Origin: Verrucomicrobiaceae bacterium
Lineage (GTDB): Bacteria > Verrucomicrobiota > Verrucomicrobiia > Verrucomicrobiales > Verrucomicrobiaceae
Assembly (NCBI GenBank): GCA_019694165.1
Contig: JAIBCL010000007.1
Coordinates: 186,001-250,000 of the forward strand
Length of the DNA: 64,000 nt
Direction of reading: 5' to 3'
Shown: one piece after another, positions 1 to 64,000 of the stretch
Layout of the letters: each line of letters begins with the position of its first letter
Numbering within the stretch: the first letter of the stretch is position 1
Notes under the pieces: model-generated
The model's database searches: none
What the model was told of the DNA's origin: nothing
Seen by the model: the letters and a program-made list of their open reading frames with translations, nothing else
Made by a program: the position numbers and the translations under genes

Positions 1-286
1 CCTCGACCGTGGAGCCGAGCTTGTCGAGCAGCGCGAGCACCTGGCTGGAGTTGTCGAAGAGAACTTCGTCCCACAATTTGGCATCCGTTGAAGAGACGAG
101 TGCCACGACATCCACCCACGCGCCGTCGCGACAGAGGAGAAACATCTTTTGCTTAACGGTCATGTCGCCCGGAGCGACACCGTTTTGCACAGCGATGACC
201 GGACCGGGCTTGCCGGAGTCATTGCCGAGATTGAGGACATGCGCGTTCGTGTAGTGGTTGGTGATGGTAGGCATGGCTGCGACCAT
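1..286 (-). CDS. Partial secreted protein of unknown function (runs off left edge)
   Basis: The minus-strand frame stays open from position 379 to the window edge and reads as a plausible protein: 'MPTITNHYTNAHVLNLG' near the start and 'LWDEVLFDNSSQVLALL' towards the edge. The first in-frame ATG is at 286. Upstream of it, in the same frame (about 290-355), lies a basic then hydrophobic stretch (IGKCCAWIVLLALLL) that looks like a signal peptide, but it has no in-frame ATG or GTG before the TAG at 380-382. The true start may be a TTG (317-319) or a rare codon, or the 5' end may be frameshifted. No family was recognised. Confidence 0.5.
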   Translation of the reverse strand, partial: MVAAMPTITNHYTNAHVLNLGNDSGKPGPVIAVQNGVAPGDMTVKQKMFLLCRDGAWVDVVALVSSTDAKLWDEVLFDNSSQVLALLDKLGSTVE

Positions 287-405
287 GGTAGAGTCGCCGC
301 CAAAGGACTGTCGAAGCAAAAGTGCCAGGAGGACAATCCAGGCACAGCATTTGCCGATCCTACGGGACCGGTTTCCGGGCTAGTGGGCAAACCTTGTTCG
401 CCGAT

Positions 406-1674
406 TTAGTTGAGCGGCCCTTTGATCAGCTTGTCCTGAACGCGGAAGCCGCGCTCATCGAGTTGCTGCCTGAGCGTCGGTGACATGGCTCCCGTGAGGA
501 CGACGGTGACGGAAGGCGCTTTCACGCCGTTGATCTTCACGTTCTCGAGTCCGTTGGCGAAGCTCTCGGAACGCGGGGACCACATGGCGTAGTCCCATTG
601 CAAAGCGACCATCACGCCGCCATCGGGTGCGATGCAGACGGGGAAGCCGTTCAGGAGCACGATGTGATCGACGGTGAGTCCGTGTGCGTGTGCATGGCCG
701 ATGAGTCGCGCGGTCTGTTCGTAAAAGGTGGCGTCGGCTTCGTTCTCGCACATGGCGGTGGCGTCACGAATGATGATGTCGCGGCCTTTGACTCCGGTCA
801 TTTTCTCCAGCGCGGTGACGATGCGCGTCTGATGCGTCGGTGAGAGATGGGGATTCGCAAGGAAGGCTTCGGCATCCTTCGCGCTGATGCCCATGTCCTT
901 GAGTTTGCCGAGGTTCACTTTGCGCAGATCGAGTGGCGAGCTGGTGGCGACGAGCGAGGTTGTCGCATCGATCGCTGACACGGCGGAGATGGCTGAGCCT
1001 GCGGCGCCGCCGACAGGCAGGGTCGCGGCCTTCACCGTCAGTTTACCCGCGAAAATTACCCAGGCGACGCGATCCAACTCGGCCTGCAGGACCTCGTTAG
1101 AGCTGTACGGGTTCACGCCCAGTTCCGCGCATAGTTCGCGCTTCGTTTGCGAGACGCCGGCGGCATTCTTCACGAGTCCGCCTTCACCTGTGCTGCGATC
1201 ACGGCCTGAGACGGCTTCTTTGGTGCCACGGCCGATGCGACCGATGAACTTGCCCACGCCTTTGGGTACCCCAACGACGGTATCGACCGGAGCGGTGAGA
1301 AAGTCTCCCGCCACATCGAACGGCAGTTTGGCCGCTTCCTTGAATCCTTCCGCATACTGACTCGTGTTCGACATTTCACGCAGCTTCGCCAGCGCCTGAA
1401 TCTCGCGCACGCGGTCTTCGAGCATCTGATTGCCCTGAGCGACGAACGTTCCGAACTGCGAGTCGATGATGAAGCGGTTCGCGCCCATGTAGGGCACGAC
1501 TTCATCGCGCACATTGTGATTCGGGCTGGCTAGATAGGGCAGTTGAAGAATCTCACCGGCTTTCAGCGCAGGCACGTCGTAGCCGGCGGCGTCGGTGGGG
1601 GCTGATTGCGCGGAGGCAGTCGAACTGATCAGGAGGAGAGGAGCGGACGCGAATGCGATGAACGGGAGTTTCAT
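406..1674 (-). CDS. Secreted hypothetical protein, 422 aa
   Basis: The protein opens with a clear Sec signal peptide (MKLPFIAF... cleaved near ASA-Q, residue 22). The mature part has no domain I recognise: a charged helical region (residues 60-110), a glycine-rich stretch (about 115-170), a hydrophobic Ala/Gly/Ser segment near 205-240 that could be a hairpin or membrane-active helix, and a C-terminal alpha/beta-looking region with 'HAHAHGLTVDHIVLLNG'. It is the last gene of a minus-strand run with the two genes upstream (gaps of 37 and 45 bp), so it is probably co-transcribed with the outer-membrane-type protein at 1712-3082. Function unknown. Confidence 0.85.
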   Translation of the reverse strand: MKLPFIAFASAPLLLISSTASAQSAPTDAAGYDVPALKAGEILQLPYLASPNHNVRDEVVPYMGANRFIIDSQFGTFVAQGNQMLEDRVREIQALAKLREMSNTSQYAEGFKEAAKLPFDVAGDFLTAPVDTVVGVPKGVGKFIGRIGRGTKEAVSGRDRSTGEGGLVKNAAGVSQTKRELCAELGVNPYSSNEVLQAELDRVAWVIFAGKLTVKAATLPVGGAAGSAISAVSAIDATTSLVATSSPLDLRKVNLGKLKDMGISAKDAEAFLANPHLSPTHQTRIVTALEKMTGVKGRDIIIRDATAMCENEADATFYEQTARLIGHAHAHGLTVDHIVLLNGFPVCIAPDGGVMVALQWDYAMWSPRSESFANGLENVKINGVKAPSVTVVLTGAMSPTLRQQLDERGFRVQDKLIKGPLN

Positions 1675-1711
1675 GGAAACGATATTGTTGGGTCGATGGG
1701 GGAAAAGATAA

Positions 1712-3082
1712 TTAGAACTTCTTGGCGATGTTCAGCACGAACATGTCGCCTTTGAAGCGGTCGCGGGCGGCATACTCGTGCATCCAGCGCATGGTGAGAG
1801 CGGCGTTCCACTTCACCTGCGCGAGGCCGAGCTGCACGCCGAAGGCATGAACTTCGTCATGCACATTGGCATCATAAGTGACGTCGCTGCCGCGATCGTC
1901 AGAGACCTGCCAGATGTCATAACCGCCGACGCCGATGTCAGCGAGCCAGGTCATGTTCTTGTTCAGCGGCACATACTGGCTGACGCCCCAGTTCACCGTG
2001 AGATTGCTGCCGGGGCGGATGTCGGCGCCTTCCTTGTTGCCATGCACTTCGTAGGTCGTGGCGACCGTGATGGCGGTGCCCTTCGACTTCCAAGGATACC
2101 ACGCGGCGGCGAGCTGGGTTTGATTCGTCCAGAAGCCCATGCCGGTGTTGTCGAGCGCGCCTTCTGCGTAGTGACCAGTGGGAGCGTAGAAGCCGTCGCT
2201 CAGGGCAATGTCATAGTGATCGCCCGCCCAGCCGAGCCACAACGGCTGCACATAGAGGTCACCGAGATCGGTGCGCGAGTCTTTGATAGTGAAGTCGATG
2301 TCTTGATGAAGGTTCAGCTCGCCGCTGAAATCCTTCGTGATGGTCTTCGACTTCGTAGTCGTCGCGGTGAGCGAAGTGCTGCCGCTCTTGAGTTGCACCG
2401 TTTTGCCGCGTGGCGTGGTGGCTGAGAGCGTGCCGGCGACCGTCGAACTCAAGCCAAGATTTGCGATGGCATTCAGCGAGAGCTGTCCATTCACTCGCGC
2501 GGAGAAATCAGCGGTGCCTTTGATTCGCGCGTCGATGCTCATGTCCACGATCGGCAAGCTCACAAGGGCGGCGAGTTTTGCGCCGAGCACCTTCGTTTCG
2601 CTCACCCAGATGAAAGTGGGAGCGATGCCGGAGATGCGCACATCGAGATCCTCTATGTGTGCTTTGATGAGAGCTTCGGCCTGCAATTGCGCCGTGGCGT
2701 GCGCATTGATGTCGAGCGAGGCGGAGAGGGCCGTGGTGCCGTCGAGCGTGGCGCCTAGGTCGAGATGGCTGCCTTGCAAATTCAGCGTAACACCGGAGTT
2801 GCGTGCTTTTTCGAGTCCAAAGCTCGCCGAGCCGCTGATCGTGCGAGAGAGGTCAAGCGAGCGTGCGATGGTCAGCTCACCTGGGACATTGCCGCTGCCG
2901 TTGCGGAACTCATCGCTCAGATAAGTGAAATCCATCTGCGAGTAGTAGAAGCCCGATGCAGCCGGCACGAAGAAGTCGCGCGTGCCGAAGATGCCAGGCT
3001 GAAAGTGATTGAGTTCGCTGGCGCCAGCGGCCGTTATGACGGCGCATAAGCAGGCAATTGGAGTGGAGCAGCGTGTTTTCAT
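1712..3082 (-). CDS. Putative outer-membrane transporter, phenol MetA-degradation family-like
   Basis: 456 aa with a Sec signal peptide (MKTRCSTPIACLCAVITAAG). The first 60 residues ('FQPGIFGTRDFFVPAASGFYY...') and the C-terminal 180 residues ('GFYAPTGHY', 'NQTQLAAAWYPW', 'GVSQYVPL', 'IGVGGYDIWQVSDD', ending in aromatic-terminated IAKKF) follow the pattern of the 'putative MetA-pathway of phenol degradation' family, thought to be outer-membrane beta barrels. A low-complexity Ser/Thr/Ala middle (about 80-240) is an insertion relative to the usual 300-residue members. The terminal Phe fits a barrel assembly signal. Substrate unknown; the neighbouring DUF1254 and sulfatase genes suggest catabolism of an organic or sulfated compound, which is inference. 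Confidence 0.75.
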   Translation of the reverse strand: MKTRCSTPIACLCAVITAAGASELNHFQPGIFGTRDFFVPAASGFYYSQMDFTYLSDEFRNGSGNVPGELTIARSLDLSRTISGSASFGLEKARNSGVTLNLQGSHLDLGATLDGTTALSASLDINAHATAQLQAEALIKAHIEDLDVRISGIAPTFIWVSETKVLGAKLAALVSLPIVDMSIDARIKGTADFSARVNGQLSLNAIANLGLSSTVAGTLSATTPRGKTVQLKSGSTSLTATTTKSKTITKDFSGELNLHQDIDFTIKDSRTDLGDLYVQPLWLGWAGDHYDIALSDGFYAPTGHYAEGALDNTGMGFWTNQTQLAAAWYPWKSKGTAITVATTYEVHGNKEGADIRPGSNLTVNWGVSQYVPLNKNMTWLADIGVGGYDIWQVSDDRGSDVTYDANVHDEVHAFGVQLGLAQVKWNAALTMRWMHEYAARDRFKGDMFVLNIAKKF

Positions 3083-3127
3083 GATGTGGGTAAGTCGGAC
3101 GGTGAAGAAGGCGTGATCGTGCCGCGA

Positions 3128-4543
3128 TCACTCCGCGCGCTTCAGCGGCGGCTGCTTCCACTTATCGCTGGTCGCCTCGTACTTCGGCCAGTAGAGGCGC
3201 AGCACGGCCATGAACGGGCCGCTTGGCGCGGGCAGCCAGTTGGACTCCATGTCCTTGCCAGGCGACTCGCGTTGAACGTAAAGCGTGAGTCCGCCGTCAG
3301 CGTCGCGTTTGAAGTCGGGCAACATCGGCGAGTTGAGGAGATAGCGGTTGAGCGGATTGGCCACGAGCAGGCTGGAGGGCATTTCATACATCGTCAGCGA
3401 CCAGAACGCGTTGACTGGCGGCAACTGGCCCGGCGCAAACCGCAGCGTGTAGCAGTTCTTCGAGGCATCCAGCTTCGCGCCGTCAGCGTCGAGTGTGTAG
3501 ACCGGATACATCGCCTCCGCCTTCGAATTGCCGTAGATGCCGAGGACTGCGGCGGCCATGCGGTAGAGATAGTTGTTCTTCAAATACTCCCGCGTACCGA
3601 AGATGTCGCCACTGGTCACCTCACCCGTGTCCATCTTGGCCGCCTTGAACTCACCCAGCGTCTGCCACGCGTCCGCCATGCCGTCCTCAACCGCCTTGCG
3701 CATTTCGGAGGAGAGCTTCCCGTCGTCAAAGGTCTTCCCCGCGCCGATGCCGAGCGTGGCAAAACGCGGCATCAGATCCCTCTCTGAGGGATGCACAGGG
3801 CAGAATTGGAGCACGAAGTTCAGGACATTGAAAAACTCCGGCGAGGTCTTCTGCTGCTCCGGGGTGAGCGGCTTCAGGAATTCAATCTTCGGCGCGGCGA
3901 CGGACGCGGGCTGGCCGAGGAACTGTGAAAGCGATCGCACCTGATAGCCCGCCTGGATCTTCTTCACGTTGTCGAGGTCGTCCGGCCGGAAGAGCTGGGT
4001 GCGATAGACCGCCAGGGCAAGCTCTGTCTCCGCAGGGATCACCTGCTTCACGCCCTCGGGCTTCGCGCCCTTCCAGCCCGGGCCGGCGATGAGGAAACTG
4101 CCGCCCTCGTTGCCCGTCGTGCGGCTTCCGAGGTAGGCAAAGTTGTGCGTGTAGGCATCAATCAACTGCACCGAGAAATACCGGCCCTTCTCGATGGGCG
4201 GCACGGTGAGCACGATCGGCTCGGCGCGCAGGTCGAGGCCGACCATGGAATAGGGTGTGTCGGAGTTGGGCGTCTGCACCGCCTTGTCCTCGGGGGTGAA
4301 GACACGCGGCATGTTGCGGATTTCATTCCACGTCGCCTTGAACTCGGGACTGCTGCGATCCACGTAATAGGCGTATTGGATGCGGTAGCCATCCACCATC
4401 GGGAAGCCGTAAATGTAGGCCTCCCTGGCAATGGCGCGGGCGTCGGCGGGCGCGATGTCCGCTGCGTCACTGCGGAGGGTGGATGTGGCCAGCGCACAGA
4501 CGAGTGCGGTAGCGAGAAGGTTGAGTTGGTGCGTTCTTTTCAT
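3128..4543 (-). CDS. DUF1254/DUF1214 domain protein, secreted
   Basis: 471 aa. The ATG at 4543 is chosen over one 33 bp upstream because it is preceded by a strong ribosome site (AAGGAGA, 8 nt away) and begins a signal peptide (MKRTHQLNLLATALVCALA). DUF1254 covers about residues 30-170 (AREAYIYGFPMVDGYR, TPNSDTPYSM, KGRYFSVQLIDAYTHNFAYLG) and DUF1214 about 350-460 (NCYTLRFAPGQLPPVNAFWSLTMY). The family is common in bacteria, secreted, and lacks an agreed biochemical role. It lies 71 bp downstream of the sulfatase and 45 bp upstream of the putative outer-membrane transporter, so a four-gene unit is likely. Confidence 0.9.
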   Translation of the reverse strand: MKRTHQLNLLATALVCALATSTLRSDAADIAPADARAIAREAYIYGFPMVDGYRIQYAYYVDRSSPEFKATWNEIRNMPRVFTPEDKAVQTPNSDTPYSMVGLDLRAEPIVLTVPPIEKGRYFSVQLIDAYTHNFAYLGSRTTGNEGGSFLIAGPGWKGAKPEGVKQVIPAETELALAVYRTQLFRPDDLDNVKKIQAGYQVRSLSQFLGQPASVAAPKIEFLKPLTPEQQKTSPEFFNVLNFVLQFCPVHPSERDLMPRFATLGIGAGKTFDDGKLSSEMRKAVEDGMADAWQTLGEFKAAKMDTGEVTSGDIFGTREYLKNNYLYRMAAAVLGIYGNSKAEAMYPVYTLDADGAKLDASKNCYTLRFAPGQLPPVNAFWSLTMYEMPSSLLVANPLNRYLLNSPMLPDFKRDADGGLTLYVQRESPGKDMESNWLPAPSGPFMAVLRLYWPKYEATSDKWKQPPLKRAE

Positions 4544-4563
4544 GGTTGTTCTCCTTCCTTCTT
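4536..4563 (-). promoter_or_regulatory. Ribosome binding site deciding the DUF1254 start
   Basis: Read on the minus strand, GAAGGAAGGAGAACAACC precedes the ATG at 4543. The AAGGAG core is at ideal spacing, and no comparable site precedes the longer in-frame start at 4576. Confidence 0.8.
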
Positions 4564-4614
4564 CGGTCATTGCCACTCCTGCCGCTGAGCTGCGGGGACG
4601 CAGGCAAGGCGCGG

Positions 4615-6981
4615 TTATTTTTTGGGATACGCGATCTTGGTCGTGCCGATGGTGCCGTTGAATTTGAATGGCGCGGCGTCGAAGTAGTCGAGCGACACCG
4701 GCGAGCCGAGGTCACTGCCGATGTCGAGGCAGTCCTGGGCGGTGAAGGAGAGCGGCGCGGTGATGGGCACGCGACCTTCGGCCGCGGTCTTGCCGTTGAC
4801 CTTGAGCGTGACATCCATCGGGGCGCCGGCCTTGGGCGCGACCAGCTTGGATTCGACTTCGAGCTTCGACTTGCCAGTCGGGAGCTTTCCCTTGGCCGCG
4901 AGTTTCGTGCGCTGAATCTCGAACAGGTTGTATTCGTAGTGGAACGTGCCGTCCTTCACGTAGCAGGTGAGTCCGGCGGAAAAACCGCCGAGCGCGTAGA
5001 GCACCCCGTTGGCATTCTGCGGCACGTCCACCTCCATAGTGACAGTGTTGTTGAACTTCCCAAGCTTCGGAGCGGTGAACTCCGGCATGCCGGTGACGGG
5101 GCCGTTGAAGGTCCACTCGGTGTATGGCGTGGCAGGCGCGTCCTCCGGGTGGAAGATGGGCGTCCAAAGACCACCACCGATGGGCAGATCCTTGTTCTTG
5201 GCGGCTTCCACGAGGAAGAGGCTCTTCATCTGCGCGAGCTTCCCGGGCATTTTGGCGGCTAGGTCATTCGTCTGGCTCCAGTCCTCGTCGAGGTTGTAGA
5301 GTTCCCACACGTCGTTCTCGGGATTCCACGTCGCGATGCCGGGAGGGAGTCCCGGTACCCATGGGATGCGAGGGCCGAAGGTGCAGGCAAACCAGCCGTC
5401 GTTGTAGATGCCGCGGCTGGCCATGATGTCGAAAAACTGCGTCCTCCGGCGGCCCTTCGCCTTTGCGTCGTCAAACGTGTAAGCCATGCTGATGCCATCC
5501 ATTGGATCCTGCTCGACGGCATTCACCACGCGGGGCGGCGTGATTTTCGCGGCCTCGTAAATGGTGGGGACAATGTCGGTGACATGGTGGAACTGCGCGC
5601 GTGGCGTGTCGTCGTGTTTGATCTTCGCCGGCCAGGAGACGGCCATGTTCTGGCGCGTGCCGCCGAAGTGCGCGGCGACGAGCTTGGTGGATTTGTAGGG
5701 TGAGCTGCCGGCCCACGCCCAAGCGGCGTTGTAATGGTTGTCAGTCTTCGGCGAACCGAGGACATCGAGGCCGCCGAGTTCGTTCAGCACTTTGATGTGC
5801 TGGTCAATCGTGGTGGGGATGCCGTTTTGCGCGAGGAGTTCGGAGATGGTCCCGTTTTGACCTTCGGCAGAGTTGCCGTTGTCGCCGAGGATGTAGAAGA
5901 CGAGGGTGTTGTCGAGTTTGCCTTCCTTGTCGATCTCAGCGAGGATGCGTCCAGCGTGGTAATCAGCGTGCTCGGTGAACCCAGCCCAAATTTCCATGAG
6001 CCGGCGTTGGAATGGCTTTTGGTCCTCCGGGATTGAATCCCATGCGGGCAACGTGGGGGGGCGCGGCGTCAGTTGCGTGTTCTGCGGAATCCAGCCTTTA
6101 GCTTTTGCATTGGCAAAGACGCGCTCGCGATACCTGTCCCAGCCGTCGTCGAACTTGCCCTTATACTTGTCCGCCCACTCCTTCATGATGTGGTGCGGAC
6201 CGTGGGACGCGCCGGTGGCCCAATACATGAAGAATGGCTTGTCGGGCGAGAAAGCCTGTTGCTCGCGCAGCCAGTGGATGGCGTTGTCCGCAAGATCCTC
6301 CGTCAGGTGGTAGTAGTTGTGGCAGCCGGAGGTCTTGGGCGAGTGCTCCACGATGGTCGTGTTCTTCACCAGACGCGGTTCATATTGTGAAGCCTCGCCA
6401 GCTAGGAAGCCGTAAAAATACTCGAAGCCGTATCCCGCCGGCCAGTAGTCGAACGGACCCTTGGAGGTCGTCTGCTCTGCAGGCGTGTTGTGCCATTTCC
6501 CGAAGGCCGACGTATTGTAACCATAGTCTTTGAGCACTTCGGCAACGCACGCGGACGACTTAGGGATGGTGCCACTGAAACCGTCCCAGTCGTTGGCCAG
6601 CTCGCAAATCTGTCCGTTGCCGACGCGGGTGTGATTACGTCCGGTAAGCAGCGATGCGCGGGTGGGCGAGCACATAGCTGTGGAATGAAAGCGGTTGTAG
6701 GAAATGCCAGCTTTGGCGACGCGATCGAGCGTCGGCGTTCTAATTTCGCCGCCGTAGGTCGAGGCCACGCCCGGCCCGACATCGTCAATCAGGATGATGA
6801 GGACGTTTGGCGCGCCCGGTTGCAGCCGGGAGGGCGTAACGCGCTTATGGTGGGTCGAGTCCTTCATCGTCAGCCCCGCAGTGGAGGCGGACGGCGTGGG
6901 CGGGAACGGCAGGACTTCTTGTGCGCTTGCCATCAAGCCAAACGCTCCTAGCGCGCCAATCAGGATGTGCTTTGTGCTCAC
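4615..6981 (-). CDS. Arylsulfatase (type I, formylglycine-dependent), secreted
   Basis: About 788 aa from a GTG start at 6981, chosen because a signal peptide follows at once (STKHILIGALGAFGLMASA); an in-frame start 60 bp upstream would bury it. The formylglycine motif CSPTR is at residues 104-108, preceded by LIDDVGPG metal ligands and followed by FGKWH and the 'LGDNG' metal-binding strand. Such enzymes hydrolyse sulfate esters, with the cysteine converted to formylglycine. The architecture (long central region with 'AWAWAGSSPYKSTK' and a C-terminal beta-rich module) matches large arylsulfatases of 750-800 aa. It is probably periplasmic or secreted, and substrate is unknown. No maturase is seen nearby. 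There is no strong ribosome site before the GTG. Confidence 0.93.
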   Translation of the reverse strand: MSTKHILIGALGAFGLMASAQEVLPFPPTPSASTAGLTMKDSTHHKRVTPSRLQPGAPNVLIILIDDVGPGVASTYGGEIRTPTLDRVAKAGISYNRFHSTAMCSPTRASLLTGRNHTRVGNGQICELANDWDGFSGTIPKSSACVAEVLKDYGYNTSAFGKWHNTPAEQTTSKGPFDYWPAGYGFEYFYGFLAGEASQYEPRLVKNTTIVEHSPKTSGCHNYYHLTEDLADNAIHWLREQQAFSPDKPFFMYWATGASHGPHHIMKEWADKYKGKFDDGWDRYRERVFANAKAKGWIPQNTQLTPRPPTLPAWDSIPEDQKPFQRRLMEIWAGFTEHADYHAGRILAEIDKEGKLDNTLVFYILGDNGNSAEGQNGTISELLAQNGIPTTIDQHIKVLNELGGLDVLGSPKTDNHYNAAWAWAGSSPYKSTKLVAAHFGGTRQNMAVSWPAKIKHDDTPRAQFHHVTDIVPTIYEAAKITPPRVVNAVEQDPMDGISMAYTFDDAKAKGRRRTQFFDIMASRGIYNDGWFACTFGPRIPWVPGLPPGIATWNPENDVWELYNLDEDWSQTNDLAAKMPGKLAQMKSLFLVEAAKNKDLPIGGGLWTPIFHPEDAPATPYTEWTFNGPVTGMPEFTAPKLGKFNNTVTMEVDVPQNANGVLYALGGFSAGLTCYVKDGTFHYEYNLFEIQRTKLAAKGKLPTGKSKLEVESKLVAPKAGAPMDVTLKVNGKTAAEGRVPITAPLSFTAQDCLDIGSDLGSPVSLDYFDAAPFKFNGTIGTTKIAYPKK

Positions 6982-7114
6982 GGGATTCAGTTGGTAACAC
7001 TGCGGTAGCAATCGCTCTGCTCGCTGATCACCATGTCCCATCGGCCACGCGGAATCTCGCCGCCGCTTGTTCTATCGCAGCCAGAATTTGCCGCGGATAG
7101 TAGATCCCTGATCT

Positions 7115-7327
7115 CTACTTGAACAACCGCGCCGGCAGTTCCGCGATCTCTTCTTTGCTGAGTTTGCCGTCATTGTTGGCGTCGAGTTTCTTGAACATGG
7201 CCTCGCCGCCTTCGGTGAAGTCTTTCCGGCTCACGAGCTTGCTGGCGTATTTGTCAAAAGCCATCACGATCCGCTTGATCAGGGCCGCGACGAGCTTCGG
7301 CCCAATGTCGCCGAGGTCATCGCTCAA
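7115..7327 (-). CDS. Small EF-hand protein
   Basis: 70 aa from a TTG start with AAAAGGTGAA just upstream. Residues 46-60 form a canonical EF-hand loop (LDANNDGKLSKEE: D-x-N-x-D-G-x-L-x-x-x-E), so it probably binds calcium. The N-terminal 40 residues are helical and amphipathic and have no recognised domain. It could also be the C-terminal remnant of a larger secreted EF-hand protein, since no signal peptide is present. It lies 134 bp upstream of the sulfatase start on the same strand. Confidence 0.6.
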   Translation of the reverse strand: MSDDLGDIGPKLVAALIKRIVMAFDKYASKLVSRKDFTEGGEAMFKKLDANNDGKLSKEEIAELPARLFK

Positions 7328-7491
7328 TTCACCTTTTCAGATCGTTGCACGCGTCGTCACGCTTGGTTTCGGGCGCCGGCGTCTTCCACGACAGCAAATC
7401 CGGCCGGGGCATGCGTCACATCAGAACCCCGGGGCATTTCGCATTCGCCTCATGCGAATTCCCGGGTGAAGGGCACCGGCAGCGTGGATGT

Positions 7492-8619
7492 TCACTCCAG
7501 CCATCGGATGCACGAGGGCATGGGCATCTCGACGGGGGATCCGGCCTTCTTAAGCGCGCCAGTCGCGGCGTCGATGGCGAAGACGACGAGGTTGTTCCCC
7601 GGCATGTTCGCGCAGAGCAGCCATCGGCCATCGGGCGTGACAAGGAGGTTCTGCGGGCCTTTGCCTTGGCTGGGTTCGATCTTGACCAAGGTCAGCCGGC
7701 CGTCGTCGGCGATGCGATAGCAGGCGATGCTGTCGTGGCCGCGATTGGTGCCGTAAAGATGCTTGCCGTCGGGCGTGATCTTCACGTCCGCCGTGTAGCT
7801 CTTGCCGGTAAAGCCGGCTGGCAATGTGGCGATGGTTTGCTTTTCCTTCAGCGTGCCGTCGGCGGCGTTCCAATCGAACACGGTGACGGTGTTGGCGAGT
7901 TCGTTGATGGCGTAAACGTGCCGGCCATCCGGATGAAAGGTGATGTGGCGCGGGCCGGAGCCGGGCTGCATCTTTGCGAAGGGCTGGGCTTCACCCGGCG
8001 AGAGTTTCGTTTCCGAGACATCCAGCTTGTAGATCATGATCTTGTCGATTCCCAGATCAGCGGCGAGCGCGAAACGATTGTCGGGGCTGATGACGATGCT
8101 GTGAGCGTTCGGCCCCTTCTGTCGCTCGGGATTCACGCTGGAGCCGCTGTGCTGGAAAAACGAAGCTGCCTCCGCCAGCGAGCCGTCGGACTTCACCGGC
8201 AGTGATGCGACGCTGCCTGAGGAGTAGTTTGCCACCACAACCGCTTTTCCTGTCGCATCCGTGTCGAGGTAGCACGATGAGGTGCCGCGCGATGATGCCC
8301 GGCCCAGCCGCATCAGCCGGCCTTCTTTGCCGATGGCATATGCGGCGACAAACTCGTCCACCTCGTCGCCAAAGTTCGCGGCGTCGATGGAGTAGAGGAA
8401 ACGACCGTCTCTCGAGAGCGCGAGGAAGAAGGGATTCTGGACATCGGTGGTGCGGTGCAACGGCTTGAGCACGCCGGCCGTCGAGTCGAAATGAAAGGCG
8501 TGAATGCCGGCCTTGTCTCCGGATGCGAATGCGGAGACGAAGACGACGGGATCGCCGGCGCGTGCGAGTGGAGCCGTGGTCATGAGTGCAACAATGGTGA
8601 GACGAAGAATGGATGACAT
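7492..8619 (-). CDS. Lactonase-type seven-bladed beta-propeller protein, secreted
   Basis: 375 aa with a signal peptide (MSSILRLTIVALMTTAPLARA). The body has regularly spaced propeller strands of the 6-phosphogluconolactonase (Lactonase, PF10282) type: 'LALSRDGRFLYSID', 'GKAVVVANYSSGSVASLPV', 'PDNRFALAADLGIDKI', 'GPRHITFHPDGRHVYAINELANTVTVF', 'ITPDGKHLYGTNRGHDSIACY', 'PQNLLVTPDGRWLLCANMPGNNLVVF'. The cytosolic enzyme hydrolyses 6-phosphogluconolactone; exported relatives like this one probably act on other lactones or are structural. It stands alone, with about 200 bp of non-coding DNA on its 5' side. Confidence 0.88.
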   Translation of the reverse strand: MSSILRLTIVALMTTAPLARAGDPVVFVSAFASGDKAGIHAFHFDSTAGVLKPLHRTTDVQNPFFLALSRDGRFLYSIDAANFGDEVDEFVAAYAIGKEGRLMRLGRASSRGTSSCYLDTDATGKAVVVANYSSGSVASLPVKSDGSLAEAASFFQHSGSSVNPERQKGPNAHSIVISPDNRFALAADLGIDKIMIYKLDVSETKLSPGEAQPFAKMQPGSGPRHITFHPDGRHVYAINELANTVTVFDWNAADGTLKEKQTIATLPAGFTGKSYTADVKITPDGKHLYGTNRGHDSIACYRIADDGRLTLVKIEPSQGKGPQNLLVTPDGRWLLCANMPGNNLVVFAIDAATGALKKAGSPVEMPMPSCIRWLE

Positions 8620-8817
8620 GGAGTGCGAATGCGTGGTTTACGATACCGGGACGCGCAGTCTGGCTCCTGCCGGGCAGATTTCAGCGCCGACGACGACACA
8701 TGTGTGCTTCAGGGCAATGCAAGCCGGCTTGATCCCTCCATGAGCATGGCGCGGGGGCCGATGCGTGGCGCCACGGAGCGGGAACGAGCGGCCCTCATCG
8801 CCCGCTCGAGCAGCAAC

Positions 8818-10248
8818 TCATGCGATGAGTTCAGGAATCGGTTTCCCATTCTCCACGATATGCACCGGGCGTCCGTTCAAGTCGTCGATCGTCACCTTTG
8901 ACGAGTCGATGCCGAGATGGTGGTAGATCGTCGAGAGGAAGTCGCCGGGGCCGCAGGGACGTTCGACGACATCTTCGCCGCGCTTGTCGCTCGCGCCAAT
9001 GACGCCGCCGGTCTGGATGCCACCGCCAGCCCAGATGTTGGTGAAGGCGCGAGGCCAGTGGTCGCGGCCAGGTTGAAGAGTGCCAGCAGGAGCGCTCGCA
9101 TCTCCGGCTCCAGTGCTGCGGTCGAAGCTGATCTTCGGCGTGCGGCCAAATTCTCCCGTCACAACAACGAGCACGCGTTTGTCCAAACCGCGCGCATAGA
9201 CGTCTTCGATGAGTGCGGAGACAGCGCGGTCATAGTTTGGCATGCGGAAACGCAGGGCTTCGAACTGATGCTGGTTCACCGCGTGGTCGTCCCAGTTGCC
9301 GACGCGACCGCAGAGCGGACCACTGAGCTGGCTGGTGATGATCTCCACGCCCGACTCCACGAGACGGCGCGCGAGGAGCAACTGCTGGCCCCAACGATTG
9401 CGACCATAGCGGTCACGGGTGGCCGGGTCTTCCTTGCTGAGGTCAAAGGCATCACGCGTGCTCGGGTTTGTGAGCAGCGTCATGGCCTGGGTTTCGAATT
9501 TGTCGAGCGCTCCGAGTTCGCCTTCGCGGTCAAAGGCACGCTCCATGCGGTCGAGGCTCTTGCGCAGGGCGACCTTGTCGCTGAGGCGGCGGGTTTCAGC
9601 CGCGTCAGAGAGACCGATATTCGGCACCTCGAAGTTCGGACGGTTCGGATCGTCGCTGACAGCGAAGGGCGAATACGCGTCACCGAGATAAGCCGGACCG
9701 CAGTATTCAGGCGAGGCGGGATTCACACCGACATAGTTCGGCAGCGGGTTCGCGCGCTTGCCTTCCTTGGAGCGCAGGTAGTTCGCCACGGACATCCAGT
9801 CAGGGAGTTTCACCTTCGGTTTGTCGCGCACATCGGGGTCGCCGGAAAGCATCTGCATCGAGCCCGCCGGATGTCCGCCTGCGCCCTGGTTCATCGAGCG
9901 GAGGATGGTGAACTTGTCCGCGATCTTCGCATTCATCGGCAGCAGCTCGGTGAAGTGCGTGCCTGGAATCTTCGTTGGGATGGTCTTGAACGGACCGCGA
10001 TACTCGCTGCTCGCCTCGGGCTTCGGATCATAGGTATCGACATGGGACTGTCCGCCCGGCAGCCAGACCATGATGATGGCTTTGCGCTCTGATTTCGGCA
10101 GCGACGCATTGGCGGCACGCAGTTTGAGCAAACCTGGCCAGGTGAGCGAGGCCATGCCTGTCAGACCGATTTGCATGAATCCACGACGTGACATGGGTGT
10201 GGGGCCCGGACAGCGGATGATGGGAGAGGGTTTGATGATGGAGGACAT
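8818..10248 (-). CDS. DUF1501 family protein (exported sulfatase-like)
   Basis: 476 aa from ATG at 10248, 17 bp after the stop of the upstream gene. A twin-arginine-type leader (SRRGFMQIGLTGMASL, residues 20-35) directs export. The DUF1501 body has 'IIMVWLPGGQSHVDTYDPKP', 'FTILRSMNQGAGGHP', 'LLLARRLVESGVEIIT', 'VVTGEFGRTPKI' and 'DHWPRAFTNIWAGGGI', all typical. The fold is of the alkaline phosphatase/sulfatase superfamily but the function is unproven. It is the last gene of an operon with a PSCyt1-WD40 protein and a PPC protein, a gene set repeatedly seen in Planctomycetes and Verrucomicrobia. Confidence 0.93.
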   Translation of the reverse strand: MSSIIKPSPIIRCPGPTPMSRRGFMQIGLTGMASLTWPGLLKLRAANASLPKSERKAIIMVWLPGGQSHVDTYDPKPEASSEYRGPFKTIPTKIPGTHFTELLPMNAKIADKFTILRSMNQGAGGHPAGSMQMLSGDPDVRDKPKVKLPDWMSVANYLRSKEGKRANPLPNYVGVNPASPEYCGPAYLGDAYSPFAVSDDPNRPNFEVPNIGLSDAAETRRLSDKVALRKSLDRMERAFDREGELGALDKFETQAMTLLTNPSTRDAFDLSKEDPATRDRYGRNRWGQQLLLARRLVESGVEIITSQLSGPLCGRVGNWDDHAVNQHQFEALRFRMPNYDRAVSALIEDVYARGLDKRVLVVVTGEFGRTPKISFDRSTGAGDASAPAGTLQPGRDHWPRAFTNIWAGGGIQTGGVIGASDKRGEDVVERPCGPGDFLSTIYHHLGIDSSKVTIDDLNGRPVHIVENGKPIPELIA

Positions 10249-10265
10249 GATGTTCGGTCTGAGGG

Positions 10266-12560
10266 TTATTTGGCTCCAAATACGGCGAGTTCCTTCCCGT
10301 TCGTTCCATCCCACATGCGGAAGACGCTGTCTTCACCGCCTGCGACGATGGTGCCGCCGTTCGGCGTGCTGGCGCTGGCCTGCATGTAATCGGGGAGATT
10401 GGCGATGCTGCGGACATCGCCGCCGTCATCGGTGACGATGCGCACGCGATTGTCACCCGCAGCGGTAACGATCTGGTTGGTGGCTCCGATGAACTGCACG
10501 GAGGTGACTTCCTTCGTCCAGCCTTCGATCTTCTTCTTCCGCTCGCCGATGATCATGTCCCAGGTGTTCACCACGCCTTCGGCACCGCTGGTGGCGAGGA
10601 CGCGACCATCCGCACGGAAGGCGACGCTGGTGACATGATGGGTGTGGCCTTCGAACAGGTTCACCTGCTTGCCGGAAGCGATGTCCGTCACGCGCGCGAT
10701 CTTGTCCGCCGCACCTGATGCGAGGAGTTTTCCATCCGGTGAGAAGTCGAGACAAAGGACGGTGTCCGCGTGACGCTCCTTCCAGACCTTGACGGGCTTG
10801 CCCGTGGCAACGTCGATCAAGGCAATGTCGCCCGACCGGGAGAGTTCACCGCCACCGGCGGCAAGCGTTTTGCCATCGGGACTGAAGCGCACGGCATTCA
10901 CACGATCAGCAAACAAGGAGCGATCCGAGGTGCTGCCGATCGTGCGCTCAAGCGTCCAGCGCGGGGTGGTGCCGGTGGACAAAGTAACGCCGGTGCTGGC
11001 GGAGAATGATCCATCCGCATTCGCCACCAAGGTCGTCGTCGAACCGGCATTCGGAGTAATCTGTTCGACAGGCGCACCCGATGCCACAGCCCACACGCCA
11101 AGCGAATGATCATCCAGCAGCGCCGCCACACGCTGGCCATCAGCAGCGAAGGCAACGGCGAGAGGTTTCGTCGTGGCTTTGCTCAAGGAAGCTTTCAACG
11201 CCGTGAGATCGGCAGAGGCTTTCTCCTGCGCTTTCTTTGCGGAATCGACGGCAGCGTTTGCAGCAGCAACAGCCTTGGCGTTCTTCGCCTTCGAGTCCGA
11301 GATGCGCTTCACGTCGGCTTCGGCGTCCTTCACATTGCTCTCGGCGGCGGAGACTGCGGACAAAGCCGAGACTTCCGTCATCGCAGCGACCTGGAACTTC
11401 TCCTGGGCGTTTTTCAGCTTCTTCTCCAGCGCGGCGTCGGCTTTGCCACCGGGAGCCTTCGCGATCTCAGCCTTCACTTCATCGACGCCCTTTTGCGCCG
11501 TTGTCTTCGCTTCGGTGGTCGGCGGCACAGCCTTCTGTTTCTCGGGCAGCACTTTCTTCATCGCCGCGATGGCGTCGTTCGCCTTCTTCAAAAGTTCGTC
11601 CAGCGCCTTGTCCTGGGACTCTACGCGAGCGATCTCGGACTTTTGGAACGCCTGCTCCAAGGTCTGTGCTGCGACGATCCACTCGAGTTCGGCCATCTTT
11701 TTCGTGCTGGCGACATTGCCACGCAACTCGGCGATTTGTTTCGCCGTCGCCGACTCCCACACGCGCACCGAACCGTCCGCGCAACCGGTGACGACCTGCT
11801 TGCCGTCGGCGGACATCGCGCTGCTCGTGATGGTGACTTTGCCCGCAGTCTGGATCTTATTGATCAAATCCGCGCTCGCCGGCGTCGTCGATCCCTTCGC
11901 GCCAGCAGTCGCTGCCGCCGACTCCAGGTGCCACACTTTCGCCTCACGGAAGCTGCCACTTGCCAGACGCGTGCCGTCTGGACTGAAGGCCAGCGACTGA
12001 ACCAGCGCACGATGCGCGGCTCCGCTCTTCTCTTTGGGGTCACTGATCTGTCCGACCATCTGCCGGGTGGCCAGATCATAGACGTAGATGTGGTTCGAAC
12101 GACCGCAGGCCGCATATCGACCATCTCTCGTCATCGCGATGGTGTAGATGGGATCGACGCTGGCGGCCATCGCTTGCAGCACCACCACGCGCTCCTGCTG
12201 CACAGAACTCTTCGCCCCCTGATCGATCCACTGGCTGAGCAGCGCGATCTCACCGGCGCTGAGATTCATCGCGCCAGACTTGTTGTTCGGCGGCGGCATC
12301 TCCATGTCTTTGAGATGCTTGGACGCTTTAACCACAAGGCTATCAGCGCTTTTGCCAGGAATGATCGACGGACCATTTTCACCGCCTTTGATCATCAATT
12401 CCGGCGTCTCCATGTTGAGGCCGGCCTTGGTGGTGGTCTTGTTGTGACAGGAGACGCAGTTCGCTTTCAGGAACGGATAGACGTCCTTGTAAAAGTCGAG
12501 ATCAGCAGCACCAGCGGACGCGATGAAGGAGGATGCAGCGAGGATCGTGATCGGTTTCAT
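10266..12560 (-). CDS. PSCyt1 c-type cytochrome / WD40 repeat protein with inserted coiled coil
   Basis: 764 aa with signal peptide (MKPITILAASSFIASAGA). A planctomycete cytochrome C domain follows: haem motif CVSCH at residues 35-39 and the distal 'MPPPNNK' methionine region near 90-100. WD40 blades run from about 135 to 280 (FSPDGTRLASGSF, GCADGSVRVWES). A long Lys/Ala/Glu-rich coiled coil (about 285-465) interrupts the propeller, and blades resume to the C-terminus (RFSPDGKTLAAGG, LDFSPDGKLLASGA, FRADGRVLATSG). It is probably a periplasmic haem protein anchored in a complex. Its start overlaps the upstream stop by 4 bp (ATGA), implying translational coupling. Confidence 0.92.
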   Translation of the reverse strand: MKPITILAASSFIASAGAADLDFYKDVYPFLKANCVSCHNKTTTKAGLNMETPELMIKGGENGPSIIPGKSADSLVVKASKHLKDMEMPPPNNKSGAMNLSAGEIALLSQWIDQGAKSSVQQERVVVLQAMAASVDPIYTIAMTRDGRYAACGRSNHIYVYDLATRQMVGQISDPKEKSGAAHRALVQSLAFSPDGTRLASGSFREAKVWHLESAAATAGAKGSTTPASADLINKIQTAGKVTITSSAMSADGKQVVTGCADGSVRVWESATAKQIAELRGNVASTKKMAELEWIVAAQTLEQAFQKSEIARVESQDKALDELLKKANDAIAAMKKVLPEKQKAVPPTTEAKTTAQKGVDEVKAEIAKAPGGKADAALEKKLKNAQEKFQVAAMTEVSALSAVSAAESNVKDAEADVKRISDSKAKNAKAVAAANAAVDSAKKAQEKASADLTALKASLSKATTKPLAVAFAADGQRVAALLDDHSLGVWAVASGAPVEQITPNAGSTTTLVANADGSFSASTGVTLSTGTTPRWTLERTIGSTSDRSLFADRVNAVRFSPDGKTLAAGGGELSRSGDIALIDVATGKPVKVWKERHADTVLCLDFSPDGKLLASGAADKIARVTDIASGKQVNLFEGHTHHVTSVAFRADGRVLATSGAEGVVNTWDMIIGERKKKIEGWTKEVTSVQFIGATNQIVTAAGDNRVRIVTDDGGDVRSIANLPDYMQASASTPNGGTIVAGGEDSVFRMWDGTNGKELAVFGAK

Positions 12561-14749
12561 TTCTTGGAGGCGGTTGCGACTTGAGCGGCTTTGACCGAGA
12601 CGCGGATGGGTTCGGAAATGATGATGTCCACGGTGTCCGTGGGAGCTGCGGCATCCGTGATGGCTTTCATCTTCTTTGTGGCGCTCGCCATCGCGGCATC
12701 GGCCTGCTTTTGTTTCTCCGCAGCTTTCTTCGCGGCTTCGGCATCGGTGGCGGCGACCTTTTTCGCAGCTTCCGCAGCCGCCACGGCATCCTGCTCTGCC
12801 TTTTTCTTTTCAGCCTCCGCGAGCGGCACGGCGGCGGGGTTGTAACGGTATTTGCTGATGCCCAGGCTCTTGAAAGCAAAGGTGTAGTCCCCTGGTGCGA
12901 TCTTCAATGCGGCGAGATCAATGGGCACTTCGAAGGTCGCTGCTTTCAGCGGAACCTCGAACTCCTTGATGCCGCTGAAACCATCACCGTAAGCAGTCAC
13001 GCGGATCGAAGAGCCGTTGAACTCATTGCGCCACGTGAGCTTGAGCGGGAGTTTAAGCGTCTCGCCAGCCTTCGCTTCATAGACCTTCTTCTCCGCAGCG
13101 GAGATCGTGACCGGCGCGCCTTCAGATTCCGTGACCGATACGGGCACCTGGGCAAACAGACGCGGCGCAGGAATCTCGCCGTGAGCGTCTTTCACCGGCC
13201 ACTCGGTGCTGGCGATGCGGGCTTCGTGAGTGACGGGCTTGCCGTTGATGGCAGCCTTGCCAACGATCTTCGCGAGCGAGAAGCCGCGCTTCGCACCGCT
13301 GTCGGCGCTGACGATGAGATGGCCGTAGGGCTTGCCTTTGCCGATCTTCAATCCGGCAGCGCTGACTCCAGGAGGCAGGTTCTCCATGCTGATCTCAATC
13401 TCTTCATCAAACCCATCGCGACGCACGACGGCGACTTCAAACACCCGCGAGTCGCCCTGCCGAAGTGCGAGCGGCTTCGATAGCGCCGCACGGTCGCCAT
13501 TGCGCAGCGTCATGTGCACTGCCCAGGCGGCGAGCGAGAAATCCGGTGCGGCCTGGCGCACGATAAGGCGGTAGATGTTGTTCGGGTCCTTTCGCGTGCC
13601 ACCGAACAGATCGCGCACTTGAAGCCGGTAGGCGCCATCTTCTTTGACCTCGAACTTGCCGTTTACGTCAGGCGACCCGGCGTCATACACCGGACCGTCG
13701 TAGGAGTAGCCGTTGCTCGATGTCTTCATCGGCTGGGCGATGTCATTCAGCTCGGCCACATCGGTGGTCTTTCCATCTTTGACCTGCTGAACGAGCACGA
13801 AGGGATCGGTGTTCAAACCGAAGCGCTCGGAGGCGACTTCCACCCACCACGTCTCGCCTTTCTTGGCGGTGAACTCGAAGGTGTCCACATCCGCTGCTGG
13901 ATAGAAACTGCCCGCGATGTCGCACGGCAGCGTGATCTTCTGCGCCTGATCTGCCTTGTTGTTCGGTTCCTTTTCTTGCGCAGCCGCATTCGCACTGAGT
14001 CCGGCCGGCGGCCAGGACATCGCGCTGACCATCTGGGTCTGAGGCTGCCGTGGCGCAGGGTCGCTTCCCTTCACTTCCTGCAAAGCGAGGCGGTAGAAAT
14101 AGCGATCGCCACCGCCATAGGTGATGTCGCTGACTTTGATCAAATACGTGCCGTCCGCGGGAGCCGTGAAGTCGATCACACCGCCCGTGCGATTCACCAA
14201 CAGATCGTGTCCCTGCACATCGCCGAGGATGACCACCGGCGTGAGTCGTGAGTCAATGCCCACCGCCGCACAATCCACCGCCACTCGCTTGCCTTTGGTC
14301 CCCTGGAACGAATAGAAGTCCACGGCACGCTTGGTCATGGTCGCATTGCAAATGGTGCCAACATGCAAGGGCATCGCGGTCTCGACAGAGTTGTTCGCCT
14401 TCGCTCGCGTGACCTCGGGCAGCTTGTTCACTGAGAACGCACGGGCCGATGAAACTCCCAGCCGCGACATCACACGCGCATCATAAACACCGACGGGCGC
14501 ATCCGCCGCGATGGAGACGCTGAATTTGTTCTCAGCCCCGGCGACAGGTTTGGCCGTGATCTTCGGAGTCGAAAACTGCATCTCGGTCACGTCCTCGATG
14601 TTTTCGCCGGTAATGGTCACTTCCAATGTCGTGCCCACCTGCCCGCCCATCGGCGTAACGGTGAGCAAACGCGGCAACGGCAACGTGACCTGCTGCGCAA
14701 GCGCAGAGGCACTGATCAAAGCTAGAGAGCAAGCGAGTCGGAGGTTCAT
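12557..14749 (-). CDS. Secreted PPC/IPT-domain protein, first gene of cytochrome operon
   Basis: 730 aa with signal peptide (MNLRLACSLALISASALA-Q). An IPT/TIG-like domain starts at about residue 28 (LTVTPMGGQVGTTLEVTITGENI). Two bacterial pre-peptidase C-terminal (PPC)-type modules follow, marked by 'VDFYSFQGTKGKRVAVDC' with 'DGTYLIKVSD' and by 'VDTFEFTAKKGETWWVEVASER' with 'DGAYRLQVRDLFGG'. A Lys/Ala-rich helix lies near the C-terminus (about 650-700). Such proteins bind surface carbohydrate or protein partners. It heads a tightly coupled three-gene operon with the PSCyt1-WD40 and DUF1501 genes. Confidence 0.9.
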   Translation of the reverse strand: MNLRLACSLALISASALAQQVTLPLPRLLTVTPMGGQVGTTLEVTITGENIEDVTEMQFSTPKITAKPVAGAENKFSVSIAADAPVGVYDARVMSRLGVSSARAFSVNKLPEVTRAKANNSVETAMPLHVGTICNATMTKRAVDFYSFQGTKGKRVAVDCAAVGIDSRLTPVVILGDVQGHDLLVNRTGGVIDFTAPADGTYLIKVSDITYGGGDRYFYRLALQEVKGSDPAPRQPQTQMVSAMSWPPAGLSANAAAQEKEPNNKADQAQKITLPCDIAGSFYPAADVDTFEFTAKKGETWWVEVASERFGLNTDPFVLVQQVKDGKTTDVAELNDIAQPMKTSSNGYSYDGPVYDAGSPDVNGKFEVKEDGAYRLQVRDLFGGTRKDPNNIYRLIVRQAAPDFSLAAWAVHMTLRNGDRAALSKPLALRQGDSRVFEVAVVRRDGFDEEIEISMENLPPGVSAAGLKIGKGKPYGHLIVSADSGAKRGFSLAKIVGKAAINGKPVTHEARIASTEWPVKDAHGEIPAPRLFAQVPVSVTESEGAPVTISAAEKKVYEAKAGETLKLPLKLTWRNEFNGSSIRVTAYGDGFSGIKEFEVPLKAATFEVPIDLAALKIAPGDYTFAFKSLGISKYRYNPAAVPLAEAEKKKAEQDAVAAAEAAKKVAATDAEAAKKAAEKQKQADAAMASATKKMKAITDAAAPTDTVDIIISEPIRVSVKAAQVATASKK

Positions 14750-15155
14750 TGCGAGGGAAACCTACGCCGCAAGAGGCAGGGTCCATTCAAGGTGCCCATC
14801 CCGATACTTGAGCACGGTCCCGGACTCGCCATGCGGTGTCGATGCCGCTGGTGGTGAGTGATCTCCTGACCCGCTCACGCGGCCACTCAGGGTCGACCAG
14901 CTCGCGGCAGTTGGCGCTGTCTAGCTGTAGTGGCTGATGATGGGGTGGCGGAACAGCCGCGCCCAACTGGTGTGCCTTGGCCGGGGACGGCTGGGACTGG
15001 CCAGCCAGGATGAATCGCAATAGTGATAATTTTGCCATCTGGTATAGTTTTTATGTTGAATTTCCGAAAATCGACAGCTATATGGCTATTGGTTGTGTGA
15101 ATATTATCGTTTTATCGATTCAATCTTGCGAATCGGGCCACAACCATACCTCACC
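14750..15155. other. Intergenic region between divergent genes
   Basis: 406 bp separating the leftward PPC operon and the rightward giant gene. The half next to 15000-15150 is distinctly AT-richer than its surroundings, as expected of a promoter region. No convincing protein is encoded in either direction; the minus-strand reading frame at 14787-15038 has no recognisable family. Confidence 0.6.
15056..15084 (+). promoter_or_regulatory. Candidate sigma-70-type promoter
   Basis: TTGAAT at 15056-15061 and TATATG at 15079-15084, separated by 17 bp, lie in the AT-rich block 72 bp before the ATG of the giant secreted protein. Each box matches the consensus at four of six positions, so this is only a candidate. 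Confidence 0.3.
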
Positions 15156-18100
15156 ATGTCCCACCGTCCGTCCCGTCTCCTTTTCGCCTGCCTGTCTCTC
15201 GTGGCAGTTTCGGCCCGGGCAGAATTCAGCGCAGTCTGCAAAGTCGTCACCGGCAGTGGGGCAGCAGCCTATGAAGTCCGGACTTGGGGGAGTCCGCAGG
15301 CATTCGTCGCCAACACTGGTGGCGTCATTCTTGGCACAAGACCGCAAACCGTGGCAATGGAATCCTTCACCGTCAGCCCGAATGGCGACCTCTACTCGGT
15401 GCAGGTTGCGGGATGGGACCCGTCGAAGTACGAGATCTACCGCTATCGCGACGCCTACGATTTCGTGAACAACAACAACACGATCATCGGAGTGAATTCG
15501 ACAGCCGGGGTGTTGGCCGGTGTCACGTTCGATGCGAGCGGGCAGTTTTACGCCGTGCAGGATGTGACCGTCGGCGGGGGAAGCCGCAGCTATCTGGTGA
15601 AGCGCTGGGCATCCATCACCGATTTCGTCTACGACACGAATCCCACCACGCTCGGCACACGGACGAACTCGGGAGTACAGACCGGCATCGAATTCATCGA
15701 CGGGCGGCTTTGCTCGATCGAGGAAAAGACGGGTGGCGGCGTGCTCTCGTACGAAGTTTGGGATTGGGGTACGTCCTTCGCGGGATTCATCAGCAAGACG
15801 GGAACCAAGACCGGCACACGCACGGGCATCGAACAGACCGTGGCCATTTTCTCGATGTCACACGACGTGCCGCAGCCCCAGACGGTGGTGGCACGCAGTC
15901 CGCAGTGGCCGTGGCTGGGGAATCGTTTTCCGGCGTCGATCCCAGGGTCACAGGCCGGCTGGGCGACAACCAATGCGTTCCCGAATCTGACCTTCGAGGA
16001 TCCTGTGAAAATGCTGCCGCAGCCGAACTCGAACCGCCTTTGGGTCATTGGCCGGCAGGGACACATCTGGTGGTTTGAAAACAATCCGGCGACAACCGAC
16101 AAGACGCTCGCTCTCGACCACTACAACTCGACCATGGGCCACGAAGACTGCGGGATGCTCGGCATCGCCTTTCATCCCCAGTTCGGTCAGGCCGGATCAC
16201 CAAATCGCGGGTACATCTATGTTTGGTATAACTACCGCCCCACCGGCAACACCGGCAGCGTGGGAGCAAACTACAACCGCCTCTCCCGCTTCACGCTCGC
16301 CGACGGGGCGTCAATCATCGATCCCGCCAGCGAGTACGTGCTCATCAACCAGTTCGATGAGCATTCGTGGCACAATGGCGGCGACATGTTCTTCGGCCCC
16401 GACGGTTTTCTCTACGTGAGCAATGGCGACGAAGGCGGCGCAAACGACCAGTACAACAACACGCAGAAAATCAACGACGGCCTCTTCTCCGGTGTGCTGC
16501 GCATCGACGTGGACCGGGATGCGTCGCGCAGCCATCCGGTCCGCCGCCAGCCGCGCGCCGGCGGCACGCCGCCTGCTGGCTGGCCCGGCACGTACACCCA
16601 GGGCTACTACATCCCGAACGACAATCCCTGGCTCGACCCTGGCGGCTCGGTGCTCGAGGAGTTCTACGCCATCGGGCTGCGCAGCCCGCACCGCATGACG
16701 CGCGATCCGCTCACGGGCACGGTCTTCATTGGCGACATCGGGCAAGCGGCGCGCGAGGAGGTCGATATCCTCGCCCGCGGCGCGAATTTCCAGTGGGGCT
16801 ACCGCGAGGGCGACATCTCAGGCCCCAAGGCCATGCCGTCGCCCCTCATCGGCACCGACACGCCGCCGGTGTGGAGCTACTCCCGCTCGCAGGGGGATTC
16901 CTGCGTCATCGGTGGTCATGTCTATCGCGGCACTTCTCTCGCCGCCGACATCGGCGGGAAGTTCGTCTTTGGCGACTACATCTCCGGCCGGATCTGGGCC
17001 ATGGCCTGGCAGGGCGCCCCTGCGGCACATGTCACCCAGCTCACCATCGTGACCGGATATACTCTTTCCGGCTTCGGCGTCGATCAGGGCAACGAGCTTT
17101 ACCTCATGAGCCTGGGAGCACAGGGGAAGATACTCAAGCTCGTCCACGCCCAGACCCAGCAGCCTCCCGCCACGCTTTCCGCCACCGGAGCGTTTTCTGA
17201 TCTTGCCACGCTGACCCCTGCTCCCGGCGTCATCGCCTTCGACGTAAACTCGCCGCTCTACTCCGACAATGCCCTCAAGCAGCGCTGGATCGCCGTGCCG
17301 AACAATGGCGCGCCCTACGACTCCACTGAAACCGTAGGCTTCAACTCCGCCGCCGAATGGACTTACCCGGCCGGCACTGTGCTCATCAAGCAGTTCGACC
17401 TCGCCGTCGATGACACAAACCCGGACATCCGCCGGCGCATCGAGACCCGCTTCAACGTCAAAACCACCAGCGGCGAATGGTACGGCGTCGCTTACAAGTG
17501 GCGGGCCGATGGCAGTGACGCTGATCTCCTCGAAGACAGCGCCACTGAGAACGTGACCATCGCCACGCAGGGCGGCGGCACGCGCATGCAATCGTGGTAT
17601 TTCCCCAGCCGCAGCGACTGCATGAGCTGCCACACGCCCGCATCATCGCAGGTCCTCGGCCCGCGCACATGGCAGCTCAACGGCACCTACTCGTACCCAG
17701 GCACCACCACGACGGGCAATCAGCTCCAGATCTGGAGTGACATCGGCATGTTCGATCAGACCCTCACCCCCGCGCAGATCGCCGGCTTCCTGAAAACCGT
17801 CTCGATCCACGACACCACCGCCCCGCTGGAGACACGCGTGCGCTCGTATCTCGACTCGAACTGCTCCAGTTGCCATCGCCCGGGAGGCGTCCGCGCGCGC
17901 ATGGACTTCCGCTTCACCACACCGCTCTCTCAGCAGAGCATCGTAAACGGCCCGCTCAATGACACCCTCGGCATCAACGGCGCCTACGAGGTCGCGCCCG
18001 GCAGCATCTGGCAGTCCATGATGCACATCCGCATCGGCAGCCTCGATCCCTCCATCCAGATGCCGCCCATTGGCCGCGGTACCGTCGATTCGTCCGCGCT

Positions 18101-19799
18101 CGCCGTCATCGACGCATGGATAAACGGCCTCGCCCCCCTCGCAGCACCTTATCCGCTATCCGCCGTCGTCACCGACTACCGTGCGATTGCTCTCTCGTGG
18201 ACCAGCCAGTCCGCGAACCACACCGGCTTCGTCATCCAGCGCTCGCAGAATGGCGGCACATCATGGTCGCAGATCGCCACGCCCGGAGCGGGCGCTGCTT
18301 CGTTTACGGACATCACCGTCGTCCCTGGCACTGCCTACCAGTACCGCATCGCTGCAAAAAACAGCACCGACACCTCGCCCTGGTCGAACACCGTCCCGGT
18401 CACCACCTGGCCCACGCCAGGCTCGTGGGACGACTGGCAGCGCCTTCATCCGCTCGGCGGGCAGAATTTGCCGCTCCAGAATCCGGATGGAGACACCTCC
18501 GCCAATCTTCTCGAATACGCGCTCGGCACCAATCCTTCCGGAGGTGGCTCCGGCCAGGAGCGCTTCTATCTCACCGGCAACATGTCCGGCGGACTCGATG
18601 CCGTCGCCATTCGGCCATCGAACGTCATCGGAGTCACCTGGACTTTCTGCATTGCGTCCTCGCTCGGCAAACCGATGCCGTGGATCGCCTGGACGCAAAG
18701 CCCTGTCATCACCAACAACAGCGACGGCACGCAGACTCTCACCTTCCCCAACATCGACACCATCCCCGCGCTCGCCGCCGCCAGACAGGGCTTCGTCCGC
18801 CTTGAGGTCACGCTCAATGCCACCGGCGAGTCCGCACACAGCGCCACCTGGCTCTGGGATGCGCACACCTTCGCCACCGGCACGCGCAGCTTCGGCCCGG
18901 CGATGCTCAAGCCCGAGCGCTTCTCCGGCATCGTCAATGGCGGCGGCACCATCCTCAATCTCGTCACCAGCGCGGGCGGCACCAGCGTGCGCGGCCGCTT
19001 TGATCCGGCGCGCGCCGCCTACATCGAGATCACCAGCGGCACCTATGCCGGACAGCGCTTTGACATCGACATCGCCGCCTCCACCACCACCACGCTCGCA
19101 CTCGACCCCGCCTCGCCGCGCAACACCACCGCGCCCGTCCCCGACCTCACCGGCGCCACCGTCATCGCGCGCGATCATTGGACGCTCGGTGACATGTTCC
19201 CGCCCGCGCACTGGCAGGCTGCCTCCAGCGCCACGCGCTCCGATCGCGTCATGTTCTACTCTCCCGCCGCCGGCTGGACCTACTACTGGCTGGCGCTCGT
19301 CGGCGGCACGCCGCGCTGGGTGCGCCAGGCCGATGCCACACTCACCGACCAAAGCCCCCTCATCATCCCGCCCGGTGCCGGCCTGTTTGTCCGCAAAATC
19401 GGCGCCACCGCTGAAATCCTGCTCACCGGCGTCCTGCGTGAGAATGCCTTCGTTCTGCCATCACCGGCCGGCATCACGCTCATCGCATCGGGCTGGCCCG
19501 CCGACCAGTCGCCCGCCTCCCGCGCCATGCTCCTCAGTGACGGCTTCACCGGTGCCAATGCCTCCTCAAACGCCGATCAGTTCATGCGCTGGGCACCCGA
19601 CCTCAATCCCGCATCCGCCGAAGGCTTCCTCAGCCACTATCTCCTCAAGACCGCCACGCTCCAATACTGGACTCCCATGGGCAACGCCACCCTGCCAAAC
19701 GAAAACAACACCCTTCTCTTCCCCCGCCATCAGGCCGCCTTCATAAAGCTCAAGAACGCGCAGCCAAACTGGACACTCCCATCGCCCTGGCAGCCCTGA
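15156..19799 (+). CDS. Giant secreted PQQ-type sugar dehydrogenase / dihaem cytochrome-like / Fn3 protein
   Basis: 1547 aa from ATG at 15156, chosen because a signal peptide follows (SHRPSRLLFACLSLVAVSARA). Residues 20-255 hold several repeats of the form 'V-x-W-x(3)-DFV...LGTRTNSGV'. About 270-670 is a glucose/sorbosone dehydrogenase-like propeller (HEDCGMLGIAFHPQFG, GGDMFFGPDGFLYVSNGDEG, EEFYAIGLRSPHRM, VFIGDIGQAAREEVD). About 680-990 is a cytochrome-like region with two haem motifs, CMSCH at 822 and CSSCH at 903. An Fn3 domain lies near 990-1080, and a beta-rich C-terminal region (to 1547) resembles verrucomicrobial TIGR02597 proteins. It probably oxidises sugars or alcohols outside the cytoplasm and passes electrons to haem. 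It is monocistronic. Confidence 0.88.
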   Translation: MSHRPSRLLFACLSLVAVSARAEFSAVCKVVTGSGAAAYEVRTWGSPQAFVANTGGVILGTRPQTVAMESFTVSPNGDLYSVQVAGWDPSKYEIYRYRDAYDFVNNNNTIIGVNSTAGVLAGVTFDASGQFYAVQDVTVGGGSRSYLVKRWASITDFVYDTNPTTLGTRTNSGVQTGIEFIDGRLCSIEEKTGGGVLSYEVWDWGTSFAGFISKTGTKTGTRTGIEQTVAIFSMSHDVPQPQTVVARSPQWPWLGNRFPASIPGSQAGWATTNAFPNLTFEDPVKMLPQPNSNRLWVIGRQGHIWWFENNPATTDKTLALDHYNSTMGHEDCGMLGIAFHPQFGQAGSPNRGYIYVWYNYRPTGNTGSVGANYNRLSRFTLADGASIIDPASEYVLINQFDEHSWHNGGDMFFGPDGFLYVSNGDEGGANDQYNNTQKINDGLFSGVLRIDVDRDASRSHPVRRQPRAGGTPPAGWPGTYTQGYYIPNDNPWLDPGGSVLEEFYAIGLRSPHRMTRDPLTGTVFIGDIGQAAREEVDILARGANFQWGYREGDISGPKAMPSPLIGTDTPPVWSYSRSQGDSCVIGGHVYRGTSLAADIGGKFVFGDYISGRIWAMAWQGAPAAHVTQLTIVTGYTLSGFGVDQGNELYLMSLGAQGKILKLVHAQTQQPPATLSATGAFSDLATLTPAPGVIAFDVNSPLYSDNALKQRWIAVPNNGAPYDSTETVGFNSAAEWTYPAGTVLIKQFDLAVDDTNPDIRRRIETRFNVKTTSGEWYGVAYKWRADGSDADLLEDSATENVTIATQGGGTRMQSWYFPSRSDCMSCHTPASSQVLGPRTWQLNGTYSYPGTTTTGNQLQIWSDIGMFDQTLTPAQIAGFLKTVSIHDTTAPLETRVRSYLDSNCSSCHRPGGVRARMDFRFTTPLSQQSIVNGPLNDTLGINGAYEVAPGSIWQSMMHIRIGSLDPSIQMPPIGRGTVDSSALAVIDAWINGLAPLAAPYPLSAVVTDYRAIALSWTSQSANHTGFVIQRSQNGGTSWSQIATPGAGAASFTDITVVPGTAYQYRIAAKNSTDTSPWSNTVPVTTWPTPGSWDDWQRLHPLGGQNLPLQNPDGDTSANLLEYALGTNPSGGGSGQERFYLTGNMSGGLDAVAIRPSNVIGVTWTFCIASSLGKPMPWIAWTQSPVITNNSDGTQTLTFPNIDTIPALAAARQGFVRLEVTLNATGESAHSATWLWDAHTFATGTRSFGPAMLKPERFSGIVNGGGTILNLVTSAGGTSVRGRFDPARAAYIEITSGTYAGQRFDIDIAASTTTTLALDPASPRNTTAPVPDLTGATVIARDHWTLGDMFPPAHWQAASSATRSDRVMFYSPAAGWTYYWLALVGGTPRWVRQADATLTDQSPLIIPPGAGLFVRKIGATAEILLTGVLRENAFVLPSPAGITLIASGWPADQSPASRAMLLSDGFTGANASSNADQFMRWAPDLNPASAEGFLSHYLLKTATLQYWTPMGNATLPNENNTLLFPRHQAAFIKLKNAQPNWTLPSPWQP

Positions 19800-19938
19800 A
19801 GGCGACCTGTTGCTCAGGCCGAGTCGGCCACCCGCCTGCGGACAGGCATGACGCAAATGATGATTCGATGCATCGGAGAATCGTCCGACAGCGCTCTTGT
19901 CACGACGGCAGTTCATATCCTATGCTGAACCAGCACTT

Positions 19939-20982
19939 ATGAAGCTTCCCTCGGACAGCAGCTTGAGCCGGAAAGACTTTCTCAGACTCACGACGGGGAT
20001 TTTGTCAGGCTTGGGCATACCCGGTGTCACCTCGGCGGCGGATGCTGGGCGGGCGGAGCCTCTGGGTGAGCATTACCTCACTCAAGGGCTTACGGCGATG
20101 GCGCGGGCTCAGACATGGTTTGATGCTCACTGGGGAGCGGGCATTCTCGCCGGGTATTACCTGTGCCGGGATCATCCGCTGGATGCGGCAACCGTGGCGG
20201 GTATCCGACAACAGATGGACACGGTACTAAAGGTGCGGGCAGAGCAGTTCTCTCCGATGAAGGAAGGAGCAGTGGAGGAAAAGCACATCGCAGAGGTGAC
20301 GGAGGCTCTGCGCCCAGCGATGCAGGGCGGGCTGCGGGCGCACGGTCACGCGGTGATCTTCGCGGCCCTGGCCACCCGCGCGCTGCGCGATGCACCACAA
20401 ATGGCGAGGGCGGTCATCACCGAGCCGCTGTGCGGCCTGAGCAGGCAGATCGTGAAATTGAAGCCGCAAAAGCCAGCTCCTGGCGCTCAAGGATACGTCG
20501 GCACGCAGGCCATGATCGAGGCCACCTTCGACAGTATCGCCCGATTCCAGAGTCTGCTGGGCCATCCCGAGATACGACGTCCCAATTTTACCCACATGAT
20601 CACGCACACCGAAGCGCTCATGAGCTTGGAGCAGATGGGCTTTGCCAACTTGGCCCGCGCCGGGCATGCGGGCCACCGCGCACACATCAGCGCCCCGGTG
20701 CCAACCGTCCCTGGCACAGCCGCCACGGGCGACCATCAACGGGTTCTGGAGAGCGTCATGAACGGAAGCTTCTGGTCCGACGCCGCGAACAAGGCCCGCT
20801 GGCAGGAACGGTGGAATGAAACCTCGAATCCCAACGGCGACTGGATCGCCTCCGGTCATCTCTTCAAAGTGCTCTACAGCTACCATCGCTTGATGAGCCG
20901 GGTGGGTGATCCCGATAAGGTCAAAATCTGCACCGCAATCCTGTTGGAACGCTATCTGAACCCGGCGGTGCGAGGAGGCTGA
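19939..20982 (+). CDS. Exported protein of unknown function, 347 aa
   Basis: Translation from ATG 19939 gives a signal region with a Tat-like core (LSRKDFLRLTTGILSGLGI, residues 9-27), so export is likely. The mature protein is mostly helical, with 'AQTWFDAHWGAGILAGYYLCRDHPLD', a conserved-looking 'HGHAVIFAALATRAL', 'TEPLCGLSRQIVKLKP' and several His/Trp-rich segments ('FTHMITHTEALMSLEQMG', 'RAGHAGHRAHIS'). The histidine clustering could indicate metal binding; I do not recognise the family. A longer in-frame start at 19897 would precede the leader and is less likely. Confidence 0.75.
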   Translation: MKLPSDSSLSRKDFLRLTTGILSGLGIPGVTSAADAGRAEPLGEHYLTQGLTAMARAQTWFDAHWGAGILAGYYLCRDHPLDAATVAGIRQQMDTVLKVRAEQFSPMKEGAVEEKHIAEVTEALRPAMQGGLRAHGHAVIFAALATRALRDAPQMARAVITEPLCGLSRQIVKLKPQKPAPGAQGYVGTQAMIEATFDSIARFQSLLGHPEIRRPNFTHMITHTEALMSLEQMGFANLARAGHAGHRAHISAPVPTVPGTAATGDHQRVLESVMNGSFWSDAANKARWQERWNETSNPNGDWIASGHLFKVLYSYHRLMSRVGDPDKVKICTAILLERYLNPAVRGG

Positions 20983-21285
20983 GTTCAACCGAAAGCCGGG
21001 GAAACCGGATGTCGATGGATGCGGATCAACGGGAATGAAGCACCGCCAGAAGGTCGAAGCGGCGCGGGGTGCAACTCTCGGACGCGCATCAGATGTGCGC
21101 CCGGTCCAGTCCTGCCGTGCCCTGCATTTCCCCTTTTCACAGCCACGGAACCCAGGAACGTCATCTTGATGGGAGCCGCCCGGTACGGAGCCGCACGCCG
21201 GGTAGTGCGGGTGGGCTGCCGGGCGCAATCCCGTCACCTCGACTCGATTCGGTCTCCGATCTCTTTTGCGGATGTGCGTGCCCCA
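20983..21285. other. Intergenic region with structured, non-coding sequence
   Basis: 303 bp between convergent genes. The right half is very GC-rich and carries nested complementary segments described in the separate RNA-like feature at 21171-21240. I see no convincing protein. Confidence 0.6.
21171..21240 (+). ncRNA. Candidate structured RNA: H-type pseudoknot plus hairpin
   Basis: CCCGG (21179-21183) pairs with CCGGG (21198-21202), and CCGCAC (21191-21196) pairs with GTGCGG (21205-21210). The two stems interleave, the signature of an H-type pseudoknot. Directly after, GGTG (21210-21213) with CACC (21235-21238) and CGGG (21220-21223) with CCCG (21230-21233) form a second stem, followed by CTCGACTCGATT. 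This layout recalls the 3' end of a self-splicing or mobile-element RNA, but no reverse transcriptase or endonuclease is adjacent. It could be a decayed remnant or a stand-alone RNA. Confidence 0.35.
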
Positions 21286-21831
21286 TCATTTCCTCGGTGG
21301 AGAACATGGAGGCAGAAGCGGTCCATTTAGCACGCTTTGTATGAAGTCATGTTTTGCTTGTGTGTATGCCTTGCGATCATGCCGATAGGCTGCAAGTGCT
21401 TGCTGCTTGAGCTTCTCATATGCGAGTCGAACTTGTGGCTGATTCCGAAGCGCATCCCTGAATTTCAAGTAGTTGTCCCATTCGACGCCAGAAACGGCGA
21501 CCACATGAAGATAATATGTGCGGCTCTCATCCGGTCCTTTCGCAAAGAAATGGTCATTCCTTCCTTCTCTGTCGCCCCAGTAAGTGTAGCCATGGCGATC
21601 AAGAATCTCAGGCCATGGCTCAATGTCCTCGAAAGATCCAACCAAGATCGCGATGTCAATGACAGGCTTGGCAGACAAATCGGCGACGGCCGTACTGCCA
21701 ATGTGTTCGATTGCCAGCAGAGATGTTCCAAGAACTTCCCTGAGAAGGCGCTTTTCCTCCTCAAACAACAATGACCATTCGTGCTGGTGCGCAGCCAAAA
21801 CAACCTCACCGCGTTTCAAGCCGAGAATCAT
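21286..21831 (-). CDS. GrpB family protein (UPF0157, nucleotidyltransferase fold)
   Basis: 181 aa from ATG at 21831; the longer frame would need a TTG. The family hallmark 'AIEHIGSTAVADLSAKPVIDI' lies near residues 40-60, followed by 'GYTYWGDREGRNDHFFAKG', 'YYLHVVAVSGVEWDNYLKFRDALR' and the C-terminal 'AYRHDRKAYTQAKHDFIQ'. GrpB proteins have a polymerase-beta-type nucleotidyltransferase fold and in some bacteria are fused to dephospho-CoA kinase; the reaction is not established. It stands alone and convergent to the exported protein on its left. Confidence 0.9.
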   Translation of the reverse strand: MILGLKRGEVVLAAHQHEWSLLFEEEKRLLREVLGTSLLAIEHIGSTAVADLSAKPVIDIAILVGSFEDIEPWPEILDRHGYTYWGDREGRNDHFFAKGPDESRTYYLHVVAVSGVEWDNYLKFRDALRNQPQVRLAYEKLKQQALAAYRHDRKAYTQAKHDFIQSVLNGPLLPPCSPPRK

Positions 21832-22270
21832 GCTTCTGTGGCCGAGACGGCTAATTTGTAGTGACGGCGAACGCAAGCCTGTGCAGACACGACAGACGGC
21901 TGCGAACTGTTGCCACCAGCGCTTCCTTCGCCCTTGGTTCGCCGATCATTTGCTCTGGAGGGGAATCATGTGGAGTGGCCGACAGTGTTGCGGCCTATCT
22001 TCAAGAAAGCAGCGACTCAGGCAATGCAATTCCCCAAAACTCCGCCTGAAATCTCGCAAGTATCTCAGGATGTGAAATCAAAGCACTCTCGGCTGCCTGA
22101 ACGCTGGCTACTGTACGGCCTTTGCTGATGGATGGATCCGCCTGCACACTCCAACAGCAGGCAGGGATCAAGCCCTGATGAGACACGCCCGATGGCATCA
22201 TCCCTCTCGACGATGGCTGGCGGCTCGATTCAGGACACCGGCTCGATCAGCCGCCCGCCGCGGACAAATC
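21832..22270. other. Intergenic region, nothing recognised
   Basis: About 440 bp between grpB-like and the secreted protein at 22271. Short open frames exist on both strands (for example minus 22001-22201) but none shows a signal peptide, domain or conserved motif. It may contain decayed coding sequence and the promoter of the grpB-like gene. Confidence 0.5.
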
Positions 22271-22783
22271 CTACTTGGCCGCGGGCGCTTCCGTGAGGAT
22301 CGGCAGATCGAAAGACAGTCTGGCCACCTTGGCGTAGTCTCCCGGCTCGTTGAGCGTCACTTCACCTTTCACGCGATCTCCCGTGACCGTGGCTTTGCCA
22401 TGCAGGATGGTTTGGTCGGGCTCGTTTTTCTTCGAGAAAACGGCGCCACCGCCGTCACCCACCAGATAACGAAGCGTGCCGTCTTCCTTGAAGGAGGCCT
22501 TCACATATGAAGGCCCGCCTTCCAGCGTCATCGTCTCCTCGGCGTTGGCCTTTGCCACCTGCTCAAACTGTTTCGGGGTCAGCGGCTTCACGGTCGCGAT
22601 CACGATGACACGGGGCTCGTTGAAGGTCTTTCCCCGCAACGCGACCACACTGCCGTACACCGTCGGCCGACCCTGCACGCTGAGGCTGGCTTGAACCGAT
22701 GTTTCCTGAGCGTGGCCGGACACCTCAGAGATCGAGAGGAGAAGCGCCACAAGAGCGACCACGCGAGAAGGTTGAAGGATCAT
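22271..22783 (-). CDS. Secreted hypothetical protein, 170 aa
   Basis: ATG at 22783 begins a signal peptide (MILQPSRVVALVALLLSISEVSGHA-Q). The mature 145 residues look beta-rich, with 'SVQGRPTVYGSVVALRGKTFNEPRVIVIAT', 'TLRYLVGDGGGAVFSKKNEPDQTILHGKATV' and 'VKGEVTLNEPGDYAKVARLSFDLPIL', similar in feel to small secreted proteins that report on metal or sugar binding, but I do not recognise the family. It is a single gene, divergent from the acyltransferase at 22953. Confidence 0.75.
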   Translation of the reverse strand: MILQPSRVVALVALLLSISEVSGHAQETSVQASLSVQGRPTVYGSVVALRGKTFNEPRVIVIATVKPLTPKQFEQVAKANAEETMTLEGGPSYVKASFKEDGTLRYLVGDGGGAVFSKKNEPDQTILHGKATVTGDRVKGEVTLNEPGDYAKVARLSFDLPILTEAPAAK

Positions 22784-22952
22784 GGCGCGGATTGGAGCGC
22801 CCGACCAAATCTTTGTCAACAGACCAAAGTCCGGTTGAGGCCTCTCATATTGCCAATGCGCAAAACAGTCCTCCACTCCCGTCGAATGTACAGTTCATCA
22901 TGATTTCCCCCGATAAGCACGCGTGGCAACTTGCGTAGGTCGGATCGCCGTC

Positions 22953-24182
22953 ATGTCCGAAACCCGATCGCCTTCCGCTCCGCCCCCCGCGTCCACGCGT
23001 CTCATGTCCGTGGATGCGTTGCGCGGGTTTGACATGCTGTGGATCGTCGGCGCGGGCGGGATCGTGACGGCGCTGGAGCAGATGAGCGCGAATCCGGTGA
23101 CGACGCTGCTCGCCACGCAATTGAAGCATGTGGAGTGGGAGGGCTTCCGCTTCTACGACCTGATCTTTCCGCTGTTCCTGTTTATCGTCGGCGTGTCGCT
23201 CGTGTTCTCGCTCGACAAGGCACTCGCCCAGGGCGGTCGGGCGCAAGCGCTCGGGCGTGTGTTCCGCCGGGGTGCGCTGCTCTTCGCCGCGGGAGTCTTT
23301 TACTACGGTGGTGTGTCCAAACCGTGGCCGGAGGTGCAGCTCGGCGGAGTGCTGCAACGCATCGCAGCCTGTTACGTGCTTGCGGCGCTGATCTACACCT
23401 TTGTCCGTTCACCTCGAAAACTCGTCGCGGTGTGCGCGGTGTTGCTCGCGGGCTTCTGGGCGCTGGTGACCTGTGTTCCGGTGCCGGATTTCAAATTGGA
23501 GCGGCCGGTGGTGGAGGAGATCGCGCAGCGTATCGGCTCGGACTCTCATGCGGCCATCGCTGCCTCGGTGCCGGGACGCGTGCGCGGCTCGTACGAAGAG
23601 GGCCGGAATCTGGTGAACCACTTCGACTTCCTTTACCTGCCAGGCAAGAAGCCGCAGCACTATTACCTGAATGAAGGTCTGCTCTCCACGCTGCCCGCCA
23701 TTGCGCTGCCGTTGTTCGGCGTGCTCGCGGGCATGTTGTTTAAGAACAGCTCGATCGATCCCGGGCGGAAGATCGTCTGGCTCGTCGGCACTGGGTTCGC
23801 CTGCATCGCGCTTGGGCTGCTATGGAGCCTGTCATTCCCTCTCATCAAGCGCATCTGGAGCTCGTCCTTCGTGCTCGTGGCCGGTGGCTGCAGCGCGCTG
23901 CTGATGGCGTTGTTCTACTGGCTGGTCGATGTGCGGCAGTGGCGTGGATGGTGCCGGCCGTTTGTGTGGATCGGTTGCAACGCGCTGACGATCTACCTCG
24001 CCTCGTCCATCATCGGCTTCCAGCCGCTCGCGGCCCGCTTCACCGGTGGCGATGTGCGGCAATTCTTCGACACGCATGTAGCAAACGGCTTCGGCAGTCT
24101 CGTCACGGCCTGCACGGGATTGATGCTCGTCATCCTGTTCGCCCGTTTCCTTTACCACCGTCAGATCTTCCTGCGGTTGTGA
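22953..24182 (+). CDS. HGSNAT/DUF5009-type membrane acyltransferase
   Basis: 409 aa, about ten hydrophobic segments. The hallmark 'RLMSVDALRGFDMLWIVG' near residues 18-35 and 'FYDLIFPLFLFIVGVSLVFS' near 70 are typical of the heparan-alpha-glucosaminide N-acetyltransferase-like family (COG4299, DUF5009/DUF1624). 'VLQRIAACYVLAALIY' and 'FVWIGCNALTIYLASSII' follow. Members transfer acetyl groups from cytoplasmic acetyl-CoA to sugars on the outer face of the membrane. ATG 22953 is preferred; a GTG 30 bp upstream would add ten residues. Substrate is not predictable. Confidence 0.88.
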   Translation: MSETRSPSAPPPASTRLMSVDALRGFDMLWIVGAGGIVTALEQMSANPVTTLLATQLKHVEWEGFRFYDLIFPLFLFIVGVSLVFSLDKALAQGGRAQALGRVFRRGALLFAAGVFYYGGVSKPWPEVQLGGVLQRIAACYVLAALIYTFVRSPRKLVAVCAVLLAGFWALVTCVPVPDFKLERPVVEEIAQRIGSDSHAAIAASVPGRVRGSYEEGRNLVNHFDFLYLPGKKPQHYYLNEGLLSTLPAIALPLFGVLAGMLFKNSSIDPGRKIVWLVGTGFACIALGLLWSLSFPLIKRIWSSSFVLVAGGCSALLMALFYWLVDVRQWRGWCRPFVWIGCNALTIYLASSIIGFQPLAARFTGGDVRQFFDTHVANGFGSLVTACTGLMLVILFARFLYHRQIFLRL

Positions 24183-24367
24183 GGTGGGGGCATGCTCAGG
24201 GCCTGGTCTCTTTGCTGGTGATCTCTCCGGCGAAGACCCAGGGGATCGGGGTCACTCCGGGCAGACGCACCGGGCAGTCCGGCATCCTTGCAGGAAGGGA
24301 TCGCTGGAATACTTCAAACGAGGATCAACTATCTGAACGCACGAGCACCCACTCCGCAGACAGCCCC

Positions 24368-25381
24368 ATGCCCGAGCGCCCCCGAACGACGCCATTGATC
24401 CAAGTCACCCACCTGCAGGCCATCCACTTGCCGGAGGCTGGACTATGGCTCGACCCACCGGTGGCGAAGGACCGGGCGTTCGTCTCTCATGCGCACAGCG
24501 ACCATGTGGCACGGAACCGGACGGCCATCTGCACTCCGCTCACGCGCGACCTGATGCTGAAGCGCGGCAGTGCGGGACGGCGCACGGAGTTCCTTACGCC
24601 AAATCCTGGAGAGGTGATGGAGCTGGATGGCTTCGCTCTGCGGCTGCTGCCGGCGGGGCATGTGATGGGATCGGCGATGTTGCACATCACGCGCCTGTGC
24701 GACGGGGCGGCCCTGCTTTACACAGGAGACTACAAACTGCGGCGCGGCATCACGGGCGAAGCGGCGGAGTTGCTGCCGGCGGACACCCTCGTCATGGAGA
24801 CGACCTTCGGCCTGCCCCGATACAAGTTTCCGCCGGCGGTGGAAATCGCGGAGGCGATGGTCCGATTCGTGAACGAGGCCCTCGTCGCAGGCGGGACGCC
24901 GCTGCTTCTGGGCTACTCGCTGGGCAAGGCTCAGGAGATTCTCGGCGCGCTACGGTCGCTGCCTCACCCAGTAATGCTGCATCCGTCTGTTGCGGAGATG
25001 ACCCGGCTGCTGGCTCCACATCTCGGCGCGCTCCCTGCATGCGCGCCTTTCGACGTGGCCCGTGCCGCCGGTCATGCAGTGATCCTGCCGCCGGGCGCAC
25101 CTCAGATCGACGAGCTGCGGGAACGGGCCGCATGCCGTGTGGCCATGGTGAGCGGCTGGGGCCTCGATAAAGCGGCGAAATACCGATACCGCGTCGATGA
25201 AGTGTTTCCTCTGAGCGATCACGCGGACTATCCAGAGCTGATCGAGACGGTGGAGCGGGTGAAGCCCCGCCTGATCTACACCGTGCATGGATTCACGCGC
25301 GAATTCGCCTCCGACCTCCGACGTCTCGGCCACGATGCCAGGGCGCTCGGCCAGGAGGAGCAGCTCGATCTCTCATTGTGA
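24368..25381 (+). CDS. MBL-fold exonuclease-like protein (DNA ligase-associated type)
   Basis: 337 aa starting at ATG 24368; the frame is open much further upstream but that part overlaps the acyltransferase in another frame. Metallo-beta-lactamase motif I is present as HAHSDH (residues 39-44), with 'AGHVMGSAML', 'LYTGDYKLRRG', 'METTFGLPRYKFP' and the late 'FPLSDHADYPELIE' typical of the beta-CASP/mRNA 3'-processing (COG1236) group. In many bacteria this type is encoded next to an ATP-dependent DNA ligase and helicase; neither is present here. It is probably a nuclease acting in DNA repair or RNA processing. Confidence 0.88.
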   Translation: MPERPRTTPLIQVTHLQAIHLPEAGLWLDPPVAKDRAFVSHAHSDHVARNRTAICTPLTRDLMLKRGSAGRRTEFLTPNPGEVMELDGFALRLLPAGHVMGSAMLHITRLCDGAALLYTGDYKLRRGITGEAAELLPADTLVMETTFGLPRYKFPPAVEIAEAMVRFVNEALVAGGTPLLLGYSLGKAQEILGALRSLPHPVMLHPSVAEMTRLLAPHLGALPACAPFDVARAAGHAVILPPGAPQIDELRERAACRVAMVSGWGLDKAAKYRYRVDEVFPLSDHADYPELIETVERVKPRLIYTVHGFTREFASDLRRLGHDARALGQEEQLDLSL

Positions 25382-25435
25382 TTCCGGCCAAGCCTTGCTC
25401 CGCCTGTCCTCTGCCGGGCACACGCCGGCAGCAAA

Positions 25436-25454
25436 CCGCCGGTTGAGCCGGCGG
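25436..25454. terminator. Hairpin between convergent genes
   Basis: CCGCCGG TTGAG CCGGCGG forms a perfect 7-bp stem with 5-nt loop in the 122-bp gap between the MBL-fold gene and yraN, which converge. There is no run of T on either side, so its role as a terminator is uncertain. Confidence 0.35.
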
Positions 25455-25503
25455 AATCCGTCCTCCCGTCACCGACATCGAAGCCGCCGGGCCGCAAGTT
25501 TTG

Positions 25504-25908
25504 CTACCGGCCGGCCAGCGAACTCTCAGGCAGTTGGAATGCGTTTTCGATCACATTCAGCCGCGGCAGTTCGCCATCGATCAGGAGCACCTCGACGATG
25601 TCGAAGCGGAACTTGATCTTCGGGCGGCCGAGCAGCCGCAGCCATTCCTGGGCTCCGCGCTGAATGAGCCGCTGCTTCTCGGGTGTCACGGCATCCGCAG
25701 GCCGGCCGAACGCGTCGCTCGTCCGGGTTTTCACCTCGCAAAACGCCAGCACGTTCCTGTGCCGGCAGACGATGTCCACCTCGCCGCCGCGCGGAGCACG
25801 GAAGTTCCGGTGCAGCACCTTGCGTCCGTTCCGTCGCAACCAGAGCTGGGCGAGGTTTTCACCCAGCAGGCCGAGTTCGGCGCGCGAGAGCGGCACGCCG
25901 CTACGCAT
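25504..25908 (-). CDS. YraN family protein (UPF0102, endonuclease-like)
   Basis: 134 aa from ATG 25908, giving the usual family length of 120-130; a longer in-frame start at 26022 would overlap rnhB by 122 bp and add residues unlike the family. The core 'GENLAQLWLRRNGRKVLHRNFRAPRGGEVDIVCRH' followed by 'FCEVKTR' is the family signature and carries the E/D-ExK residues of a restriction-endonuclease-like fold. Its start codon overlaps the rnhB stop by 8 bp, so the two are co-translated. rnhB-yraN adjacency is widespread in bacteria and supports a nucleic-acid role. Confidence 0.93.
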   Translation of the reverse strand: MRSGVPLSRAELGLLGENLAQLWLRRNGRKVLHRNFRAPRGGEVDIVCRHRNVLAFCEVKTRTSDAFGRPADAVTPEKQRLIQRGAQEWLRLLGRPKIKFRFDIVEVLLIDGELPRLNVIENAFQLPESSLAGR

Positions 25909-26512
25909 CGAATGAAAAGTACGTCTGAGCGACTGGCTCGAACGACCGCCGATGAACCGGACAAGGGCCGTGACGCCGGAGCGCTTCAAGATGTCGTGGA
26001 GTACCGTAGCCTTTGTGTTCATCGAATCCGTACTCGGGGTGCTTCATCGCCAGTGCTCGCATGAGCCGGTCACGCGTGACCTTGGCGATCACGCTCGCGG
26101 CGGCAATCGAAAAGCTCAGCCCGTCGCCGCCCACCAGCGCCCGGTGATGCACGGGAAAGTCACGCACGGCCGTGCCGTCGATGAGCGCTGCATCCGGTTT
26201 CACCGGCAGTCCGTCCACCGCGCGCCGCATCGCCACCCAGGTGGCCTGCAGGATGTTGACGCGGTCGATCTCGTCCACCTCCACCATCACGCAGTTCCAC
26301 AAGATGCGCCCGTCCGCCGTCAGATCGCCGTAGATTTCCTCCCGCTGCCGTTCGCTCAGCTTCTTTGAGTCGTTCAGCATCTTGTGGCGGAACTTCTCTG
26401 GCAGGATCACCGCCGCCGCACATACCGGTCCCGCGAGCGGTCCGCGCCCCACTTCATCCACTCCGGCGATGACCAGAAATCCGTCGGCACGGAGCGCGCG
26501 CTCGTATTTCAT
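25901..26512 (-). CDS. rnhB: Ribonuclease HII
   Basis: 203 aa from ATG 26512. It removes RNA from RNA-DNA hybrids and mis-incorporated ribonucleotides. The catalytic DEDD set is visible: D19 and E20 in 'AGVDEVGRGPLAGPV', the Asp in 'AALIDGTA', and the Asp in 'IAKVTRDRLM'. Also present are 'LNDSKKLSERQRE' and the C-terminal 'EYGFDEHKGYGTPRHLEALRRHGPCPVHRRSF', which defines type II. Length is standard. It precedes and overlaps yraN. Confidence 0.98.
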   Translation of the reverse strand: MKYERALRADGFLVIAGVDEVGRGPLAGPVCAAAVILPEKFRHKMLNDSKKLSERQREEIYGDLTADGRILWNCVMVEVDEIDRVNILQATWVAMRRAVDGLPVKPDAALIDGTAVRDFPVHHRALVGGDGLSFSIAAASVIAKVTRDRLMRALAMKHPEYGFDEHKGYGTPRHLEALRRHGPCPVHRRSFEPVAQTYFSFDA

Positions 26513-26623
26513 CGACGGGCGCAGAGCGGTGGAACTTCGGGGTTTCAAGCAGGACGATTGAAGGCGGGGCTTGGCGGAAAAGGACAGTCCGGATCGCGAG
26601 GGCGGCGGTGATCCCGCGCCATC

Positions 26624-26968
26624 TTACTCCCGCAGCAGATAGGCCGGCAGCCAGCCTTCCTCGCCGTCTTCGTTCCGGCACCAATGCCAGCCTTGCACCT
26701 CGCGCACGGAGGTGACCGGCTCGTCTTTGACCACGCTGAGATCCCGGGCGTGAAACGGCAGCCTCACCTCGGCCGTGCCGTCGTCTCCCGGGGTGAGAAT
26801 ATCTTCCGGCACGTAGCTCCCGCGGCCATTGATGGCCGTCACCCAGATCCAGCCCGGCCAGTCGGAATCACGGCGGCCGATGCGGACACGTTCTCCAGCC
26901 TGCAGCACAAGTGGAGCGCGGTCGATGACCTGGTAATCAGCGTTGGCGAGGAAAGTGCGTTCTGTCAT
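26624..26968 (-). CDS. SH3-like domain protein, 114 aa
   Basis: Starting at ATG 26968 the protein begins 'MTERTFLANADYQVIDRAPL' and contains two consecutive SH3-like modules: residues 1-55 ('LQAGERVRIGRRDSDWPGWIWVTAINGRGSYVPEDIL') and 58-114 ('YVPEDIL' linker, then 'DEPVTSVREVQGWHWCRNEDGEEGWLPAYLL'). Each ends in the G-W/Y-V/L-P turn typical of SH3 folds. There is no signal peptide, so it is cytoplasmic. Ligand unknown. A longer in-frame reading to 27148 is basic and cysteine-rich and unlikely to be translated. Confidence 0.8.
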   Translation of the reverse strand: MTERTFLANADYQVIDRAPLVLQAGERVRIGRRDSDWPGWIWVTAINGRGSYVPEDILTPGDDGTAEVRLPFHARDLSVVKDEPVTSVREVQGWHWCRNEDGEEGWLPAYLLRE

Positions 26969-27184
26969 GGCGCGAGCATAGGTGCCTTTCGCCGCCCGGC
27001 AACCAAACCGAAGGAACCTTCGCTGGCACTCGACGGCAGTCCGTGGACGGGCGATCCCCAGGTTCTTGCCATCCGGATCCAGCCTCAACGCAGCACGATC
27101 CGCCACTCCACACCCCAACCACCGCCCTGAACACCGAACACTGAGCACCGATCACGCACCACCCCGCCACATCGCCCCACAAGT

Positions 27185-27230
27185 CCGACACCTGTAGGAT
27201 ATTCCGCTCGACAAATCCGACAAGTGTCGG
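27185..27230 (+). promoter_or_regulatory. Two tandem BlaI-type operator palindromes
   Basis: CCGACA-CC-TGTAGG (27185-27198) and CCGACA-AG-TGTCGG (27217-27230) are dyads with 6-bp arms and 2-bp spacers, matching the NNNACA-NN-TGTNNN layout of BlaI/MecI-family operators. Their centres are 32 bp apart, about three helical turns, so two repressor dimers would lie on one DNA face. They sit immediately before the blaI-like start codon, which suggests autoregulation. Confidence 0.65.
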
Positions 27231-27246
27231 CAAACTCGCGGAATAT
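27199..27246. repeat. Inverted repeat overlapping the blaI-like start codon
   Basis: ATATTCCGC (27199-27207) is exactly complementary to GCGGAATAT (27238-27246). The right arm runs into the ATG at 27245, so a transcript starting upstream could fold the initiation codon into a stem enclosing the second operator. Confidence 0.5.
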
Positions 27247-27649
27247 GGCGAAAAAATCTCTTCCCCCACTCTCCGCCGCCGAGCAGGCGCTCATGGATTT
27301 GCTCTGGAAAAAGCATCCGGCAACCGTGCTGGAACTGCTCGATCTCGTGAACCAGGGCCGGACCGATCCGGTGACGCGGAACACGCTCCAGACGCAGCTC
27401 TCGCGCCTGGAGGCGAAGGGCTGGATCGTGCGGGATGATACGAGCCGCACGCACGCCTACGAACCGGCGGTCGCGGAGCATCGCGGCCGCACCAGCGTGC
27501 TCGCCGAGCTGAAGCGCCGCCTCTTCGGCGGCAGCGGGCTGGCGCTCGTCCGGTGCCTCGTGGAGAGCGGCGAGATCAGCGAGGCGGAGCTGGCCGAGCT
27601 GCGGAAACTGGTGCGCGCAAACGCCACCAAGAAGGGAGGCGCGTCATGA
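27245..27649 (+). CDS. BlaI/MecI family transcriptional repressor
   Basis: 134 aa from ATG 27245. The winged-helix domain is complete: 'LSAAEQALMDLLWKKHPATVLELLDLVNQ', recognition helix 'VTRNTLQTQLSRLEAKGWIVRDD' and wing 'SRTHAYEPAV', followed by a dimerisation helix pair ('LALVRCLVESGEISEAELAELRKLV'). Such repressors are inactivated when the partner M56 protease senses a signal. The next gene encodes that partner and overlaps by 4 bp. Verrucomicrobia and Planctomycetes carry many such pairs, most not linked to beta-lactams. Confidence 0.93.
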   Translation: MAKKSLPPLSAAEQALMDLLWKKHPATVLELLDLVNQGRTDPVTRNTLQTQLSRLEAKGWIVRDDTSRTHAYEPAVAEHRGRTSVLAELKRRLFGGSGLALVRCLVESGEISEAELAELRKLVRANATKKGGAS

Positions 27650-30129
27650 GTGCAGGCACGATTTCCCTGCTGAATTTCGCCATTCACAGCCTCGTGCTGG
27701 CTGCCGCAGGCTGGGTGATCACGCGCTTCTGCATTCGTGACGCAATGCGGCGCAGCATCGCGGCGAATCTGGCCCTGATCGTTACATTGTGCGGGGCCTT
27801 CGATGTTTCGTTCTGGCAGTATCCGCGCGAGACGAAACCTGTCCCGGTGGTAACGACGGTGCGCCACGCCTTCTCCGCCGACTGGCGGATCGTCGTGCCA
27901 GCGCAAACGACGGAGCCGCAGCCTATGGTAGTCACGCCGCCGCAGCGCTCCGCATGGGATGTGAATGTGATCGCAAGCTGGCTGCGCTGGACTTTCTGGA
28001 GCGTCGCGGCGGCGCTGCTCACATGGCATCTGGCGCAAAGCGTGCGTGTGCAGCGCTGGGCGTGGCGGCTGCGGTTTCCGTCGCGCGCGGAATACGACGC
28101 GCTGCCGCACGACGTGCGCTGCGAGCGGTTGCGTGTCTTCGATGGCGCGGGCACGCCGTGTGTCGCGGGCCTGTTCAAACCTGTGATCGCAGTACCGGCG
28201 TCGGCATTTCAAACACTCACGGCGCGCGAGTGGCGCTGGCTGATGCGGCACGAGGAAGAGCATCTGCGCTGCAACGATACCGTCGCGGCGTTTCTACATG
28301 GTATCATCCGCGCACTGGCGTGGTGGAATCCGTTTGTCCACGCGCTGATCGAGAGCTTCGCGCGCGCTCGCGAGGAGGTGTGCGATGCGGCGGCGGTGCG
28401 CGGTGAGGGCGACAGCGGAGCTTACGCGGAGTTTCTTCTTGGCTGGGCGAATCAACCTCGGCTGCAAACTTCGGGCGTGATGCCCATCGCGCAATCGCGT
28501 CCCGCACGCCGGCTGCGCTCGCGGCTGGTGGCGCTGATGGAGGCGCGCGGTGTGAGGCAGCGTCTGGGCGCGCTCTTTGTGCTGGCTTGCGCGGCGCTTG
28601 CATTGCTGGGTCCGGTGCTCGTGTCGTCCATCGGCATCGCGACGAGTGCGGTGGCGCAGGGGCCTGCGGCGGTGAAGGCGGAGGGCGGGCAGATGTTCAC
28701 GCGCATCTACAAAGTGCCGCCAGATTTTGCGAAGGATGCGAAAGACGCGAAGTCATGGCTGGTGGAGCGCGGGGTGAGCTTTCCTGATGGCGCTGCCTCA
28801 GTGCTGAGCCGCGCGGCTTCGCAGCTCATCGTGAAGAACACGAAGGCAAACTTGGAGAAAGTCGAGAAACTGGTCGCCGCTGGGTCGGTGATCGCGCCGC
28901 AAGTCTATGTGACGAGCAAGATCATCGTGGCTGACAAGTTTTTTGGCGAGCACGGGAAGGTTTTGTCGAAACCGAAGGTCCAGGAGATTCTGAGATCAGC
29001 CGCTGAGGCCGTGGTCGTTGCAAACAGAGTGTCCGGCTCCGACGGCATCGCGGTCACGAAGCTTCCCAGCATAACGACCAAGATGGCGCAGCGCGCGACG
29101 GTGGAGATGATCCGCGAAGGGCCGCCGAGTGATCCGCCCAAGTTTGCCGGGACAATAATCGAAATCGGCACACTGCCGAAGAAGAACGGTCGCATCGAGG
29201 CGAGCATCAATCCCGCCTTTGGGACGGATGATGGCAAGCGCTTGCTAGACACGCGCGATATTTCGAAAGTGGACTGGAGCCATGTCATCATTCTGGCCAC
29301 GGAGGCGCGCGCCGAGATCGTGTCAGGGGATACTCTCGTGGCGCATCTCAAGGTGGGAATACAACACATCACCACGCTGGTGACCATGATGGCTTTGGCA
29401 CCGAACGGCGAGCCGGCTCCCGGAGGATTCGGCGAGAAGATCAGCCTGGTGTCTGCTGATGAGCTGGAGAAAAACAAAACCGACCTGCAATCTCCGCGCG
29501 ATTTTGAGATCATCGCCAAACAAGTGGAGGAGAGAAACGCGGCAGCGGAGCGCAGGCGGATTTATCTCACCGCGAAGGTGGTGGATGCGACGCAGCCGAA
29601 AGACAGCGGGCTTGGCTTTGACTGGTTGCTTGATAGTGCCTTTGGTATTCCTTCCGTCGCATCATCCGGGAACGCGGTGCCGGCAGAGAAACCGAAAGCT
29701 CAAGCCCTCCCGCCACCGGGCATTATCGCGCTGGCTGGTGTCATGACCGATCCGCAATTCCAAGTGGTGATCCGTGCGCTGCTCCAGCGCAAAGACGCGA
29801 CAATGGCGTCTCTGCCAAGCGCAACCGTGAAGCCGGAGGTGGCACACACGTTTGTGATACCGAAAGAGCTGGAGAGTTTGGGACTCATCGTCAAGCCCGT
29901 CATCAGTGCCGATGGCTACACTCTCGATCTCAACATCAGCGCATCATCGGCTCCTGGTGGCGACGCGCCGAGGAAGGTCAACACAGCAGTGACGATCTGG
30001 GACGGCCACACGGTCGTGCTCGGTGGACTGATGAGCGAGGACGAGAAGGGCAAGCACTCGCGGCTCATTTTCATCACGGCGAAGATCATCGATTCGAGCG
30101 GAGCGCCCCTGAGCAAGCAAACGCGGTGA
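27646..30129 (+). CDS. BlaR1-like M56 peptidase fused to secretin-like C-terminal region
   Basis: 827 aa, start coupled to the repressor stop (ATGA) with a GGGAGG ribosome site. The N-terminal half is the M56 membrane protease: hydrophobic segments near 8-28, 38-56 and 110-128, then zinc motif HEEEH at 202-206 and 'REEVCDAAAV' at 242-251, and another membrane segment near 310-335. There is no penicillin-binding sensor. Instead about 490 extracytoplasmic residues follow, with 'FTRIYKVPPDF', 'APQVYVTSKIIVADKFF', and a final 'TAVTIWDGHTVVLGGLMSEDE...SRLIFITAKIID' resembling type II/III secretin domains. Presumably a signal-sensing protease that cleaves the repressor; the ligand is unknown. Confidence 0.85.
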   Translation: MSAGTISLLNFAIHSLVLAAAGWVITRFCIRDAMRRSIAANLALIVTLCGAFDVSFWQYPRETKPVPVVTTVRHAFSADWRIVVPAQTTEPQPMVVTPPQRSAWDVNVIASWLRWTFWSVAAALLTWHLAQSVRVQRWAWRLRFPSRAEYDALPHDVRCERLRVFDGAGTPCVAGLFKPVIAVPASAFQTLTAREWRWLMRHEEEHLRCNDTVAAFLHGIIRALAWWNPFVHALIESFARAREEVCDAAAVRGEGDSGAYAEFLLGWANQPRLQTSGVMPIAQSRPARRLRSRLVALMEARGVRQRLGALFVLACAALALLGPVLVSSIGIATSAVAQGPAAVKAEGGQMFTRIYKVPPDFAKDAKDAKSWLVERGVSFPDGAASVLSRAASQLIVKNTKANLEKVEKLVAAGSVIAPQVYVTSKIIVADKFFGEHGKVLSKPKVQEILRSAAEAVVVANRVSGSDGIAVTKLPSITTKMAQRATVEMIREGPPSDPPKFAGTIIEIGTLPKKNGRIEASINPAFGTDDGKRLLDTRDISKVDWSHVIILATEARAEIVSGDTLVAHLKVGIQHITTLVTMMALAPNGEPAPGGFGEKISLVSADELEKNKTDLQSPRDFEIIAKQVEERNAAAERRRIYLTAKVVDATQPKDSGLGFDWLLDSAFGIPSVASSGNAVPAEKPKAQALPPPGIIALAGVMTDPQFQVVIRALLQRKDATMASLPSATVKPEVAHTFVIPKELESLGLIVKPVISADGYTLDLNISASSAPGGDAPRKVNTAVTIWDGHTVVLGGLMSEDEKGKHSRLIFITAKIIDSSGAPLSKQTR

Positions 30130-30181
30130 GGGAAACACATGGGCTTGACCGCCGCATGGCGTGCTGTCTCGTGGCCTGCCC

Positions 30182-30397
30182 ATGCCCGAGATCCTCTCCA
30201 CCAGCCTCTTCCGCGAAGTGTGCGATGCCGTGTTCTTCCGTGTGCTGGGCGGGCGCAATGGGCCGGCTTACATCGACATGCTCGATGCGCTGGATCGCGA
30301 GTGCGAGGAGCAGCCGGACGGGCTGGATCGCGCGGAGGCCGTCGAGATCGCGCGATCAGACACTGGTCGTGTCGGCCAAAAGGGAGGGATCAAATGA
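30182..30397 (+). CDS. Small JetA N-terminus-like protein, 71 aa
   Basis: Starts at ATG 30182 and ends overlapping the jetA start by 4 bp (ATGA). Residues 17-52 ('FFRVLGGRNGPAYIDMLDAL...LDRAEAVEI') align with JetA residues 18-56 ('FFRPLARPSAPVYVDCADRL...LSQRETTEI'), sharing FFR, L, P, Y, D, D, L, R, E and EI. It therefore looks like a free-standing copy of the JetA N-terminal helical/winged-helix segment, either a functional small subunit or a truncated paralogue. The tail (RSDTGRVGQKGGIK) is unlike JetA. It is expressed together with jetA if translated. Confidence 0.55.
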   Translation: MPEILSTSLFREVCDAVFFRVLGGRNGPAYIDMLDALDRECEEQPDGLDRAEAVEIARSDTGRVGQKGGIK

Positions 30398-31872
30398 ACG
30401 GCCCTCTCCTCAGCGCCCGTCTCAGTCGCAGCGTTTCGGTCGATTTTTTTCGCCCGCTGGCCCGGCCTTCCGCGCCGGTGTATGTGGACTGCGCCGACAG
30501 GCTGATCGAGGAGGCGGGCGAGGCCGGACGACTCTCGCAGCGGGAGACGACGGAGATCATCAAAGAGGTCATCGCGCGGCATCCGCTTTCGTTGCTGGCC
30601 GAGGACGAAGGTGCTGCGCTGCGCGATGCGCGGCAGCGCGCGGGTCAGTTTTTCAATCGCCTCATCGCTGCCGGCTGGCTGGAAGATCAGACGCTGGGCT
30701 TGCATGAACGCTGGGCCGTCGTCACGCCAGGGCTGCGACCGCTCATGCGCATGCTGCGCGACCTCGCCGAGGATCGCGTGGCGGAGCTGAAAACATTTGC
30801 CGACACCCTGCGCGGCCTTTGCCAGACGCTGGAGGAGCGCGGCGTGCTCGATCCCCAGATCCATCAACCCGACGAACTGCGCTCCACCATCACCGACCTC
30901 TCGCAGCGTCTCGAACGCGCCATCGAGCAACTCCACGCGGTGGAAAAAATCGTCACCAGCTTCGAGCAGCGCCAAAGACAGACCACGACCGCCGCCGACA
31001 CGCTGAATCTGCTCTACGAGGAGTTCGGCCAGGGCCAGCACATGGTCTGCTACGATGCCTTGCGTCGGGGCGGATTGCTCACGCGCATCGAGAACGCTCG
31101 CAGCGCCATCTCCGAGCGTCACGACGACCCGCTCATGCGCGAGCGTCTCGCCGAAGGACTGCGCGAGCACTACGGCTACGACAACTCGGAGTCCTACGAT
31201 CAGGCGGTCACGATGCTCACCAAGCTCGAACGTGATCTCGGCGGCCTGAAACGGCGCGCGGAGGCCATCGATCTGCGCATGGCCGCCTTCAACCGCCTCA
31301 GCCAGCAGCGTTATCGCTACCAGACCGAGCTGCGCGGCCGGCGACCGGAGATCATCAAAGCCTACTGCGACGCGATCAACGCCGCACGCGCCGGCGGTCG
31401 CTTTTCCGAGTTTGCAGGCCAGCCTGCCGATTTCTCGCCCCGCTGTGTCGAGACACGCTTCTTCTTCGGCACCGAGTCGCTCTACAAACCGCGCCGCACC
31501 AAGTCGCCCGTCGATCTCACGTTCGGTGAGAGTGGTGCCTCAAAACAAAGCGAAGATGACGTGCTCGCCGCTTGGAAAGAGCGCCAGCGCCTGGCCCTCA
31601 CACCGCAACGTGCCGCGCGCCTCGTCGCGAAGCTGCTGCCCGCCAAAGGCCGCTCGACGAGCACCGAAGACATCACCTTGGAGACCACCGACGATCTGCT
31701 CGATCTCCTCGCCGTCGTCGCCTACGAGCACGCGCCCGCCCTCGCTGGCAAACGCATCCGCTGGAATGTCGATGGCCTCCGCCGTCGAAACGGCCTGGAG
31801 CCACATGTTCTCGAGCACGATGAGATCGCTGAACACCGCGTGGAGCGGTTTGCGATCACACGAGAGGGGTGA
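30394..31872 (+). CDS. jetA: Wadjet defence protein JetA (kleisin-like)
   Basis: 492 aa, ATG 30394 with an AGGGAGG ribosome site. It begins 'VDFFRPLARPSAPVYVDCADRLIEEAGE', a typical JetA opening, then 'RAGQFFNRLIAAGWLE', 'PGLRPLMRMLRDLAEDR', 'LNLLYEEFGQGQHMVCYDALRRGGLLTRI' and coiled-coil segments 'RLERAIEQLHAVEKIV' and 'MLTKLERDLGGLKRRAE'. JetA is the kleisin subunit that bridges the JetC SMC-type ATPase in Wadjet, a system that extrudes DNA loops and cuts small circular DNA such as plasmids. Subtype not assigned from sequence alone. It is followed by a two-gene insertion before jetB. Confidence 0.88.
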   Translation: MNGPLLSARLSRSVSVDFFRPLARPSAPVYVDCADRLIEEAGEAGRLSQRETTEIIKEVIARHPLSLLAEDEGAALRDARQRAGQFFNRLIAAGWLEDQTLGLHERWAVVTPGLRPLMRMLRDLAEDRVAELKTFADTLRGLCQTLEERGVLDPQIHQPDELRSTITDLSQRLERAIEQLHAVEKIVTSFEQRQRQTTTAADTLNLLYEEFGQGQHMVCYDALRRGGLLTRIENARSAISERHDDPLMRERLAEGLREHYGYDNSESYDQAVTMLTKLERDLGGLKRRAEAIDLRMAAFNRLSQQRYRYQTELRGRRPEIIKAYCDAINAARAGGRFSEFAGQPADFSPRCVETRFFFGTESLYKPRRTKSPVDLTFGESGASKQSEDDVLAAWKERQRLALTPQRAARLVAKLLPAKGRSTSTEDITLETTDDLLDLLAVVAYEHAPALAGKRIRWNVDGLRRRNGLEPHVLEHDEIAEHRVERFAITREG

Positions 31873-31919
31873 TGCCGTTCGAAGCTTGGCAAGATGCTCC
31901 TCTGGAATAATATCTCACC

Positions 31920-32195
31920 ATGCAGTTCATCCAGAGTCCGCCAGAACTTCATCCGCTCATGGACGCCATTCGTCGTGATCGCGTGATCAGGGCGCGGAGG
32001 CAAACTCCCGAGGAGCGCTTCGCGGAGGCGATGGAGATGACCGACTTCGCTTTCGAGGTGATGGAGGCATCGGTAAAGGATTCCCATCCAGGTGCGGATG
32101 ACGAAACGGTGACTCGCATTTTGCGGGATCGGCTGGCCCGTCTCCGGAAACGTGAAGACAGGGGAATCTTCGTCCCATTGGAGAAGCCCGAATGA
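31920..32195 (+). CDS. Small partner of nucleotidyltransferase, 91 aa
   Basis: Begins 'MQFIQSPPELHPLMDAIRRDRVIRARRQTPEERFAEAMEMTDFAFEVMEA' and continues 'PGADDETVTRILRDRLARLRKRED'. The 'ARR-x-T-P-E-E-R-F' motif and the 'HPGADDE...RLARLR' tail are typical of small proteins paired with stand-alone nucleotidyltransferases in Planctomycetes and Verrucomicrobia. The role is not established; a toxin-antitoxin-like arrangement is a common interpretation. Its stop overlaps the next start by 4 bp (ATGA), so the pair is coupled. It begins 47 bp after jetA. Confidence 0.75.
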   Translation: MQFIQSPPELHPLMDAIRRDRVIRARRQTPEERFAEAMEMTDFAFEVMEASVKDSHPGADDETVTRILRDRLARLRKREDRGIFVPLEKPE

Positions 32196-32749
32196 AGCAA
32201 AGCGAACTGGTAGCCTTCGTCCTGGAAGCAGCGGATCGCGCCGCCGTATCCTGCATGGTGGGAGGCTCCGTGGCCTGCATGAATTACATGATTCCTCGGG
32301 CCACGAAAGACTTCGATCTGGTGATTCAGATTCAAGAGCCGCAGTTCACCGCTTTTCTCCAGGAAGTGGATTCGCAGTTTCAGTTGGACCCGCAGGTGTA
32401 TATCGAAACGCTGACAGGCACGAAACGCTACATCCTGAAACATCGCACGACGGCGTTTGATGTGGAGCTTTTCATTCTCAGCGAGGATCCACACCACCTC
32501 TCCATGTGGAGCCGGAAGCGGCTTCGTCGGCAGGTTTTCTGCACGCGCGATGCCTGGACGGCAACAGCCGAGGACATGATCATCCAAAAACTGCGCTGGG
32601 CGCGTCCGCAGGATCTTGTGGACGCCGACAGCATGATCGTCGTGCAAGGCGATGAACTCGACTGGCCATACATCGAGCACTGGTGTGATCTGCATGGCAC
32701 CCGTGACAGGTTGGAAAAAATTCGGGCGGACATTCCTCCGGTGACTTGA
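32192..32749 (+). CDS. Nucleotidyltransferase (AbiEii/DUF6036-like) inside the Wadjet locus
   Basis: 185 aa. The nucleotidyltransferase core 'CMVGGSVACMNY...RATKDFDLVIQI' gives GGS plus D-x-D (D-F-D) at about residues 24-48, and 'TTAFDVELFIL' supplies the third acidic residue. The C-terminal 'TAEDMIIQKLRWARPQDLVDADSMI' and 'LDWPYIEHWCDLHG' are typical of the group used as toxins or stress effectors (AbiEii-like). Coupled to the 91-residue partner. It lies between jetA and jetB, which normally are adjacent, so it is an insertion or an accessory module. Confidence 0.85.
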   Translation: MKQSELVAFVLEAADRAAVSCMVGGSVACMNYMIPRATKDFDLVIQIQEPQFTAFLQEVDSQFQLDPQVYIETLTGTKRYILKHRTTAFDVELFILSEDPHHLSMWSRKRLRRQVFCTRDAWTATAEDMIIQKLRWARPQDLVDADSMIVVQGDELDWPYIEHWCDLHGTRDRLEKIRADIPPVT

Positions 32750-32835
32750 GAAGTGACGGCTGAAAGTTGCAGGTTGCTCCACTGGTGAGCCTTTCATGTT
32801 GCCACACATCTTCTCTGTTCTACCTCTCACGGCCC

Positions 32836-33489
32836 ATGTCTGTCTCCACCTCCGATCCTCTCTGGCCGCGCTCCTTTTGGAGTGATGTGCCTGATGGCGA
32901 CCGCGCTGCGCTGCGCGAGGTGCTGGCGGAGTTGCTGGGGCGTGGCGTGTTGCTGGGCGATGAGGGCAGCGGTCGTGAGTTGTATCTGCTGGCGCGCGAT
33001 CACTACCGCACGCATGTGGAGGACTACCTCGCGCCGCTGGCGCTAGAGTTGATCATCGATGAAGAACACTCGCTGCTCCAGGCACGGCCGCGCACCGAGT
33101 CGTGCTTGTTGCTCGGTCGCTTCGACAAGGACGAGACGCTCGCGCTGCTGGCCCTGTGGAGGCTCTACGATGATGAAATCAGCACCGGCAGCCAGGAGGC
33201 GGTGATTGTCACCGTCGATCAGTTGTGGGCCGCGCTGAAGGTATACTTCGACAAAGTCGCCACGCCGGAGAAATCGCAGATCGAAGCCTGCCTCGCGCGG
33301 TTGCGCCGTCATCGCCTCATCCGCACGCTGAAGCCCGAAGGCATGACGCAGGCTGGCGAGATGCAGATTGAGATCCTGCCGAGCCTCGCACGGGTGATTC
33401 CCTTTGATGACATCGCTGCCTGGCAGGCGCGGGTAGAGCAGTTTCAGCCGCCGAAGGATGGCGCGGATGCCGGGGAGGTGCTGGCATGA
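32836..33489 (+). CDS. jetB: Wadjet defence protein JetB (DUF4194, KITE-like)
   Basis: 217 aa from ATG 32836 (start upstream at 32767 would add a cysteine-rich stretch unlike the family). It has 'FWSDVPDGDRAALREVLAELLGRGVLL', 'HYRTHVEDYLAPLALELIIDEEHSLLQARP', 'LALLALWRLYDDEIS', 'VTVDQLWAALKVYFDK' and 'CLARLRRHRLIRTL', the pattern of tandem winged-helix DUF4194 proteins. JetB dimers bind the JetA kleisin next to the JetC coiled coils. Its stop overlaps the jetC start by 4 bp. Confidence 0.9.
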   Translation: MSVSTSDPLWPRSFWSDVPDGDRAALREVLAELLGRGVLLGDEGSGRELYLLARDHYRTHVEDYLAPLALELIIDEEHSLLQARPRTESCLLLGRFDKDETLALLALWRLYDDEISTGSQEAVIVTVDQLWAALKVYFDKVATPEKSQIEACLARLRRHRLIRTLKPEGMTQAGEMQIEILPSLARVIPFDDIAAWQARVEQFQPPKDGADAGEVLA

Positions 33490-36400
33490 GTCATTCACGC
33501 ATCACCTTGAGCCGCATCCTTGCGGTGAACTGGTATGGCTACCGCCAGTTCATCGATGTGGCCGGCCTCTCGCTGATCACGGGCGCAAACGGCAGCGGGA
33601 AGAGCGCGCTGCTCGACCTCATTCAGTTTGTCCTGCTCGGTGAACAGCAGAGCCGCTTCAACAAAGCAGCAGCCGGCGCTGGCAGCGGCCGCTCTTTGCG
33701 TGGCTACTGTCTTTGCGACACGAACACCGTCGGTCGTGATGGCGCGGAACGCTACCTGCGACCGAGCAGCGTCACGCTCGCTGGCCTTGAGTTCACCTGG
33801 CCGCTTCAATCCGGCGAGACCGAGCCGCGTCGCGAGACGTGGGGCGCGCGCATTGAATACGAAAGCCCGACGGCCAAGCCCTCCACGATCTGGTTTCGCG
33901 CGGGCCGTCGCCTTGCGTGGCAGGATTTCCTCAACAACGAAGCCGGGCCGCAGGCGATGCAGTTCATGCCCGAAGACGAGTTCCGCACGCGCGTAAAACG
34001 CGAACTCGACGGCGACGTGTGGGACCGGCAGAAGGCTTACCTCGATGAGATGGCCATGCGCAGTCATCTTGGCTTTGATCCCGAACAAATGGGCAAGACG
34101 CTTCCGCGCGCGATGGCCTTCGAGCCGGAGAGCAACTTCGAGAAGTTCGTGCGCGAGTTTCTTCTCGAACCCGGCATGCCCGACGTGAAGGCCGTGAAAG
34201 CCAGCGTCGATGCGCATCGCCGCGCTCAGGAGAGACTGGAGAAAATGCACGATCAGCTCGGGCGGCTGAAGCGCATCTCCACGCATCATCAGGATTGGGT
34301 CACGTCAAAGCGTGAGTCCGCGCTCTACTCGCATCTCAGCGAGGCATTGAAACACGAGGAGGCGCTGGAGAATCTGAACCGCCGACGCACGACGCTTGAA
34401 GACCGCCGCGTCGAACACGCCGACAACGTGGAAGCACACGAGCAGGCCATGGAAGAGCGCGAGCGCCTTCGCCACGCCGTCGAGGCCGCGCGCGCTTCAC
34501 TCGGAGACAAGGCACTCAAGCTAGAAGAAAACGACCGTCGTCGTCGCGAGACGGAAAAGGAGATCTCCAGGCTCGATGCCGCCGCCACCAGTCTCCGAGA
34601 TGTTTTGCGCAATCACCTGCGCCGCTGGCAGGACTGGACGCTCCACGCATCGCGGCTTGGCCTGAATGTTCTCGAGAGCGCTTCAGCCGGCATTTCTGGC
34701 ATGAAGAGCGCGGATGAGAATCGTGCGCTGGCCGCTGCGCGCGAGATGCCGGCGGTGTACATCCAGCTGCGCGACGAAGCGATGGAAGCGCTCCGTCCCG
34801 TCGAAGCACGGCTCGCCGAGCACGAGGTGCGGAAGGCAGCTCTGCAAAAGGATCTCGGCCACCTACGCGAGGGACAGGCATCGCCCGCGCCGCTTTTGAA
34901 TGCGCTGCTCGCCCGCGGCCAGAAGGCGGTGGCCCTTGGCCGGGTGGTGGAGGTGAAGCCCGCCGCCGAGAAATGGTGGCCGCTGCTGGAGGCAATGCTC
35001 GGCGTTCATCGCCGTGCCATCCTGCCGGAAGATTTTCGCGCGGCGTGGGATCAGGCGCAGCAACATCCGAGCACCGCCGAGCCGCTGATTCATCCTGACG
35101 AACTCCGCAAGACGGCGTTTACCAAAGTCGAGAAGGGCTCGCTGCGCGACATGCTCGAGACGAAGCACGAGGCAGCCGGCCGTTTCCTCGATCATCTGCT
35201 CGGCGGCATTGTGGGCGTGAACAAAGCCTCGCAGCTCGACAAACACGAGCGCGCGCTGTCGCTCGACGGCTGGTTCAAGGATCCGCCGCGTCGCATCAAG
35301 CTCACGCCGGAGAAAGAATTCACGCTCGGCGAGGAAGGTCTCCGTCGGCTCCGTGATCTGCGCGAGGGCGAACTGCGCGACACCGAAGCCGTGATCGAAG
35401 AAGTCCGGCGAGATTGCGAAGACCTGCGAGCATTCATCAATCGGGGTCGCGAATGGCGGCTCGATCACTTCACCGCGCCCGAAGGCAGCGACGAGGTTCA
35501 TCTTTTGCCGAAGCTCCGCAAGGAACTCGGCGAGCTTCAGGCCACATGGGAGCTGCTCGCGACACCCGACAACGTGAAGGCGATGGAGAATCTGCGCGTG
35601 CAAAACGCGACGCTGGAAGGCATTCACGAGCGCATCGGCAGTCTCAAGACGGCGATCACTGCCTTCACCGTCGAGCAGGCGCGACTCGAAGAAGCCATCA
35701 GCGAGGATGTTTTTCAGGAGGAGCAAACTCGCATCGCGCGACAGACTTCGCGGGCGCTCGTGCTGGGGGTTTCTGACGATGAAATCACCGCGCGCATCGA
35801 CGCTGAACGTCAAAAATCAACGAGCTGGCGCAAGTCCATCGAGATGGCCGCCACGCTGGCTGTGCAGCTCGAAACCCGCGCACAGGAAGCGCGCCGTCTG
35901 CGTGACGAACAGCGCCGCGAGCTTGTGACTGTTCACGCCGATCTCAGCGACGCTCTCGACTCTGATGCGGAGGACAACGCCGCCTTTGACCAGCGCCGCG
36001 AGGATCTCGAAACGCATGAGCTTGAGCGCTTCAAGACCGCCGCCGATGAGGCCCGCAAGGAGTGGGAGGACCGCCTCCAGCATCAGGTGCTCGACGTGCT
36101 CCGCGAAAAGCTCAGCGAGGCCGATCGCACAAAGCGCGAGCTGAACCGCGCGATGGATCACGAGATCGGCGGCTGGCGCTACCAGCTTACCAGCCGCGCC
36201 GACAAGGCGCACACGGCGATCTGGACGCTCGTCGATAAAGGCCTGCCGGCCGGAGCCGAGATGGAGCTTTTCAATGCTGCAGGACGCGAAGACATCGAGC
36301 GCGCCAAGGCCGAACTCATGGCGGCCATCGACGCCGCCGACAATCCCGAGGACAAGCGCCATCAGCGCATGCTCGACTACCGCTACTACCACCACTGGGA

Positions 36401-36827
36401 CATCGAGGCGAAGCCCGCCGGTCGTGGTGATGCCGCTGCCATCAGCCTGAACAAGAGCGCGAAAAAACAGAGCGGCGGTGAAAACCAGGCGCCGTTCTTT
36501 GTCGCCACGCTCGCCGCCTTCCGTCGTGTGTATGATCTCGGCCGCCGGGATGCGCAGCAGAATCTGGGGCTCGTCGTAATGGACGAGGCATTCAGCAAGC
36601 TCAGCGGCGACCGCATCGACGACTGCCTCGCCCTTGCCCGCAACTTCGGCCTCCAACTCATCATGGCCTTCCCCGAAGACCGCCTCCCCACGATGTTCCA
36701 GCACGCCGACACCGTTGTGCAGTGTCGAGTCGAGCGCAGCTACGACGAAGAGACGGAGCAGGTGAAGAATATCGAGAACTGGGTCGTCCGCGTCGAGGGC
36801 AGCAGGCTTGCGGAGCTGATGGAGTGA
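33486..36827 (+). CDS. jetC: Wadjet defence protein JetC (SMC-type ATPase)
   Basis: 1113 aa. The ATPase head is split between the termini as in SMC proteins: Walker A GANGSGKS at residues 33-40, signature SGGEN at 996-1000, and Walker B 'LGLVVMDEAF' with D1033 and E1034. Between them are long charged coiled coils (about 240-370 and 840-910) flanking a central hinge-like region (about 400-790). JetC powers DNA loop extrusion in the Wadjet complex. Length is standard for the family, and all ATPase motifs are intact, so the enzyme should be functional. Confidence 0.95.
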   Translation: MSHSRITLSRILAVNWYGYRQFIDVAGLSLITGANGSGKSALLDLIQFVLLGEQQSRFNKAAAGAGSGRSLRGYCLCDTNTVGRDGAERYLRPSSVTLAGLEFTWPLQSGETEPRRETWGARIEYESPTAKPSTIWFRAGRRLAWQDFLNNEAGPQAMQFMPEDEFRTRVKRELDGDVWDRQKAYLDEMAMRSHLGFDPEQMGKTLPRAMAFEPESNFEKFVREFLLEPGMPDVKAVKASVDAHRRAQERLEKMHDQLGRLKRISTHHQDWVTSKRESALYSHLSEALKHEEALENLNRRRTTLEDRRVEHADNVEAHEQAMEERERLRHAVEAARASLGDKALKLEENDRRRRETEKEISRLDAAATSLRDVLRNHLRRWQDWTLHASRLGLNVLESASAGISGMKSADENRALAAAREMPAVYIQLRDEAMEALRPVEARLAEHEVRKAALQKDLGHLREGQASPAPLLNALLARGQKAVALGRVVEVKPAAEKWWPLLEAMLGVHRRAILPEDFRAAWDQAQQHPSTAEPLIHPDELRKTAFTKVEKGSLRDMLETKHEAAGRFLDHLLGGIVGVNKASQLDKHERALSLDGWFKDPPRRIKLTPEKEFTLGEEGLRRLRDLREGELRDTEAVIEEVRRDCEDLRAFINRGREWRLDHFTAPEGSDEVHLLPKLRKELGELQATWELLATPDNVKAMENLRVQNATLEGIHERIGSLKTAITAFTVEQARLEEAISEDVFQEEQTRIARQTSRALVLGVSDDEITARIDAERQKSTSWRKSIEMAATLAVQLETRAQEARRLRDEQRRELVTVHADLSDALDSDAEDNAAFDQRREDLETHELERFKTAADEARKEWEDRLQHQVLDVLREKLSEADRTKRELNRAMDHEIGGWRYQLTSRADKAHTAIWTLVDKGLPAGAEMELFNAAGREDIERAKAELMAAIDAADNPEDKRHQRMLDYRYYHHWDIEAKPAGRGDAAAISLNKSAKKQSGGENQAPFFVATLAAFRRVYDLGRRDAQQNLGLVVMDEAFSKLSGDRIDDCLALARNFGLQLIMAFPEDRLPTMFQHADTVVQCRVERSYDEETEQVKNIENWVVRVEGSRLAELME

Positions 36828-37240
36828 AAAAGTAGTGCTGGGCTTCAGCTCGATGCCGTTGGGAAACACATCAGATGTGAGGACAGCGGGCATCCGGAGG
36901 CGAACGGTCTCATTCCCCCTCACCCCAGCCCTCTCCCCGTGGGAGAGGGAGACGGTGGCGCTGCCGCGCCAGGAACAAGCGAGCTTCGCAAGATCGAGCG
37001 GCAGCTCGCTCTTCTCCCTCTCCCATTGGGAGAGGGCTGGGGTGAGGGGGTGGTTTTTCGTTTGCTGTGAGCGTTGGCGTTCGCTCGTCAATTGTTGTTC
37101 AAGGGCATTCAGCCTGAGCCCGTACAGGTCTTGCAGCGCGGATTGTCGGTGGATCAGTCAGCGACGTTTTCACAAGCTAAAGCTCATGACCACTTTGCTT
37201 CGCCCTCTTGTCCGCCACTAATTCTTCGGCACGATGAGCC
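36828..37240. other. Gap between jetC and jetD containing an inverted-repeat element
   Basis: 413 bp without a credible gene. It contains the 136-bp palindromic element described at 36915-37050; the flanks hold no recognisable feature. In other Wadjet loci the four genes are usually tightly packed, so the gap is probably a later insertion. Confidence 0.7.
36915..37050. repeat. REP/MITE-like inverted repeat between jetC and jetD
   Basis: A 23-bp perfect inverted repeat (36915-36937 and 37028-37050; right arm GGGAGAGGGCTGGGGTGAGG plus three G). Each end is also a hairpin: CCCTCTCCC-CGT-GGGAGAGGG near 36930-36948 and CCCTCTCCC-ATT-GGGAGAGGG near 37017-37036. There is no open frame inside. The CCCTCACCCCAGCCCTCTCCC-type sequence is a commonly dispersed bacterial repeat; whether other copies exist in this genome cannot be seen here. 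Confidence 0.85.
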
Positions 37241-38440
37241 ATGCGCTGGCTGCAAACGCTTCACGAGCAATGGATGTCCGCCCGGAAACGGCGTGTGGCG
37301 GCGGCGGTGCGGCCGTTTCACCGGGATTGGGAAGGGTTGCTCGATGACGCCGGAGTGAAAACGGCGGAGGACCGACAGGCCGCGCAACGAGAGGCGGCGA
37401 ACTCACCACTCAAGTTGATCCCATTCAAGAAGAAGCCTCGCTTCATCGACAAGATCGAAGTGCCGCTCGAGTCAGAGGCGTGGCTTCACGGTCAGTTCGG
37501 CACTCAAACCGGCGCGGAAGCACAGGCGAAGGCGCTCTCGGTCGTCAAGCGCTGGGCCGCGCAACCTCATCCGTTGCTATCCGAGGTTTGGTCAGCGCTG
37601 TGCAGGCGTTTGGAAGCCGAGTTCGCCATTCCACGAGCGGTGGAGCCATTCCGCTGGCTGGAGTCGGAGCGCGTCGATGAGCTGCTAGGGCTCCTGTTTC
37701 AGCTCACCTCTCGCGAGTGGACGGAGGGCACGCTGATCCGTGATGCGAGCACTCAGCTCGCTCATCCTTCGAAGTATCTCGAATCGCAGCAGAGCTTCAT
37801 CGAGCGCGGGCTGGAGCAGCTCTTTGGTCGCGAGACGCCGCTGGAGTCACTCGGCATTCAGACGAGCAACAGCGTCCTGCATTTCAGCGGACCGCTCACG
37901 CTGCACTTCGCAGATGGCACCGCACACGTCACCGATGCGCTTCGCTACGAGTCCACGCTGCCTGTGGCCGAGATCGAGCGCGCCGTGCGCATCACTACCA
38001 CGGCAAAGCGTTTGCTGACTGTCGAGAACCGCAAGACGACCTTCCTCCAACTCGCCCGCGCGGATGCGAACCGCACCACGCTGATCGTCGCCACCTCGTT
38101 CCCGACTCAAGCCGTGCGCCGTCTCCTCGAAAAGCTCCCTAGCGACCTGCCGCATCATCACTTCGGAGACACCGATCCGGCCGGATTCCTCATCCTGCAA
38201 AAGCTGCGGCAAGCGAGTCCGCAACGGGTGAGTGCATTTCACATGCGGCATCGGTCATCGCCAAACTCGCCCGTGCTCACGCGGAGCGAACTGCGCGTCA
38301 TCGAGCAACTTGTCGCCGATCCCGCGATGGAGGATTGTCATGCTCCTTTGCGCGTGATGTTCGAAACAGGACGGCGTGGTGACTTTGAGCAGGAATCCCT
38401 GGGGCCGCCGTCGGTCGGTGGCTGGCCCTTCTTTGAATGA
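37241..38440 (+). CDS. jetD: Wadjet defence nuclease JetD (Toprim domain)
   Basis: 399 aa. The N-terminal DUF3322-like half (about 40-190) contains 'LPLESEAWLHGQFGT', 'LLSEVWSALCRRLEAEF' and 'RVDELLGLLFQLTSREWTEG'. The C-terminal DUF2220/Toprim half has the catalytic Glu in 'VENRKTTF' (E262) and the acidic pair D310-x-D312 in 'HHHFGDTDPAGFLIL'. JetD cuts DNA when the JetABC complex has extruded a small circle, which eliminates plasmids. The active site is complete. It is separated from jetC by a 413-bp gap with a repeat element. Confidence 0.9.
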   Translation: MRWLQTLHEQWMSARKRRVAAAVRPFHRDWEGLLDDAGVKTAEDRQAAQREAANSPLKLIPFKKKPRFIDKIEVPLESEAWLHGQFGTQTGAEAQAKALSVVKRWAAQPHPLLSEVWSALCRRLEAEFAIPRAVEPFRWLESERVDELLGLLFQLTSREWTEGTLIRDASTQLAHPSKYLESQQSFIERGLEQLFGRETPLESLGIQTSNSVLHFSGPLTLHFADGTAHVTDALRYESTLPVAEIERAVRITTTAKRLLTVENRKTTFLQLARADANRTTLIVATSFPTQAVRRLLEKLPSDLPHHHFGDTDPAGFLILQKLRQASPQRVSAFHMRHRSSPNSPVLTRSELRVIEQLVADPAMEDCHAPLRVMFETGRRGDFEQESLGPPSVGGWPFFE

Positions 38441-38480
38441 CCGAGTCTGCATTCGTCGTCCGGGCGATTGCCAGCGGCGC

Positions 38481-39758
38481 TCACGTTCGAGCAAATGTCT
38501 TGAGCGCCTCACGAACTTCAGGGCGGACTATCATGCCCGGTCGCCGCTCGTGAAGGATGCGGCAGGCTTCTTCGGCTGAGGAGGTACGGTTGGCGGCGAG
38601 AAGCCAGGCACCTGCGGCAGCAGCGGTGCGGGAGTAGCCGGCTTTGCAGTGGATGTAAACCTGTCCGTGCTGCCGCTCGCGCTCGATGAATCTGACCATC
38701 GCCTCCATCTGGTCCATCGACGGTGCGGTGAGATCTAGGATGGGAATGTTGAGGTAGCTGACTTTGTTGAAGGCCGCTGGGCGTTCGTATTCAGAGGTGA
38801 GGTCGAGCACGGCGGTGACGCCGCTTTCCACAAGGTTGCGCGCTTCGCTTTCGTCAGGCTGGCTGCCGATGATGACGTTGTCGGCAAGGGTGTCCCATGG
38901 TGCACTGCGTTTGCGATAATGGCGGCGCGACCACTCGTGACCGGCGCGGACGGGCCAGAAGAAGGTGCGCGTGAGCCGGTCGAGCTTTCCATCTCGCTTA
39001 CCCCAAACATTGCTGCCGAGTCCGAAGTAGCCGATTGCGAGGGTGCCGAGCATGAACGCGGACCAGGTGATGACGATGCTCAGCGGCCAGCATTCTTTCG
39101 CGAGAAAAAGGCAGCCCATCGCTCCAGCGAGATAGCAGCAGCCGACGCGCACATTTTTCCCGGCGATGGCGAGACTCGATTGCGACGGAAAGGCTTGAAA
39201 GCACATCGCCGCCAGGAGAAAGCCACCGGCGACATCGGCAAGCTGATGCTGCCAAGTGAAGAGCGTGGAGAAGCCGATGAGGCTGAACCACACATGCGTG
39301 ACGATACGCATGATACCGCCGGTCTTCGACACAAACAATGCAGCCAGAATCGTGCGCAGTGCAATGTGGAGGGACGGAAACAGATTGTGTGGCTTGTCGA
39401 ACGAATAGAGCGACGCCATGAGCGGGGCGAACGGGCCGAACGGCTCGGGCCGGTGGAACTGCAACGTGAGCGGCATCACGACAAAGCAGATGCCGGCGAC
39501 GATGATGGAGAGCGCGATGCGATTGCGCAGACAACGCAGCTCCACGTCATCGCGGCAGACGAACGGCGCGGCGACGAAAAACAAATCGACCGACCAGTAC
39601 GGCACGATGAACCACGCGACGAACGGAATGTGCTGCTCCCACGCGAAGGCCCACGTCTGCACGTCGGTGCGCACCGAGCTGAGCGCGTTTGTGGTATGAT
39701 AGACCACCATGAAGAGCAGTCCGAGCAACGCGCAGTCTCTGGCGGCGTTGAGTTTCAT
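38481..39758 (-). CDS. ynbD: PAP2-like / dual-specificity phosphatase fusion protein (YnbD-like)
   Basis: 425 aa. The N-terminal 300 residues have eight or so hydrophobic segments with PAP2-like phosphatase features ('HNLFPSLHIALRTIL' and 'TWQHQLADVAGGF'). The C-terminal 150 residues are a cytosolic dual-specificity/tyrosine phosphatase with catalytic HCKAGYSRTA (H370, C371, R377) and an upstream 'LDLTAPSMDQM' general-acid loop. Length and domain order match E. coli YnbD (about 430 aa). The substrate is probably a phospholipid or lipid-linked phosphate. It lies downstream of a ynbC-like gene on the same strand, as in E. coli. Confidence 0.85.
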   Translation of the reverse strand: MKLNAARDCALLGLLFMVVYHTTNALSSVRTDVQTWAFAWEQHIPFVAWFIVPYWSVDLFFVAAPFVCRDDVELRCLRNRIALSIIVAGICFVVMPLTLQFHRPEPFGPFAPLMASLYSFDKPHNLFPSLHIALRTILAALFVSKTGGIMRIVTHVWFSLIGFSTLFTWQHQLADVAGGFLLAAMCFQAFPSQSSLAIAGKNVRVGCCYLAGAMGCLFLAKECWPLSIVITWSAFMLGTLAIGYFGLGSNVWGKRDGKLDRLTRTFFWPVRAGHEWSRRHYRKRSAPWDTLADNVIIGSQPDESEARNLVESGVTAVLDLTSEYERPAAFNKVSYLNIPILDLTAPSMDQMEAMVRFIERERQHGQVYIHCKAGYSRTAAAAGAWLLAANRTSSAEEACRILHERRPGMIVRPEVREALKTFART

Positions 39759-39873
39759 GCGTGGGTCGTGGAGGAACTCGCCAGAGTTCCGACGCTTTCG
39801 TTCTGGAGGGCGCGCGTCAGAGCGGGCGGGCGGAAGCCTGCGCGGCTGCCGCTACATGGCGCTTCAGTGCTTA

Positions 39874-41592
39874 TCACGACTTCCTCCTCGCCACCGACAC
39901 GGTGAAAATTCCCCACTTGTCCATGAGTTGCCCGGTCTTCTCGAATCCCGCTTCGCTCACAAGCTGATCCATTTCCATTTGTGTGCGACGCCGCATGATC
40001 CACGGCTGGCCTTCGCGATTCGTGAGCGCGCGGGCGATAAACTCGACCTGCGGGTGCCAGGGTTGGTTTGTGTAGATCAGGCAGCCGTCCGGCTCGATGG
40101 CATCGGCGAGGCCGAGCAGCGAGCGGCGGAGCGGCTCGTTCTCCGGATACAATTCGTAGAGTCCGGAGACGATGCCGATGGTCGGCCTTGGCGAAACCGC
40201 GGCGATTGACGAACGGTCGAATGCGTCGCCTTGCACGATGGTTGCATCGCGCACGCCGAGCGACTCGGCGAGCTGGCGGCCGGCCTCGACGTTTTCCGGT
40301 TTGTAGTCTCGCAGCACGGCGGTCGCAGGCACATGGGGCATTGCTTTCATCGTTTCGAGCACGTAGCGGCCGCAGCCGGTGGCGATGTCGAGAATGCGCA
40401 CGGGTTTTCCTTCGGCGTGCAGCCGGGTGATGGTGTCGCGCAACGTCTGCTCGAGATTCTCGCGCCGGATGCGGATGCCGCGCCAGCCGATGCTGTTGAT
40501 ATAGTTCGCGTCGATCAAACGACCTAGCCAGGTGATGCCGCGCGGCTTGTTTTCATAGACGTAGTCGAGCGTGCGGCCGGAGTCGAAGCCGCTGGCCCAG
40601 CCGAGGAGGATGCCATCGCTCAGGCAGCCGAGCGTACGCATGATGAAGCGCTGGATGCCCCACCAAAATGGGCCGGGCTGGCGGAGGCGGTCGTACTCGT
40701 TGCGGGTGTAGCCCTGCTTGTCTCCGTTCGTGAGGTTCGGTGGCTCGAACGTGTCTGCGAAGCGTTCGATGGCGAACTCGCGAATCTTGTCGGTTACAAC
40801 CTTGCGATTCTTCTCGTGAAACACGGCGTGATAAAAACCTGGCAGCATCTCGAATCGCTTCTTTTTGGACGACAGTCCCTCAAAAAATCGGCGCTGCGCG
40901 GAGTTCTTCACGATCCAGTCGGCTCCGGCGGCGAGCATCAGCGTGGGTGCAACGATCGCTCCCGCATCGGCGACGATGCGCTTCGAAGTGTCGAAGAGGT
41001 CGAGCAGGATGTTCACGGCGATCTGCTTGAAGATGGCCGGATCGGCATCGTAGCGCTTCTGCTCCTCGACATCGTGCGTGAGGAATTTGGACTTCACGTA
41101 GCTCTTCACATAGCCGGCGCCGAAAAGCCGCTGCTTCAGGCGCAGCAACGGGATGGCAAACGGAACGTAGAGCTTCACTTCAAACGCCGGTGCCGCGAGC
41201 ACGAGCCCGCGGATGCGTGGGGCAAAGTCGTGCACCCACGTCACGGCGATCACCGCACCGACGCTGTGCGCCACCACGATCATGTCTTCCTGCGCGAAGC
41301 CATGCTCGCGCGTGACGTGCCGCACGAACCATTCGGCATCCCGCACTACGGCGCCCAGGTTTTCCGCCGATCCTCGCTCGCCCGGCGACTCTCCATGACC
41401 TCGCGCATCCCAGGCGAAAATGGCCACGTCATCAAGACCAAGTGCCTCGACCGTCTCCTGCCAGCGCGCAGAGTGTTCGTGACCGCGATGAAAAAGAACG
41501 AGAGCTTTTTTCGTCGGCATGGCGGGCAGCCAGGTGCGATAAAACAATCTGGCTCCATCCCAGGATTCAAAGGTGCCGGTTTGCGGATTCAT
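39874..41592 (-). CDS. ynbC: Bifunctional alpha/beta hydrolase / SAM methyltransferase (YnbC-like)
   Basis: 572 aa from ATG 41592. Residues 1-290 are an alpha/beta hydrolase: 'KALVLFHRGHEHSARW' oxyanion region and nucleophile 'VVAHSVGAV' (S110), with 'GFYHAVFHE' as the probable catalytic histidine. Residues 300-572 are a class I methyltransferase ('VRILDIATGCGRYVLE', 'VSGLYELYPENEPLRRSLLGLA'). The fusion matches E. coli YnbC in length and order. The acyl or lipid substrate and the methyl acceptor are unknown. It is 115 bp upstream of the ynbD-like gene; ynbA and ynbB homologues were not found in this window. Confidence 0.85.
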   Translation of the reverse strand: MNPQTGTFESWDGARLFYRTWLPAMPTKKALVLFHRGHEHSARWQETVEALGLDDVAIFAWDARGHGESPGERGSAENLGAVVRDAEWFVRHVTREHGFAQEDMIVVAHSVGAVIAVTWVHDFAPRIRGLVLAAPAFEVKLYVPFAIPLLRLKQRLFGAGYVKSYVKSKFLTHDVEEQKRYDADPAIFKQIAVNILLDLFDTSKRIVADAGAIVAPTLMLAAGADWIVKNSAQRRFFEGLSSKKKRFEMLPGFYHAVFHEKNRKVVTDKIREFAIERFADTFEPPNLTNGDKQGYTRNEYDRLRQPGPFWWGIQRFIMRTLGCLSDGILLGWASGFDSGRTLDYVYENKPRGITWLGRLIDANYINSIGWRGIRIRRENLEQTLRDTITRLHAEGKPVRILDIATGCGRYVLETMKAMPHVPATAVLRDYKPENVEAGRQLAESLGVRDATIVQGDAFDRSSIAAVSPRPTIGIVSGLYELYPENEPLRRSLLGLADAIEPDGCLIYTNQPWHPQVEFIARALTNREGQPWIMRRRTQMEMDQLVSEAGFEKTGQLMDKWGIFTVSVARRKS

Positions 41593-41687
41593 GATTTTGG
41601 AAGTGGAATGGCGGGAGTTTCTGCCACAGACGACCAGAATCAATGCGCTCGTGATTGATAAATGCGATACGGCTATTGGAGAAGAGG

Positions 41688-42392
41688 TCAGTCCCCGTCC
41701 GCCGCGCTCATCGCTTTCGCGGCGATTACGGTCGTCGCTCCCGCGGCCAGCCGGCCGCTGTAGAGGTCGATGGCGCGCCTGGCGATGATGTCGATCACAG
41801 CCGGCTGTAGCGTGCGCGCGGCGATGTTTGAGACGGCCATGCCGGCCCATACGACGGGTGACTTGTAGCGCACCACCTGCCACACGGGCAGCATCCATTT
41901 GTACACGCGGTTCATCGACTGCACAGTGTCGTGCTTCACGATCTTGTGCGTCATCTCCCAAGTTTTCAGCGCTGTGCTCGCGCTCACGTCCACGAGGCGG
42001 CCGACGGCGCGCGTTTGCAGAAAATCCGCGAGGTCCATCGCGGCGAGATGGATGGCGCGCGTGAACTGGCTCAGGCCCGGCGCCAGAAGCGGCTCGGCGT
42101 GCTCTGGGTGATAATTCGCCGCGATCTCACGCACGAGCCGCGGCACTTCATCGACCAGCGGCGCGAGCCATTCGGGGTTTGGGTTCTTTGTCCAGCGCAT
42201 CCGCTTTTTGCATGCGTCAATGGCGGCCTTCGCCCGCTCATCAGCCAGTCCGCACTCGGGATACACATAGCTCTCCACCGCGTGGCGCGCCGCCTTCAAG
42301 TCCGCCGCAAAGCGCAGCGCCTTCCACAGCACCCAAGTCGCCAGCCCCACGATGAAACCGGCGAGAAAAAAGAAGGCGTGGCCCCAAGTCAT
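41688..42392 (-). CDS. Membrane-anchored hypothetical protein, 234 aa
   Basis: Starting at ATG 42392, the protein opens with a single membrane helix ('WGHAFFFLAGFIVGLATWVLWKAL') followed by a helical cytoplasmic or periplasmic part ('ARHAVESYVYPECGLADERAKAAIDACKKRM', 'LPVWQVVRYKSPVVWAGMAVSNIAARTL', 'IIARRAIDLYSGRLAAGATTVIAAKAM'). I do not recognise the family. It sits 95 bp upstream of the ynbC-like gene and may belong to the same lipid-related unit. A start 66 bp upstream is possible. Confidence 0.7.
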   Translation of the reverse strand: MTWGHAFFFLAGFIVGLATWVLWKALRFAADLKAARHAVESYVYPECGLADERAKAAIDACKKRMRWTKNPNPEWLAPLVDEVPRLVREIAANYHPEHAEPLLAPGLSQFTRAIHLAAMDLADFLQTRAVGRLVDVSASTALKTWEMTHKIVKHDTVQSMNRVYKWMLPVWQVVRYKSPVVWAGMAVSNIAARTLQPAVIDIIARRAIDLYSGRLAAGATTVIAAKAMSAADGD

Positions 42393-42524
42393 GTCACCAC
42401 GCAACTCGCGCGGACTCGCCGTGTCAAGAGAGGCAGCCGCGCCAAATCTGCCATTCGACATCCGCCGCACACTCGCCATTAATCCGCGGCAATCCGGCAT
42501 TCTACATTTTTCATTCCCGATCCC

Positions 42525-43301
42525 ATGTCCTCCATCTTCGAAATGTTTTCACTTCAGGAAAAGACCGCCGTCGTCATCGGCGGCACGGGCGAGCTTTGCG
42601 GCGCGATCGCCGAGGGCTATGCGTCGGCCGGCGCGGAGGTCGTGATCGTCGGACGCGATGCGGCGAAGGCGGAGAAGCGGCTGGATACCATTCATTCCGC
42701 CGGTGGCCGAGGCTACTTCATCGCCGCGGACGTGGCTCACAAGGCGGACCTGCAGCTCCTGCTCGACGAAGTCATCGAACGCTCGGGCGGTTGCTGCATT
42801 CTCGTCAACGGCGCGGGCGTGAACTCGCCCACGCCCTTCCTCGACATCCCGGAGGACGAATACGACCGCATCATGAACATCAACACAAAGGCCGTGTTCC
42901 TCGCCTGCCAGGTGTTCGGAAAATACTTCGTCGAGCAGAAGATCGCCGCGTCGATCGTCAATCTCGGCTCGATGTCCGGTCTCACGCCGCTCTCGCGAGT
43001 CTTCACGTACTCGATGAGCAAGGCGGCCGTGCACAATCTCTCGAAGAACCTAGCGCGTGAGTGGGCGCCGCTCGGCATCCGCGTAAACACGCTCGTGCCC
43101 GGCTTCTTCCCTGCGGAGCAAAACAAGAAGGTGCTCGTGCCCGAGCGCGTGGCAAAGATCATGGCCCACACGCCGATGAACCGCTTCGGTGAGGCGAGCG
43201 AACTCGTCGCCGCCGCGCTGCTGCTCGCCGGCACCGGAGGCTCCTTCATCACCGGCCATGAAATGGTGGTGGACGGCGGCTACTCGGCGATGACGATTTA
43301 G
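42525..43301 (+). CDS. SDR family oxidoreductase
   Basis: 258 aa classical short-chain dehydrogenase. The nucleotide motif is '[17 protein letters not shown]' (residues 17-33), with 'IAADVAHK', '[16 protein letters not shown]', catalytic S149 in 'NLGSMSG' and Y162/K166 in 'TYSMSKAAV', and '[17 protein letters not shown]'. Together with '[14 protein letters not shown]' at the C-terminus, this resembles the mannonate/fructuronate-type SDR subgroup in sugar-acid metabolism, but substrate is not certain. It is monocistronic. Confidence 0.9.
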
Positions 43302-43527
43302 AGGTCGGCCGGACTCGAATATCCCGACATCCAGGCGTGATGGCGGCGAGGACCACTCGCCACTTGTCCGGAGCTCCGCTTCCGAAAACCTGAACAAGAT
43401 CCAAAATCATATGAGGCTCCACCATTCCGGCTTTCGACACGCCAGGAAAGTCTGGCGAGCAGCGGAGCAGTGCTCGCGGGCCACCTGTCGGCTGCCGCCC
43501 GGTTGTTGTCCGCTATTGCTGCAAAGA

Positions 43528-43556
43528 GGCCGGGCGGGCTGACGCCACACCCGGCC
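43528..43556 (-). terminator. Rho-independent-type terminator for the SPFH gene
   Basis: On the minus strand, GGCCGGG ... CCCGGCC (7-bp perfect stem, 15-nt loop) is followed by TCTTT, 20 bp after the SPFH gene stop. It may also serve the convergent SDR gene. Confidence 0.5.
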
Positions 43557-43576
43557 TACGGTGGGAGGCGTTGCGC

Positions 43577-45358
43577 TTATGAGGCGATCACTTTGCCAGT
43601 CTGCTGGCGGGCCATCATCGCCATTAGCGCTTCCATCATGCCGGCGCTGCCGTTGGCGCCGCTGACGAGGACGTCGGGGACGACGCGGAGGTTTTTGTCG
43701 GCGATGATTTGGAAGAGCTGGATGAGGGCATAGCTGTCGGAGCCGAGGGACTCGACACCGACGCGATAGGCTTCGGCCTTGGCCTGGCCGGTGGCGCGGA
43801 TGGCGTCGGCTTCACCGGCGGCGCGGAGGCGCGTGGAGGTGGCTTCGCCTTCGGATTGCTTTACGGCGGAGGTGGCGTGGAGTTCGGCGATGCTCACGCC
43901 TTGCTCGGCTTTGACGACGTCGTTCTGGATGTCGGCGAGGGAGGTCTGGCGGACGAGCTGCTGGCGCTGCTTTTCGGCGGCTTCCTGCGTCTCATAGGTC
44001 TTGCGCTGCTCCTCGGCGATCTTGCGATCGGTCTGCGTCTTCATGAGCGACTCGGGCGGCGTGATATCGCCGATGAGCGTGTCGATGCCTTCGACATCGT
44101 GGTCGCGCAAAGCGGCGGCGATATGCTTGGCGGCATCGCTCTGGCGTTCGCTGCGTGCGTTGAGGAAGTCGAGCACGGTGTAGTCTTGCGCGGAATTGCG
44201 GAAGTAATTGCCGACGATGGGCTGCAGCACGTGGTCGATGAGATTTTGCAGCGATCCGGCGCGGCTGATGACCATGGGCGCGTTGTTCGCGCCGATGTGG
44301 ATGATCTGCGACACGTCGAGATTGAACGCGAAGCCATCGCGTGAGCGCACGGTGATGGAGTTCAGCTTTTCGTCGAATTTGTGCGATTCGGTGCGGTTCG
44401 CCCAGTTCAGCACGATGTTCGTCGTGGGCACGAGTTCGACGCGCATGATGCGCGTATTGATCGGATGCTTTCCGGGCAGCAGCGGCGTGACCCACACGCC
44501 CTTGTGGCCGACGTTGACCAGGTCGCCGTGTTTGAAATCAGCGCCGCTCACGTCGATGTGCGCATCGCCGACATACGAGATCACCACGCCGACATGACCG
44601 ATGGGGATTTCGATCATCGGCACCTGTTCGACGACGGCGAACCACGGATTCACGTTCCACTGGCCGCTGAGGAGGATTTGCTCCTGCAAACCACGGCGAC
44701 CACCGGCATCGAGGAAGGCCTGCGCGTCCTGGAAGTTGTTGTGCGAGCCGACGATGGGGCCGGCCATTTCGCCTTGCTCGATGGGCTTGCCGTCGAGCGT
44801 GGTGACGATGCCCACGCGATCGGATTCAACGGCGAGGATTCGCATGTGATCGGGCTCGATGCCGTGCTCGTGCGAGTTCTCCGACGTGATGACGGTGAAG
44901 AGCGCGGGATTGATGCGATACGAGCCTGCGGTCAGCACGCCGAGTTGGCGGCCTTTTTCACCGCCGTTCTTCAAGAACGCACGCGCATCCTGGAAGTGCT
45001 CGCAATCGACGACGCGCCCGAGAATGCGGCTCGGTGGAATCGACGCACCAGCACGAGCGACGACGAGCGCCAGCTCGCCCTGCGGCACGCGAACGAGCGG
45101 CACGCGCTCGACAGCGTATTGCCAGATCCACAAACCAAAGTGCAGGCCCGGCGGCAGCGTCTCGGCCTGATAGCCTGCCTCGCCATTGAGCGCGATGATG
45201 TCGCCCGGCGGCAGGTTCTTCATGGCGAAGCGCTTGATGACGACGCCAATCTTGTTCTCGGGAATGTAAACGAACGAGACGAAATACAGCACGCAGGCTG
45301 TGATGAGGGGAAGCGAGATGAACCAGTATTGGAAGGTGAGTTGGAAGAGTGTTTTCAT
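43577..45358 (-). CDS. SPFH/flotillin-type membrane protein
   Basis: 593 aa from ATG 45358. A single N-terminal membrane helix ('YWFISLPLITACVLYFVSFVYIPEN') is followed by an SPFH-type core ('PLLPGKHPINTRIMRVELVPTTNIVLNW', 'TVRSRDGFAFNLDVSQIIHIG', 'VLQPIVGNYFRNSAQ') and a long Ala/Glu/Gln coiled coil (about 440-540: 'DRKIAEEQRKTYETQEAAEKQ', 'SEGEATSTRLRAAGEADAIRATGQAKAEAY') ending in 'GMMEALMAMM'. The N-terminal region contains an internal duplication (see findings). Flotillins organise membrane microdomains. Linked to the PH-domain gene upstream. Confidence 0.9.
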   Translation of the reverse strand: MKTLFQLTFQYWFISLPLITACVLYFVSFVYIPENKIGVVIKRFAMKNLPPGDIIALNGEAGYQAETLPPGLHFGLWIWQYAVERVPLVRVPQGELALVVARAGASIPPSRILGRVVDCEHFQDARAFLKNGGEKGRQLGVLTAGSYRINPALFTVITSENSHEHGIEPDHMRILAVESDRVGIVTTLDGKPIEQGEMAGPIVGSHNNFQDAQAFLDAGGRRGLQEQILLSGQWNVNPWFAVVEQVPMIEIPIGHVGVVISYVGDAHIDVSGADFKHGDLVNVGHKGVWVTPLLPGKHPINTRIMRVELVPTTNIVLNWANRTESHKFDEKLNSITVRSRDGFAFNLDVSQIIHIGANNAPMVISRAGSLQNLIDHVLQPIVGNYFRNSAQDYTVLDFLNARSERQSDAAKHIAAALRDHDVEGIDTLIGDITPPESLMKTQTDRKIAEEQRKTYETQEAAEKQRQQLVRQTSLADIQNDVVKAEQGVSIAELHATSAVKQSEGEATSTRLRAAGEADAIRATGQAKAEAYRVGVESLGSDSYALIQLFQIIADKNLRVVPDVLVSGANGSAGMMEALMAMMARQQTGKVIAS

Positions 45359-45472
45359 GGGAATGGAAGAGATGGGATGGAATTTTGGAATAGTGGAAGA
45401 ATGGATGATGTGTTTGCGCGATGAGGCGCGGGGGTGGGGCGGATGGATCTGCATCCGCTGTGATGGGCGGGT

Positions 45473-45590
45473 GAGGTAGGGCTGCTGATCCTTCAGCAGC
45501 CGCGACGAAGCGAGTGATGATCGGACGCGTACTGTGACGTCGAAGCCACAGAGCGTCCGACGGCGCTCAGAGGACTGAGCGCCCCACCTC
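45473..45590. repeat. 118-bp palindromic element with three hairpins
   Basis: Terminal near-inverted repeats GAGGTAGGGC (45473-45482) and GCCCCACCTC (45581-45590) enclose three consecutive stem-loops: GCTGCTGA-TCCT-TCAGCAGC (45481-45500), CGGACGC...GCGTCCG (45522-45559, with inner CTGTG/CACAG), and GGCGCTCAG-AGGA-CTGAGCGCC (45562-45583). It is non-coding and lies between two minus-strand genes. It looks like a non-autonomous repeat element (REP or MITE). Confidence 0.75.
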
Positions 45591-45597
45591 GGTGCTC

Positions 45598-46116
45598 CTA
45601 TGGCGGCGTGACGAGCGCGTTCACCGCGTCGGCGAAGGTCTGGGGATCGTCGGGTGAGAGCACGGCAGTGCGTTTCTTCGTGCGCACGACGACGGTGCGA
45701 TTGAGATCGTTCACATACGCTTTGTAGTGGCCGATCTGCTTGTTCCAGTAAAAGCCGGTGAAGGAGAAGAGGCCGCCGTTGCCGCATGTGCGGAGGCTTT
45801 TGCTCATCGCGTTCGGCACCACTTCGGCGGAGACGAGCGTGTCGCGCGTCAGCACGGTGTTCCACCAGAGACGGCGGATGAGGATGCCGCCATCGGTCAC
45901 AACGTAGCCGCGAATGACGAACGGCAGGCAGATGAGGATGATGGCAAGCAAGCCACCCGTCGTTGCCGGATGCAGCCACCATTCCACTTTTGCAGCGCGC
46001 AGGATGAAGTAGTCGCTCACGGCAATGGCAGTGAACAGGACCACGACAAAGGTGGACATGCCTTTGAGCGATTTGCCCCACGGGGCGGCGAATTCTTTTG
46101 GAAATGAGGAGTTCAT
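45598..46116 (-). CDS. PH-domain membrane protein, 172 aa
   Basis: Two membrane segments at about residues 22-42 and 52-68 ('TFVVVLFTAIAVSDYFIL', 'GGLLAIILICLPFVIRGY') precede a bacterial pleckstrin-homology-like beta domain ('VTDGGILIRRLWWNTVLTRDTLVSAEV', 'YVNDLNRTVVVRTKKRTAVLSPDDPQTFADAV'). This is the typical layout of small bacterial PH membrane proteins. It is upstream of the SPFH gene (239-bp gap holding a palindromic element), a pairing that suggests a shared role at the membrane; role inferred only from context. Confidence 0.8.
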   Translation of the reverse strand: MNSSFPKEFAAPWGKSLKGMSTFVVVLFTAIAVSDYFILRAAKVEWWLHPATTGGLLAIILICLPFVIRGYVVTDGGILIRRLWWNTVLTRDTLVSAEVVPNAMSKSLRTCGNGGLFSFTGFYWNKQIGHYKAYVNDLNRTVVVRTKKRTAVLSPDDPQTFADAVNALVTPP

Positions 46117-46160
46117 ATTTGGAAAGTCGGAAGAAGGTTGGACTTGGAATGTGATTGAGG

Positions 46161-46361
46161 TCAGTCAGCGGTCAGCTCGACTCGTTTGCATTTCGGGCAG
46201 CGCCAGGCGTGGACGAAGCGGATGTCACGGGCGCCGAAGCTGAAGAACTTCAGCACCGTGGCCCAGCGTTTCACCGGCGGCTCTTTCGGCATCGGTGAAT
46301 ACCAGACGGATTGATTCACGAAGCCCTCAATCATCGGGGCGTCGCAACATTTGCAGTTCAT
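46161..46361 (-). CDS. Small zinc-ribbon protein (DUF6487-like), 66 aa
   Basis: Begins 'MNCKCCDAPMIEG' and ends 'FVHAWRCPKCKRVELTAD': CxxC near residue 3-6 and CPKC near 56-59 form a zinc ribbon, separated by 'WYSPMPKEPPVKRW'. Proteins of this small class are scattered in bacteria and have no assigned role. Located 45 bp upstream of the PH-domain gene on the same strand. Confidence 0.75.
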   Translation of the reverse strand: MNCKCCDAPMIEGFVNQSVWYSPMPKEPPVKRWATVLKFFSFGARDIRFVHAWRCPKCKRVELTAD

Positions 46362-46746
46362 GGATGTGGTCTCTCGGTGGCCACCTGCGGGCGGTTTCCC
46401 GTCCGCACATGGCGCGGTTGTCTGGGGAGACCGTGGTCCCGCCGCACTCGCGACGGGCAGAGGATCGCCCTCCCAATGTCGCCTGCGAGGTTAGCTGTCG
46501 GGCTGGGTCTTGGAAGTGACCTGATCGGCGGTTGCCCGCTTCTCTACGCCCCGTCCATATCCTTGCGGACCTGGATGTTGGGTCCCCCGTGCCACCGCTC
46601 AGGAAGGAGCGATGACTTCGGCTGCGGCAGGAGTTACGCATCGGGAATGCGGAACGTCAAATCGAGCATCGTCGGCGACAGACGATTGAGTGCCTTGACA
46701 GATTTGGCGGCTTTTCGACGCGGTATTTATCCTGTATTCAAGTCAG
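46362..46746. other. Intergenic region, nothing recognised
   Basis: 385 bp between divergent genes. Several short open frames run through it but none resembles a protein. It must contain the promoters of the zinc-ribbon and PrsW-like genes; I could not pick out a convincing pair of promoter boxes. Confidence 0.5.
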
Positions 46747-47628
46747 ATGCACTCCATCCACATCACGGCGGCACTGACATCGCTCATCGCGGCGGTGGTG
46801 TTTGGCTTGGTGATCCACCGGATGAAGATGCAGGCGAATGAGCGGCTGGTGTGGCTCGCGGCTTTGATCGCGCTGCCGTTGCAGCCGCTCGCGTTTTATT
46901 TCGTGCGCGTGCCGCTGGATCACTGGCTCGTGTCACACGTCGGAGCGGGATCGCGTGCTTACGCGTGGCTCGTCACGCTCTACGCGCCGCTCACAGAGGA
47001 AGCAGCGAAGTTAGTGCCGCTGCTCGTGCCGGCGATTTTGCGCGACATCCGGCGCGAGAACGTCGCGCGCTTTGCCCTCGCCATTGGCCTGGGGTTTGCG
47101 ATCGGCGAGATGTGGTTCATTGCGGATCGTATCGCGCGCGTGCCGCAATTCGCGGGGGTGCCGATTTTTCAGTTCGGCGGATACATGAACGAGCGGCTGA
47201 TGACGTGTATGTTTCACAGCGCGTTTGTGAGTCTGTCGCTGCTCGGCTTGCGCCGAAATCTCGCGCTCGGTTTCGCCGGTGCCGTGGCGTTGCACTGGCT
47301 GGGGAACTTCCCCATCTCGCTGATGAACTGGAACGTCGGCGGCTTCGGCAAGGCGAACTGGTCAATCATCATCCAGCTTTTTCTCGTGTTCTATCTGGTC
47401 GGGGCGATGGCGTGGCTATGGCGACTAGCGTTCGGTTTTGGATCGCTGAAGCGAATGCTCTATGGGCGTCGCCAATGCCCTGCGTGCGGCAGCGAATACG
47501 ATCCGTCGTTTTTTGCGGTCAACGCCGGAACGAAGCGCTACGAGCGCTGTCCGCACTGCAAGCGATGGCAATGGACGACGCCGGCCGTGAACGAGTCGAC
47601 GGCCAGCGGGCCAGATGTCCGGCAGTGA
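46747..47628 (+). CDS. PrsW-like intramembrane protease with C-terminal zinc ribbon
   Basis: 293 aa with about seven hydrophobic segments. The catalytic-type motif EEAAKL is in 'YAPLTEEAAKLVPLLVPAIL' near residue 83, then 'GFAIGEMWFIADRIARV', 'MFHSAFVSLSLLGL' and 'ALHWLGNFPISLM' supply the histidine residues of the PrsW/CAAX-protease (ABI) superfamily. The last 55 residues hold a CPACG...CPHC zinc ribbon facing the cytoplasm, which is not part of classical PrsW. Members cleave membrane-bound anti-sigma factors or process lipoproteins; the substrate here is unknown. Confidence 0.75.
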   Translation: MHSIHITAALTSLIAAVVFGLVIHRMKMQANERLVWLAALIALPLQPLAFYFVRVPLDHWLVSHVGAGSRAYAWLVTLYAPLTEEAAKLVPLLVPAILRDIRRENVARFALAIGLGFAIGEMWFIADRIARVPQFAGVPIFQFGGYMNERLMTCMFHSAFVSLSLLGLRRNLALGFAGAVALHWLGNFPISLMNWNVGGFGKANWSIIIQLFLVFYLVGAMAWLWRLAFGFGSLKRMLYGRRQCPACGSEYDPSFFAVNAGTKRYERCPHCKRWQWTTPAVNESTASGPDVRQ

Positions 47629-47699
47629 GGTCTGATCTCCGGCAAAAAGGGTTGTTGGCGAAACGTGTTAGCTGTGAAATCATCGCCGCCACTTCACTC

Positions 47700-48809
47700 A
47701 TGAAAGCCTGTCACCTGTTCGCTCTCTCGCTGCTCGGTCTTGTCTCGATCGCTCATGCCGATCTGTCGTCTTCGATCGAAAAACTGCGCGCGGTGGATCG
47801 CGAGGGGAAGGGCAATGCGGAGGCGACGGCGGCGTGGAAGGAGATCGCGAAGAGTGATGCGGGGGCTTTGACACAAATCCTCGCGGGGATGAATGGGGCG
47901 AATCCGCTGGCGGAGAACTGGCTGCGTGTGGCGGCGGGTGTGGTGGCGGAGAAGGCGGCGAAAGGAAATGGCATTTCCGTGGACAGTCTCGTGGCGTTTT
48001 TGCAGGACACGAAGAATGCGCCCGCGCCGCGTGTGCTGGCGTTTGATCTAATCCGCAAGAGCAAGCCGGAGGAATCCGAGAAGCTGGCGATGAGTTTGCT
48101 GGGCGATCCGAGTTCGGAGCTGCGGCGGTATCCGGTGACGAAGCTGATCGAAGAGGCGGAAGCGGCGCTGTCGGCGGGCAAGAAGGACGCGGCGGGTGAC
48201 ACGTATCAAAAGGCGCTCGTCGCCGCGCGTGATGAGGATCAGATCAAGAGCATCGCGAAGAAGCTGCGCGAGCTGGATCGCACGGTGGATCTGCCGAAGC
48301 ACTTCGGTTTCCTGATGAGGTGGCAGCTCATCGCGCCCTTCACGAATGTGGAGCGCAAAGGCTTCGATGAGGTGTTCCCGCCCGAGAAGGAGGTCAATCT
48401 CACCGCGAGCTATCCGGGCAAGGGCGGCGATGCGAAGTGGGTGCCCTTCGAGAGCAAGGACGACTACGGGATGATCGACTTTAACAAGCCCTTCACGATG
48501 CTCAAGGAGGTGACGGGCTACGCCTACACGGAGTTCAACTCCGCCGAGGCGCGCGATGCGCAAATCCGCATCGGCTGCAAAAACGGCTGGAAGGTGTGGC
48601 TGAATGGCGAGCTGCTCTTTGCCCGCGACGAATACCACCGCGGCATGAAGCTCGACCAATACAAGCTGCCCTGTCACCTCAAAGCCGGGAGGAACAGGAT
48701 CCTCGTGAAGTGCTGCCAGAACGAGCAAACCGAGAGTTGGACCGTGGAGTGGCAGTTCCAATTGCGCATCTGTGATGCGACGGGGACGGCGATCGCTGAA
48801 GCGAAATGA
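47700..48809 (+). CDS. Secreted protein, alpha-helical then jelly-roll-like, 369 aa
   Basis: ATG 47700 starts a signal peptide (MKACHLFALSLLGLVSIAHA). Residues 25-200 are helical repeats resembling HEAT/TPR-like units ('EATAAWKEIAKSDAGALTQILAGM', 'PAPRVLAFDLIRKSKPEESEKLAMSLLGD', 'AALSAGKKDAAGDTYQKAL'). The C-terminal 150 residues resemble a galactose-binding-like beta domain ('DAQIRIGCKNGWKVWLNGELLFARDEYHRG', 'CHLKAGRNRILVKCCQNEQTESWTVEWQFQLRI'). Such domains bind carbohydrate or act as N-terminal modules of glycosidases. It probably forms an operon with the PQQ-repeat protein 49 bp downstream. Confidence 0.8.
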   Translation: MKACHLFALSLLGLVSIAHADLSSSIEKLRAVDREGKGNAEATAAWKEIAKSDAGALTQILAGMNGANPLAENWLRVAAGVVAEKAAKGNGISVDSLVAFLQDTKNAPAPRVLAFDLIRKSKPEESEKLAMSLLGDPSSELRRYPVTKLIEEAEAALSAGKKDAAGDTYQKALVAARDEDQIKSIAKKLRELDRTVDLPKHFGFLMRWQLIAPFTNVERKGFDEVFPPEKEVNLTASYPGKGGDAKWVPFESKDDYGMIDFNKPFTMLKEVTGYAYTEFNSAEARDAQIRIGCKNGWKVWLNGELLFARDEYHRGMKLDQYKLPCHLKAGRNRILVKCCQNEQTESWTVEWQFQLRICDATGTAIAEAK

Positions 48810-48941
48810 CGAATGGCGAATGAGGAATGACGAATTGAAACCTTCACTGACATCACACATGACCACTCGCTTTATCAGCCGCTCTTCGCTCGCCTTTGCC
48901 GTCGCTCTGACTTCGTCATTCGTCATTCCTCATTCGTCATT
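48805..48941. repeat. Inverted pair of CGTCATTC-type repeats, one inside a signal peptide
   Basis: The stretch at 48805-48836 (tandem AATGACGAAT-like units) is the reverse complement, with one mismatch in 24, of the sequence at 48918-48941. The right copy lies within the coding sequence of the PQQ-repeat protein and encodes SSFVIPHSSL in its signal peptide. The left copy is at the end of the upstream gene and in the intergenic gap. Confidence 0.7.
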
Positions 48942-50073
48942 GTCCGCTGCCGACTGGCTCCAGTTCCGCGGCCCGAATGGCACGGGCATTTCTTCGGAAA
49001 CCAAAGCTCCCGGCCCACAGATGAAGGTCGCGTGGACGGCGGAGCTGCCGGGGCGCGGGTTGTCGAGTCCGATCGTGGTGGGTGACAAAGTGTTCGTCAC
49101 CTGTGCGAGTGGTCCCGAGCAGCAGAGCCTGCATGTGTTTTGCTTCGATGCGAAGTCGGGCAAGACGATTTGGGAGCGCGCGCTGCGCGCGACGGGCCGC
49201 ACGATGACGCAATCGAAGACGTGCGTGGCCGCGCCGACGCCGTGCAGCGATGGAAAGCTGGTCTTCGCGCAGTATTCGTCGAACGATCTCTTCGCCTTCG
49301 ATCTCGATGGCAATCTCCAGTGGTTGCGCGGGCTGACTTACGACTACTCGAACGCGAGCAACAGCCTCGGCATGGCGCAGAGCCTGTCGGTGATCGGCGG
49401 CACGCTCGTGGTGCAGAGTGAAAACGACAGCGAATCGTTCGCCGCTGGCATCGACACGGCGACGGGCGTGAACAAATGGAAGATCGATCGACCCAAGGCC
49501 GCGAACTGGACCTCGGCGCTGCATTTGAATTCGGGTTCGAAGCAACTCGTGACGCTGCAATCGAGCAAAGGCATCCTTTGCCTCGAGCCCGACAGCGGCA
49601 AGGAAGTGTGGAACTACGCCGACGGCGCGAGCACGATTCCATCGAGCGCGGTGAATGACGGCGTGCTCTACGCGGTGAGCCACGGCATCACGGCGCTGCA
49701 GCCTGATGGGAATTCGGTGAGCCAGCTCTGGCGCAATGAGAAGCTGAATCCCGGCACAGCGAGCCCGCTGGTGATCGGTGATTCGATCTTTGTTGTGAAC
49801 AGCGCGGGCGTGCTCATCAAGGCGAGCACGAAGAATGGCGACGAAGCGTGGAAGCTGCGCCTGAAGGGGCCGTTCAGCGGATCACCCGTGGCCGCCGGCC
49901 AATACATCTACATCGCTGGTGAGCGCGGTGATTTCCAAGTCGTGGACTCAACGGCCAAAGACGGTGCAGTGGTGGCGACGGTGGAGTTGAAAGAGACGAT
50001 TCTCAGCACGCCAGCGATCTCGAACGGCGCGGTCTATGTGCGCAGCGACGGGAAGCTTTGGAAGCTGGAGTAA
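48859..50073 (+). CDS. PQQ-repeat beta-propeller protein, secreted
   Basis: 404 aa from ATG 48859. The signal peptide (MTTRFISRSSLAFAVALTSSF, cleaved near LSA-A) is followed by PQQ-like propeller blades: 'WLQFRGPNGTGISSE', 'VFCFDAKSGKTIWER', 'LFAFDLDGNLQWLRG', 'GIDTATGVNKWKI', 'ILCLEPDSGKEVWNY' and 'GVLIKASTKNGDEAWKL'. The W-Q-F-R-G-P opening is common in planctomycete/verrucomicrobial secreted PQQ_2 proteins. There are no obvious alcohol-dehydrogenase catalytic residues, so it may be structural or a BamB-like binder. It probably shares a transcript with the gene upstream. Confidence 0.88.
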   Translation: MTTRFISRSSLAFAVALTSSFVIPHSSLSAADWLQFRGPNGTGISSETKAPGPQMKVAWTAELPGRGLSSPIVVGDKVFVTCASGPEQQSLHVFCFDAKSGKTIWERALRATGRTMTQSKTCVAAPTPCSDGKLVFAQYSSNDLFAFDLDGNLQWLRGLTYDYSNASNSLGMAQSLSVIGGTLVVQSENDSESFAAGIDTATGVNKWKIDRPKAANWTSALHLNSGSKQLVTLQSSKGILCLEPDSGKEVWNYADGASTIPSSAVNDGVLYAVSHGITALQPDGNSVSQLWRNEKLNPGTASPLVIGDSIFVVNSAGVLIKASTKNGDEAWKLRLKGPFSGSPVAAGQYIYIAGERGDFQVVDSTAKDGAVVATVELKETILSTPAISNGAVYVRSDGKLWKLE

Positions 50074-50082
50074 GCCGGAATC

Positions 50083-50102
50083 CGCCGCCCGGAAACGCGG
50101 CG
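50083..50102. terminator. Hairpin between convergent genes
   Basis: CGCCGC-CCGGAAAC-GCGGCG forms a 6-bp stem between the stops of the PQQ-repeat gene (50073) and the PEP-CTERM-like gene (50104). It lacks a clear T-run except ATTATTTG on the plus side. Confidence 0.35.
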
Positions 50103-50103
50103 A

Positions 50104-51216
50104 TTATTTGCGACGGCGGCGCGAGACTGCGAGCGCTCCGATGGCCACGAGCCAGGCACCACCCGACTCAGGCACGGCCACGGCGTTGAACTGGAAGTCG
50201 TCGAACGTGTTTTTGTAGGCCACCGCGCCAAAGTTCGGATCGAGAATGCCGCCCTTGGCCGTCCATTGCAGCGAGTCGAGCGACGCGGCGTTCAGCCCGA
50301 GCGCCACGTCGGTGAGCAGCGTGTGCGAGGAGAGCGTCCCCGTGTTGTCATCCCAGGCGAGGGCGGACAGGCTGGCCGTATTGTTGAATGCATCGACGGT
50401 GATAGTGGCCTGCGACCAGCCGTGCGTTCCCAGATTTACCGACGTGGTCTGCCACAGCGAGCTGCCGCCCACGCGGTACTGGAGCTGGTTGCTGCCCGTC
50501 CATCCTATCTCGATAAGCTTCTGGCCCGTGACATCCTTCACGCCGAGACCGAGCACATTGTCCACGTAGCCGTCGTCGGAGTCGGTCGGGCAGAACCAGA
50601 AACTCATGCCGGTGCGGTACTCGGACGATGCCGAAGGTGCGAGACCGTTGAGATCGCGCGAATCGAGCGAGTATTTGTATGTCAGGTCCACTTCACTGGC
50701 GAGGACATCGAGCACTTGTGCACCGTCGTGAGGATTCGGATAGCGCCAGGCGATGATGTGATCCCGGCCCTGGATGACGGAGCCGTTGAAGCTCGGTGCA
50801 TTGGCATCGTCGTTGAGCCGCCCGCCTTGAAGCGCTTGCCAGAGGCCGGAGTTATCCTGAATGTCCACGCCCACGCCACCAGGCCCGCCATTGCTGATGC
50901 CAAAGCCTCCCGCATTGTAGCGCGTCACATCCGGGCCGTGCGTGGTGTCCCCGGCGCTGTTTGGCGTGGCAGCGGGCGGCACCCAGGAAATAAAGCCGTT
51001 GGACGGATCCCCATTGTAGAACGTGGCATCACCAACTATCCCCAGCGACGGAATCTCCCCCTTCCCCCCAATATCAAGGTAGCCGGTCACCGTGACCGGC
51101 GTGTGGTATCCGTCCTGCTCCTCAAAGCTGCCCAGATACGCCTGCACACGCTCAGTACCGCCGAGGCAAAGGAAGACTGCGGCGGACGCAATGCTGAGTG
51201 GCAAACGGTTAGACAT
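50104..51216 (-). CDS. PEP-CTERM-like exported protein
   Basis: 370 aa. ATG 51216 begins a signal peptide (MSNRLPLSIASAAVFLCLGG). The C-terminus ends 'VPESGGAWLVAIGALAVSRRRRK': a Pro-Glu-Ser tripartite sorting signal of the PEP-CTERM class (motif, hydrophobic helix, basic tail), recognised by exosortase. The intervening 330 residues are beta-rich, with Asp/Gly/Asn-rich stretches ('LDSRDLNGLAPSASSEY', 'YRVGGSSLWQTTSVNLGTHGW', 'SLDSLQWTAKGGILDPNFGAVAYKNTFDDFQ'), typical of surface or extracellular proteins. No exosortase is in the window. Confidence 0.85.
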   Translation of the reverse strand: MSNRLPLSIASAAVFLCLGGTERVQAYLGSFEEQDGYHTPVTVTGYLDIGGKGEIPSLGIVGDATFYNGDPSNGFISWVPPAATPNSAGDTTHGPDVTRYNAGGFGISNGGPGGVGVDIQDNSGLWQALQGGRLNDDANAPSFNGSVIQGRDHIIAWRYPNPHDGAQVLDVLASEVDLTYKYSLDSRDLNGLAPSASSEYRTGMSFWFCPTDSDDGYVDNVLGLGVKDVTGQKLIEIGWTGSNQLQYRVGGSSLWQTTSVNLGTHGWSQATITVDAFNNTASLSALAWDDNTGTLSSHTLLTDVALGLNAASLDSLQWTAKGGILDPNFGAVAYKNTFDDFQFNAVAVPESGGAWLVAIGALAVSRRRRK

Positions 51217-51462
51217 TCTTGAAAATATAGTTTTTACGGATGAATCGTCAACTCCCGTCCCTGATTTCATGCGATCCTGGCTGATACGCGGCGATTTCCA
51301 ATGCGGGTAGCTGCTCGCTGGCAGGCCCACTTCCCCTCCCCGTACAAAGCAGTGATCTTCGAACTCCTGCCCACCCGACACACGGACACCGGCTCCCAAT
51401 CGGACATGGCGAAGTCCGCGCCGATGGGTGCGAGATTCGAGCGGCCGGACTTGCCGGTACCT

Positions 51463-52467
51463 CTATTTTCGATCTGCAATGACCGCCGACTGCGCCGTCG
51501 GCGGCAGGGGATGGCAGATGGCGCTACTGAAACCGCTCTCCACCAGCATCTGTTCGTATTCGGCAAAGGTGTACGCGTCCCCCTCCGGAGTAGTGGCAAG
51601 CATTACGAGGGCAAAGCCTGCCGCTGGCGGCGGTGTGACACGGTTTTCGTCAGGCACAAACTCGACGATGACGATGCGTCCACCTGGCCGCAGCGCCGCA
51701 TGCACGCGGCGAAGGAACGCCACACAGCCGGCACGGCTGAAATGATGCAGGAAATTCGGCACAAGCACGATGTCGTAGTCCTCACCGAGACCGACGCTGA
51801 AGGCATCACCGGCGATGGTGCTGAAGCGGGCCGCCAGCCCGGCAGCGCAGGCGTTTTCCTGGGCGACCTTCACCACCGCAGGCCAGTCCAGCGCGACGAG
51901 ATGCGCGCGCGGATTCATCTGCGCGAACGTGATGCCGTAGAAACCATGTCCCGCTGCGATGTCGAGGATGCGTGTGTCGCGGTCCTGCGGCAGATCGACG
52001 AGTGCGGCGGCACCGAACGCACACGGGATCATCATCGGCCCCATCGCCCGGGCGAATTTCTCCCAGACCGGATTCTCGTGTGACACGGTGCCGTGCTTCG
52101 TGGTCGCAGTGCCGCCCTTGCGGACGGCGGCGGCTAGATCACCGAAGCAGTCCGCGACGGCGGGCGCGTGCAGGAACTCGCCCGCTGCGCCGCAATACGC
52201 CGGCGAGTTGCGCACGAGGAAGAAGGCCGAGTCCGGCGTGAGCGCGTAGCGCTCGCCACCCTTTGTCAGAAAGCCGAGGATGACGAGGTAGTCCGCCAGA
52301 ATGCGCACACCCCGCAGCGATGCCTCGCAGCGGCCCGCCAGTTCCGCGGCGGTGGCAGGCGTGTCGCCGATGGCCGAAAAAAGTTCGAGATCAATCGCAG
52401 CCTTGAGAGCCGCACTCTTGTGGAATGCATTGATGGTGTCGAAGAAAAGAGCGGGGGAAGGCTGCAT
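51463..52467 (-). CDS. Class I SAM-dependent methyltransferase (O-methyltransferase type)
   Basis: 334 aa from ATG 52467. The N-terminal 100 residues form a dimerisation winged-helix domain ('FHKSAALKAAIDLELFSAI', 'GVRILADYLVILGFL', 'YALTPDSAFFLVRNSP'). The SAM-binding core follows: 'TRILDIAAGHGFYGITFAQ' (motif I), 'DIVLVPNFLHHFSRAGCVAFLRRVHAALRPGGRIVIVEFV' (late motifs) and 'SGFSSAICHPLP'. Architecture matches small-molecule O-methyltransferases. Substrate unknown. Monocistronic; a start at 52548 is possible but extends beyond the usual length. Confidence 0.88.
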   Translation of the reverse strand: MQPSPALFFDTINAFHKSAALKAAIDLELFSAIGDTPATAAELAGRCEASLRGVRILADYLVILGFLTKGGERYALTPDSAFFLVRNSPAYCGAAGEFLHAPAVADCFGDLAAAVRKGGTATTKHGTVSHENPVWEKFARAMGPMMIPCAFGAAALVDLPQDRDTRILDIAAGHGFYGITFAQMNPRAHLVALDWPAVVKVAQENACAAGLAARFSTIAGDAFSVGLGEDYDIVLVPNFLHHFSRAGCVAFLRRVHAALRPGGRIVIVEFVPDENRVTPPPAAGFALVMLATTPEGDAYTFAEYEQMLVESGFSSAICHPLPPTAQSAVIADRK

Positions 52468-52898
52468 GGCTGTGCTGTGAAGTATGGCGGAATGACGGGT
52501 TCTGGTATCGCATGCCTGACGGCGGTGGCAGCATCCTACCTCACCCACGCGTCAATTGCTCGCCGACCATCGCTTTACGCGGAAACGTTGGCGAGCAAAA
52601 TACGAGCACGATCCATGGCGCGATTGGACCGAGGAACCGCTCGCCGCGTGTTCGGGTCCGAGGCAAACACGGACTGGCCATTTCCCGGAGCAATCCTCGA
52701 AAGGCAGACCAGAGGCCTGGCTGGCTCGAGCACGATACACCACCCGTCGAGTCGCTCTTGCGAGGACTGCCACGAATCACTAGAAAGCAAATTCTTGATG
52801 TGATCGACATCGCGCTTCGGCTTCAAAACCGGGCATTGGAGACATCACATGGCACGAAGATCAGAGCCAATATCAAGAGACGCTCATCCGACTTCCGG
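52468..52898. other. Intergenic region, nothing convincing
   Basis: 431 bp. Several overlapping open frames run through 52512-52860 (for example one with 'WLEHDTPPVESLLRGLPRITRKQILDVIDIAL') but none has a clear start, complete domain or family match, so this may be eroded coding sequence. The promoter of the methyltransferase is probably at the left edge. Confidence 0.45.
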
Positions 52899-53288
52899 TC
52901 AATCCCACCGGCGCACCCTGCCCCGTGTCTTCTTGGTTTCCGCGCGCCGGTGTTTGTGTTGGAGGATTCGTTCCTTCAATCCCTTTGGACGCTTGCGCTT
53001 CTGGCGCCGGGTCTTCTCCAGCGCGCTCTGCGCGGCCAGCGCCCGGGAGGCGCTCTGTTCTTCGATGCGGTCACAGAGTTCCGCGCGCGCCCGCTGCCGG
53101 TTCATGGCCTGCGAGCGTTCCTGCTGGCAGCGCACTTCGATGCCGCCGGGCCGGTACCGCAGCACGACGGTGGAAGAGGTCTTGTTGATCTTCTGCCCGC
53201 CCGCACCCGTGCCGCGGATGAAGCTCTCCTCCAGATCGGCCTCCGTAATGCCGAGGCGGGCCATGCGTTCTGCCAGTTCCGGCGTCAT
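52899..53288 (-). CDS. Release-factor-like peptidyl-tRNA hydrolase (ArfB type)
   Basis: 129 aa from ATG 53288, the natural start of this class ('MTPELAERMARLGITEADLEESFIRGTGAGGQKINKTSS'). The catalytic GGQ is at residues 30-32 and is followed by 'VVLRYRPGGIEVRCQQERSQAMNRQRARAEL', then a basic C-terminal tail ('RRQKRKRPKGLKERILQHKHRRAETKKTRGRVRRWD'). There are no codon-recognition domains, so it rescues stalled ribosomes rather than terminating at stop codons. A start at 53468 would add 60 residues with an acidic Thr-Asp-Glu repeat and is less likely. Confidence 0.88.
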   Translation of the reverse strand: MTPELAERMARLGITEADLEESFIRGTGAGGQKINKTSSTVVLRYRPGGIEVRCQQERSQAMNRQRARAELCDRIEEQSASRALAAQSALEKTRRQKRKRPKGLKERILQHKHRRAETKKTRGRVRRWD

Positions 53289-53456
53289 CTGGGAAGGCTC
53301 GGCATTCAAGGGGCGGAGGTCAAGACTTGTCTCGTCGGTTGTCTCGTCGGTCGTGCAGGCGAGTGTGGGGTCCCGTCCTTGCCGTTGGGAGAGCACGTCC
53401 GCCGTAATCCTCGACGGCGCAAATCTCCGTGCGTCCGCCCCGTTTGACTCCGCATC

Positions 53457-54908
53457 ATGCATCCGCACACACTCCGCACCCTTGCTCTACTGGCCGCCAC
53501 GCTCGCCGCACTCTGCCGTCCACACTACGCCTCCGCCGCAGATGCCACCGCAAAGCCAAATTTCATCTTCATCCTCTGCGACAATCTCGGCTACGGTGAC
53601 ATCGCTTGCTTCAATCCCGCCACGAAGCACCGCACGCCGCGCCTCGACCAGATGGCGGCGGAGGGCAGGAAATTCTCCAGCTTCTACTCGTGCTCCGGCG
53701 TCTGTACGCCGAGCCGCGCCAGTCTGATGACCGGCTGCTACCCTCGCCGCGTGAACATGCATGTGAGCGACACTGGCGGCGCGGTGCTCCAGCCCGTCGC
53801 CGCCAAAGGGCTGCACCCCGCCGAGGACACCATCGCCGATGTCCTCAAGCGCGCTGATTACGCCACCGCCTGCATCGGCAAGTGGCACCTGGGCGACCAA
53901 CCCGAGTTCCTGCCCACACGGCAGGGCTTCGACTCCTTTTTCGGCATTCCCTACAGCGAGGACATGGTGAAAGGAAAATTATCAGGCCGCGAATGGCCCG
54001 AATTGCCGCTCATGCGCGATGAAAAGGTCGTCGAGGCACCGGTCGATGCGCGGCACCTCACGCGCCGGCTCACCGAGGAGGCCGTGAAGTTCATCGAGGC
54101 AAACCGAGAGAGGCAATTCTTCCTTTACTTTCCCGAGGCCGCCCCCGGCAGCCGCGCCGTGTCATATCCCGGCCCCCAATTCGAGGGCAGGTCCGCGAAC
54201 GGCCTCTACGGCGACGCCATCGAAGAACTCGACTGGTCCGCCGGCCAGATTCTCGACACACTCAAGCGCCTCGGCCTCGACGAGAACACCATCGTCGTCT
54301 GGACCAGCGACAACGGCGCCGTCTCACGCAATCCGCCGCAAGGCAGCAACGCCCCATGGCGCGGCATGGGCTACTCCACCACCGAGGGCGGCATGAGAAT
54401 GCCCTGCATCATCCGCTGGCCGCACCTCGTGCCGGCGCGCTCAGTCTGCGACGATGTTTGCACGATGATGGATTTCCTGCCCACCTTCGCCCAGCTCGCC
54501 GGAGCGCCGCTGCCGGACAAACCCATCGACGGCCAGAACATGCGCACGTCGTGGCTCGCCACGCGCACAAGCCCCTCGCCGTATGACGAAACCGGCTTCT
54601 TTTACTACCACCTCCACCAGTTGCAGGCCGTGCGTGCTGGCGACTGGAAACTCTATCTGCCGCTCGATGACAAGATCGCAATGGGTCGCGTGCCAAAGCG
54701 CCAGCCGCAAGCTCTCGCCCTCTTCGATGTGCGCCACGATCTGCACGAAGACCATGAAGCCTCCGCAATGCATCCCGAGATCGTGCGGCGGCTCACCCTC
54801 CTGGCTGGAAAAGCCAGAAGCGAACTCGGTGACGGCGCGCAACGCGGCACGGGCCAGCGCGAAGCAGGCCATGTGGACGCACCGCGGCCACAAACTCCGA
54901 CGCCTTGA
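53457..54908 (+). CDS. Secreted sulfatase (arylsulfatase family)
   Basis: 483 aa with signal peptide (MHPHTLRTLALLAATLAALC, cleaved near ASA-A). Formylglycine motif CTPSR at residues 83-87, metal-binding 'IFILCDNLGYGD' near 37-48 (second Asp of the usual DD pair replaced by Asn, as in many relatives), 'ACIGKWHLGDQPEFLPTRQGFDSFFG' and 'VVWTSDNGAVS'. Length is standard for S1 family sulfatases. It hydrolyses sulfate esters, probably of algal polysaccharides; substrate not predictable. Its gene starts just upstream of, and divergent from, the ArfB-like gene. Confidence 0.95.
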   Translation: MHPHTLRTLALLAATLAALCRPHYASAADATAKPNFIFILCDNLGYGDIACFNPATKHRTPRLDQMAAEGRKFSSFYSCSGVCTPSRASLMTGCYPRRVNMHVSDTGGAVLQPVAAKGLHPAEDTIADVLKRADYATACIGKWHLGDQPEFLPTRQGFDSFFGIPYSEDMVKGKLSGREWPELPLMRDEKVVEAPVDARHLTRRLTEEAVKFIEANRERQFFLYFPEAAPGSRAVSYPGPQFEGRSANGLYGDAIEELDWSAGQILDTLKRLGLDENTIVVWTSDNGAVSRNPPQGSNAPWRGMGYSTTEGGMRMPCIIRWPHLVPARSVCDDVCTMMDFLPTFAQLAGAPLPDKPIDGQNMRTSWLATRTSPSPYDETGFFYYHLHQLQAVRAGDWKLYLPLDDKIAMGRVPKRQPQALALFDVRHDLHEDHEASAMHPEIVRRLTLLAGKARSELGDGAQRGTGQREAGHVDAPRPQTPTP

Positions 54909-55398
54909 TTCCACTCCCCCCCGGCCCGCCGGGCAAACACGACCCGCCAACTGCGCCGCCCTCACATTGGCCTCGTCAGCCGCACATATCATGCCCGGCC
55001 GAAGGACGATGGAACGTCTCACGCAGCGGACCAAGGCGACGAACCCGGGTGTGTCGGAACCGCGGTCAAACATGGAAATCGGCGGTCGATCAAATCGACG
55101 CAACCCAGAAACGATGCACGCGACCTGCTCCTCCGACACGTCCCGCCCGCCACACGAATAGGCAAAGCTGCAATAGAGCGTTCAACCGGAGCAGCGCGCG
55201 GATCGCGCCGTCCCCCACACGAACGCCACGCAGTTCACGATCCCGTTTATGTTCGTGACGAAGTTGCATCGTCCTCCTGCTCGCATTCGTCCTCGAATCA
55301 GAGAAGGATGCGGGCAGGAGGACGAGGACTGTAAGAGCGCGAGCCTTTGATCGCATGAATCCGTGAGCCCTCATCCCTGTTGCGTAACATCACCATCC
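54909..55398. other. Intergenic region with a long hairpin
   Basis: 490 bp without a credible gene. The only structured element seen is the 17-bp stem-loop at 55270-55324. The rest is unremarkable GC-rich sequence. Confidence 0.55.
55270..55324. repeat. 17-bp stem-loop, no T-run
   Basis: CGTCCTCCTGCTCGCAT (55270-55286) is complementary to ATGCGGGCAGGAGGACG (55308-55324) with one G-T pair, enclosing a 21-nt loop. No poly-T follows, so it is not a standard terminator. It may be a dispersed palindromic element, a small RNA structure or a recombination site. Confidence 0.6.
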
Positions 55399-55614
55399 AT
55401 GCCCCTTGGCAAACTCATCCTCATTCTCGGTCTCGTCATCACCGCCATCGGTGCGGCGCTCACCTGGGCACCGTGGCTCCTGAGCTGGTTCGGCAAATTG
55501 CCCGGCGACATCCGCATCGAAAAAGAAGGCTCGGGATTTTATTTCCCCGTCGTTTCGATGATCCTCATCAGCATCGTGCTGTCGATTCTCATGAATTTGC
55601 TCTTCAGGCGGTAG
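55399..55614 (+). CDS. DUF2905 family membrane protein, 71 aa
   Basis: From ATG 55399 the protein has two membrane helices ('LGKLILILGLVITAIGAALTWAPWLL' and 'FPVVSMILISIVLSILMNLLF') joined by 'WFGKLPGDIRIEKEGSGFYFP', the family hallmark. Members are 65-75 aa and conserved widely, with unknown function. It overlaps on the opposite strand the open end of the nucleotidyltransferase fragment. Confidence 0.92.
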   Translation: MPLGKLILILGLVITAIGAALTWAPWLLSWFGKLPGDIRIEKEGSGFYFPVVSMILISIVLSILMNLLFRR

Positions 55615-55669
55615 TGGCTGGTTGTCGAGCGAGAGAGTCATCAGTTGGTCGCTGACAACCGGGATACGG

Positions 55670-55875
55670 ACGGTCAGGTCCTCCACATCGGCAAGCTGTC
55701 GCTCGGAATGCGACTCGCGAGCCCAGTGCAGCTTGGAGAGGATGAGATCCTCTTTGCTCACCACCCAGATCTCGAAGTCCGCCGCCTTCAGCCGGATGCG
55801 CCGGGTGAACTCATGCAGGCGGTAGTCCTCCCGTTTGGTCCCAACTTCCGACTTCAAATCCTTGGTGATCTTCAT
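55670..55875 (-). pseudogene. Fragment of a nucleotidyltransferase (C-terminal part)
   Basis: Reading leftwards from 55875: 'MKITKDLKSEVGTKREDYRLHEFTRRIRLKAADFEIWVVSKEDLILSKLHWARESHSERQLADVEDL'-like segments, of which 'WVVSKEDLILSKLHWA' and 'SERQLADVEDL' are the C-terminal signature of AbiEii/DUF6036-type nucleotidyltransferases. The N-terminal catalytic GG...DxD part is absent upstream, and the frame runs on antisense into the DUF2905 gene. I read it as a remnant of a lost gene. Confidence 0.6.
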
Positions 55876-55999
55876 GCGTAAGCCCTGGTGAGTTGTTGAA
55901 CGGCGCGCGCCAGGCCTTGACCACGCACCGAGGGATGGTGTTAGATGTCGGCCCAGCATCGACCCGGCAGCAACCGCTGCCCTCGAAATACACGCAGTT

Positions 56000-58129
56000 A
56001 TGCATTCTTTGATCCGATCCCTCGTTTTTGCCTCGGCCTGCGTGGCGGCCGCGGTTTCTTGCCCGGCGGCGACGCTGCACACGCTGGCTCCCACGAACGT
56101 GACGGCGACTTCCGCGACGTTCAACGGCACCGCCGCCGCCACGGGTGATTTGGAGTATCCGCAGTGCATCGTCCGCACCGCGAGCGGGAGTTTTTATTCG
56201 GTGTTCGGCGTGACCCCGGCGTCGATCAGCGGCACCGAGAGCGTGACGCTCCTGGGCTCGCACACGAACCTTCAGCCCGACACAACGTATCTCGTGCAAA
56301 TGAAGAGCACGCGCGCGAGCGATGGCGCGGTGAGTTTCGGAGAAGAGATCACCTTCACCACGCCGCGCCTGATGCTGCCGCCCACGGTCGCCGCATTCTC
56401 AGACCTGTTCGGTCTGCGACCCACGAGCGTGACTGCCACAGGCTCGGTCTCGACGGGCACGGACACGACCTCGGTCTTCTGGGACATCGGCCTCACCCCC
56501 AGCTACGGCCAGACCATCGTGGGAGATCCCGCGACGGAGCCGGGCAATCTCAGCACGAGCGTGTCGATCAGTTTCACAGGGCTGCAACCTTCCACGACGT
56601 ATCACTATCGCATCCGCGCAACCAACATTGCCGGCACGGCCACGGGGCCGGATCATGTCTTCACCACCACGGCCGGGCCGCTGGTGAGCACGCTGGCGGC
56701 GACGAACGTGTCCGACCTCACCGTCACGCTCAACGGCTCGGTCACGCCGGACAACCGCCAGGCCATCGTGAGCTTCGACCTCGGCACGACCACCACGTAT
56801 GACTTCTTTCCGCCGTGGTCGAAAGGCTATGCCACGCCCTCGGTCGTTTCCGGTGCCACGGCCGTCGCAGTCTCAAAAAACGTCAGCGGACTCCAGCCCA
56901 GCACGACCTACCACTACCGAGTCCGGGTCGAGATCGGCAGCACTGAAACCTACCTCGGGCCGGACCTCACTTTCACCACAGGCGCGCCATCGACACCGCC
57001 CTCGGCGTCTGGTGCCGGCGCAAATTCGGTCAGCTCCACGGGAGCAACATTGTCCGTGTCGGTGAGCGCCGGCGCGGCTGCTGCGACGGCCGTCTTCGAG
57101 TTCGGCACGGACACCACCTACTCGATGCCGGGTGCACCGGCCGTGTTCAGTTACTTTGACTTCAGTCTCAACCAGCTTGTGACCATGGGCACTCTGCCAC
57201 CCGGAGGCAGCGCATCAGCCTCGGCGAGCTTTGCCGGACTCACGCCGAGCACGACGTATCACTACCGGCTCAAAATCACCTCGAGCCTCGGCACCGCCTT
57301 CAGCGCGGATGCCAGCTTCAGCACAGCCCCGCCGCCGACGGTGACCACGGGATCAGCAGACGCATGGCAGCCGACGGCGTCCCTTGTTCGCGGCTCGCTC
57401 AATCCGCAGGGAGTCAGCCTCACCCGCAGCTTCGAATACGGCACGACCACAACCTACGGCGCGTCCGTTGCAGCACAGCCCGCCGGCTTGATCGTGATCG
57501 GAGGCGGGCCGCAGGTCTTGGCCGCCGTCTTGGTCGGCCTGACTCCGTCCACGACGTATCATTACCGTCTGGTCGCCACGGACTCGTTCGGCGTCACCTT
57601 CTATGGCAGTGATGCCACGTTCGCCACGCCCGCGACGCTGCGCGAAGGCTGGCGCTTGCGGCATTTCAACAGCACCGCCAACACCGGTGCCGCCGCCGAC
57701 GATGCAAACCCCTCGGGCGATGGCATTTCCAACTTGATGAAATATGCACTCGGCATGACGCCGACGATCACTGGCTCGGCACCCCGGCCGGTGATGCAAT
57801 CATTCAATGACGGCGACGCGCTCAGCATCACTTTCATCCACGACGCCAGTCTGACCGACCTCACCTATGAAGTACAGGCTGCCGACGATCTCGCCGGCCC
57901 ATGGACCACGCTCGCCAGCACCTCGGTCGTCCCCCTGCCCGACCCCCTGTCCGGCCCCCTGTCCGGCGGCGCGCTCGCTGGACCGGGGTTGATTTCGGAT
58001 GTGCCGCAGATCGTGTTCACCGTCGGCCCCAGCCTGCCCGCTGGTCCCCGCATCGCGACTGTCCGCGACACGGTGACGACGCTCGCAGCACAGCGGCGCT
58101 TCATGCGTTTGCGCGTGAGCACGCCGTGA
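56000..58129 (+). CDS. Secreted Fn3-type repeat protein, 709 aa
   Basis: Signal peptide 'MHSLIRSLVFASACVAAAVSCPA' is followed by five fibronectin-like beta modules recognisable by their final strand 'TTYHYR' or 'TTYLVQ' (for example near residues 100, 205, 310, 420 and 525). Inter-repeat sequences share 'PSTTYHYR-x-(K/R/V)'. The C-terminal 150 residues ('LREGWRLRHFNSTANTGAAADDANPSGDGISNLMKYALG', 'SDVPQIVFTVGPSLPAGPRIATV') resemble verrucomicrobial extracellular proteins with a dockerin-like 'ANPSGDGISN' calcium-binding loop. Probably a surface or adhesive protein. Confidence 0.88.
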   Translation: MHSLIRSLVFASACVAAAVSCPAATLHTLAPTNVTATSATFNGTAAATGDLEYPQCIVRTASGSFYSVFGVTPASISGTESVTLLGSHTNLQPDTTYLVQMKSTRASDGAVSFGEEITFTTPRLMLPPTVAAFSDLFGLRPTSVTATGSVSTGTDTTSVFWDIGLTPSYGQTIVGDPATEPGNLSTSVSISFTGLQPSTTYHYRIRATNIAGTATGPDHVFTTTAGPLVSTLAATNVSDLTVTLNGSVTPDNRQAIVSFDLGTTTTYDFFPPWSKGYATPSVVSGATAVAVSKNVSGLQPSTTYHYRVRVEIGSTETYLGPDLTFTTGAPSTPPSASGAGANSVSSTGATLSVSVSAGAAAATAVFEFGTDTTYSMPGAPAVFSYFDFSLNQLVTMGTLPPGGSASASASFAGLTPSTTYHYRLKITSSLGTAFSADASFSTAPPPTVTTGSADAWQPTASLVRGSLNPQGVSLTRSFEYGTTTTYGASVAAQPAGLIVIGGGPQVLAAVLVGLTPSTTYHYRLVATDSFGVTFYGSDATFATPATLREGWRLRHFNSTANTGAAADDANPSGDGISNLMKYALGMTPTITGSAPRPVMQSFNDGDALSITFIHDASLTDLTYEVQAADDLAGPWTTLASTSVVPLPDPLSGPLSGGALAGPGLISDVPQIVFTVGPSLPAGPRIATVRDTVTTLAAQRRFMRLRVSTP

Positions 58130-58265
58130 CATTTCTCGATTGGGAAACGGGCCGAACCGGGTGAGAACGGGACCATGAGAATGGAGAAATGTGGCGTCCA
58201 GTCATCACTATTTTTTGCTGACCGCCCCTCGACAGGCCCCGGAACTCAGAAAGCAAATTTCGCAA

Positions 58266-59621
58266 TCACGCCACCACTAAGCTCGCGAACTTCTCCTCCA
58301 TGCGCTCGCGGATCATCGTCTCGATTGACTCGTCTTCGAGGCGGCTGACGGCGTTGGCGAGGAAACCGATCACGATGAGGCGGCGGGCTTCGGTGTCGGG
58401 GATGCCGCGGGCTTTGAGATAGAAAAGTTCTTCGTCGCTCACGGGGCTGCTGGTGCTGCCGTGGCTGCATTTGACCTGGTCGGCATTGATCTCGAGGCCG
58501 GGCATGGAGCTGGCTTCGGCTTCTTCGCTGTTGAGGAGGTTGCGGCAGGTCTGGTAGGCGTCGGTGTAATGCGCGCCTTCGAAGACGTGGATGAGGCCGG
58601 AGAAGATGGAGTGCGCGCGGTCGTAGAGCGCGTTTTTGTAAAGCAGATCGCTGTAGGTGTGCGGCGCGAGATGGCGCTGGAGCGTGCGTTGATCGACGAG
58701 CTGATCGCCGACGGGCATGGAGACGGAGAGCATGTCGCTGCGCGAGTTTTCGCCGACGAGATCGCTGACAGACTCGCTGCGGCTGAATTCGCCGCCGAGC
58801 TGCACCTGGAAGCTCTTCACCTTCGAGTCGCGATGCGTGGAGGTGGAGGACAAATGCAGCGCCTGGCCTTTCTCGCCGAGTTCCTGACAGGAAACGTAAG
58901 TGATCGAACTGCCAGCGCCTGCGATGATGTCGGCAACGGCGCAGGACAACGTGAGCGCGTCATTCGATGAGCGGTAGTGGTCGATGGCCTTCACTTGCGC
59001 GTGTTCAGAAGTGACAACGAGCGTGTGCGGGAAGATGGCCGCGTTGGATTCGGTGACCCAGTGGAAGATTTCGATCGGGTGCTCGACGACCACATTCTTC
59101 GGCACAAAGACAACCGTACCGGCTTTGACATGCGCGAGATGCAGTGAGGCGAATTTGGCGGAGCCGAGGAAAGACTCGCGCTTCATGAAGTGCTGCTTCA
59201 AGAGTTCCTCGTGATCACGCAGCGCTTCGGCAAACGAGACGCAGACGACGCCGGCAGGAAGTTTTGCCGCATCACGGTGAACGAGGCGGTCGTTCACGAA
59301 CACAAGACGAGCGGCCGCGTTGTTGATCGGGTGCGATTGCTCGATGGCCTGTTGTTCGTCAGTAGCGGACGCCGCGCCCGCAGGATGCAATTCGGCGAGC
59401 GAGATGCGCTTGGCATTCGAGTAGCGCCAGGGCTCGCTCTTGATGCTCGGCACGGGAAGCTGCTGAAAATCCTTCCAGGCGGAAGCTGTGCGCTCGCGGA
59501 ACCATGCGGGCAGTGTCTCCCGATCGTCGCGAGATGGCACTGCGATCTGCAGGCCGCTGGGTGTGAGGGTATCTCTCTCGGGAAGAATATCGGGAGGATT
59601 GTCGAGCACAGTGGAGTCCAT
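58266..59621 (-). CDS. sufD: Fe-S cluster assembly protein SufD
   Basis: 451 aa from ATG 59621. SufD is the SufB paralogue that completes the SufBC2D scaffold. The beta-helix core is visible ('FLGSAKFASLHLAHVKAGTVVFVPKNVVVEHPIEIFHWV', 'SFQVQLGGEFSRSESVSDLVGENSRSDM', 'LLYKNALYDRAHSIFSGLIHVFEGAHYTDAYQTCRNLLNSEEAEASSMPGLEINADQVKCSHGSTSSPVS' in pieces), with the conserved histidine in 'VKCSHG' and the C-terminal 'ARGIPDTEARRLIVIGFL'. It lies 59 bp downstream of sufB, the last gene of the suf operon. Confidence 0.95.
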   Translation of the reverse strand: MDSTVLDNPPDILPERDTLTPSGLQIAVPSRDDRETLPAWFRERTASAWKDFQQLPVPSIKSEPWRYSNAKRISLAELHPAGAASATDEQQAIEQSHPINNAAARLVFVNDRLVHRDAAKLPAGVVCVSFAEALRDHEELLKQHFMKRESFLGSAKFASLHLAHVKAGTVVFVPKNVVVEHPIEIFHWVTESNAAIFPHTLVVTSEHAQVKAIDHYRSSNDALTLSCAVADIIAGAGSSITYVSCQELGEKGQALHLSSTSTHRDSKVKSFQVQLGGEFSRSESVSDLVGENSRSDMLSVSMPVGDQLVDQRTLQRHLAPHTYSDLLYKNALYDRAHSIFSGLIHVFEGAHYTDAYQTCRNLLNSEEAEASSMPGLEINADQVKCSHGSTSSPVSDEELFYLKARGIPDTEARRLIVIGFLANAVSRLEDESIETMIRERMEEKFASLVVA

Positions 59622-59680
59622 TTTGAATTCGTAAGTCAGTGAGTTTGCGCGGCGTATGATGCCTTTATGCAACAAGGGGC

Positions 59681-61096
59681 CTAGCCGACGCTGCCCTCCA
59701 TCTCGAGGTCGATGAGGCGCTTCAGCTCGACGGAGTACTCCATCGGGAACTCCTTCGCGAGATCGTTGATGAAGCCGTTCACGGAGAGGCTCATGGCTTC
59801 GGCTTCGGTGAGGCCGCGCTGCATGAGGTAGAAGATCTGATCGGCGCTGACCTGGCTGACGCTGGCTTCGTGCTGCGTGGCGTGCTGATTGCCGCGGACG
59901 CTGATGGCGGGGTAGGTGTCGGTGCGGCTGTTCGGATTGATCAGCAGCGCATCGCACTCGGTGTTGTTCTTGCAGCCCTTGAGGTGCTTCGGGATGTGGA
60001 CAAGCCCGCGATACGTCGCGCGGCCTTCGCCGATGCTGATCGACTTGGAAATGACGTTGCTCGTGGTGTCGTCGGCGGCGTGAACCATCTTCGCGCCAGT
60101 GTCTTGATGCTGGCCGCTGTTGGCGAGGGCGATGCTGATGACCTCGCCGCGCGCGCGTTTGCCTTTCATGACGACGCCGGGGTATTTCATCGTGAGGCGG
60201 CTGCCGATGTTGCAGTCGATCCATTTCACGACGGCGTCTTCGTGCGCGATGCCGCGCTTCGTGACGAGATTGAAGACATTGCTGCTCCAGTTCTGCACGG
60301 TCACGTATTGGATCTTCGCGCCCTTCATGGCGACGAGTTCCACCACGGCGCTGTGCAGCGTGGCGGTCTCAAACTTCGGCGCGGTGCAGCCTTCCATGTA
60401 CATCACTTCCGCGCCTTCGTCCGCGATGATGAGCGTGCGCTCGAACTGACCGAACTGCTCGCTGTTGATGCGGAAGTAGGCCTGCAGCGGATGCTTCACC
60501 TTCACGCCCGGCGGCACGTAGATGAATGATCCGCCGGAGAACACGGCGCTGTTCAGTGCGCTGAATTTGTTGTCGCCGGTCGGGATCACCTTGCCGAACC
60601 ATTTGCGGAAAATTTCCGGATACTTGTGCAGACCTTCGGTGCTGTTCACAAAGATCACACCTTGCTCGGCGACTGCGGCCTTGATGTTGGAATAGGCGGC
60701 CTCGGAGTCGTACTGCGCCTCGACGCCGGCGAGGAATTTTCGTTCCTGCTCAGGGATGCCGAGACGATCGAACGTCTTCTTCACGTCTTCCGGCACATCG
60801 TCCCACGAGCGCTTCGGCTTCTGGCCGTCGCTGAGGTAGTAGCGGAATTCGTCGAACTTGATGTTCTCCAGATCCTTCGTTGCCCAATGCGTTGGCATGG
60901 GCTTGGAGTTGAACACGCCGAGCGCTTTCTTGCGGAACTCGCGAATCCAGTCGGGATCACCTTTGACATCGCAAATATAGTCGATGGTCTTCTCGGTGAT
61001 GCCGTAGCCGGAGTCGTACTTGTTACGCTCAGGGAAAGTGAAGTTGCCCGTCGAGTCCGGGGCGATGGTGGAGAGGTCTGTGTTTTCGATGACCAT
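59681..61096 (-). CDS. sufB: Fe-S cluster assembly protein SufB
   Basis: 471 aa, normal length. SufB is the scaffold on which the Fe-S cluster is built, together with SufC and SufD. Diagnostic segments: '[33 protein letters not shown]', '[24 protein letters not shown]', '[16 protein letters not shown]', '[24 protein letters not shown]' and '[29 protein letters not shown]'. The conserved cysteine in 'EGCTAP' and 'GCKNNTEC' is present. The ATG (61096) is 33 bp after the stop of the PIN-toxin partner, which is inserted between sufC and sufB. Confidence 0.97.
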
Positions 61097-61129
61097 GGTG
61101 GTGAAAAAGTTAGGAATTAGGCGTGGTGG

Positions 61130-61333
61130 TCAGTCCTTCTGGAGCGAGGACGATTGCGCGCGGTCTGGCGCGGCTTTGGAAAAGTCAGCGAACAATCGAC
61201 CCTGGCGGCGCAATTCAGCTTCCAGTTTGCGCAAGGACTCGGTCATCCGCGCAAGCTCATAGCCGTCCTCGGCGGCGAGTTCCGTCTTGATACGACGAAT
61301 TTCATCAACGGGGTTTTCGAGAGGCGTGCTCAT
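61130..61333 (-). CDS. Putative antitoxin partner of the PIN protein, 67 aa
   Basis: Sequence 'MSTPLENPVDEIRRIKTELAAEDGYELARMTESLRKLEAELRRQGR' is typical of small charged proteins paired with VapC-like PIN toxins ('PVDEIRRIK...LAAE'). Its ATG overlaps the PIN stop by 4 bp. The order toxin then partner is reversed from the classical VapBC arrangement. It probably neutralises the PIN nuclease. Confidence 0.75.
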   Translation of the reverse strand: MSTPLENPVDEIRRIKTELAAEDGYELARMTESLRKLEAELRRQGRLFADFSKAAPDRAQSSSLQKD

Positions 61334-61809
61334 AGTTCAGGTGGCATGAGTTCGTTTGGCGTGACGATGACGGGCAGATCTAAACCGTGGGACCAACAGA
61401 CCCGCTGAAGGGCTTTTTCGTGCTCGCCGTTGTTGATGTGCGTGCAGTTCCAAGTGAGAAGAAAATCCATCGAGTGACTCGCAGCGACCGCTAAGTGCAT
61501 CGCATCAGCAGCTGCCTTGATGGGAATGAAACCAAGATTCAAAATCGCATCTCGAAGGCGAAGTGACTCGTCTGTGATGGGAAGGATCGTAAATGATGAG
61601 ATCGCCTCGAGCCGTGCCTTTGCCATTTCCGCATCGCCACGGGCGGCTTCGCGAATGACTTCTGGAGAGATGAAAATCTCGAAATCGTTCAAGCGTGCAT
61701 TCCACCAACGCTTGGTGCTGTTCTGCATGGCGATCGTCTCGGGCAGCTTGCCCGGACGGGCAGTCTGTACGCTGGGAACGGTCGTTTCCATGTAGAGGCG
61801 TGGTTTCAT
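61330..61809 (-). CDS. PIN-domain toxin (VapC-like), inside the suf operon
   Basis: 159 aa. The PIN fold begins 'MKPRLYMETTVPSVQTARPG' with an acidic active-site residue (E8, where most PIN proteins have Asp), continues 'FEIFISPEVIREAARGDAEMAKARLEAI', and has 'IPIKAAADAMHLAVAASHSMDFLLTWNCTHINN' with D102 and D115. The 'METTVPS' variant is a recognised PIN subgroup. Probably an RNA-cleaving toxin. The gene starts 10 bp after the sufC stop, so it is transcribed with suf. Confidence 0.85.
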   Translation of the reverse strand: MKPRLYMETTVPSVQTARPGKLPETIAMQNSTKRWWNARLNDFEIFISPEVIREAARGDAEMAKARLEAISSFTILPITDESLRLRDAILNLGFIPIKAAADAMHLAVAASHSMDFLLTWNCTHINNGEHEKALQRVCWSHGLDLPVIVTPNELMPPEL

Positions 61810-61819
61810 ACCAATGGTG

Positions 61820-62575
61820 CTAAGCCGCAGCCAGCTCTTCCTCTTTCAGCCAGTCGTAGCCCTTGGCTTCGAGTTCGAGGGCGAGTTCGCGTCCGCCACT
61901 GTGGACGATTTTGCCGTCCATGAGCACGTGGACGAAGTCGGGCTGGATGTAATTCAAAAGGCGCTGGTAGTGCGTGATGAGGAGGAAGCCGCGGTCGGGT
62001 GAGCGCATCGCATTCACGCCTCGGGCGACGATCTTCAGCGCGTCGATGTCGAGGCCGGAGTCGGTCTCGTCGAGCACGGCGTACTTCGGCTCTAGCATCA
62101 TGAGCTGGAGGATTTCATTGCGCTTTTTCTCACCGCCGGAGAAGCCTTCGTTCACGCTGCGGCTGGTGAAGGAGCGGTCCATCTCCAGAGCGTCCATGCG
62201 GGCGTAGAGTTCCTTGTAAAACTTGATTGCGTCGATGTCCTCGCCCTCGGGGAGACGCGCTTTTTTGGCGGCGCGGAGGAAGTTCGCGTTGCTCACGCCG
62301 GGAATCTCATGCGGATACTGGAAGGCGAGGAAAAGGCCGGCGCGCGCGCGGGCATCGACGCTGAGGTCGAGGAGATTCGTGCCGTCCAGCTCGACGCTGC
62401 CATCGGTGACCGCGTAGTCCTCATGACCGGCCATGACTTTGGACAGCGTGCTCTTGCCGGAGCCATTCGGACCCATGATGGCGTGGACTTCGCCGGGATT
62501 GATTTCGAGGGAGAGTCCTTTGAGGATTTCGCGATCCGGAAGGCCGGCGTGGAGGTTTTTGATGACGAGGGACAT
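61820..62575 (-). CDS. sufC: Fe-S cluster assembly ATPase SufC
   Basis: 251 aa from ATG 62575. ABC-type ATPase of the SufBCD scaffold. Walker A '[22 protein letters not shown]', Q-loop in '[17 protein letters not shown]', signature '[37 protein letters not shown]' with Walker B, and switch His in '[10 protein letters not shown]'. The segments '[11 protein letters not shown]' and '[13 protein letters not shown]' are specific for SufC over general ABC proteins. It is followed at 10 bp by the inserted PIN toxin gene. Confidence 0.97.
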
Positions 62576-62627
62576 GCGGGGTGGGGAAGCTGGATTGGTG
62601 GAAACTTGGAATGATGGAATGGACGGA

Positions 62628-63101
62628 TCAGGCCTTGGCGGCGTGTTTGGCGGCGCACTCGGGGCAGACGCCGTGGATCGAGACATCGGCGCGGCTGACG
62701 CGGGCTCCGGCGGGGAGCTGCCAGAACTGCGCGGGGTCGAATGCCATCTCATGCGGGTGGGCGTCGCGGACCTTTCCGCAGGTGTCGCAGTGGAAATGGA
62801 CGTGCTCGTGGAGGTTGGCGCAGTAGCGGGTCTGCGAGCGCTCGACATGGACGGCCTTGATGAGGCCGCTGGAGGTGAGGTGGTCCAGGCAATTGTAAAC
62901 GGTGGCCAGAGAGATACTCGGCGACCGGTCCTTGACGCGATGGAGGATGTCGTAGGCGGTGGGGTGGTCGTTCGACTCGGCGAGGACTTGGAAGACCTCG
63001 CGTCGGTGCGGGGTGAGCCGGACGTCATTGGCACCCAGCACGGCCAGACGGCAGTCAAGGCCGGAGGGCTTTTGAGGCGGGCGGGGGGTGGAAGGCGGCA
63101 T
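62628..63101 (-). CDS. Fur-family transcriptional regulator (PerR/Fur type)
   Basis: 157 aa from ATG 63101. DNA-binding winged helix '[57 protein letters not shown]'; metal site '[22 protein letters not shown]' and a second cysteine pair in '[10 protein letters not shown]' forming the structural Zn site. It is the first gene of the suf run (52 bp before sufC), so it probably controls Fe-S assembly in response to iron or peroxide. The exact metal (Fe, Mn or Zn) cannot be read from the sequence. Confidence 0.92.
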
Positions 63102-63137
63102 GGCGAGCGGGCTTGGGTGTCGGGTTTTGAATTGGAA

Positions 63138-63152
63138 CAAGAATGATTCTAA
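63138..63152 (-). promoter_or_regulatory. PerR/Fur-box-like palindrome upstream of the regulator
   Basis: On the minus strand TTAGAATCATTCTTG (centre 63145) is a 7-1-7 dyad with perfect inner arms AGAAT-C-ATTCT, resembling the PerR box TTATAATNATTATAA. It is 36 bp upstream of the regulator ATG, as expected for an autoregulated suf operon promoter. It also lies in the shared gap with the divergent GNAT-like gene. Confidence 0.6.
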
Positions 63153-63286
63153 AGCAAGAGCTAATACGCTTGAAACTGATTGAGCAGACGCCTTCGACGT
63201 GGCGTTCCAAACTCACGGTTGCTGGCACGCGGCGGATGGTGGACAAGCTCGCAACTTTCGTCCCCCCACACACACCGCGCTCAAGC

Positions 63287-64000
63287 ATGAAGCTCCAGAT
63301 CGTCCGCTACGAAGAACGCCACATCCCCGCCGTCCGGCGGATGAACGAGCGTCTGGCTGCGGGCGGCGAGACCTGGCGTTTCCCCGAGCGCATTGCGAGC
63401 AACTGGCTGCCCGACTCGCCCGGCGAGGACATCATCGAGCAGTACTTTGTCGCAGAGGAAGGTGATGAAGTGCGTGGGGGCTGCATCCTTAAATGGCAGC
63501 CATTCTGGATAGAGGGGCGAATCGAGCGCGTCTGCACCCTCTACCTGCCGCTGTCCGAGGGCATCGTGAATCCAAAGTACCGGCTGCTTGGCCTCACGCT
63601 CATCCGCGATGCCCTGGCGCGAAACCCGCTGGCTTTCTGCCTCGGCATGGGAGGTGCCGCGCGCGCGCTGCCGCAGACGCTGAAGATGCTGGGCTGGCAG
63701 GTTCATGACATCCCTTTTTTCTTCCTGCCGCTGCGCGCGCGCGCTTTTCTCCGCAATCTCCAGCCGGTTCAAAACAAGACGTGGCTGCGTGTCGGCGCGC
63801 GTGTCGCATCAGCCACGGGCGCGGCGTCCCTCGGCCTCGCGCTGGTGAAGGCGCTCAAGCGCGCGCCGGCCGCCGCGAGGCTTGGCACGCGCTTCGATGT
63901 GGTGGAGTCCTTCGGCGAATGGGCCGATGACATCTGGGAGCACGCGCGATCCCGCTACAGCCTCTGCGCGGAGCGAACCCGCGCCTGCCAAAACCGGCTC
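63287..64000 (+). CDS. GNAT-like acyltransferase, partial (runs off right edge)
   Basis: 238 codons without a stop to the window end, from ATG 63287. It begins 'MKLQIVRYEERHIPAVRRMNERLAAGG', an N-terminal acyltransferase pattern, with 'YFVAEEGDEVRGGCILKWQPFWIEGRIERVCTLYLPLSEGIVNPKYRLLGLTLIRDALARNPLAFCLGMGG' (the acetyl-CoA-binding beta-strand and loop) and 'LPQTLKMLGWQVHDIPFFFLP'. Relatives occur in exopolysaccharide or cell-surface clusters. It diverges from the Fur-family gene. The C-terminal end is outside the window. Confidence 0.75.
   Translation, partial: MKLQIVRYEERHIPAVRRMNERLAAGGETWRFPERIASNWLPDSPGEDIIEQYFVAEEGDEVRGGCILKWQPFWIEGRIERVCTLYLPLSEGIVNPKYRLLGLTLIRDALARNPLAFCLGMGGAARALPQTLKMLGWQVHDIPFFFLPLRARAFLRNLQPVQNKTWLRVGARVASATGAASLGLALVKALKRAPAAARLGTRFDVVESFGEWADDIWEHARSRYSLCAERTRACQNRL

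Follow-up and report, generated by a model that had tools for sequence, protein, structure and literature searches.

The fungal protein CcPDH (AA8-AA12-CBM1) combines a cytochrome b, a PQQ propeller and a cellulose-binding domain in one secreted chain; its quinone clamp differs from that of sGDH, yet it binds PQQ (PMC6881789, PMC4133262). Similarly, CcSDH lacks several of the PQQ-binding residues of bacterial enzymes and is still PQQ dependent, as reported in PMC4133262; according to that paper, the bacterial and archaeal homologues of CcPDH are devoid of a cytochrome domain. One fungal quinohaemoprotein is described as driving polysaccharide monooxygenases (PMC5960967).

P460 haem is known from hydroxylamine oxidation and from ligand binding (PMC12352625, PMC11928373). 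In McP460, the lysine cross-linked to the haem is Lys78; like Gly73, it is invariant across the 144 sequences of that study, Pro71 is conserved in a subgroup, and TtCP-beta carries Phe61 at the place of Lys78 (PMC6427953, PMC11928373). Diheme c-type cytochromes of the SO2930 family are represented in NCBIfam by the model TIGR03806; PMC4837345 uses at least one of the names TIGR03806, SO2930, HNE_0200 and TIGR02597, and no characterised member of a fusion of the kind described below was found in the literature searched.

The gene analyzed here lies in a stretch of 64,000 nucleotides from a Verrucomicrobiaceae genome (hereafter, the window) and encodes one polypeptide; its parts, assigned in Table 1, are a predicted signal peptide, a propeller of the GSDH type, two haem c motifs that are conserved, a domain resembling Fn3 and a beta-rich C-terminal module specific to the family (C-module). 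It resembles CcPDH in having propeller and haem in one apparently secreted protein and a clamp unlike that of sGDH; however, the haem b domain of CcPDH is N-terminal, whereas here a diheme c domain is C-terminal to the propeller, and the two propellers share 12% identity (6jt5). Beyond the bare fusion, the features of specialist interest are the P460-like haem-1 lobe and the C-module.

Table 1. Features of the gene and its product, with positions in the window.
Feature	Residues	Position	Strand	Basis
Whole gene	1547 aa + stop	15156..19799	+	frame 1 open for 1547 codons
Sec signal peptide	1-22	15156..15221	+	ARA/EF cleavage, judged by eye
N-terminal domain, four diverged repeats of ~50 aa	36-239	15261..15872	+	units set by eye
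Six-bladed GSDH propeller	265-666	15948..17153	+	Pfam GSDH and fold comparison
Counterpart of sGDH catalytic His144	His406	16371..16373	+	55/55
Counterpart of sGDH Arg228	Arg509	16680..16682	+	55/55
Haem-1 lobe, P460/c'-beta-like by profile	671-850	17166..17705	+	profile comparison
Lysine of P738-x-G740-x4-K745, P460 cross-linking lysine column	Lys745	17388..17390	+	alignment
Haem-1 motif CMSCH	C822-H826	17619..17633	+	87/87
Haem-2 lobe, putative class I cytochrome c type	890-991	17823..18128	+	CxxCH...MPP, weak Cytochrom_C/CBB3 matches
Haem-2 motif CSSCH	C903-H907	17862..17876	+	87/87
Presumed distal haem-2 ligand, Met of MPP	Met969	18060..18062	+	87/87
Fn3	997-1082	18144..18401	+	Pfam fn3 and FN3con chain
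NPDGDTSANLLEYALGTNP linker	1109-1127	18480..18536	+	sequence
C-module first part, Ig/Fn3-like	1117-1250	18504..18905	+	weak fold matches only
C-module end, TIGR02597-like, internally duplicated	1251-1547	18906..19796	+	profile and shuffles

Gene and protein architecture

The protein, which starts with MSHRPSRLLFACLSLVAVSARAEF, is translated from one uninterrupted frame; the single 1547-residue polypeptide given in a preliminary description of this DNA, made from the sequence alone, is thus borne out, and a signal peptide is supported by inspection of the N-terminus. From N- to C-terminus, the signal peptide is followed by the repeats, the propeller, the diheme domain (residues 671-991), the Fn3 domain, the NPDGDTSANLLEYALGTNP loop and the C-module, which extends up to the final residue. 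The protein contains ten cysteines, four of them within CMSCH and CSSCH; among 10,000 shuffles of its sequence, at least one CxxCH appeared in ten and two CxxCH in none. The predicted structure of the chain has a pLDDT of 91.4 and a pTM of 0.63. On the antisense strand, the single frame translated across the gene is interrupted by stops; open frames collected mechanically inside the gene on that strand reach 363 aa.

Five of the six pairs of N-terminal repeat units have scores reached by 0-4 of 1,000 shuffles, and the pair of second and fourth units is at chance level (178 of 1,000). The repeats have no family assignment, with no match in Pfam and a best E of 0.079 in PHROGs; a search with the whole domain gave nothing at E 0.01 in the 193 further genomes of the phylum sample, and a single weak match (E 0.0036) at another place in its own genome. 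These repeats were absent from the preliminary description, as were the resemblance of the haem-1 lobe to P460 and the commonness of the core fusion.

Distribution of the propeller-diheme fusion

Residues 671-991 match the NCBIfam model TIGR03806 ("SO2930 family diheme c-type cytochrome") at E 1.1e-68 over model positions 2-313 of 314, but at 231.8 bits they remain below the cut-off of 313.3; by sequence comparison, the domain is homologous to TIGR03806 and is not a filed member. The likeness to that family is full-length, and the window domain differs in its location behind a GSDH propeller. A survey of 194 genomes of the phylum, with at most ten candidates scored per genome, gave TIGR03806 matches in 20 genomes, all under the curated cut-off; 33 of the matches listed are full-length, and 22 of these, including the one studied here, were fetched by the diheme profile alone, and are therefore free of bias from a GSDH query. 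In all 22, the ORF also encodes a GSDH propeller ahead of the diheme domain, which is only weakly matched in one of them (L030). Scanning species genomes with six peptide patterns yielded ten confirmed loci in which propeller and diheme domain are covered at 36-48% identity, one from Verrucomicrobiales and nine from Bacteroidota (Saprospiraceae, Zobellia, Maribacter, Flammeovirgaceae, Flavobacteriales).

Altogether, 87 distinct diheme domains from Verrucomicrobiota and Bacteroidota were collected, and 83 of them are preceded by GSDH within one ORF, a proportion that is biased upward, since most loci were fetched with a GSDH-containing query. The other four are two stand-alone domains (L164, L174), one cut by a contig end (L171) and one, L198 (L204), in which only about 96 residues precede the diheme domain. 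The own genome contains no fewer than three further full-length copies: C22 (56% identity), C11 and C6. The core fusion is a widespread architecture, ordinary as a bare fusion, and the earlier suggestion that such a self-contained protein would be notable is in this respect not supported. These 83 domains also rule out that the core arose by the joining of separate genes through an assembly error or a frameshift, in favor of which no evidence was found: the propeller-diheme order is repeated in dozens of loci, propeller, diheme domain and C-module share a single ORF three more times, in L039 (2,372), L202 (1,819) and L203 (1,712), and a fourth ORF, L204 (1,890), has the diheme domain together with the C-module. 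An artefact of this kind has a negligible probability.

The propeller and its quinone site

The propeller has both marks of PQQ sugar dehydrogenases, i.e., the six-bladed fold and the GSDH profile (PF07995; best stretch 281-465 plus a second one, E 1.6e-20, 74.1 bits, cut-off 25), and scores 53.4 bits with the curated PQQ dehydrogenase model TIGR03606, far under its cut-off of 434.55. It resembles sGDH (1c9u), Asd (2g8s) and 3a9g in fold (Z 33.5-37.8) and in the catalytic His and Arg; unlike these soluble PQQ sugar dehydrogenases, it lacks the clamp residues and has haem c fused on. AA12 chains are more distant in the structure comparison, with Z 28-30 and 12-14% identity.

Besides His406 and Arg509, Gly529, the counterpart of sGDH Gly247, is present in 55 of 55 aligned sequences, while sGDH Asn229 corresponds to Ser510, in a column with 30 Asn, 23 Ser and 2 His. 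The clamp of the PQQ carboxylates, formed in sGDH by Lys377, Arg406 and Arg408, is without basic counterpart, the equivalent residues being Ile609 (or Ser610), Thr636 and Ser638; MAFFT placed Lys377 at Ile609, beside Ser610, and at Gly654 in its other mode, and in blade 6, where MAFFT leaves gaps at Arg406/408, the RLRDV of 3a9g was set against TLSGF by hand. Basic residues are rare at these columns of the 55 rows, with two Lys at 636, none at 638, one Lys and one Arg at 610, and none at 609 among the 50 rows shown. Residue 577, which is near the clamp in sequence, is always basic (His in 28, Arg in 27 of 55) and may act as a substitute for it. PqqC had no match in the own genome, nor in the controls, and its absence therefore carries no weight. 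Since the catalytic His and Arg are kept and the PQQ-carboxylate clamp is changed, PQQ dependence of the propeller is plausible. Thus, the GSDH-type propeller of the preliminary description is confirmed, and its "PQQ-type" label stands for the three invariant residues but not for the clamp.

The two haem sites

Both CxxCH motifs (C822, C825, H826 and C903, C906, H907) and M969 are present in all 87 diheme domains, and haem 2 is accordingly read as a His/Met site of class I, since its CxxCH and M969 are invariant. For haem 1, no conserved Met or His partner was found in the 87 domains; where His746 is missing (14 rows), Met or His reaches 70% in no column apart from those of the CxxCH histidines and Met969. 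A rule by which Met865 replaces His746 was abandoned: all six Gln746 rows among the first 55 domains fit, but in the 87 one of seven Gln746 rows lacks Met865, six of seven Thr/Asn746 rows lack it as well, and ten of the 73 His746 rows have it. FoxE (5mab) was also rejected as a guide, its match being confined to the haem-2 end (E 0.0013). The haem c assembly family PF01578 has two matches in the own genome.

The two haem motifs proposed earlier are hence well founded; loss of conservation and absence of axial ligands had been named as grounds to doubt haem binding, and what was found are motifs and a Met969 that never vary. The designation as an electron carrier suits haem 2, with its conserved Met969, but haem 1 may be no plain carrier, given its P460 likeness; the term "oxidase" is not supported as stated.

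The Pfam model of cytochrome P460 (PF16694) matches residues 671-991 weakly (E 0.063, 14.1 bits, cut-off 27) and has no match on the haem-1 lobe of the window protein alone; in the haem-1 lobes of relatives, it gives 6 of 79 at E 0.1 or better, with a best E of 0.0049. A haem-1 profile (A3) was built from 79 of the 87 domains, leaving out eight with long inserts, and was compared by hhalign with a P460 alignment (A5) of ten sequences, two from genomes and eight from 35 plasmid records with a match; A5 itself recovers 15 distinct sequences of P460 and c'-beta chains with solved structures. The comparison gave a probability of 84.5, an E of 6.9e-6 that holds for that single pair, and a score of 39.7, against a top score of 18.6 for 60 column-shuffled versions of A5 and of 11.5 for reversed A5. 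With the C-module profile in place of A3 the probability was 0.1, and with one P460 sequence in place of A5 it was 41.9.

The alignment sets P738-A-G740-TVLI-K745 on the P-x-G-x4-K/F motif of P460 and, when extended, CxxCH on CxxCH. P-x-G-x4-K occurs at this place in 79 of the 87 diheme domains and twice elsewhere in their 29,959 residues, and the Lys745 column has Lys in 83, Gln in three and Arg in one. The columns agree with TtCP-beta, as its Phe61 directly follows PKGTVIV in the 7ead chain. The likeness to P460/c'-beta consists of a beta lobe, a CxxCH near the lobe end and the Pro71/Gly73/Lys78 pattern described for McP460 (PMC6427953); in contrast, the window lobe is longer (172 versus 133 profile columns), has a second haem lobe and a propeller attached, and belongs to a profile, A3, with which hmmsearch against the PDB recovers no chain of P460 at E values up to 10. 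On these comparisons, the haem-1 lobe is probably a remote homolog of P460, with Lys745 as a candidate for a cross-link to the haem.

Fn3 domain and C-terminal module

The Fn3 module is supported by the Pfam fn3 match (E 3e-4, 21.4 bits, below the gathering score of 25) and by the PDB chain FN3con, which matches residues 992-1084 at E 2e-6. It is followed by the NPDGDTSANLLEYALGTNP linker, which we take to be Ca-loop/TSP3-like; a similar stretch precedes several C-modules. The C-module matches TIGR02597 over residues 1289-1352 (E 6.5e-7, 28.6 bits) and differs from that family in remaining below its cut-off of 50 and in being the C-terminal module of much larger proteins; the duplication of its TIGR02597-like part has a half-versus-half score reached by none of 1,000 shuffles. 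The predicted fold of residues 1087-1547 has a pLDDT of 94.6 and a pTM of 0.91; its best Foldseek match has E 1.1e-4 at probability 0.28, and its best VIA match has a Z of 7.3 and spans 98 residues in the first part.

Used as a query, residues 1087-1547 have matches at E 0.001 or below, a few of them weak, in 55 out of 68 genomes from the same family, and the verrucomicrobial C-terminus proposed earlier indeed recurs at the C-termini of many proteins of that family. The 150 matches listed include 106 in open frames that run for 2,000 codons or more, 42 in frames of 5,000 or more and 12 in frames of 10,000 or more, these lengths being measured from stop to stop, with some frames truncated where a contig ends; the own genome has the C-module in frames of 12,571, 9,854 and 7,143 codons.

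Modules of the relatives and secretion

Six relatives were scanned with Pfam, four from Bacteroidota (L049, L051, L053, L056), one from Verrucomicrobiales (L050) and one from the own family (L091). Three of the four Bacteroidota proteins carry carbohydrate-type modules: L051 has ricin-B, L053 has ricin-B, PA14 and Big_2, both ending in Por_Secre_tail, and L049 has ricin-B and F5/8C, without Por_Secre_tail at E 0.001. L056 has GSDH only, with neither lectin-type module nor T9SS tail, L050 has PA14, and L091 has He_PIG and a DUF1349 match. SprA, the marker of type IX secretion, is present in both Bacteroidota genomes tested (G260, G262), and the search of the own genome gave no match to it; the window protein has no match to Por_Secre_tail (PF18962) up to E 1, and its status as a T9SS substrate was consequently rejected. 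Because some Bacteroidota relatives end in a T9SS tail and the own genome has no SprA match, the C-module may do the corresponding placing job.

Alternative readings

The first solved relative in the profile search of the propeller is HHIP (E 1.8e-45), ahead of 3a9g (2.2e-29, the best PQQ-type enzyme), E. coli Asd (2.4e-28) and sGDH (3.1e-25), and HHIP is also the best match by Foldseek. HHIP is not known to be an enzyme, and was solved, according to structure titles, in complex with Hedgehog and with heparin. This ranking, together with the missing PQQ-carboxylate clamp, would fit a non-catalytic, HHIP-like scaffold by which the diheme unit is attached to a surface glycan, so that the haem unit alone does the redox work. 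However, structural comparison gives a tie (Z 38.5 for HHIP and 37.8 for the glucose dehydrogenase 7cdy, within a range of 33.5-38.5 for HHIP and the sugar dehydrogenases of bacteria and archaea); HHIP has neither the catalytic Arg nor a haem unit, with His and Asp in the places occupied in the family by Arg and Asn/Ser, whereas His406, Arg509 and Gly529 are invariant, and the CcSDH precedent described in PMC4133262 speaks against making the clamp decisive. Such a scaffold appears unlikely, and the reading of the protein as a secreted, surface-held, carbohydrate-directed dehydrogenase of quinohaemoprotein type has, from sequence evidence, about an even chance of being right. The points counted in favor of the dehydrogenase were the conserved fusion, the haem motifs, the catalytic residues, the fold, the lectin-type modules, PF01578 and the P460 link; those counted against it were the clamp, the PqqC search with its equally empty controls, the want of an identified acceptor, the TIGR03606 score, HHIP as best profile match, the pTM of 0.63, the lack of lectin-type module and T9SS tail in L056, and the failure of the haem-1 profile to find P460 in the PDB.

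As for haem 1, a plain six-coordinate His/His carrier with residue 746 as distal ligand, its P460 likeness being superficial, would agree with His746 in 73 of 87 domains, with the empty PDB search and with the sparse PF16694 matches at E 0.1, the window's own lobe not among them; but position 746 is Gln in seven domains (the window protein among them), Thr in six and Asn in one, no other Met or His substitutes throughout, Lys745 occupies the P460 lysine column, the next residue on a strand would presumably face away, and the hhalign score exceeds those of all column shuffles. The His/His carrier is rather improbable. A closer contest concerns the C-module, which might be a glycan- or fiber-binding adhesin and no sorting or anchoring signal, as stand-alone frames of about 340-354 aa made up nearly entirely of the TIGR02597-like part (L067, L068, L069, L072) would suggest; against this, the module is common to otherwise unlike large proteins, and its matches in 49 ORFs leave at most 8 residues before the stop codon in 43 cases and at most 17 in one, the remaining five being partial alignments with 30-84 residues left to the end. 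The adhesin has somewhat less than an even chance.

Proposed mode of action

As a dehydrogenase, the protein would be exported by Sec and receive its haem in the periplasm, and the C-module would hold it at the cell surface or take it there, comparable to the T9SS tail of some Bacteroidota relatives. The propeller would oxidize a sugar or a sugar end via a quinone such as PQQ, bound in the altered clamp; His406 would serve as the base, and Arg509 would lie at the oxygen of the quinone. The two-haem unit would then take up the electrons: haem 1 would lie in the P460/c'-beta-like lobe, with Lys745 in the pocket and the distal side open or modified, and haem 2 (His907/Met969) would be an ordinary transfer haem delivering electrons to an outside acceptor; no electron acceptor was identified. 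The working likeness is that of a bacterial analog of CcPDH with c-type haem.

A fuller reading joins three proposals: the SO2930 diheme would consist of a P460/c'-beta lobe and a class I cytochrome c, with haem 1 five-coordinate and perhaps linked to Lys745; the quinone propeller and the P460-type haem would be two reactive centers wired to one surface transfer haem; and the C-module would be a verrucomicrobial surface-sorting domain, also used by giant proteins. It is doubtful that all three hold together. If the haem-1 lobe is P460-like, such a haem adjoins a propeller of the sugar-oxidizing type in apparent surface proteins of both Verrucomicrobiota and Bacteroidota, which, if true, would provide a bacterial counterpart of the fungal quinohaemoproteins; the C-module, in turn, would offer a handle on the surface placement of proteins of several thousand residues where SprA is not found.

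Upstream of the gene, on the opposite strand, are a PPC-domain protein, a PSCyt1-WD40 protein, a DUF1501 protein, a PF10282 lactonase and a sulfatase. In Verrucomicrobia, PSCyt genes are reported near sulfatases, and PSCyt is described there as having no known role (PMC5615132). A Pfam scan of 20 open frames of the window identified a single other cytochrome, this PSCyt1 protein, which is encoded two genes away.

Domains of the 1547-residue protein and their relatives

A profile search with the propeller of the bacterial protein (15948-17153) returned human Hedgehog-interacting protein (HHIP) as its nearest solved relative, and this closeness at the profile level hints at a possible source of the HHIP propeller. 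For the N-terminal repeats, no convincing family was found in the databases searched; they gave a single weak match outside the protein, to a frame of 8,024 codons from the genome to which the window belongs.

The diheme domain occurs also in stand-alone proteins of Bacteroidota, one of which (L174) carries TSP3 repeats. In a subgroup of the fusions (loci L101, L102, L104 and L110-L113), this domain contains an insert of about 190 residues, located N-terminal to haem 1, which in L102 gives a weak match to DUF1349 (E 0.0072). The C-terminal module also terminates three giant open frames of the genome to which the window belongs, L044, L043 and L041 (C63 and C57), of 12,571, 9,854 and 7,143 codons, respectively.

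Neighboring genes

The divergent cluster places a PF10282 lactonase close to the gene of the putative sugar-to-lactone enzyme, an arrangement that may be significant or may be a coincidence. Further downstream, the region 30139-38440 (+) is a plasmid-defence locus of the Wadjet type, comprising JetA, an SMC/SbcC-like ATPase, JetD and a probable JetB.

Features of the window and of related loci
Feature	Location	Strand	Source
PF10282 lactonase, DUF1501, PSCyt1 plus WD40, PPC-domain protein (cluster divergent from fusion gene)	7492-14749	-	
Four diverged repeats, each ~50 aa (residues 36-239)	15261-15872		
JetA	30139-31872	+	Pfam scan of window open frames
Probable JetB	32767-33489	+	
SMC/SbcC-like ATPase	33486-36827	+	Pfam scan of window open frames
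JetD	37241-38440	+	Pfam scan of window open frames
Diheme protein, 381 aa, without GSDH	L164:1309-2451		Bacteroidota genome
Diheme protein, 417 aa, without GSDH	L174:1315-2565		Bacteroidota genome

Follow-up and report, generated by a model that had tools for sequence, protein, structure and literature searches.

What is the small open reading frame that ends on the start codon of a Wadjet jetA gene and appears to repeat the beginning of that gene? In the window, the whole 64,000-nucleotide stretch of a Verrucomicrobiaceae genome analysed here, this forward-strand ORF of 71 codons (71 aa) runs from an ATG at 30182 to a TGA at 30395-30397, and its stop overlaps the jetA ATG (30394) by four bases (ATGA, 30394-30397), exactly as the first-pass annotation had placed it. 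That annotation also proposed a resemblance to the JetA N-terminus, and the resemblance stands up to alignment. A single BLASTP comparison with the adjacent JetA gave 21/60 identities (35%, E = 2e-4), the local alignment scored 62 where the best of 1000 shuffles scored 52, and residues 9-58 matched positions 3-52 of the PADLOC JetA1 profile PDLC00458, although weakly (E = 0.0045). Since the score exceeded all 1000 shuffles and the JetA1 profile was matched, the likeness to JetA is real, and by sequence homology the small ORF belongs with JetA. It covers only residues 1-57 of about 485 and lacks the layout of a full-length kleisin, with its helical middle between an N-terminal and a C-terminal domain. 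Pfam and NCBIfam profile searches with the small ORF returned no match, and no relative of it was found in plasmid and viral collections.

The gene that follows heads a type I Wadjet operon, whose parts are these:

30394..31872, + strand: jetA (type A, see below), complete, 492 aa (Pfam JetA PF18982, E 4e-23; PADLOC JetA1)
31920..32195, + strand: Rv0078B-related antitoxin-like passenger gene (PF18993, E 1.4e-7)
32192..32749, + strand: DUF6036 nucleotidyltransferase passenger gene (PF19502, E 9e-7)
32842..33489, + strand: jetB, start codon approximate (PF13835 DUF4194, E 1.5e-22; weak MksE match)
33486..36827, + strand: jetC (PADLOC JetC1, E 1e-127)
37241..38440, + strand: jetD (PADLOC JetD1, E 2.5e-26; Pfam JetD_C)

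The four jet genes lie in order on one strand and match type-1 profiles, which is the gene content of a type I Wadjet. The series is interrupted twice, by two passenger genes that separate jetA from jetB and by a gap of 0.4 kb that separates jetC from jetD. The resident JetA is 74-93% identical over nearly its full length to JetAs in 22 family genomes, and its own N-terminus is present, residues 5-65 being 77-93% identical to most relatives and conserved like the rest of the protein. Even without the small ORF, the resident Wadjet would be expected to act against plasmids as other type I JetABCD systems do.

The passenger pair (31920-32749) is variable among relatives: it is 92% identical in L073, where the DUF6036 copy sits at the same place, 45% identical in L068 and missing in L064. 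The two genes are possibly a toxin-antitoxin pair. The jetC-jetD gap holds, at 36915-37050 of the window, a REP-like inverted repeat of 53 bp with 87% complementarity, a loop of 30 nt and CCCTCTCCC..GGGAGAGGG cores.

From which jetA does the small ORF derive? Besides the lineage of the resident jetA, here called type A, other Verrucomicrobiaceae carry a second JetA lineage, type B, which is about 28% identical to the first. A search of 68 family genomes matched residues 1-57 of the small ORF to residues 1-57 of type-B JetA in seven genomes (six complete frames of about 485 aa and one interrupted by a contig end) at 65-70% identity (E of about 1e-22 to 1e-23), and in four further type-B genomes at 57-60%. 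The DNA is likewise 74-79% identical to type-B loci along a stretch of some 160-180 nt that begins near 30171 and ends near 30350; likeness to type-A jetA DNA begins only at about 30408. What the small ORF shares with the type-B JetA1 of type I Wadjets (PF18982; L106-L111, including a Prosthecobacter sp. MAG) is the start codon, together with the first codons that follow it, and residues 1-57. In contrast to these proteins it keeps only 57 of about 485 codons and has neither the rest of the N-terminal block nor the helical region nor the C-terminus. Its predicted structure has a mean pLDDT of 58 (47 for a type-B JetA), values too low for either model to be informative, and PDB sequence searches with both JetA lineages gave no JetA match.

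This lineage assignment bears on two other origins. The earlier suggestion of a truncated duplicate of jetA was right about the truncation and wrong about the parent. A truncated tandem copy of the neighbouring type-A gene would account for the 35% identity to the neighbour's N-terminus; however, type-B JetAs are twice as similar and the DNA here resembles type B and not type A, which refutes a tandem duplicate and leaves it a negligible probability. The likeness to the neighbouring JetA is secondary and reflects deep JetA homology rather than recent duplication. A frame open by chance, as its shortness and the empty Pfam and NCBIfam searches might suggest, has an equally negligible probability, being refuted by the protein matches (E of about 1e-23) and by up to 79% DNA identity to jetA starts.

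Homology to type-B jetA stops at about 30350, after residue 57, partway into the conserved N-terminal block of JetA. The small ORF can accordingly be divided in two:

30182..30352, + strand: probable 5' remnant of a type-B jetA, 57 codons (amino acid and DNA identity to type B, relaxed constraint)
30353..30397, + strand: junction, 14 unrelated codons and the stop (no matches, low GC3, TGA-ATG overlap)

The bases between the remnant and jetA had no match in any fetched type-A or type-B locus, and in the frame of the small ORF their GC3 is 0.40, while the remnant reaches 0.86 and jetA 0.78; the composition of the 14 junction codons is non-coding. Because the type-B match ends at about 30350 and the tail is matchless and poor in GC3, the small ORF reads as a type-B jetA that breaks off after its 5' end and gives way to unrelated sequence. 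A 12-bp palindrome at the junction (GATCGCGCGATC, 30346-30357) was considered and set aside, as it recurs in the window no more than expected by chance.

We then asked whether the 57 codons are still maintained. Of the 46 residues that are invariant across the seven type-B genes, 13 are altered in the small ORF, against 0-3 in leave-one-out controls. Compared with the same seven genes, the remnant has a dN of 0.21 against a mean of 0.039, about fivefold, at a similar synonymous distance, and Fisher tests of nonsynonymous versus synonymous codons gave p values of 3e-5 to 0.02 in comparisons that share sequences and are thus not independent. Pairwise dN/dS values of the remnant are 0.22-0.50, that is below 1, which is expected if part of its history was under selection and is no proof of neutrality. 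The small ORF does not show the purifying selection of its intact homologues, a result of limited strength because it concerns a single sequence, and the pattern points to relaxed constraint following truncation.

A conserved stand-alone Wadjet subunit ought to recur. The JetA N-terminal profile matched in 70 of the 289 genomes of the order, nearly always within jetA frames of full length, at least 476 aa. The exceptions are the small ORF itself, a gene at a contig end in G091, and the broken pieces found in G111 and in G243. Only the genome of the window (G000) pairs a remnant in intact frame with an adjoining intact jetA among these 289 genomes, and a phylum sample of 387 genomes yielded, besides the small ORF, full-length genes only. 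No stand-alone copy beside jetA, for which the annotation had recommended a search, was thus found in either set, and the inspected loci of type-A relatives held nothing like the small ORF and no type-B fragment upstream of jetA. These observations, taken with the preceding ones, count against the other earlier proposal, a new Wadjet architecture in which the kleisin N-terminus would be a separate subunit working alongside JetA, JetB and JetC. The proposal had some appeal, as the sequence is genuinely that of a JetA N-terminus, its frame is intact and adjoins jetA, and the kleisin N-terminus joins and dimerises the two motors in solved type I complexes (PMC10586767). However, the resident JetA retains its full N-terminus, the small ORF ends within the conserved block and is under relaxed constraint, and no relative repeats the arrangement; we consider such a subunit highly improbable.

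Three other genomes carry truncated jetA genes that resemble the remnant in being a 5' end without the remaining operon. G160 has 38 type-A jetA codons at a contig end (L081, 5530-5690), at a chromosomal site discussed below; G111 has about 200 broken, frameshifted type-B codons (L082, 9865-10500); and G243 has about 65 type-B codons with a frameshift (L129, 2900-3130), and the 10 kb of sequence retrieved for this locus contain none of jetB, jetC and jetD. Unlike the remnant in the window, the G111 and G243 ends carry frameshifts, the G160 end lies at the edge of its contig, and none of the three precedes an intact jetA of another lineage. The starts of jetA genes seem to be the part left behind when the operon goes.

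Could the remnant nevertheless have been put to use? It might be translated as a leader, the stop-start overlap coupling translation of jetA and setting the JetA level whatever the peptide sequence. The ATGA overlap would suit this role, as would an uninterrupted frame that begins at the old jetA start and has its first codons conserved with type-B genes, but jetA has an SD-like GGGAGGG of its own in the junction, shortly 5' of its ATG, and the jetA genes of relatives do without such a leader, so that we regard it as unlikely. As the kleisin N-terminus links the motors, a peptide corresponding to it might conceivably disturb the complex or assist it, the open frame being the one observation that speaks for this. 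That selection retains the remnant as a small peptide product, engaging the JetA dimerisation region or tuning the JetA level, appears more doubtful still; if true, the scar of an exchanged Wadjet would have turned into a regulator of the newcomer.

How could the start of one lineage come to stand before the gene of another? In a related genus (g3), the same flanking genes enclose type-A operons (L067, L068, L069) and type-B operons (L074, L076, L078), two further type-B loci (L075 and L077) being compared on the upstream side only. The flanking DNA is about 80-90% identical whatever the operon type, and the point at which homology switches lies 6-11 bases 5' of the jetA ATG at one end and, in the one pair compared, some 150 bases 5' of the jetD stop at the other. 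On the evidence of these alignments, entire operons of two JetA lineages that share only about 28% identity replace one another at a single chromosomal site. Types A and B are intermixed in trees of the flanks with mixed support; at least one exchange is required, but how many took place is uncertain. In Pseudomonas aeruginosa, defence systems are gained, lost and exchanged at fixed chromosomal sites, the core defense hotspots (PMC10250203). These hotspots are alike in that defence systems turn over between conserved flanks, whereas in g3 two lineages of one system swap, with switches near the jetA start and inside jetD. Our literature searches found nothing on point concerning Wadjet remnants or Wadjet replacement.

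The 3' end of the resident jetD was also considered. The last 80 residues of JetD (38181-38440) are only 28-62% identical to relatives, far below most of the protein, and a type-B-derived jetD 3' end was suspected because of this poor conservation. The suspicion was dropped, since these residues are equally distant from both lineages (the comparison leaves out rows L069, L076 and L080). Within g3, by contrast, the two lineages share 72-77% identity over the last 40 residues of JetD.

The g3 site does not itself explain where the system of the window lies, because in this genome the corresponding site, on contig C61, is without Wadjet. The flanking genes of the window (M56/secretin-like and PAP2-phosphatase) are, in relatives, not beside Wadjet and not kept together, and no genome was found with a complete type-B operon between them. 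We therefore infer by analogy that replacement took place in this lineage, and at this exact site. A type-B Wadjet operon would formerly have stood here, or else in the donor from which this DNA came; by recombination or deletion the present type-A jetABCD would have replaced it, or the type-B operon would have been lost beside it, leaving the start of the old jetA standing 5' of the new one. The frame of the remnant would then read on through the 14 unrelated codons and end by chance on the resident jetA ATG. A frame still open across 57 codons counts against decay. Nevertheless, we propose with considerable confidence that the small ORF is a dead, decaying 5' remnant, the 57 initial codons that survive of a type-B jetA whose operon was replaced or lost.

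This reading removes a candidate new Wadjet architecture and makes of the small ORF a physical trace of defence-system turnover. The clearer case of exchange is that of g3, with switches beside the jetA start and in the last 50 codons of jetD, and with more genomes its tempo and mechanism would be testable.
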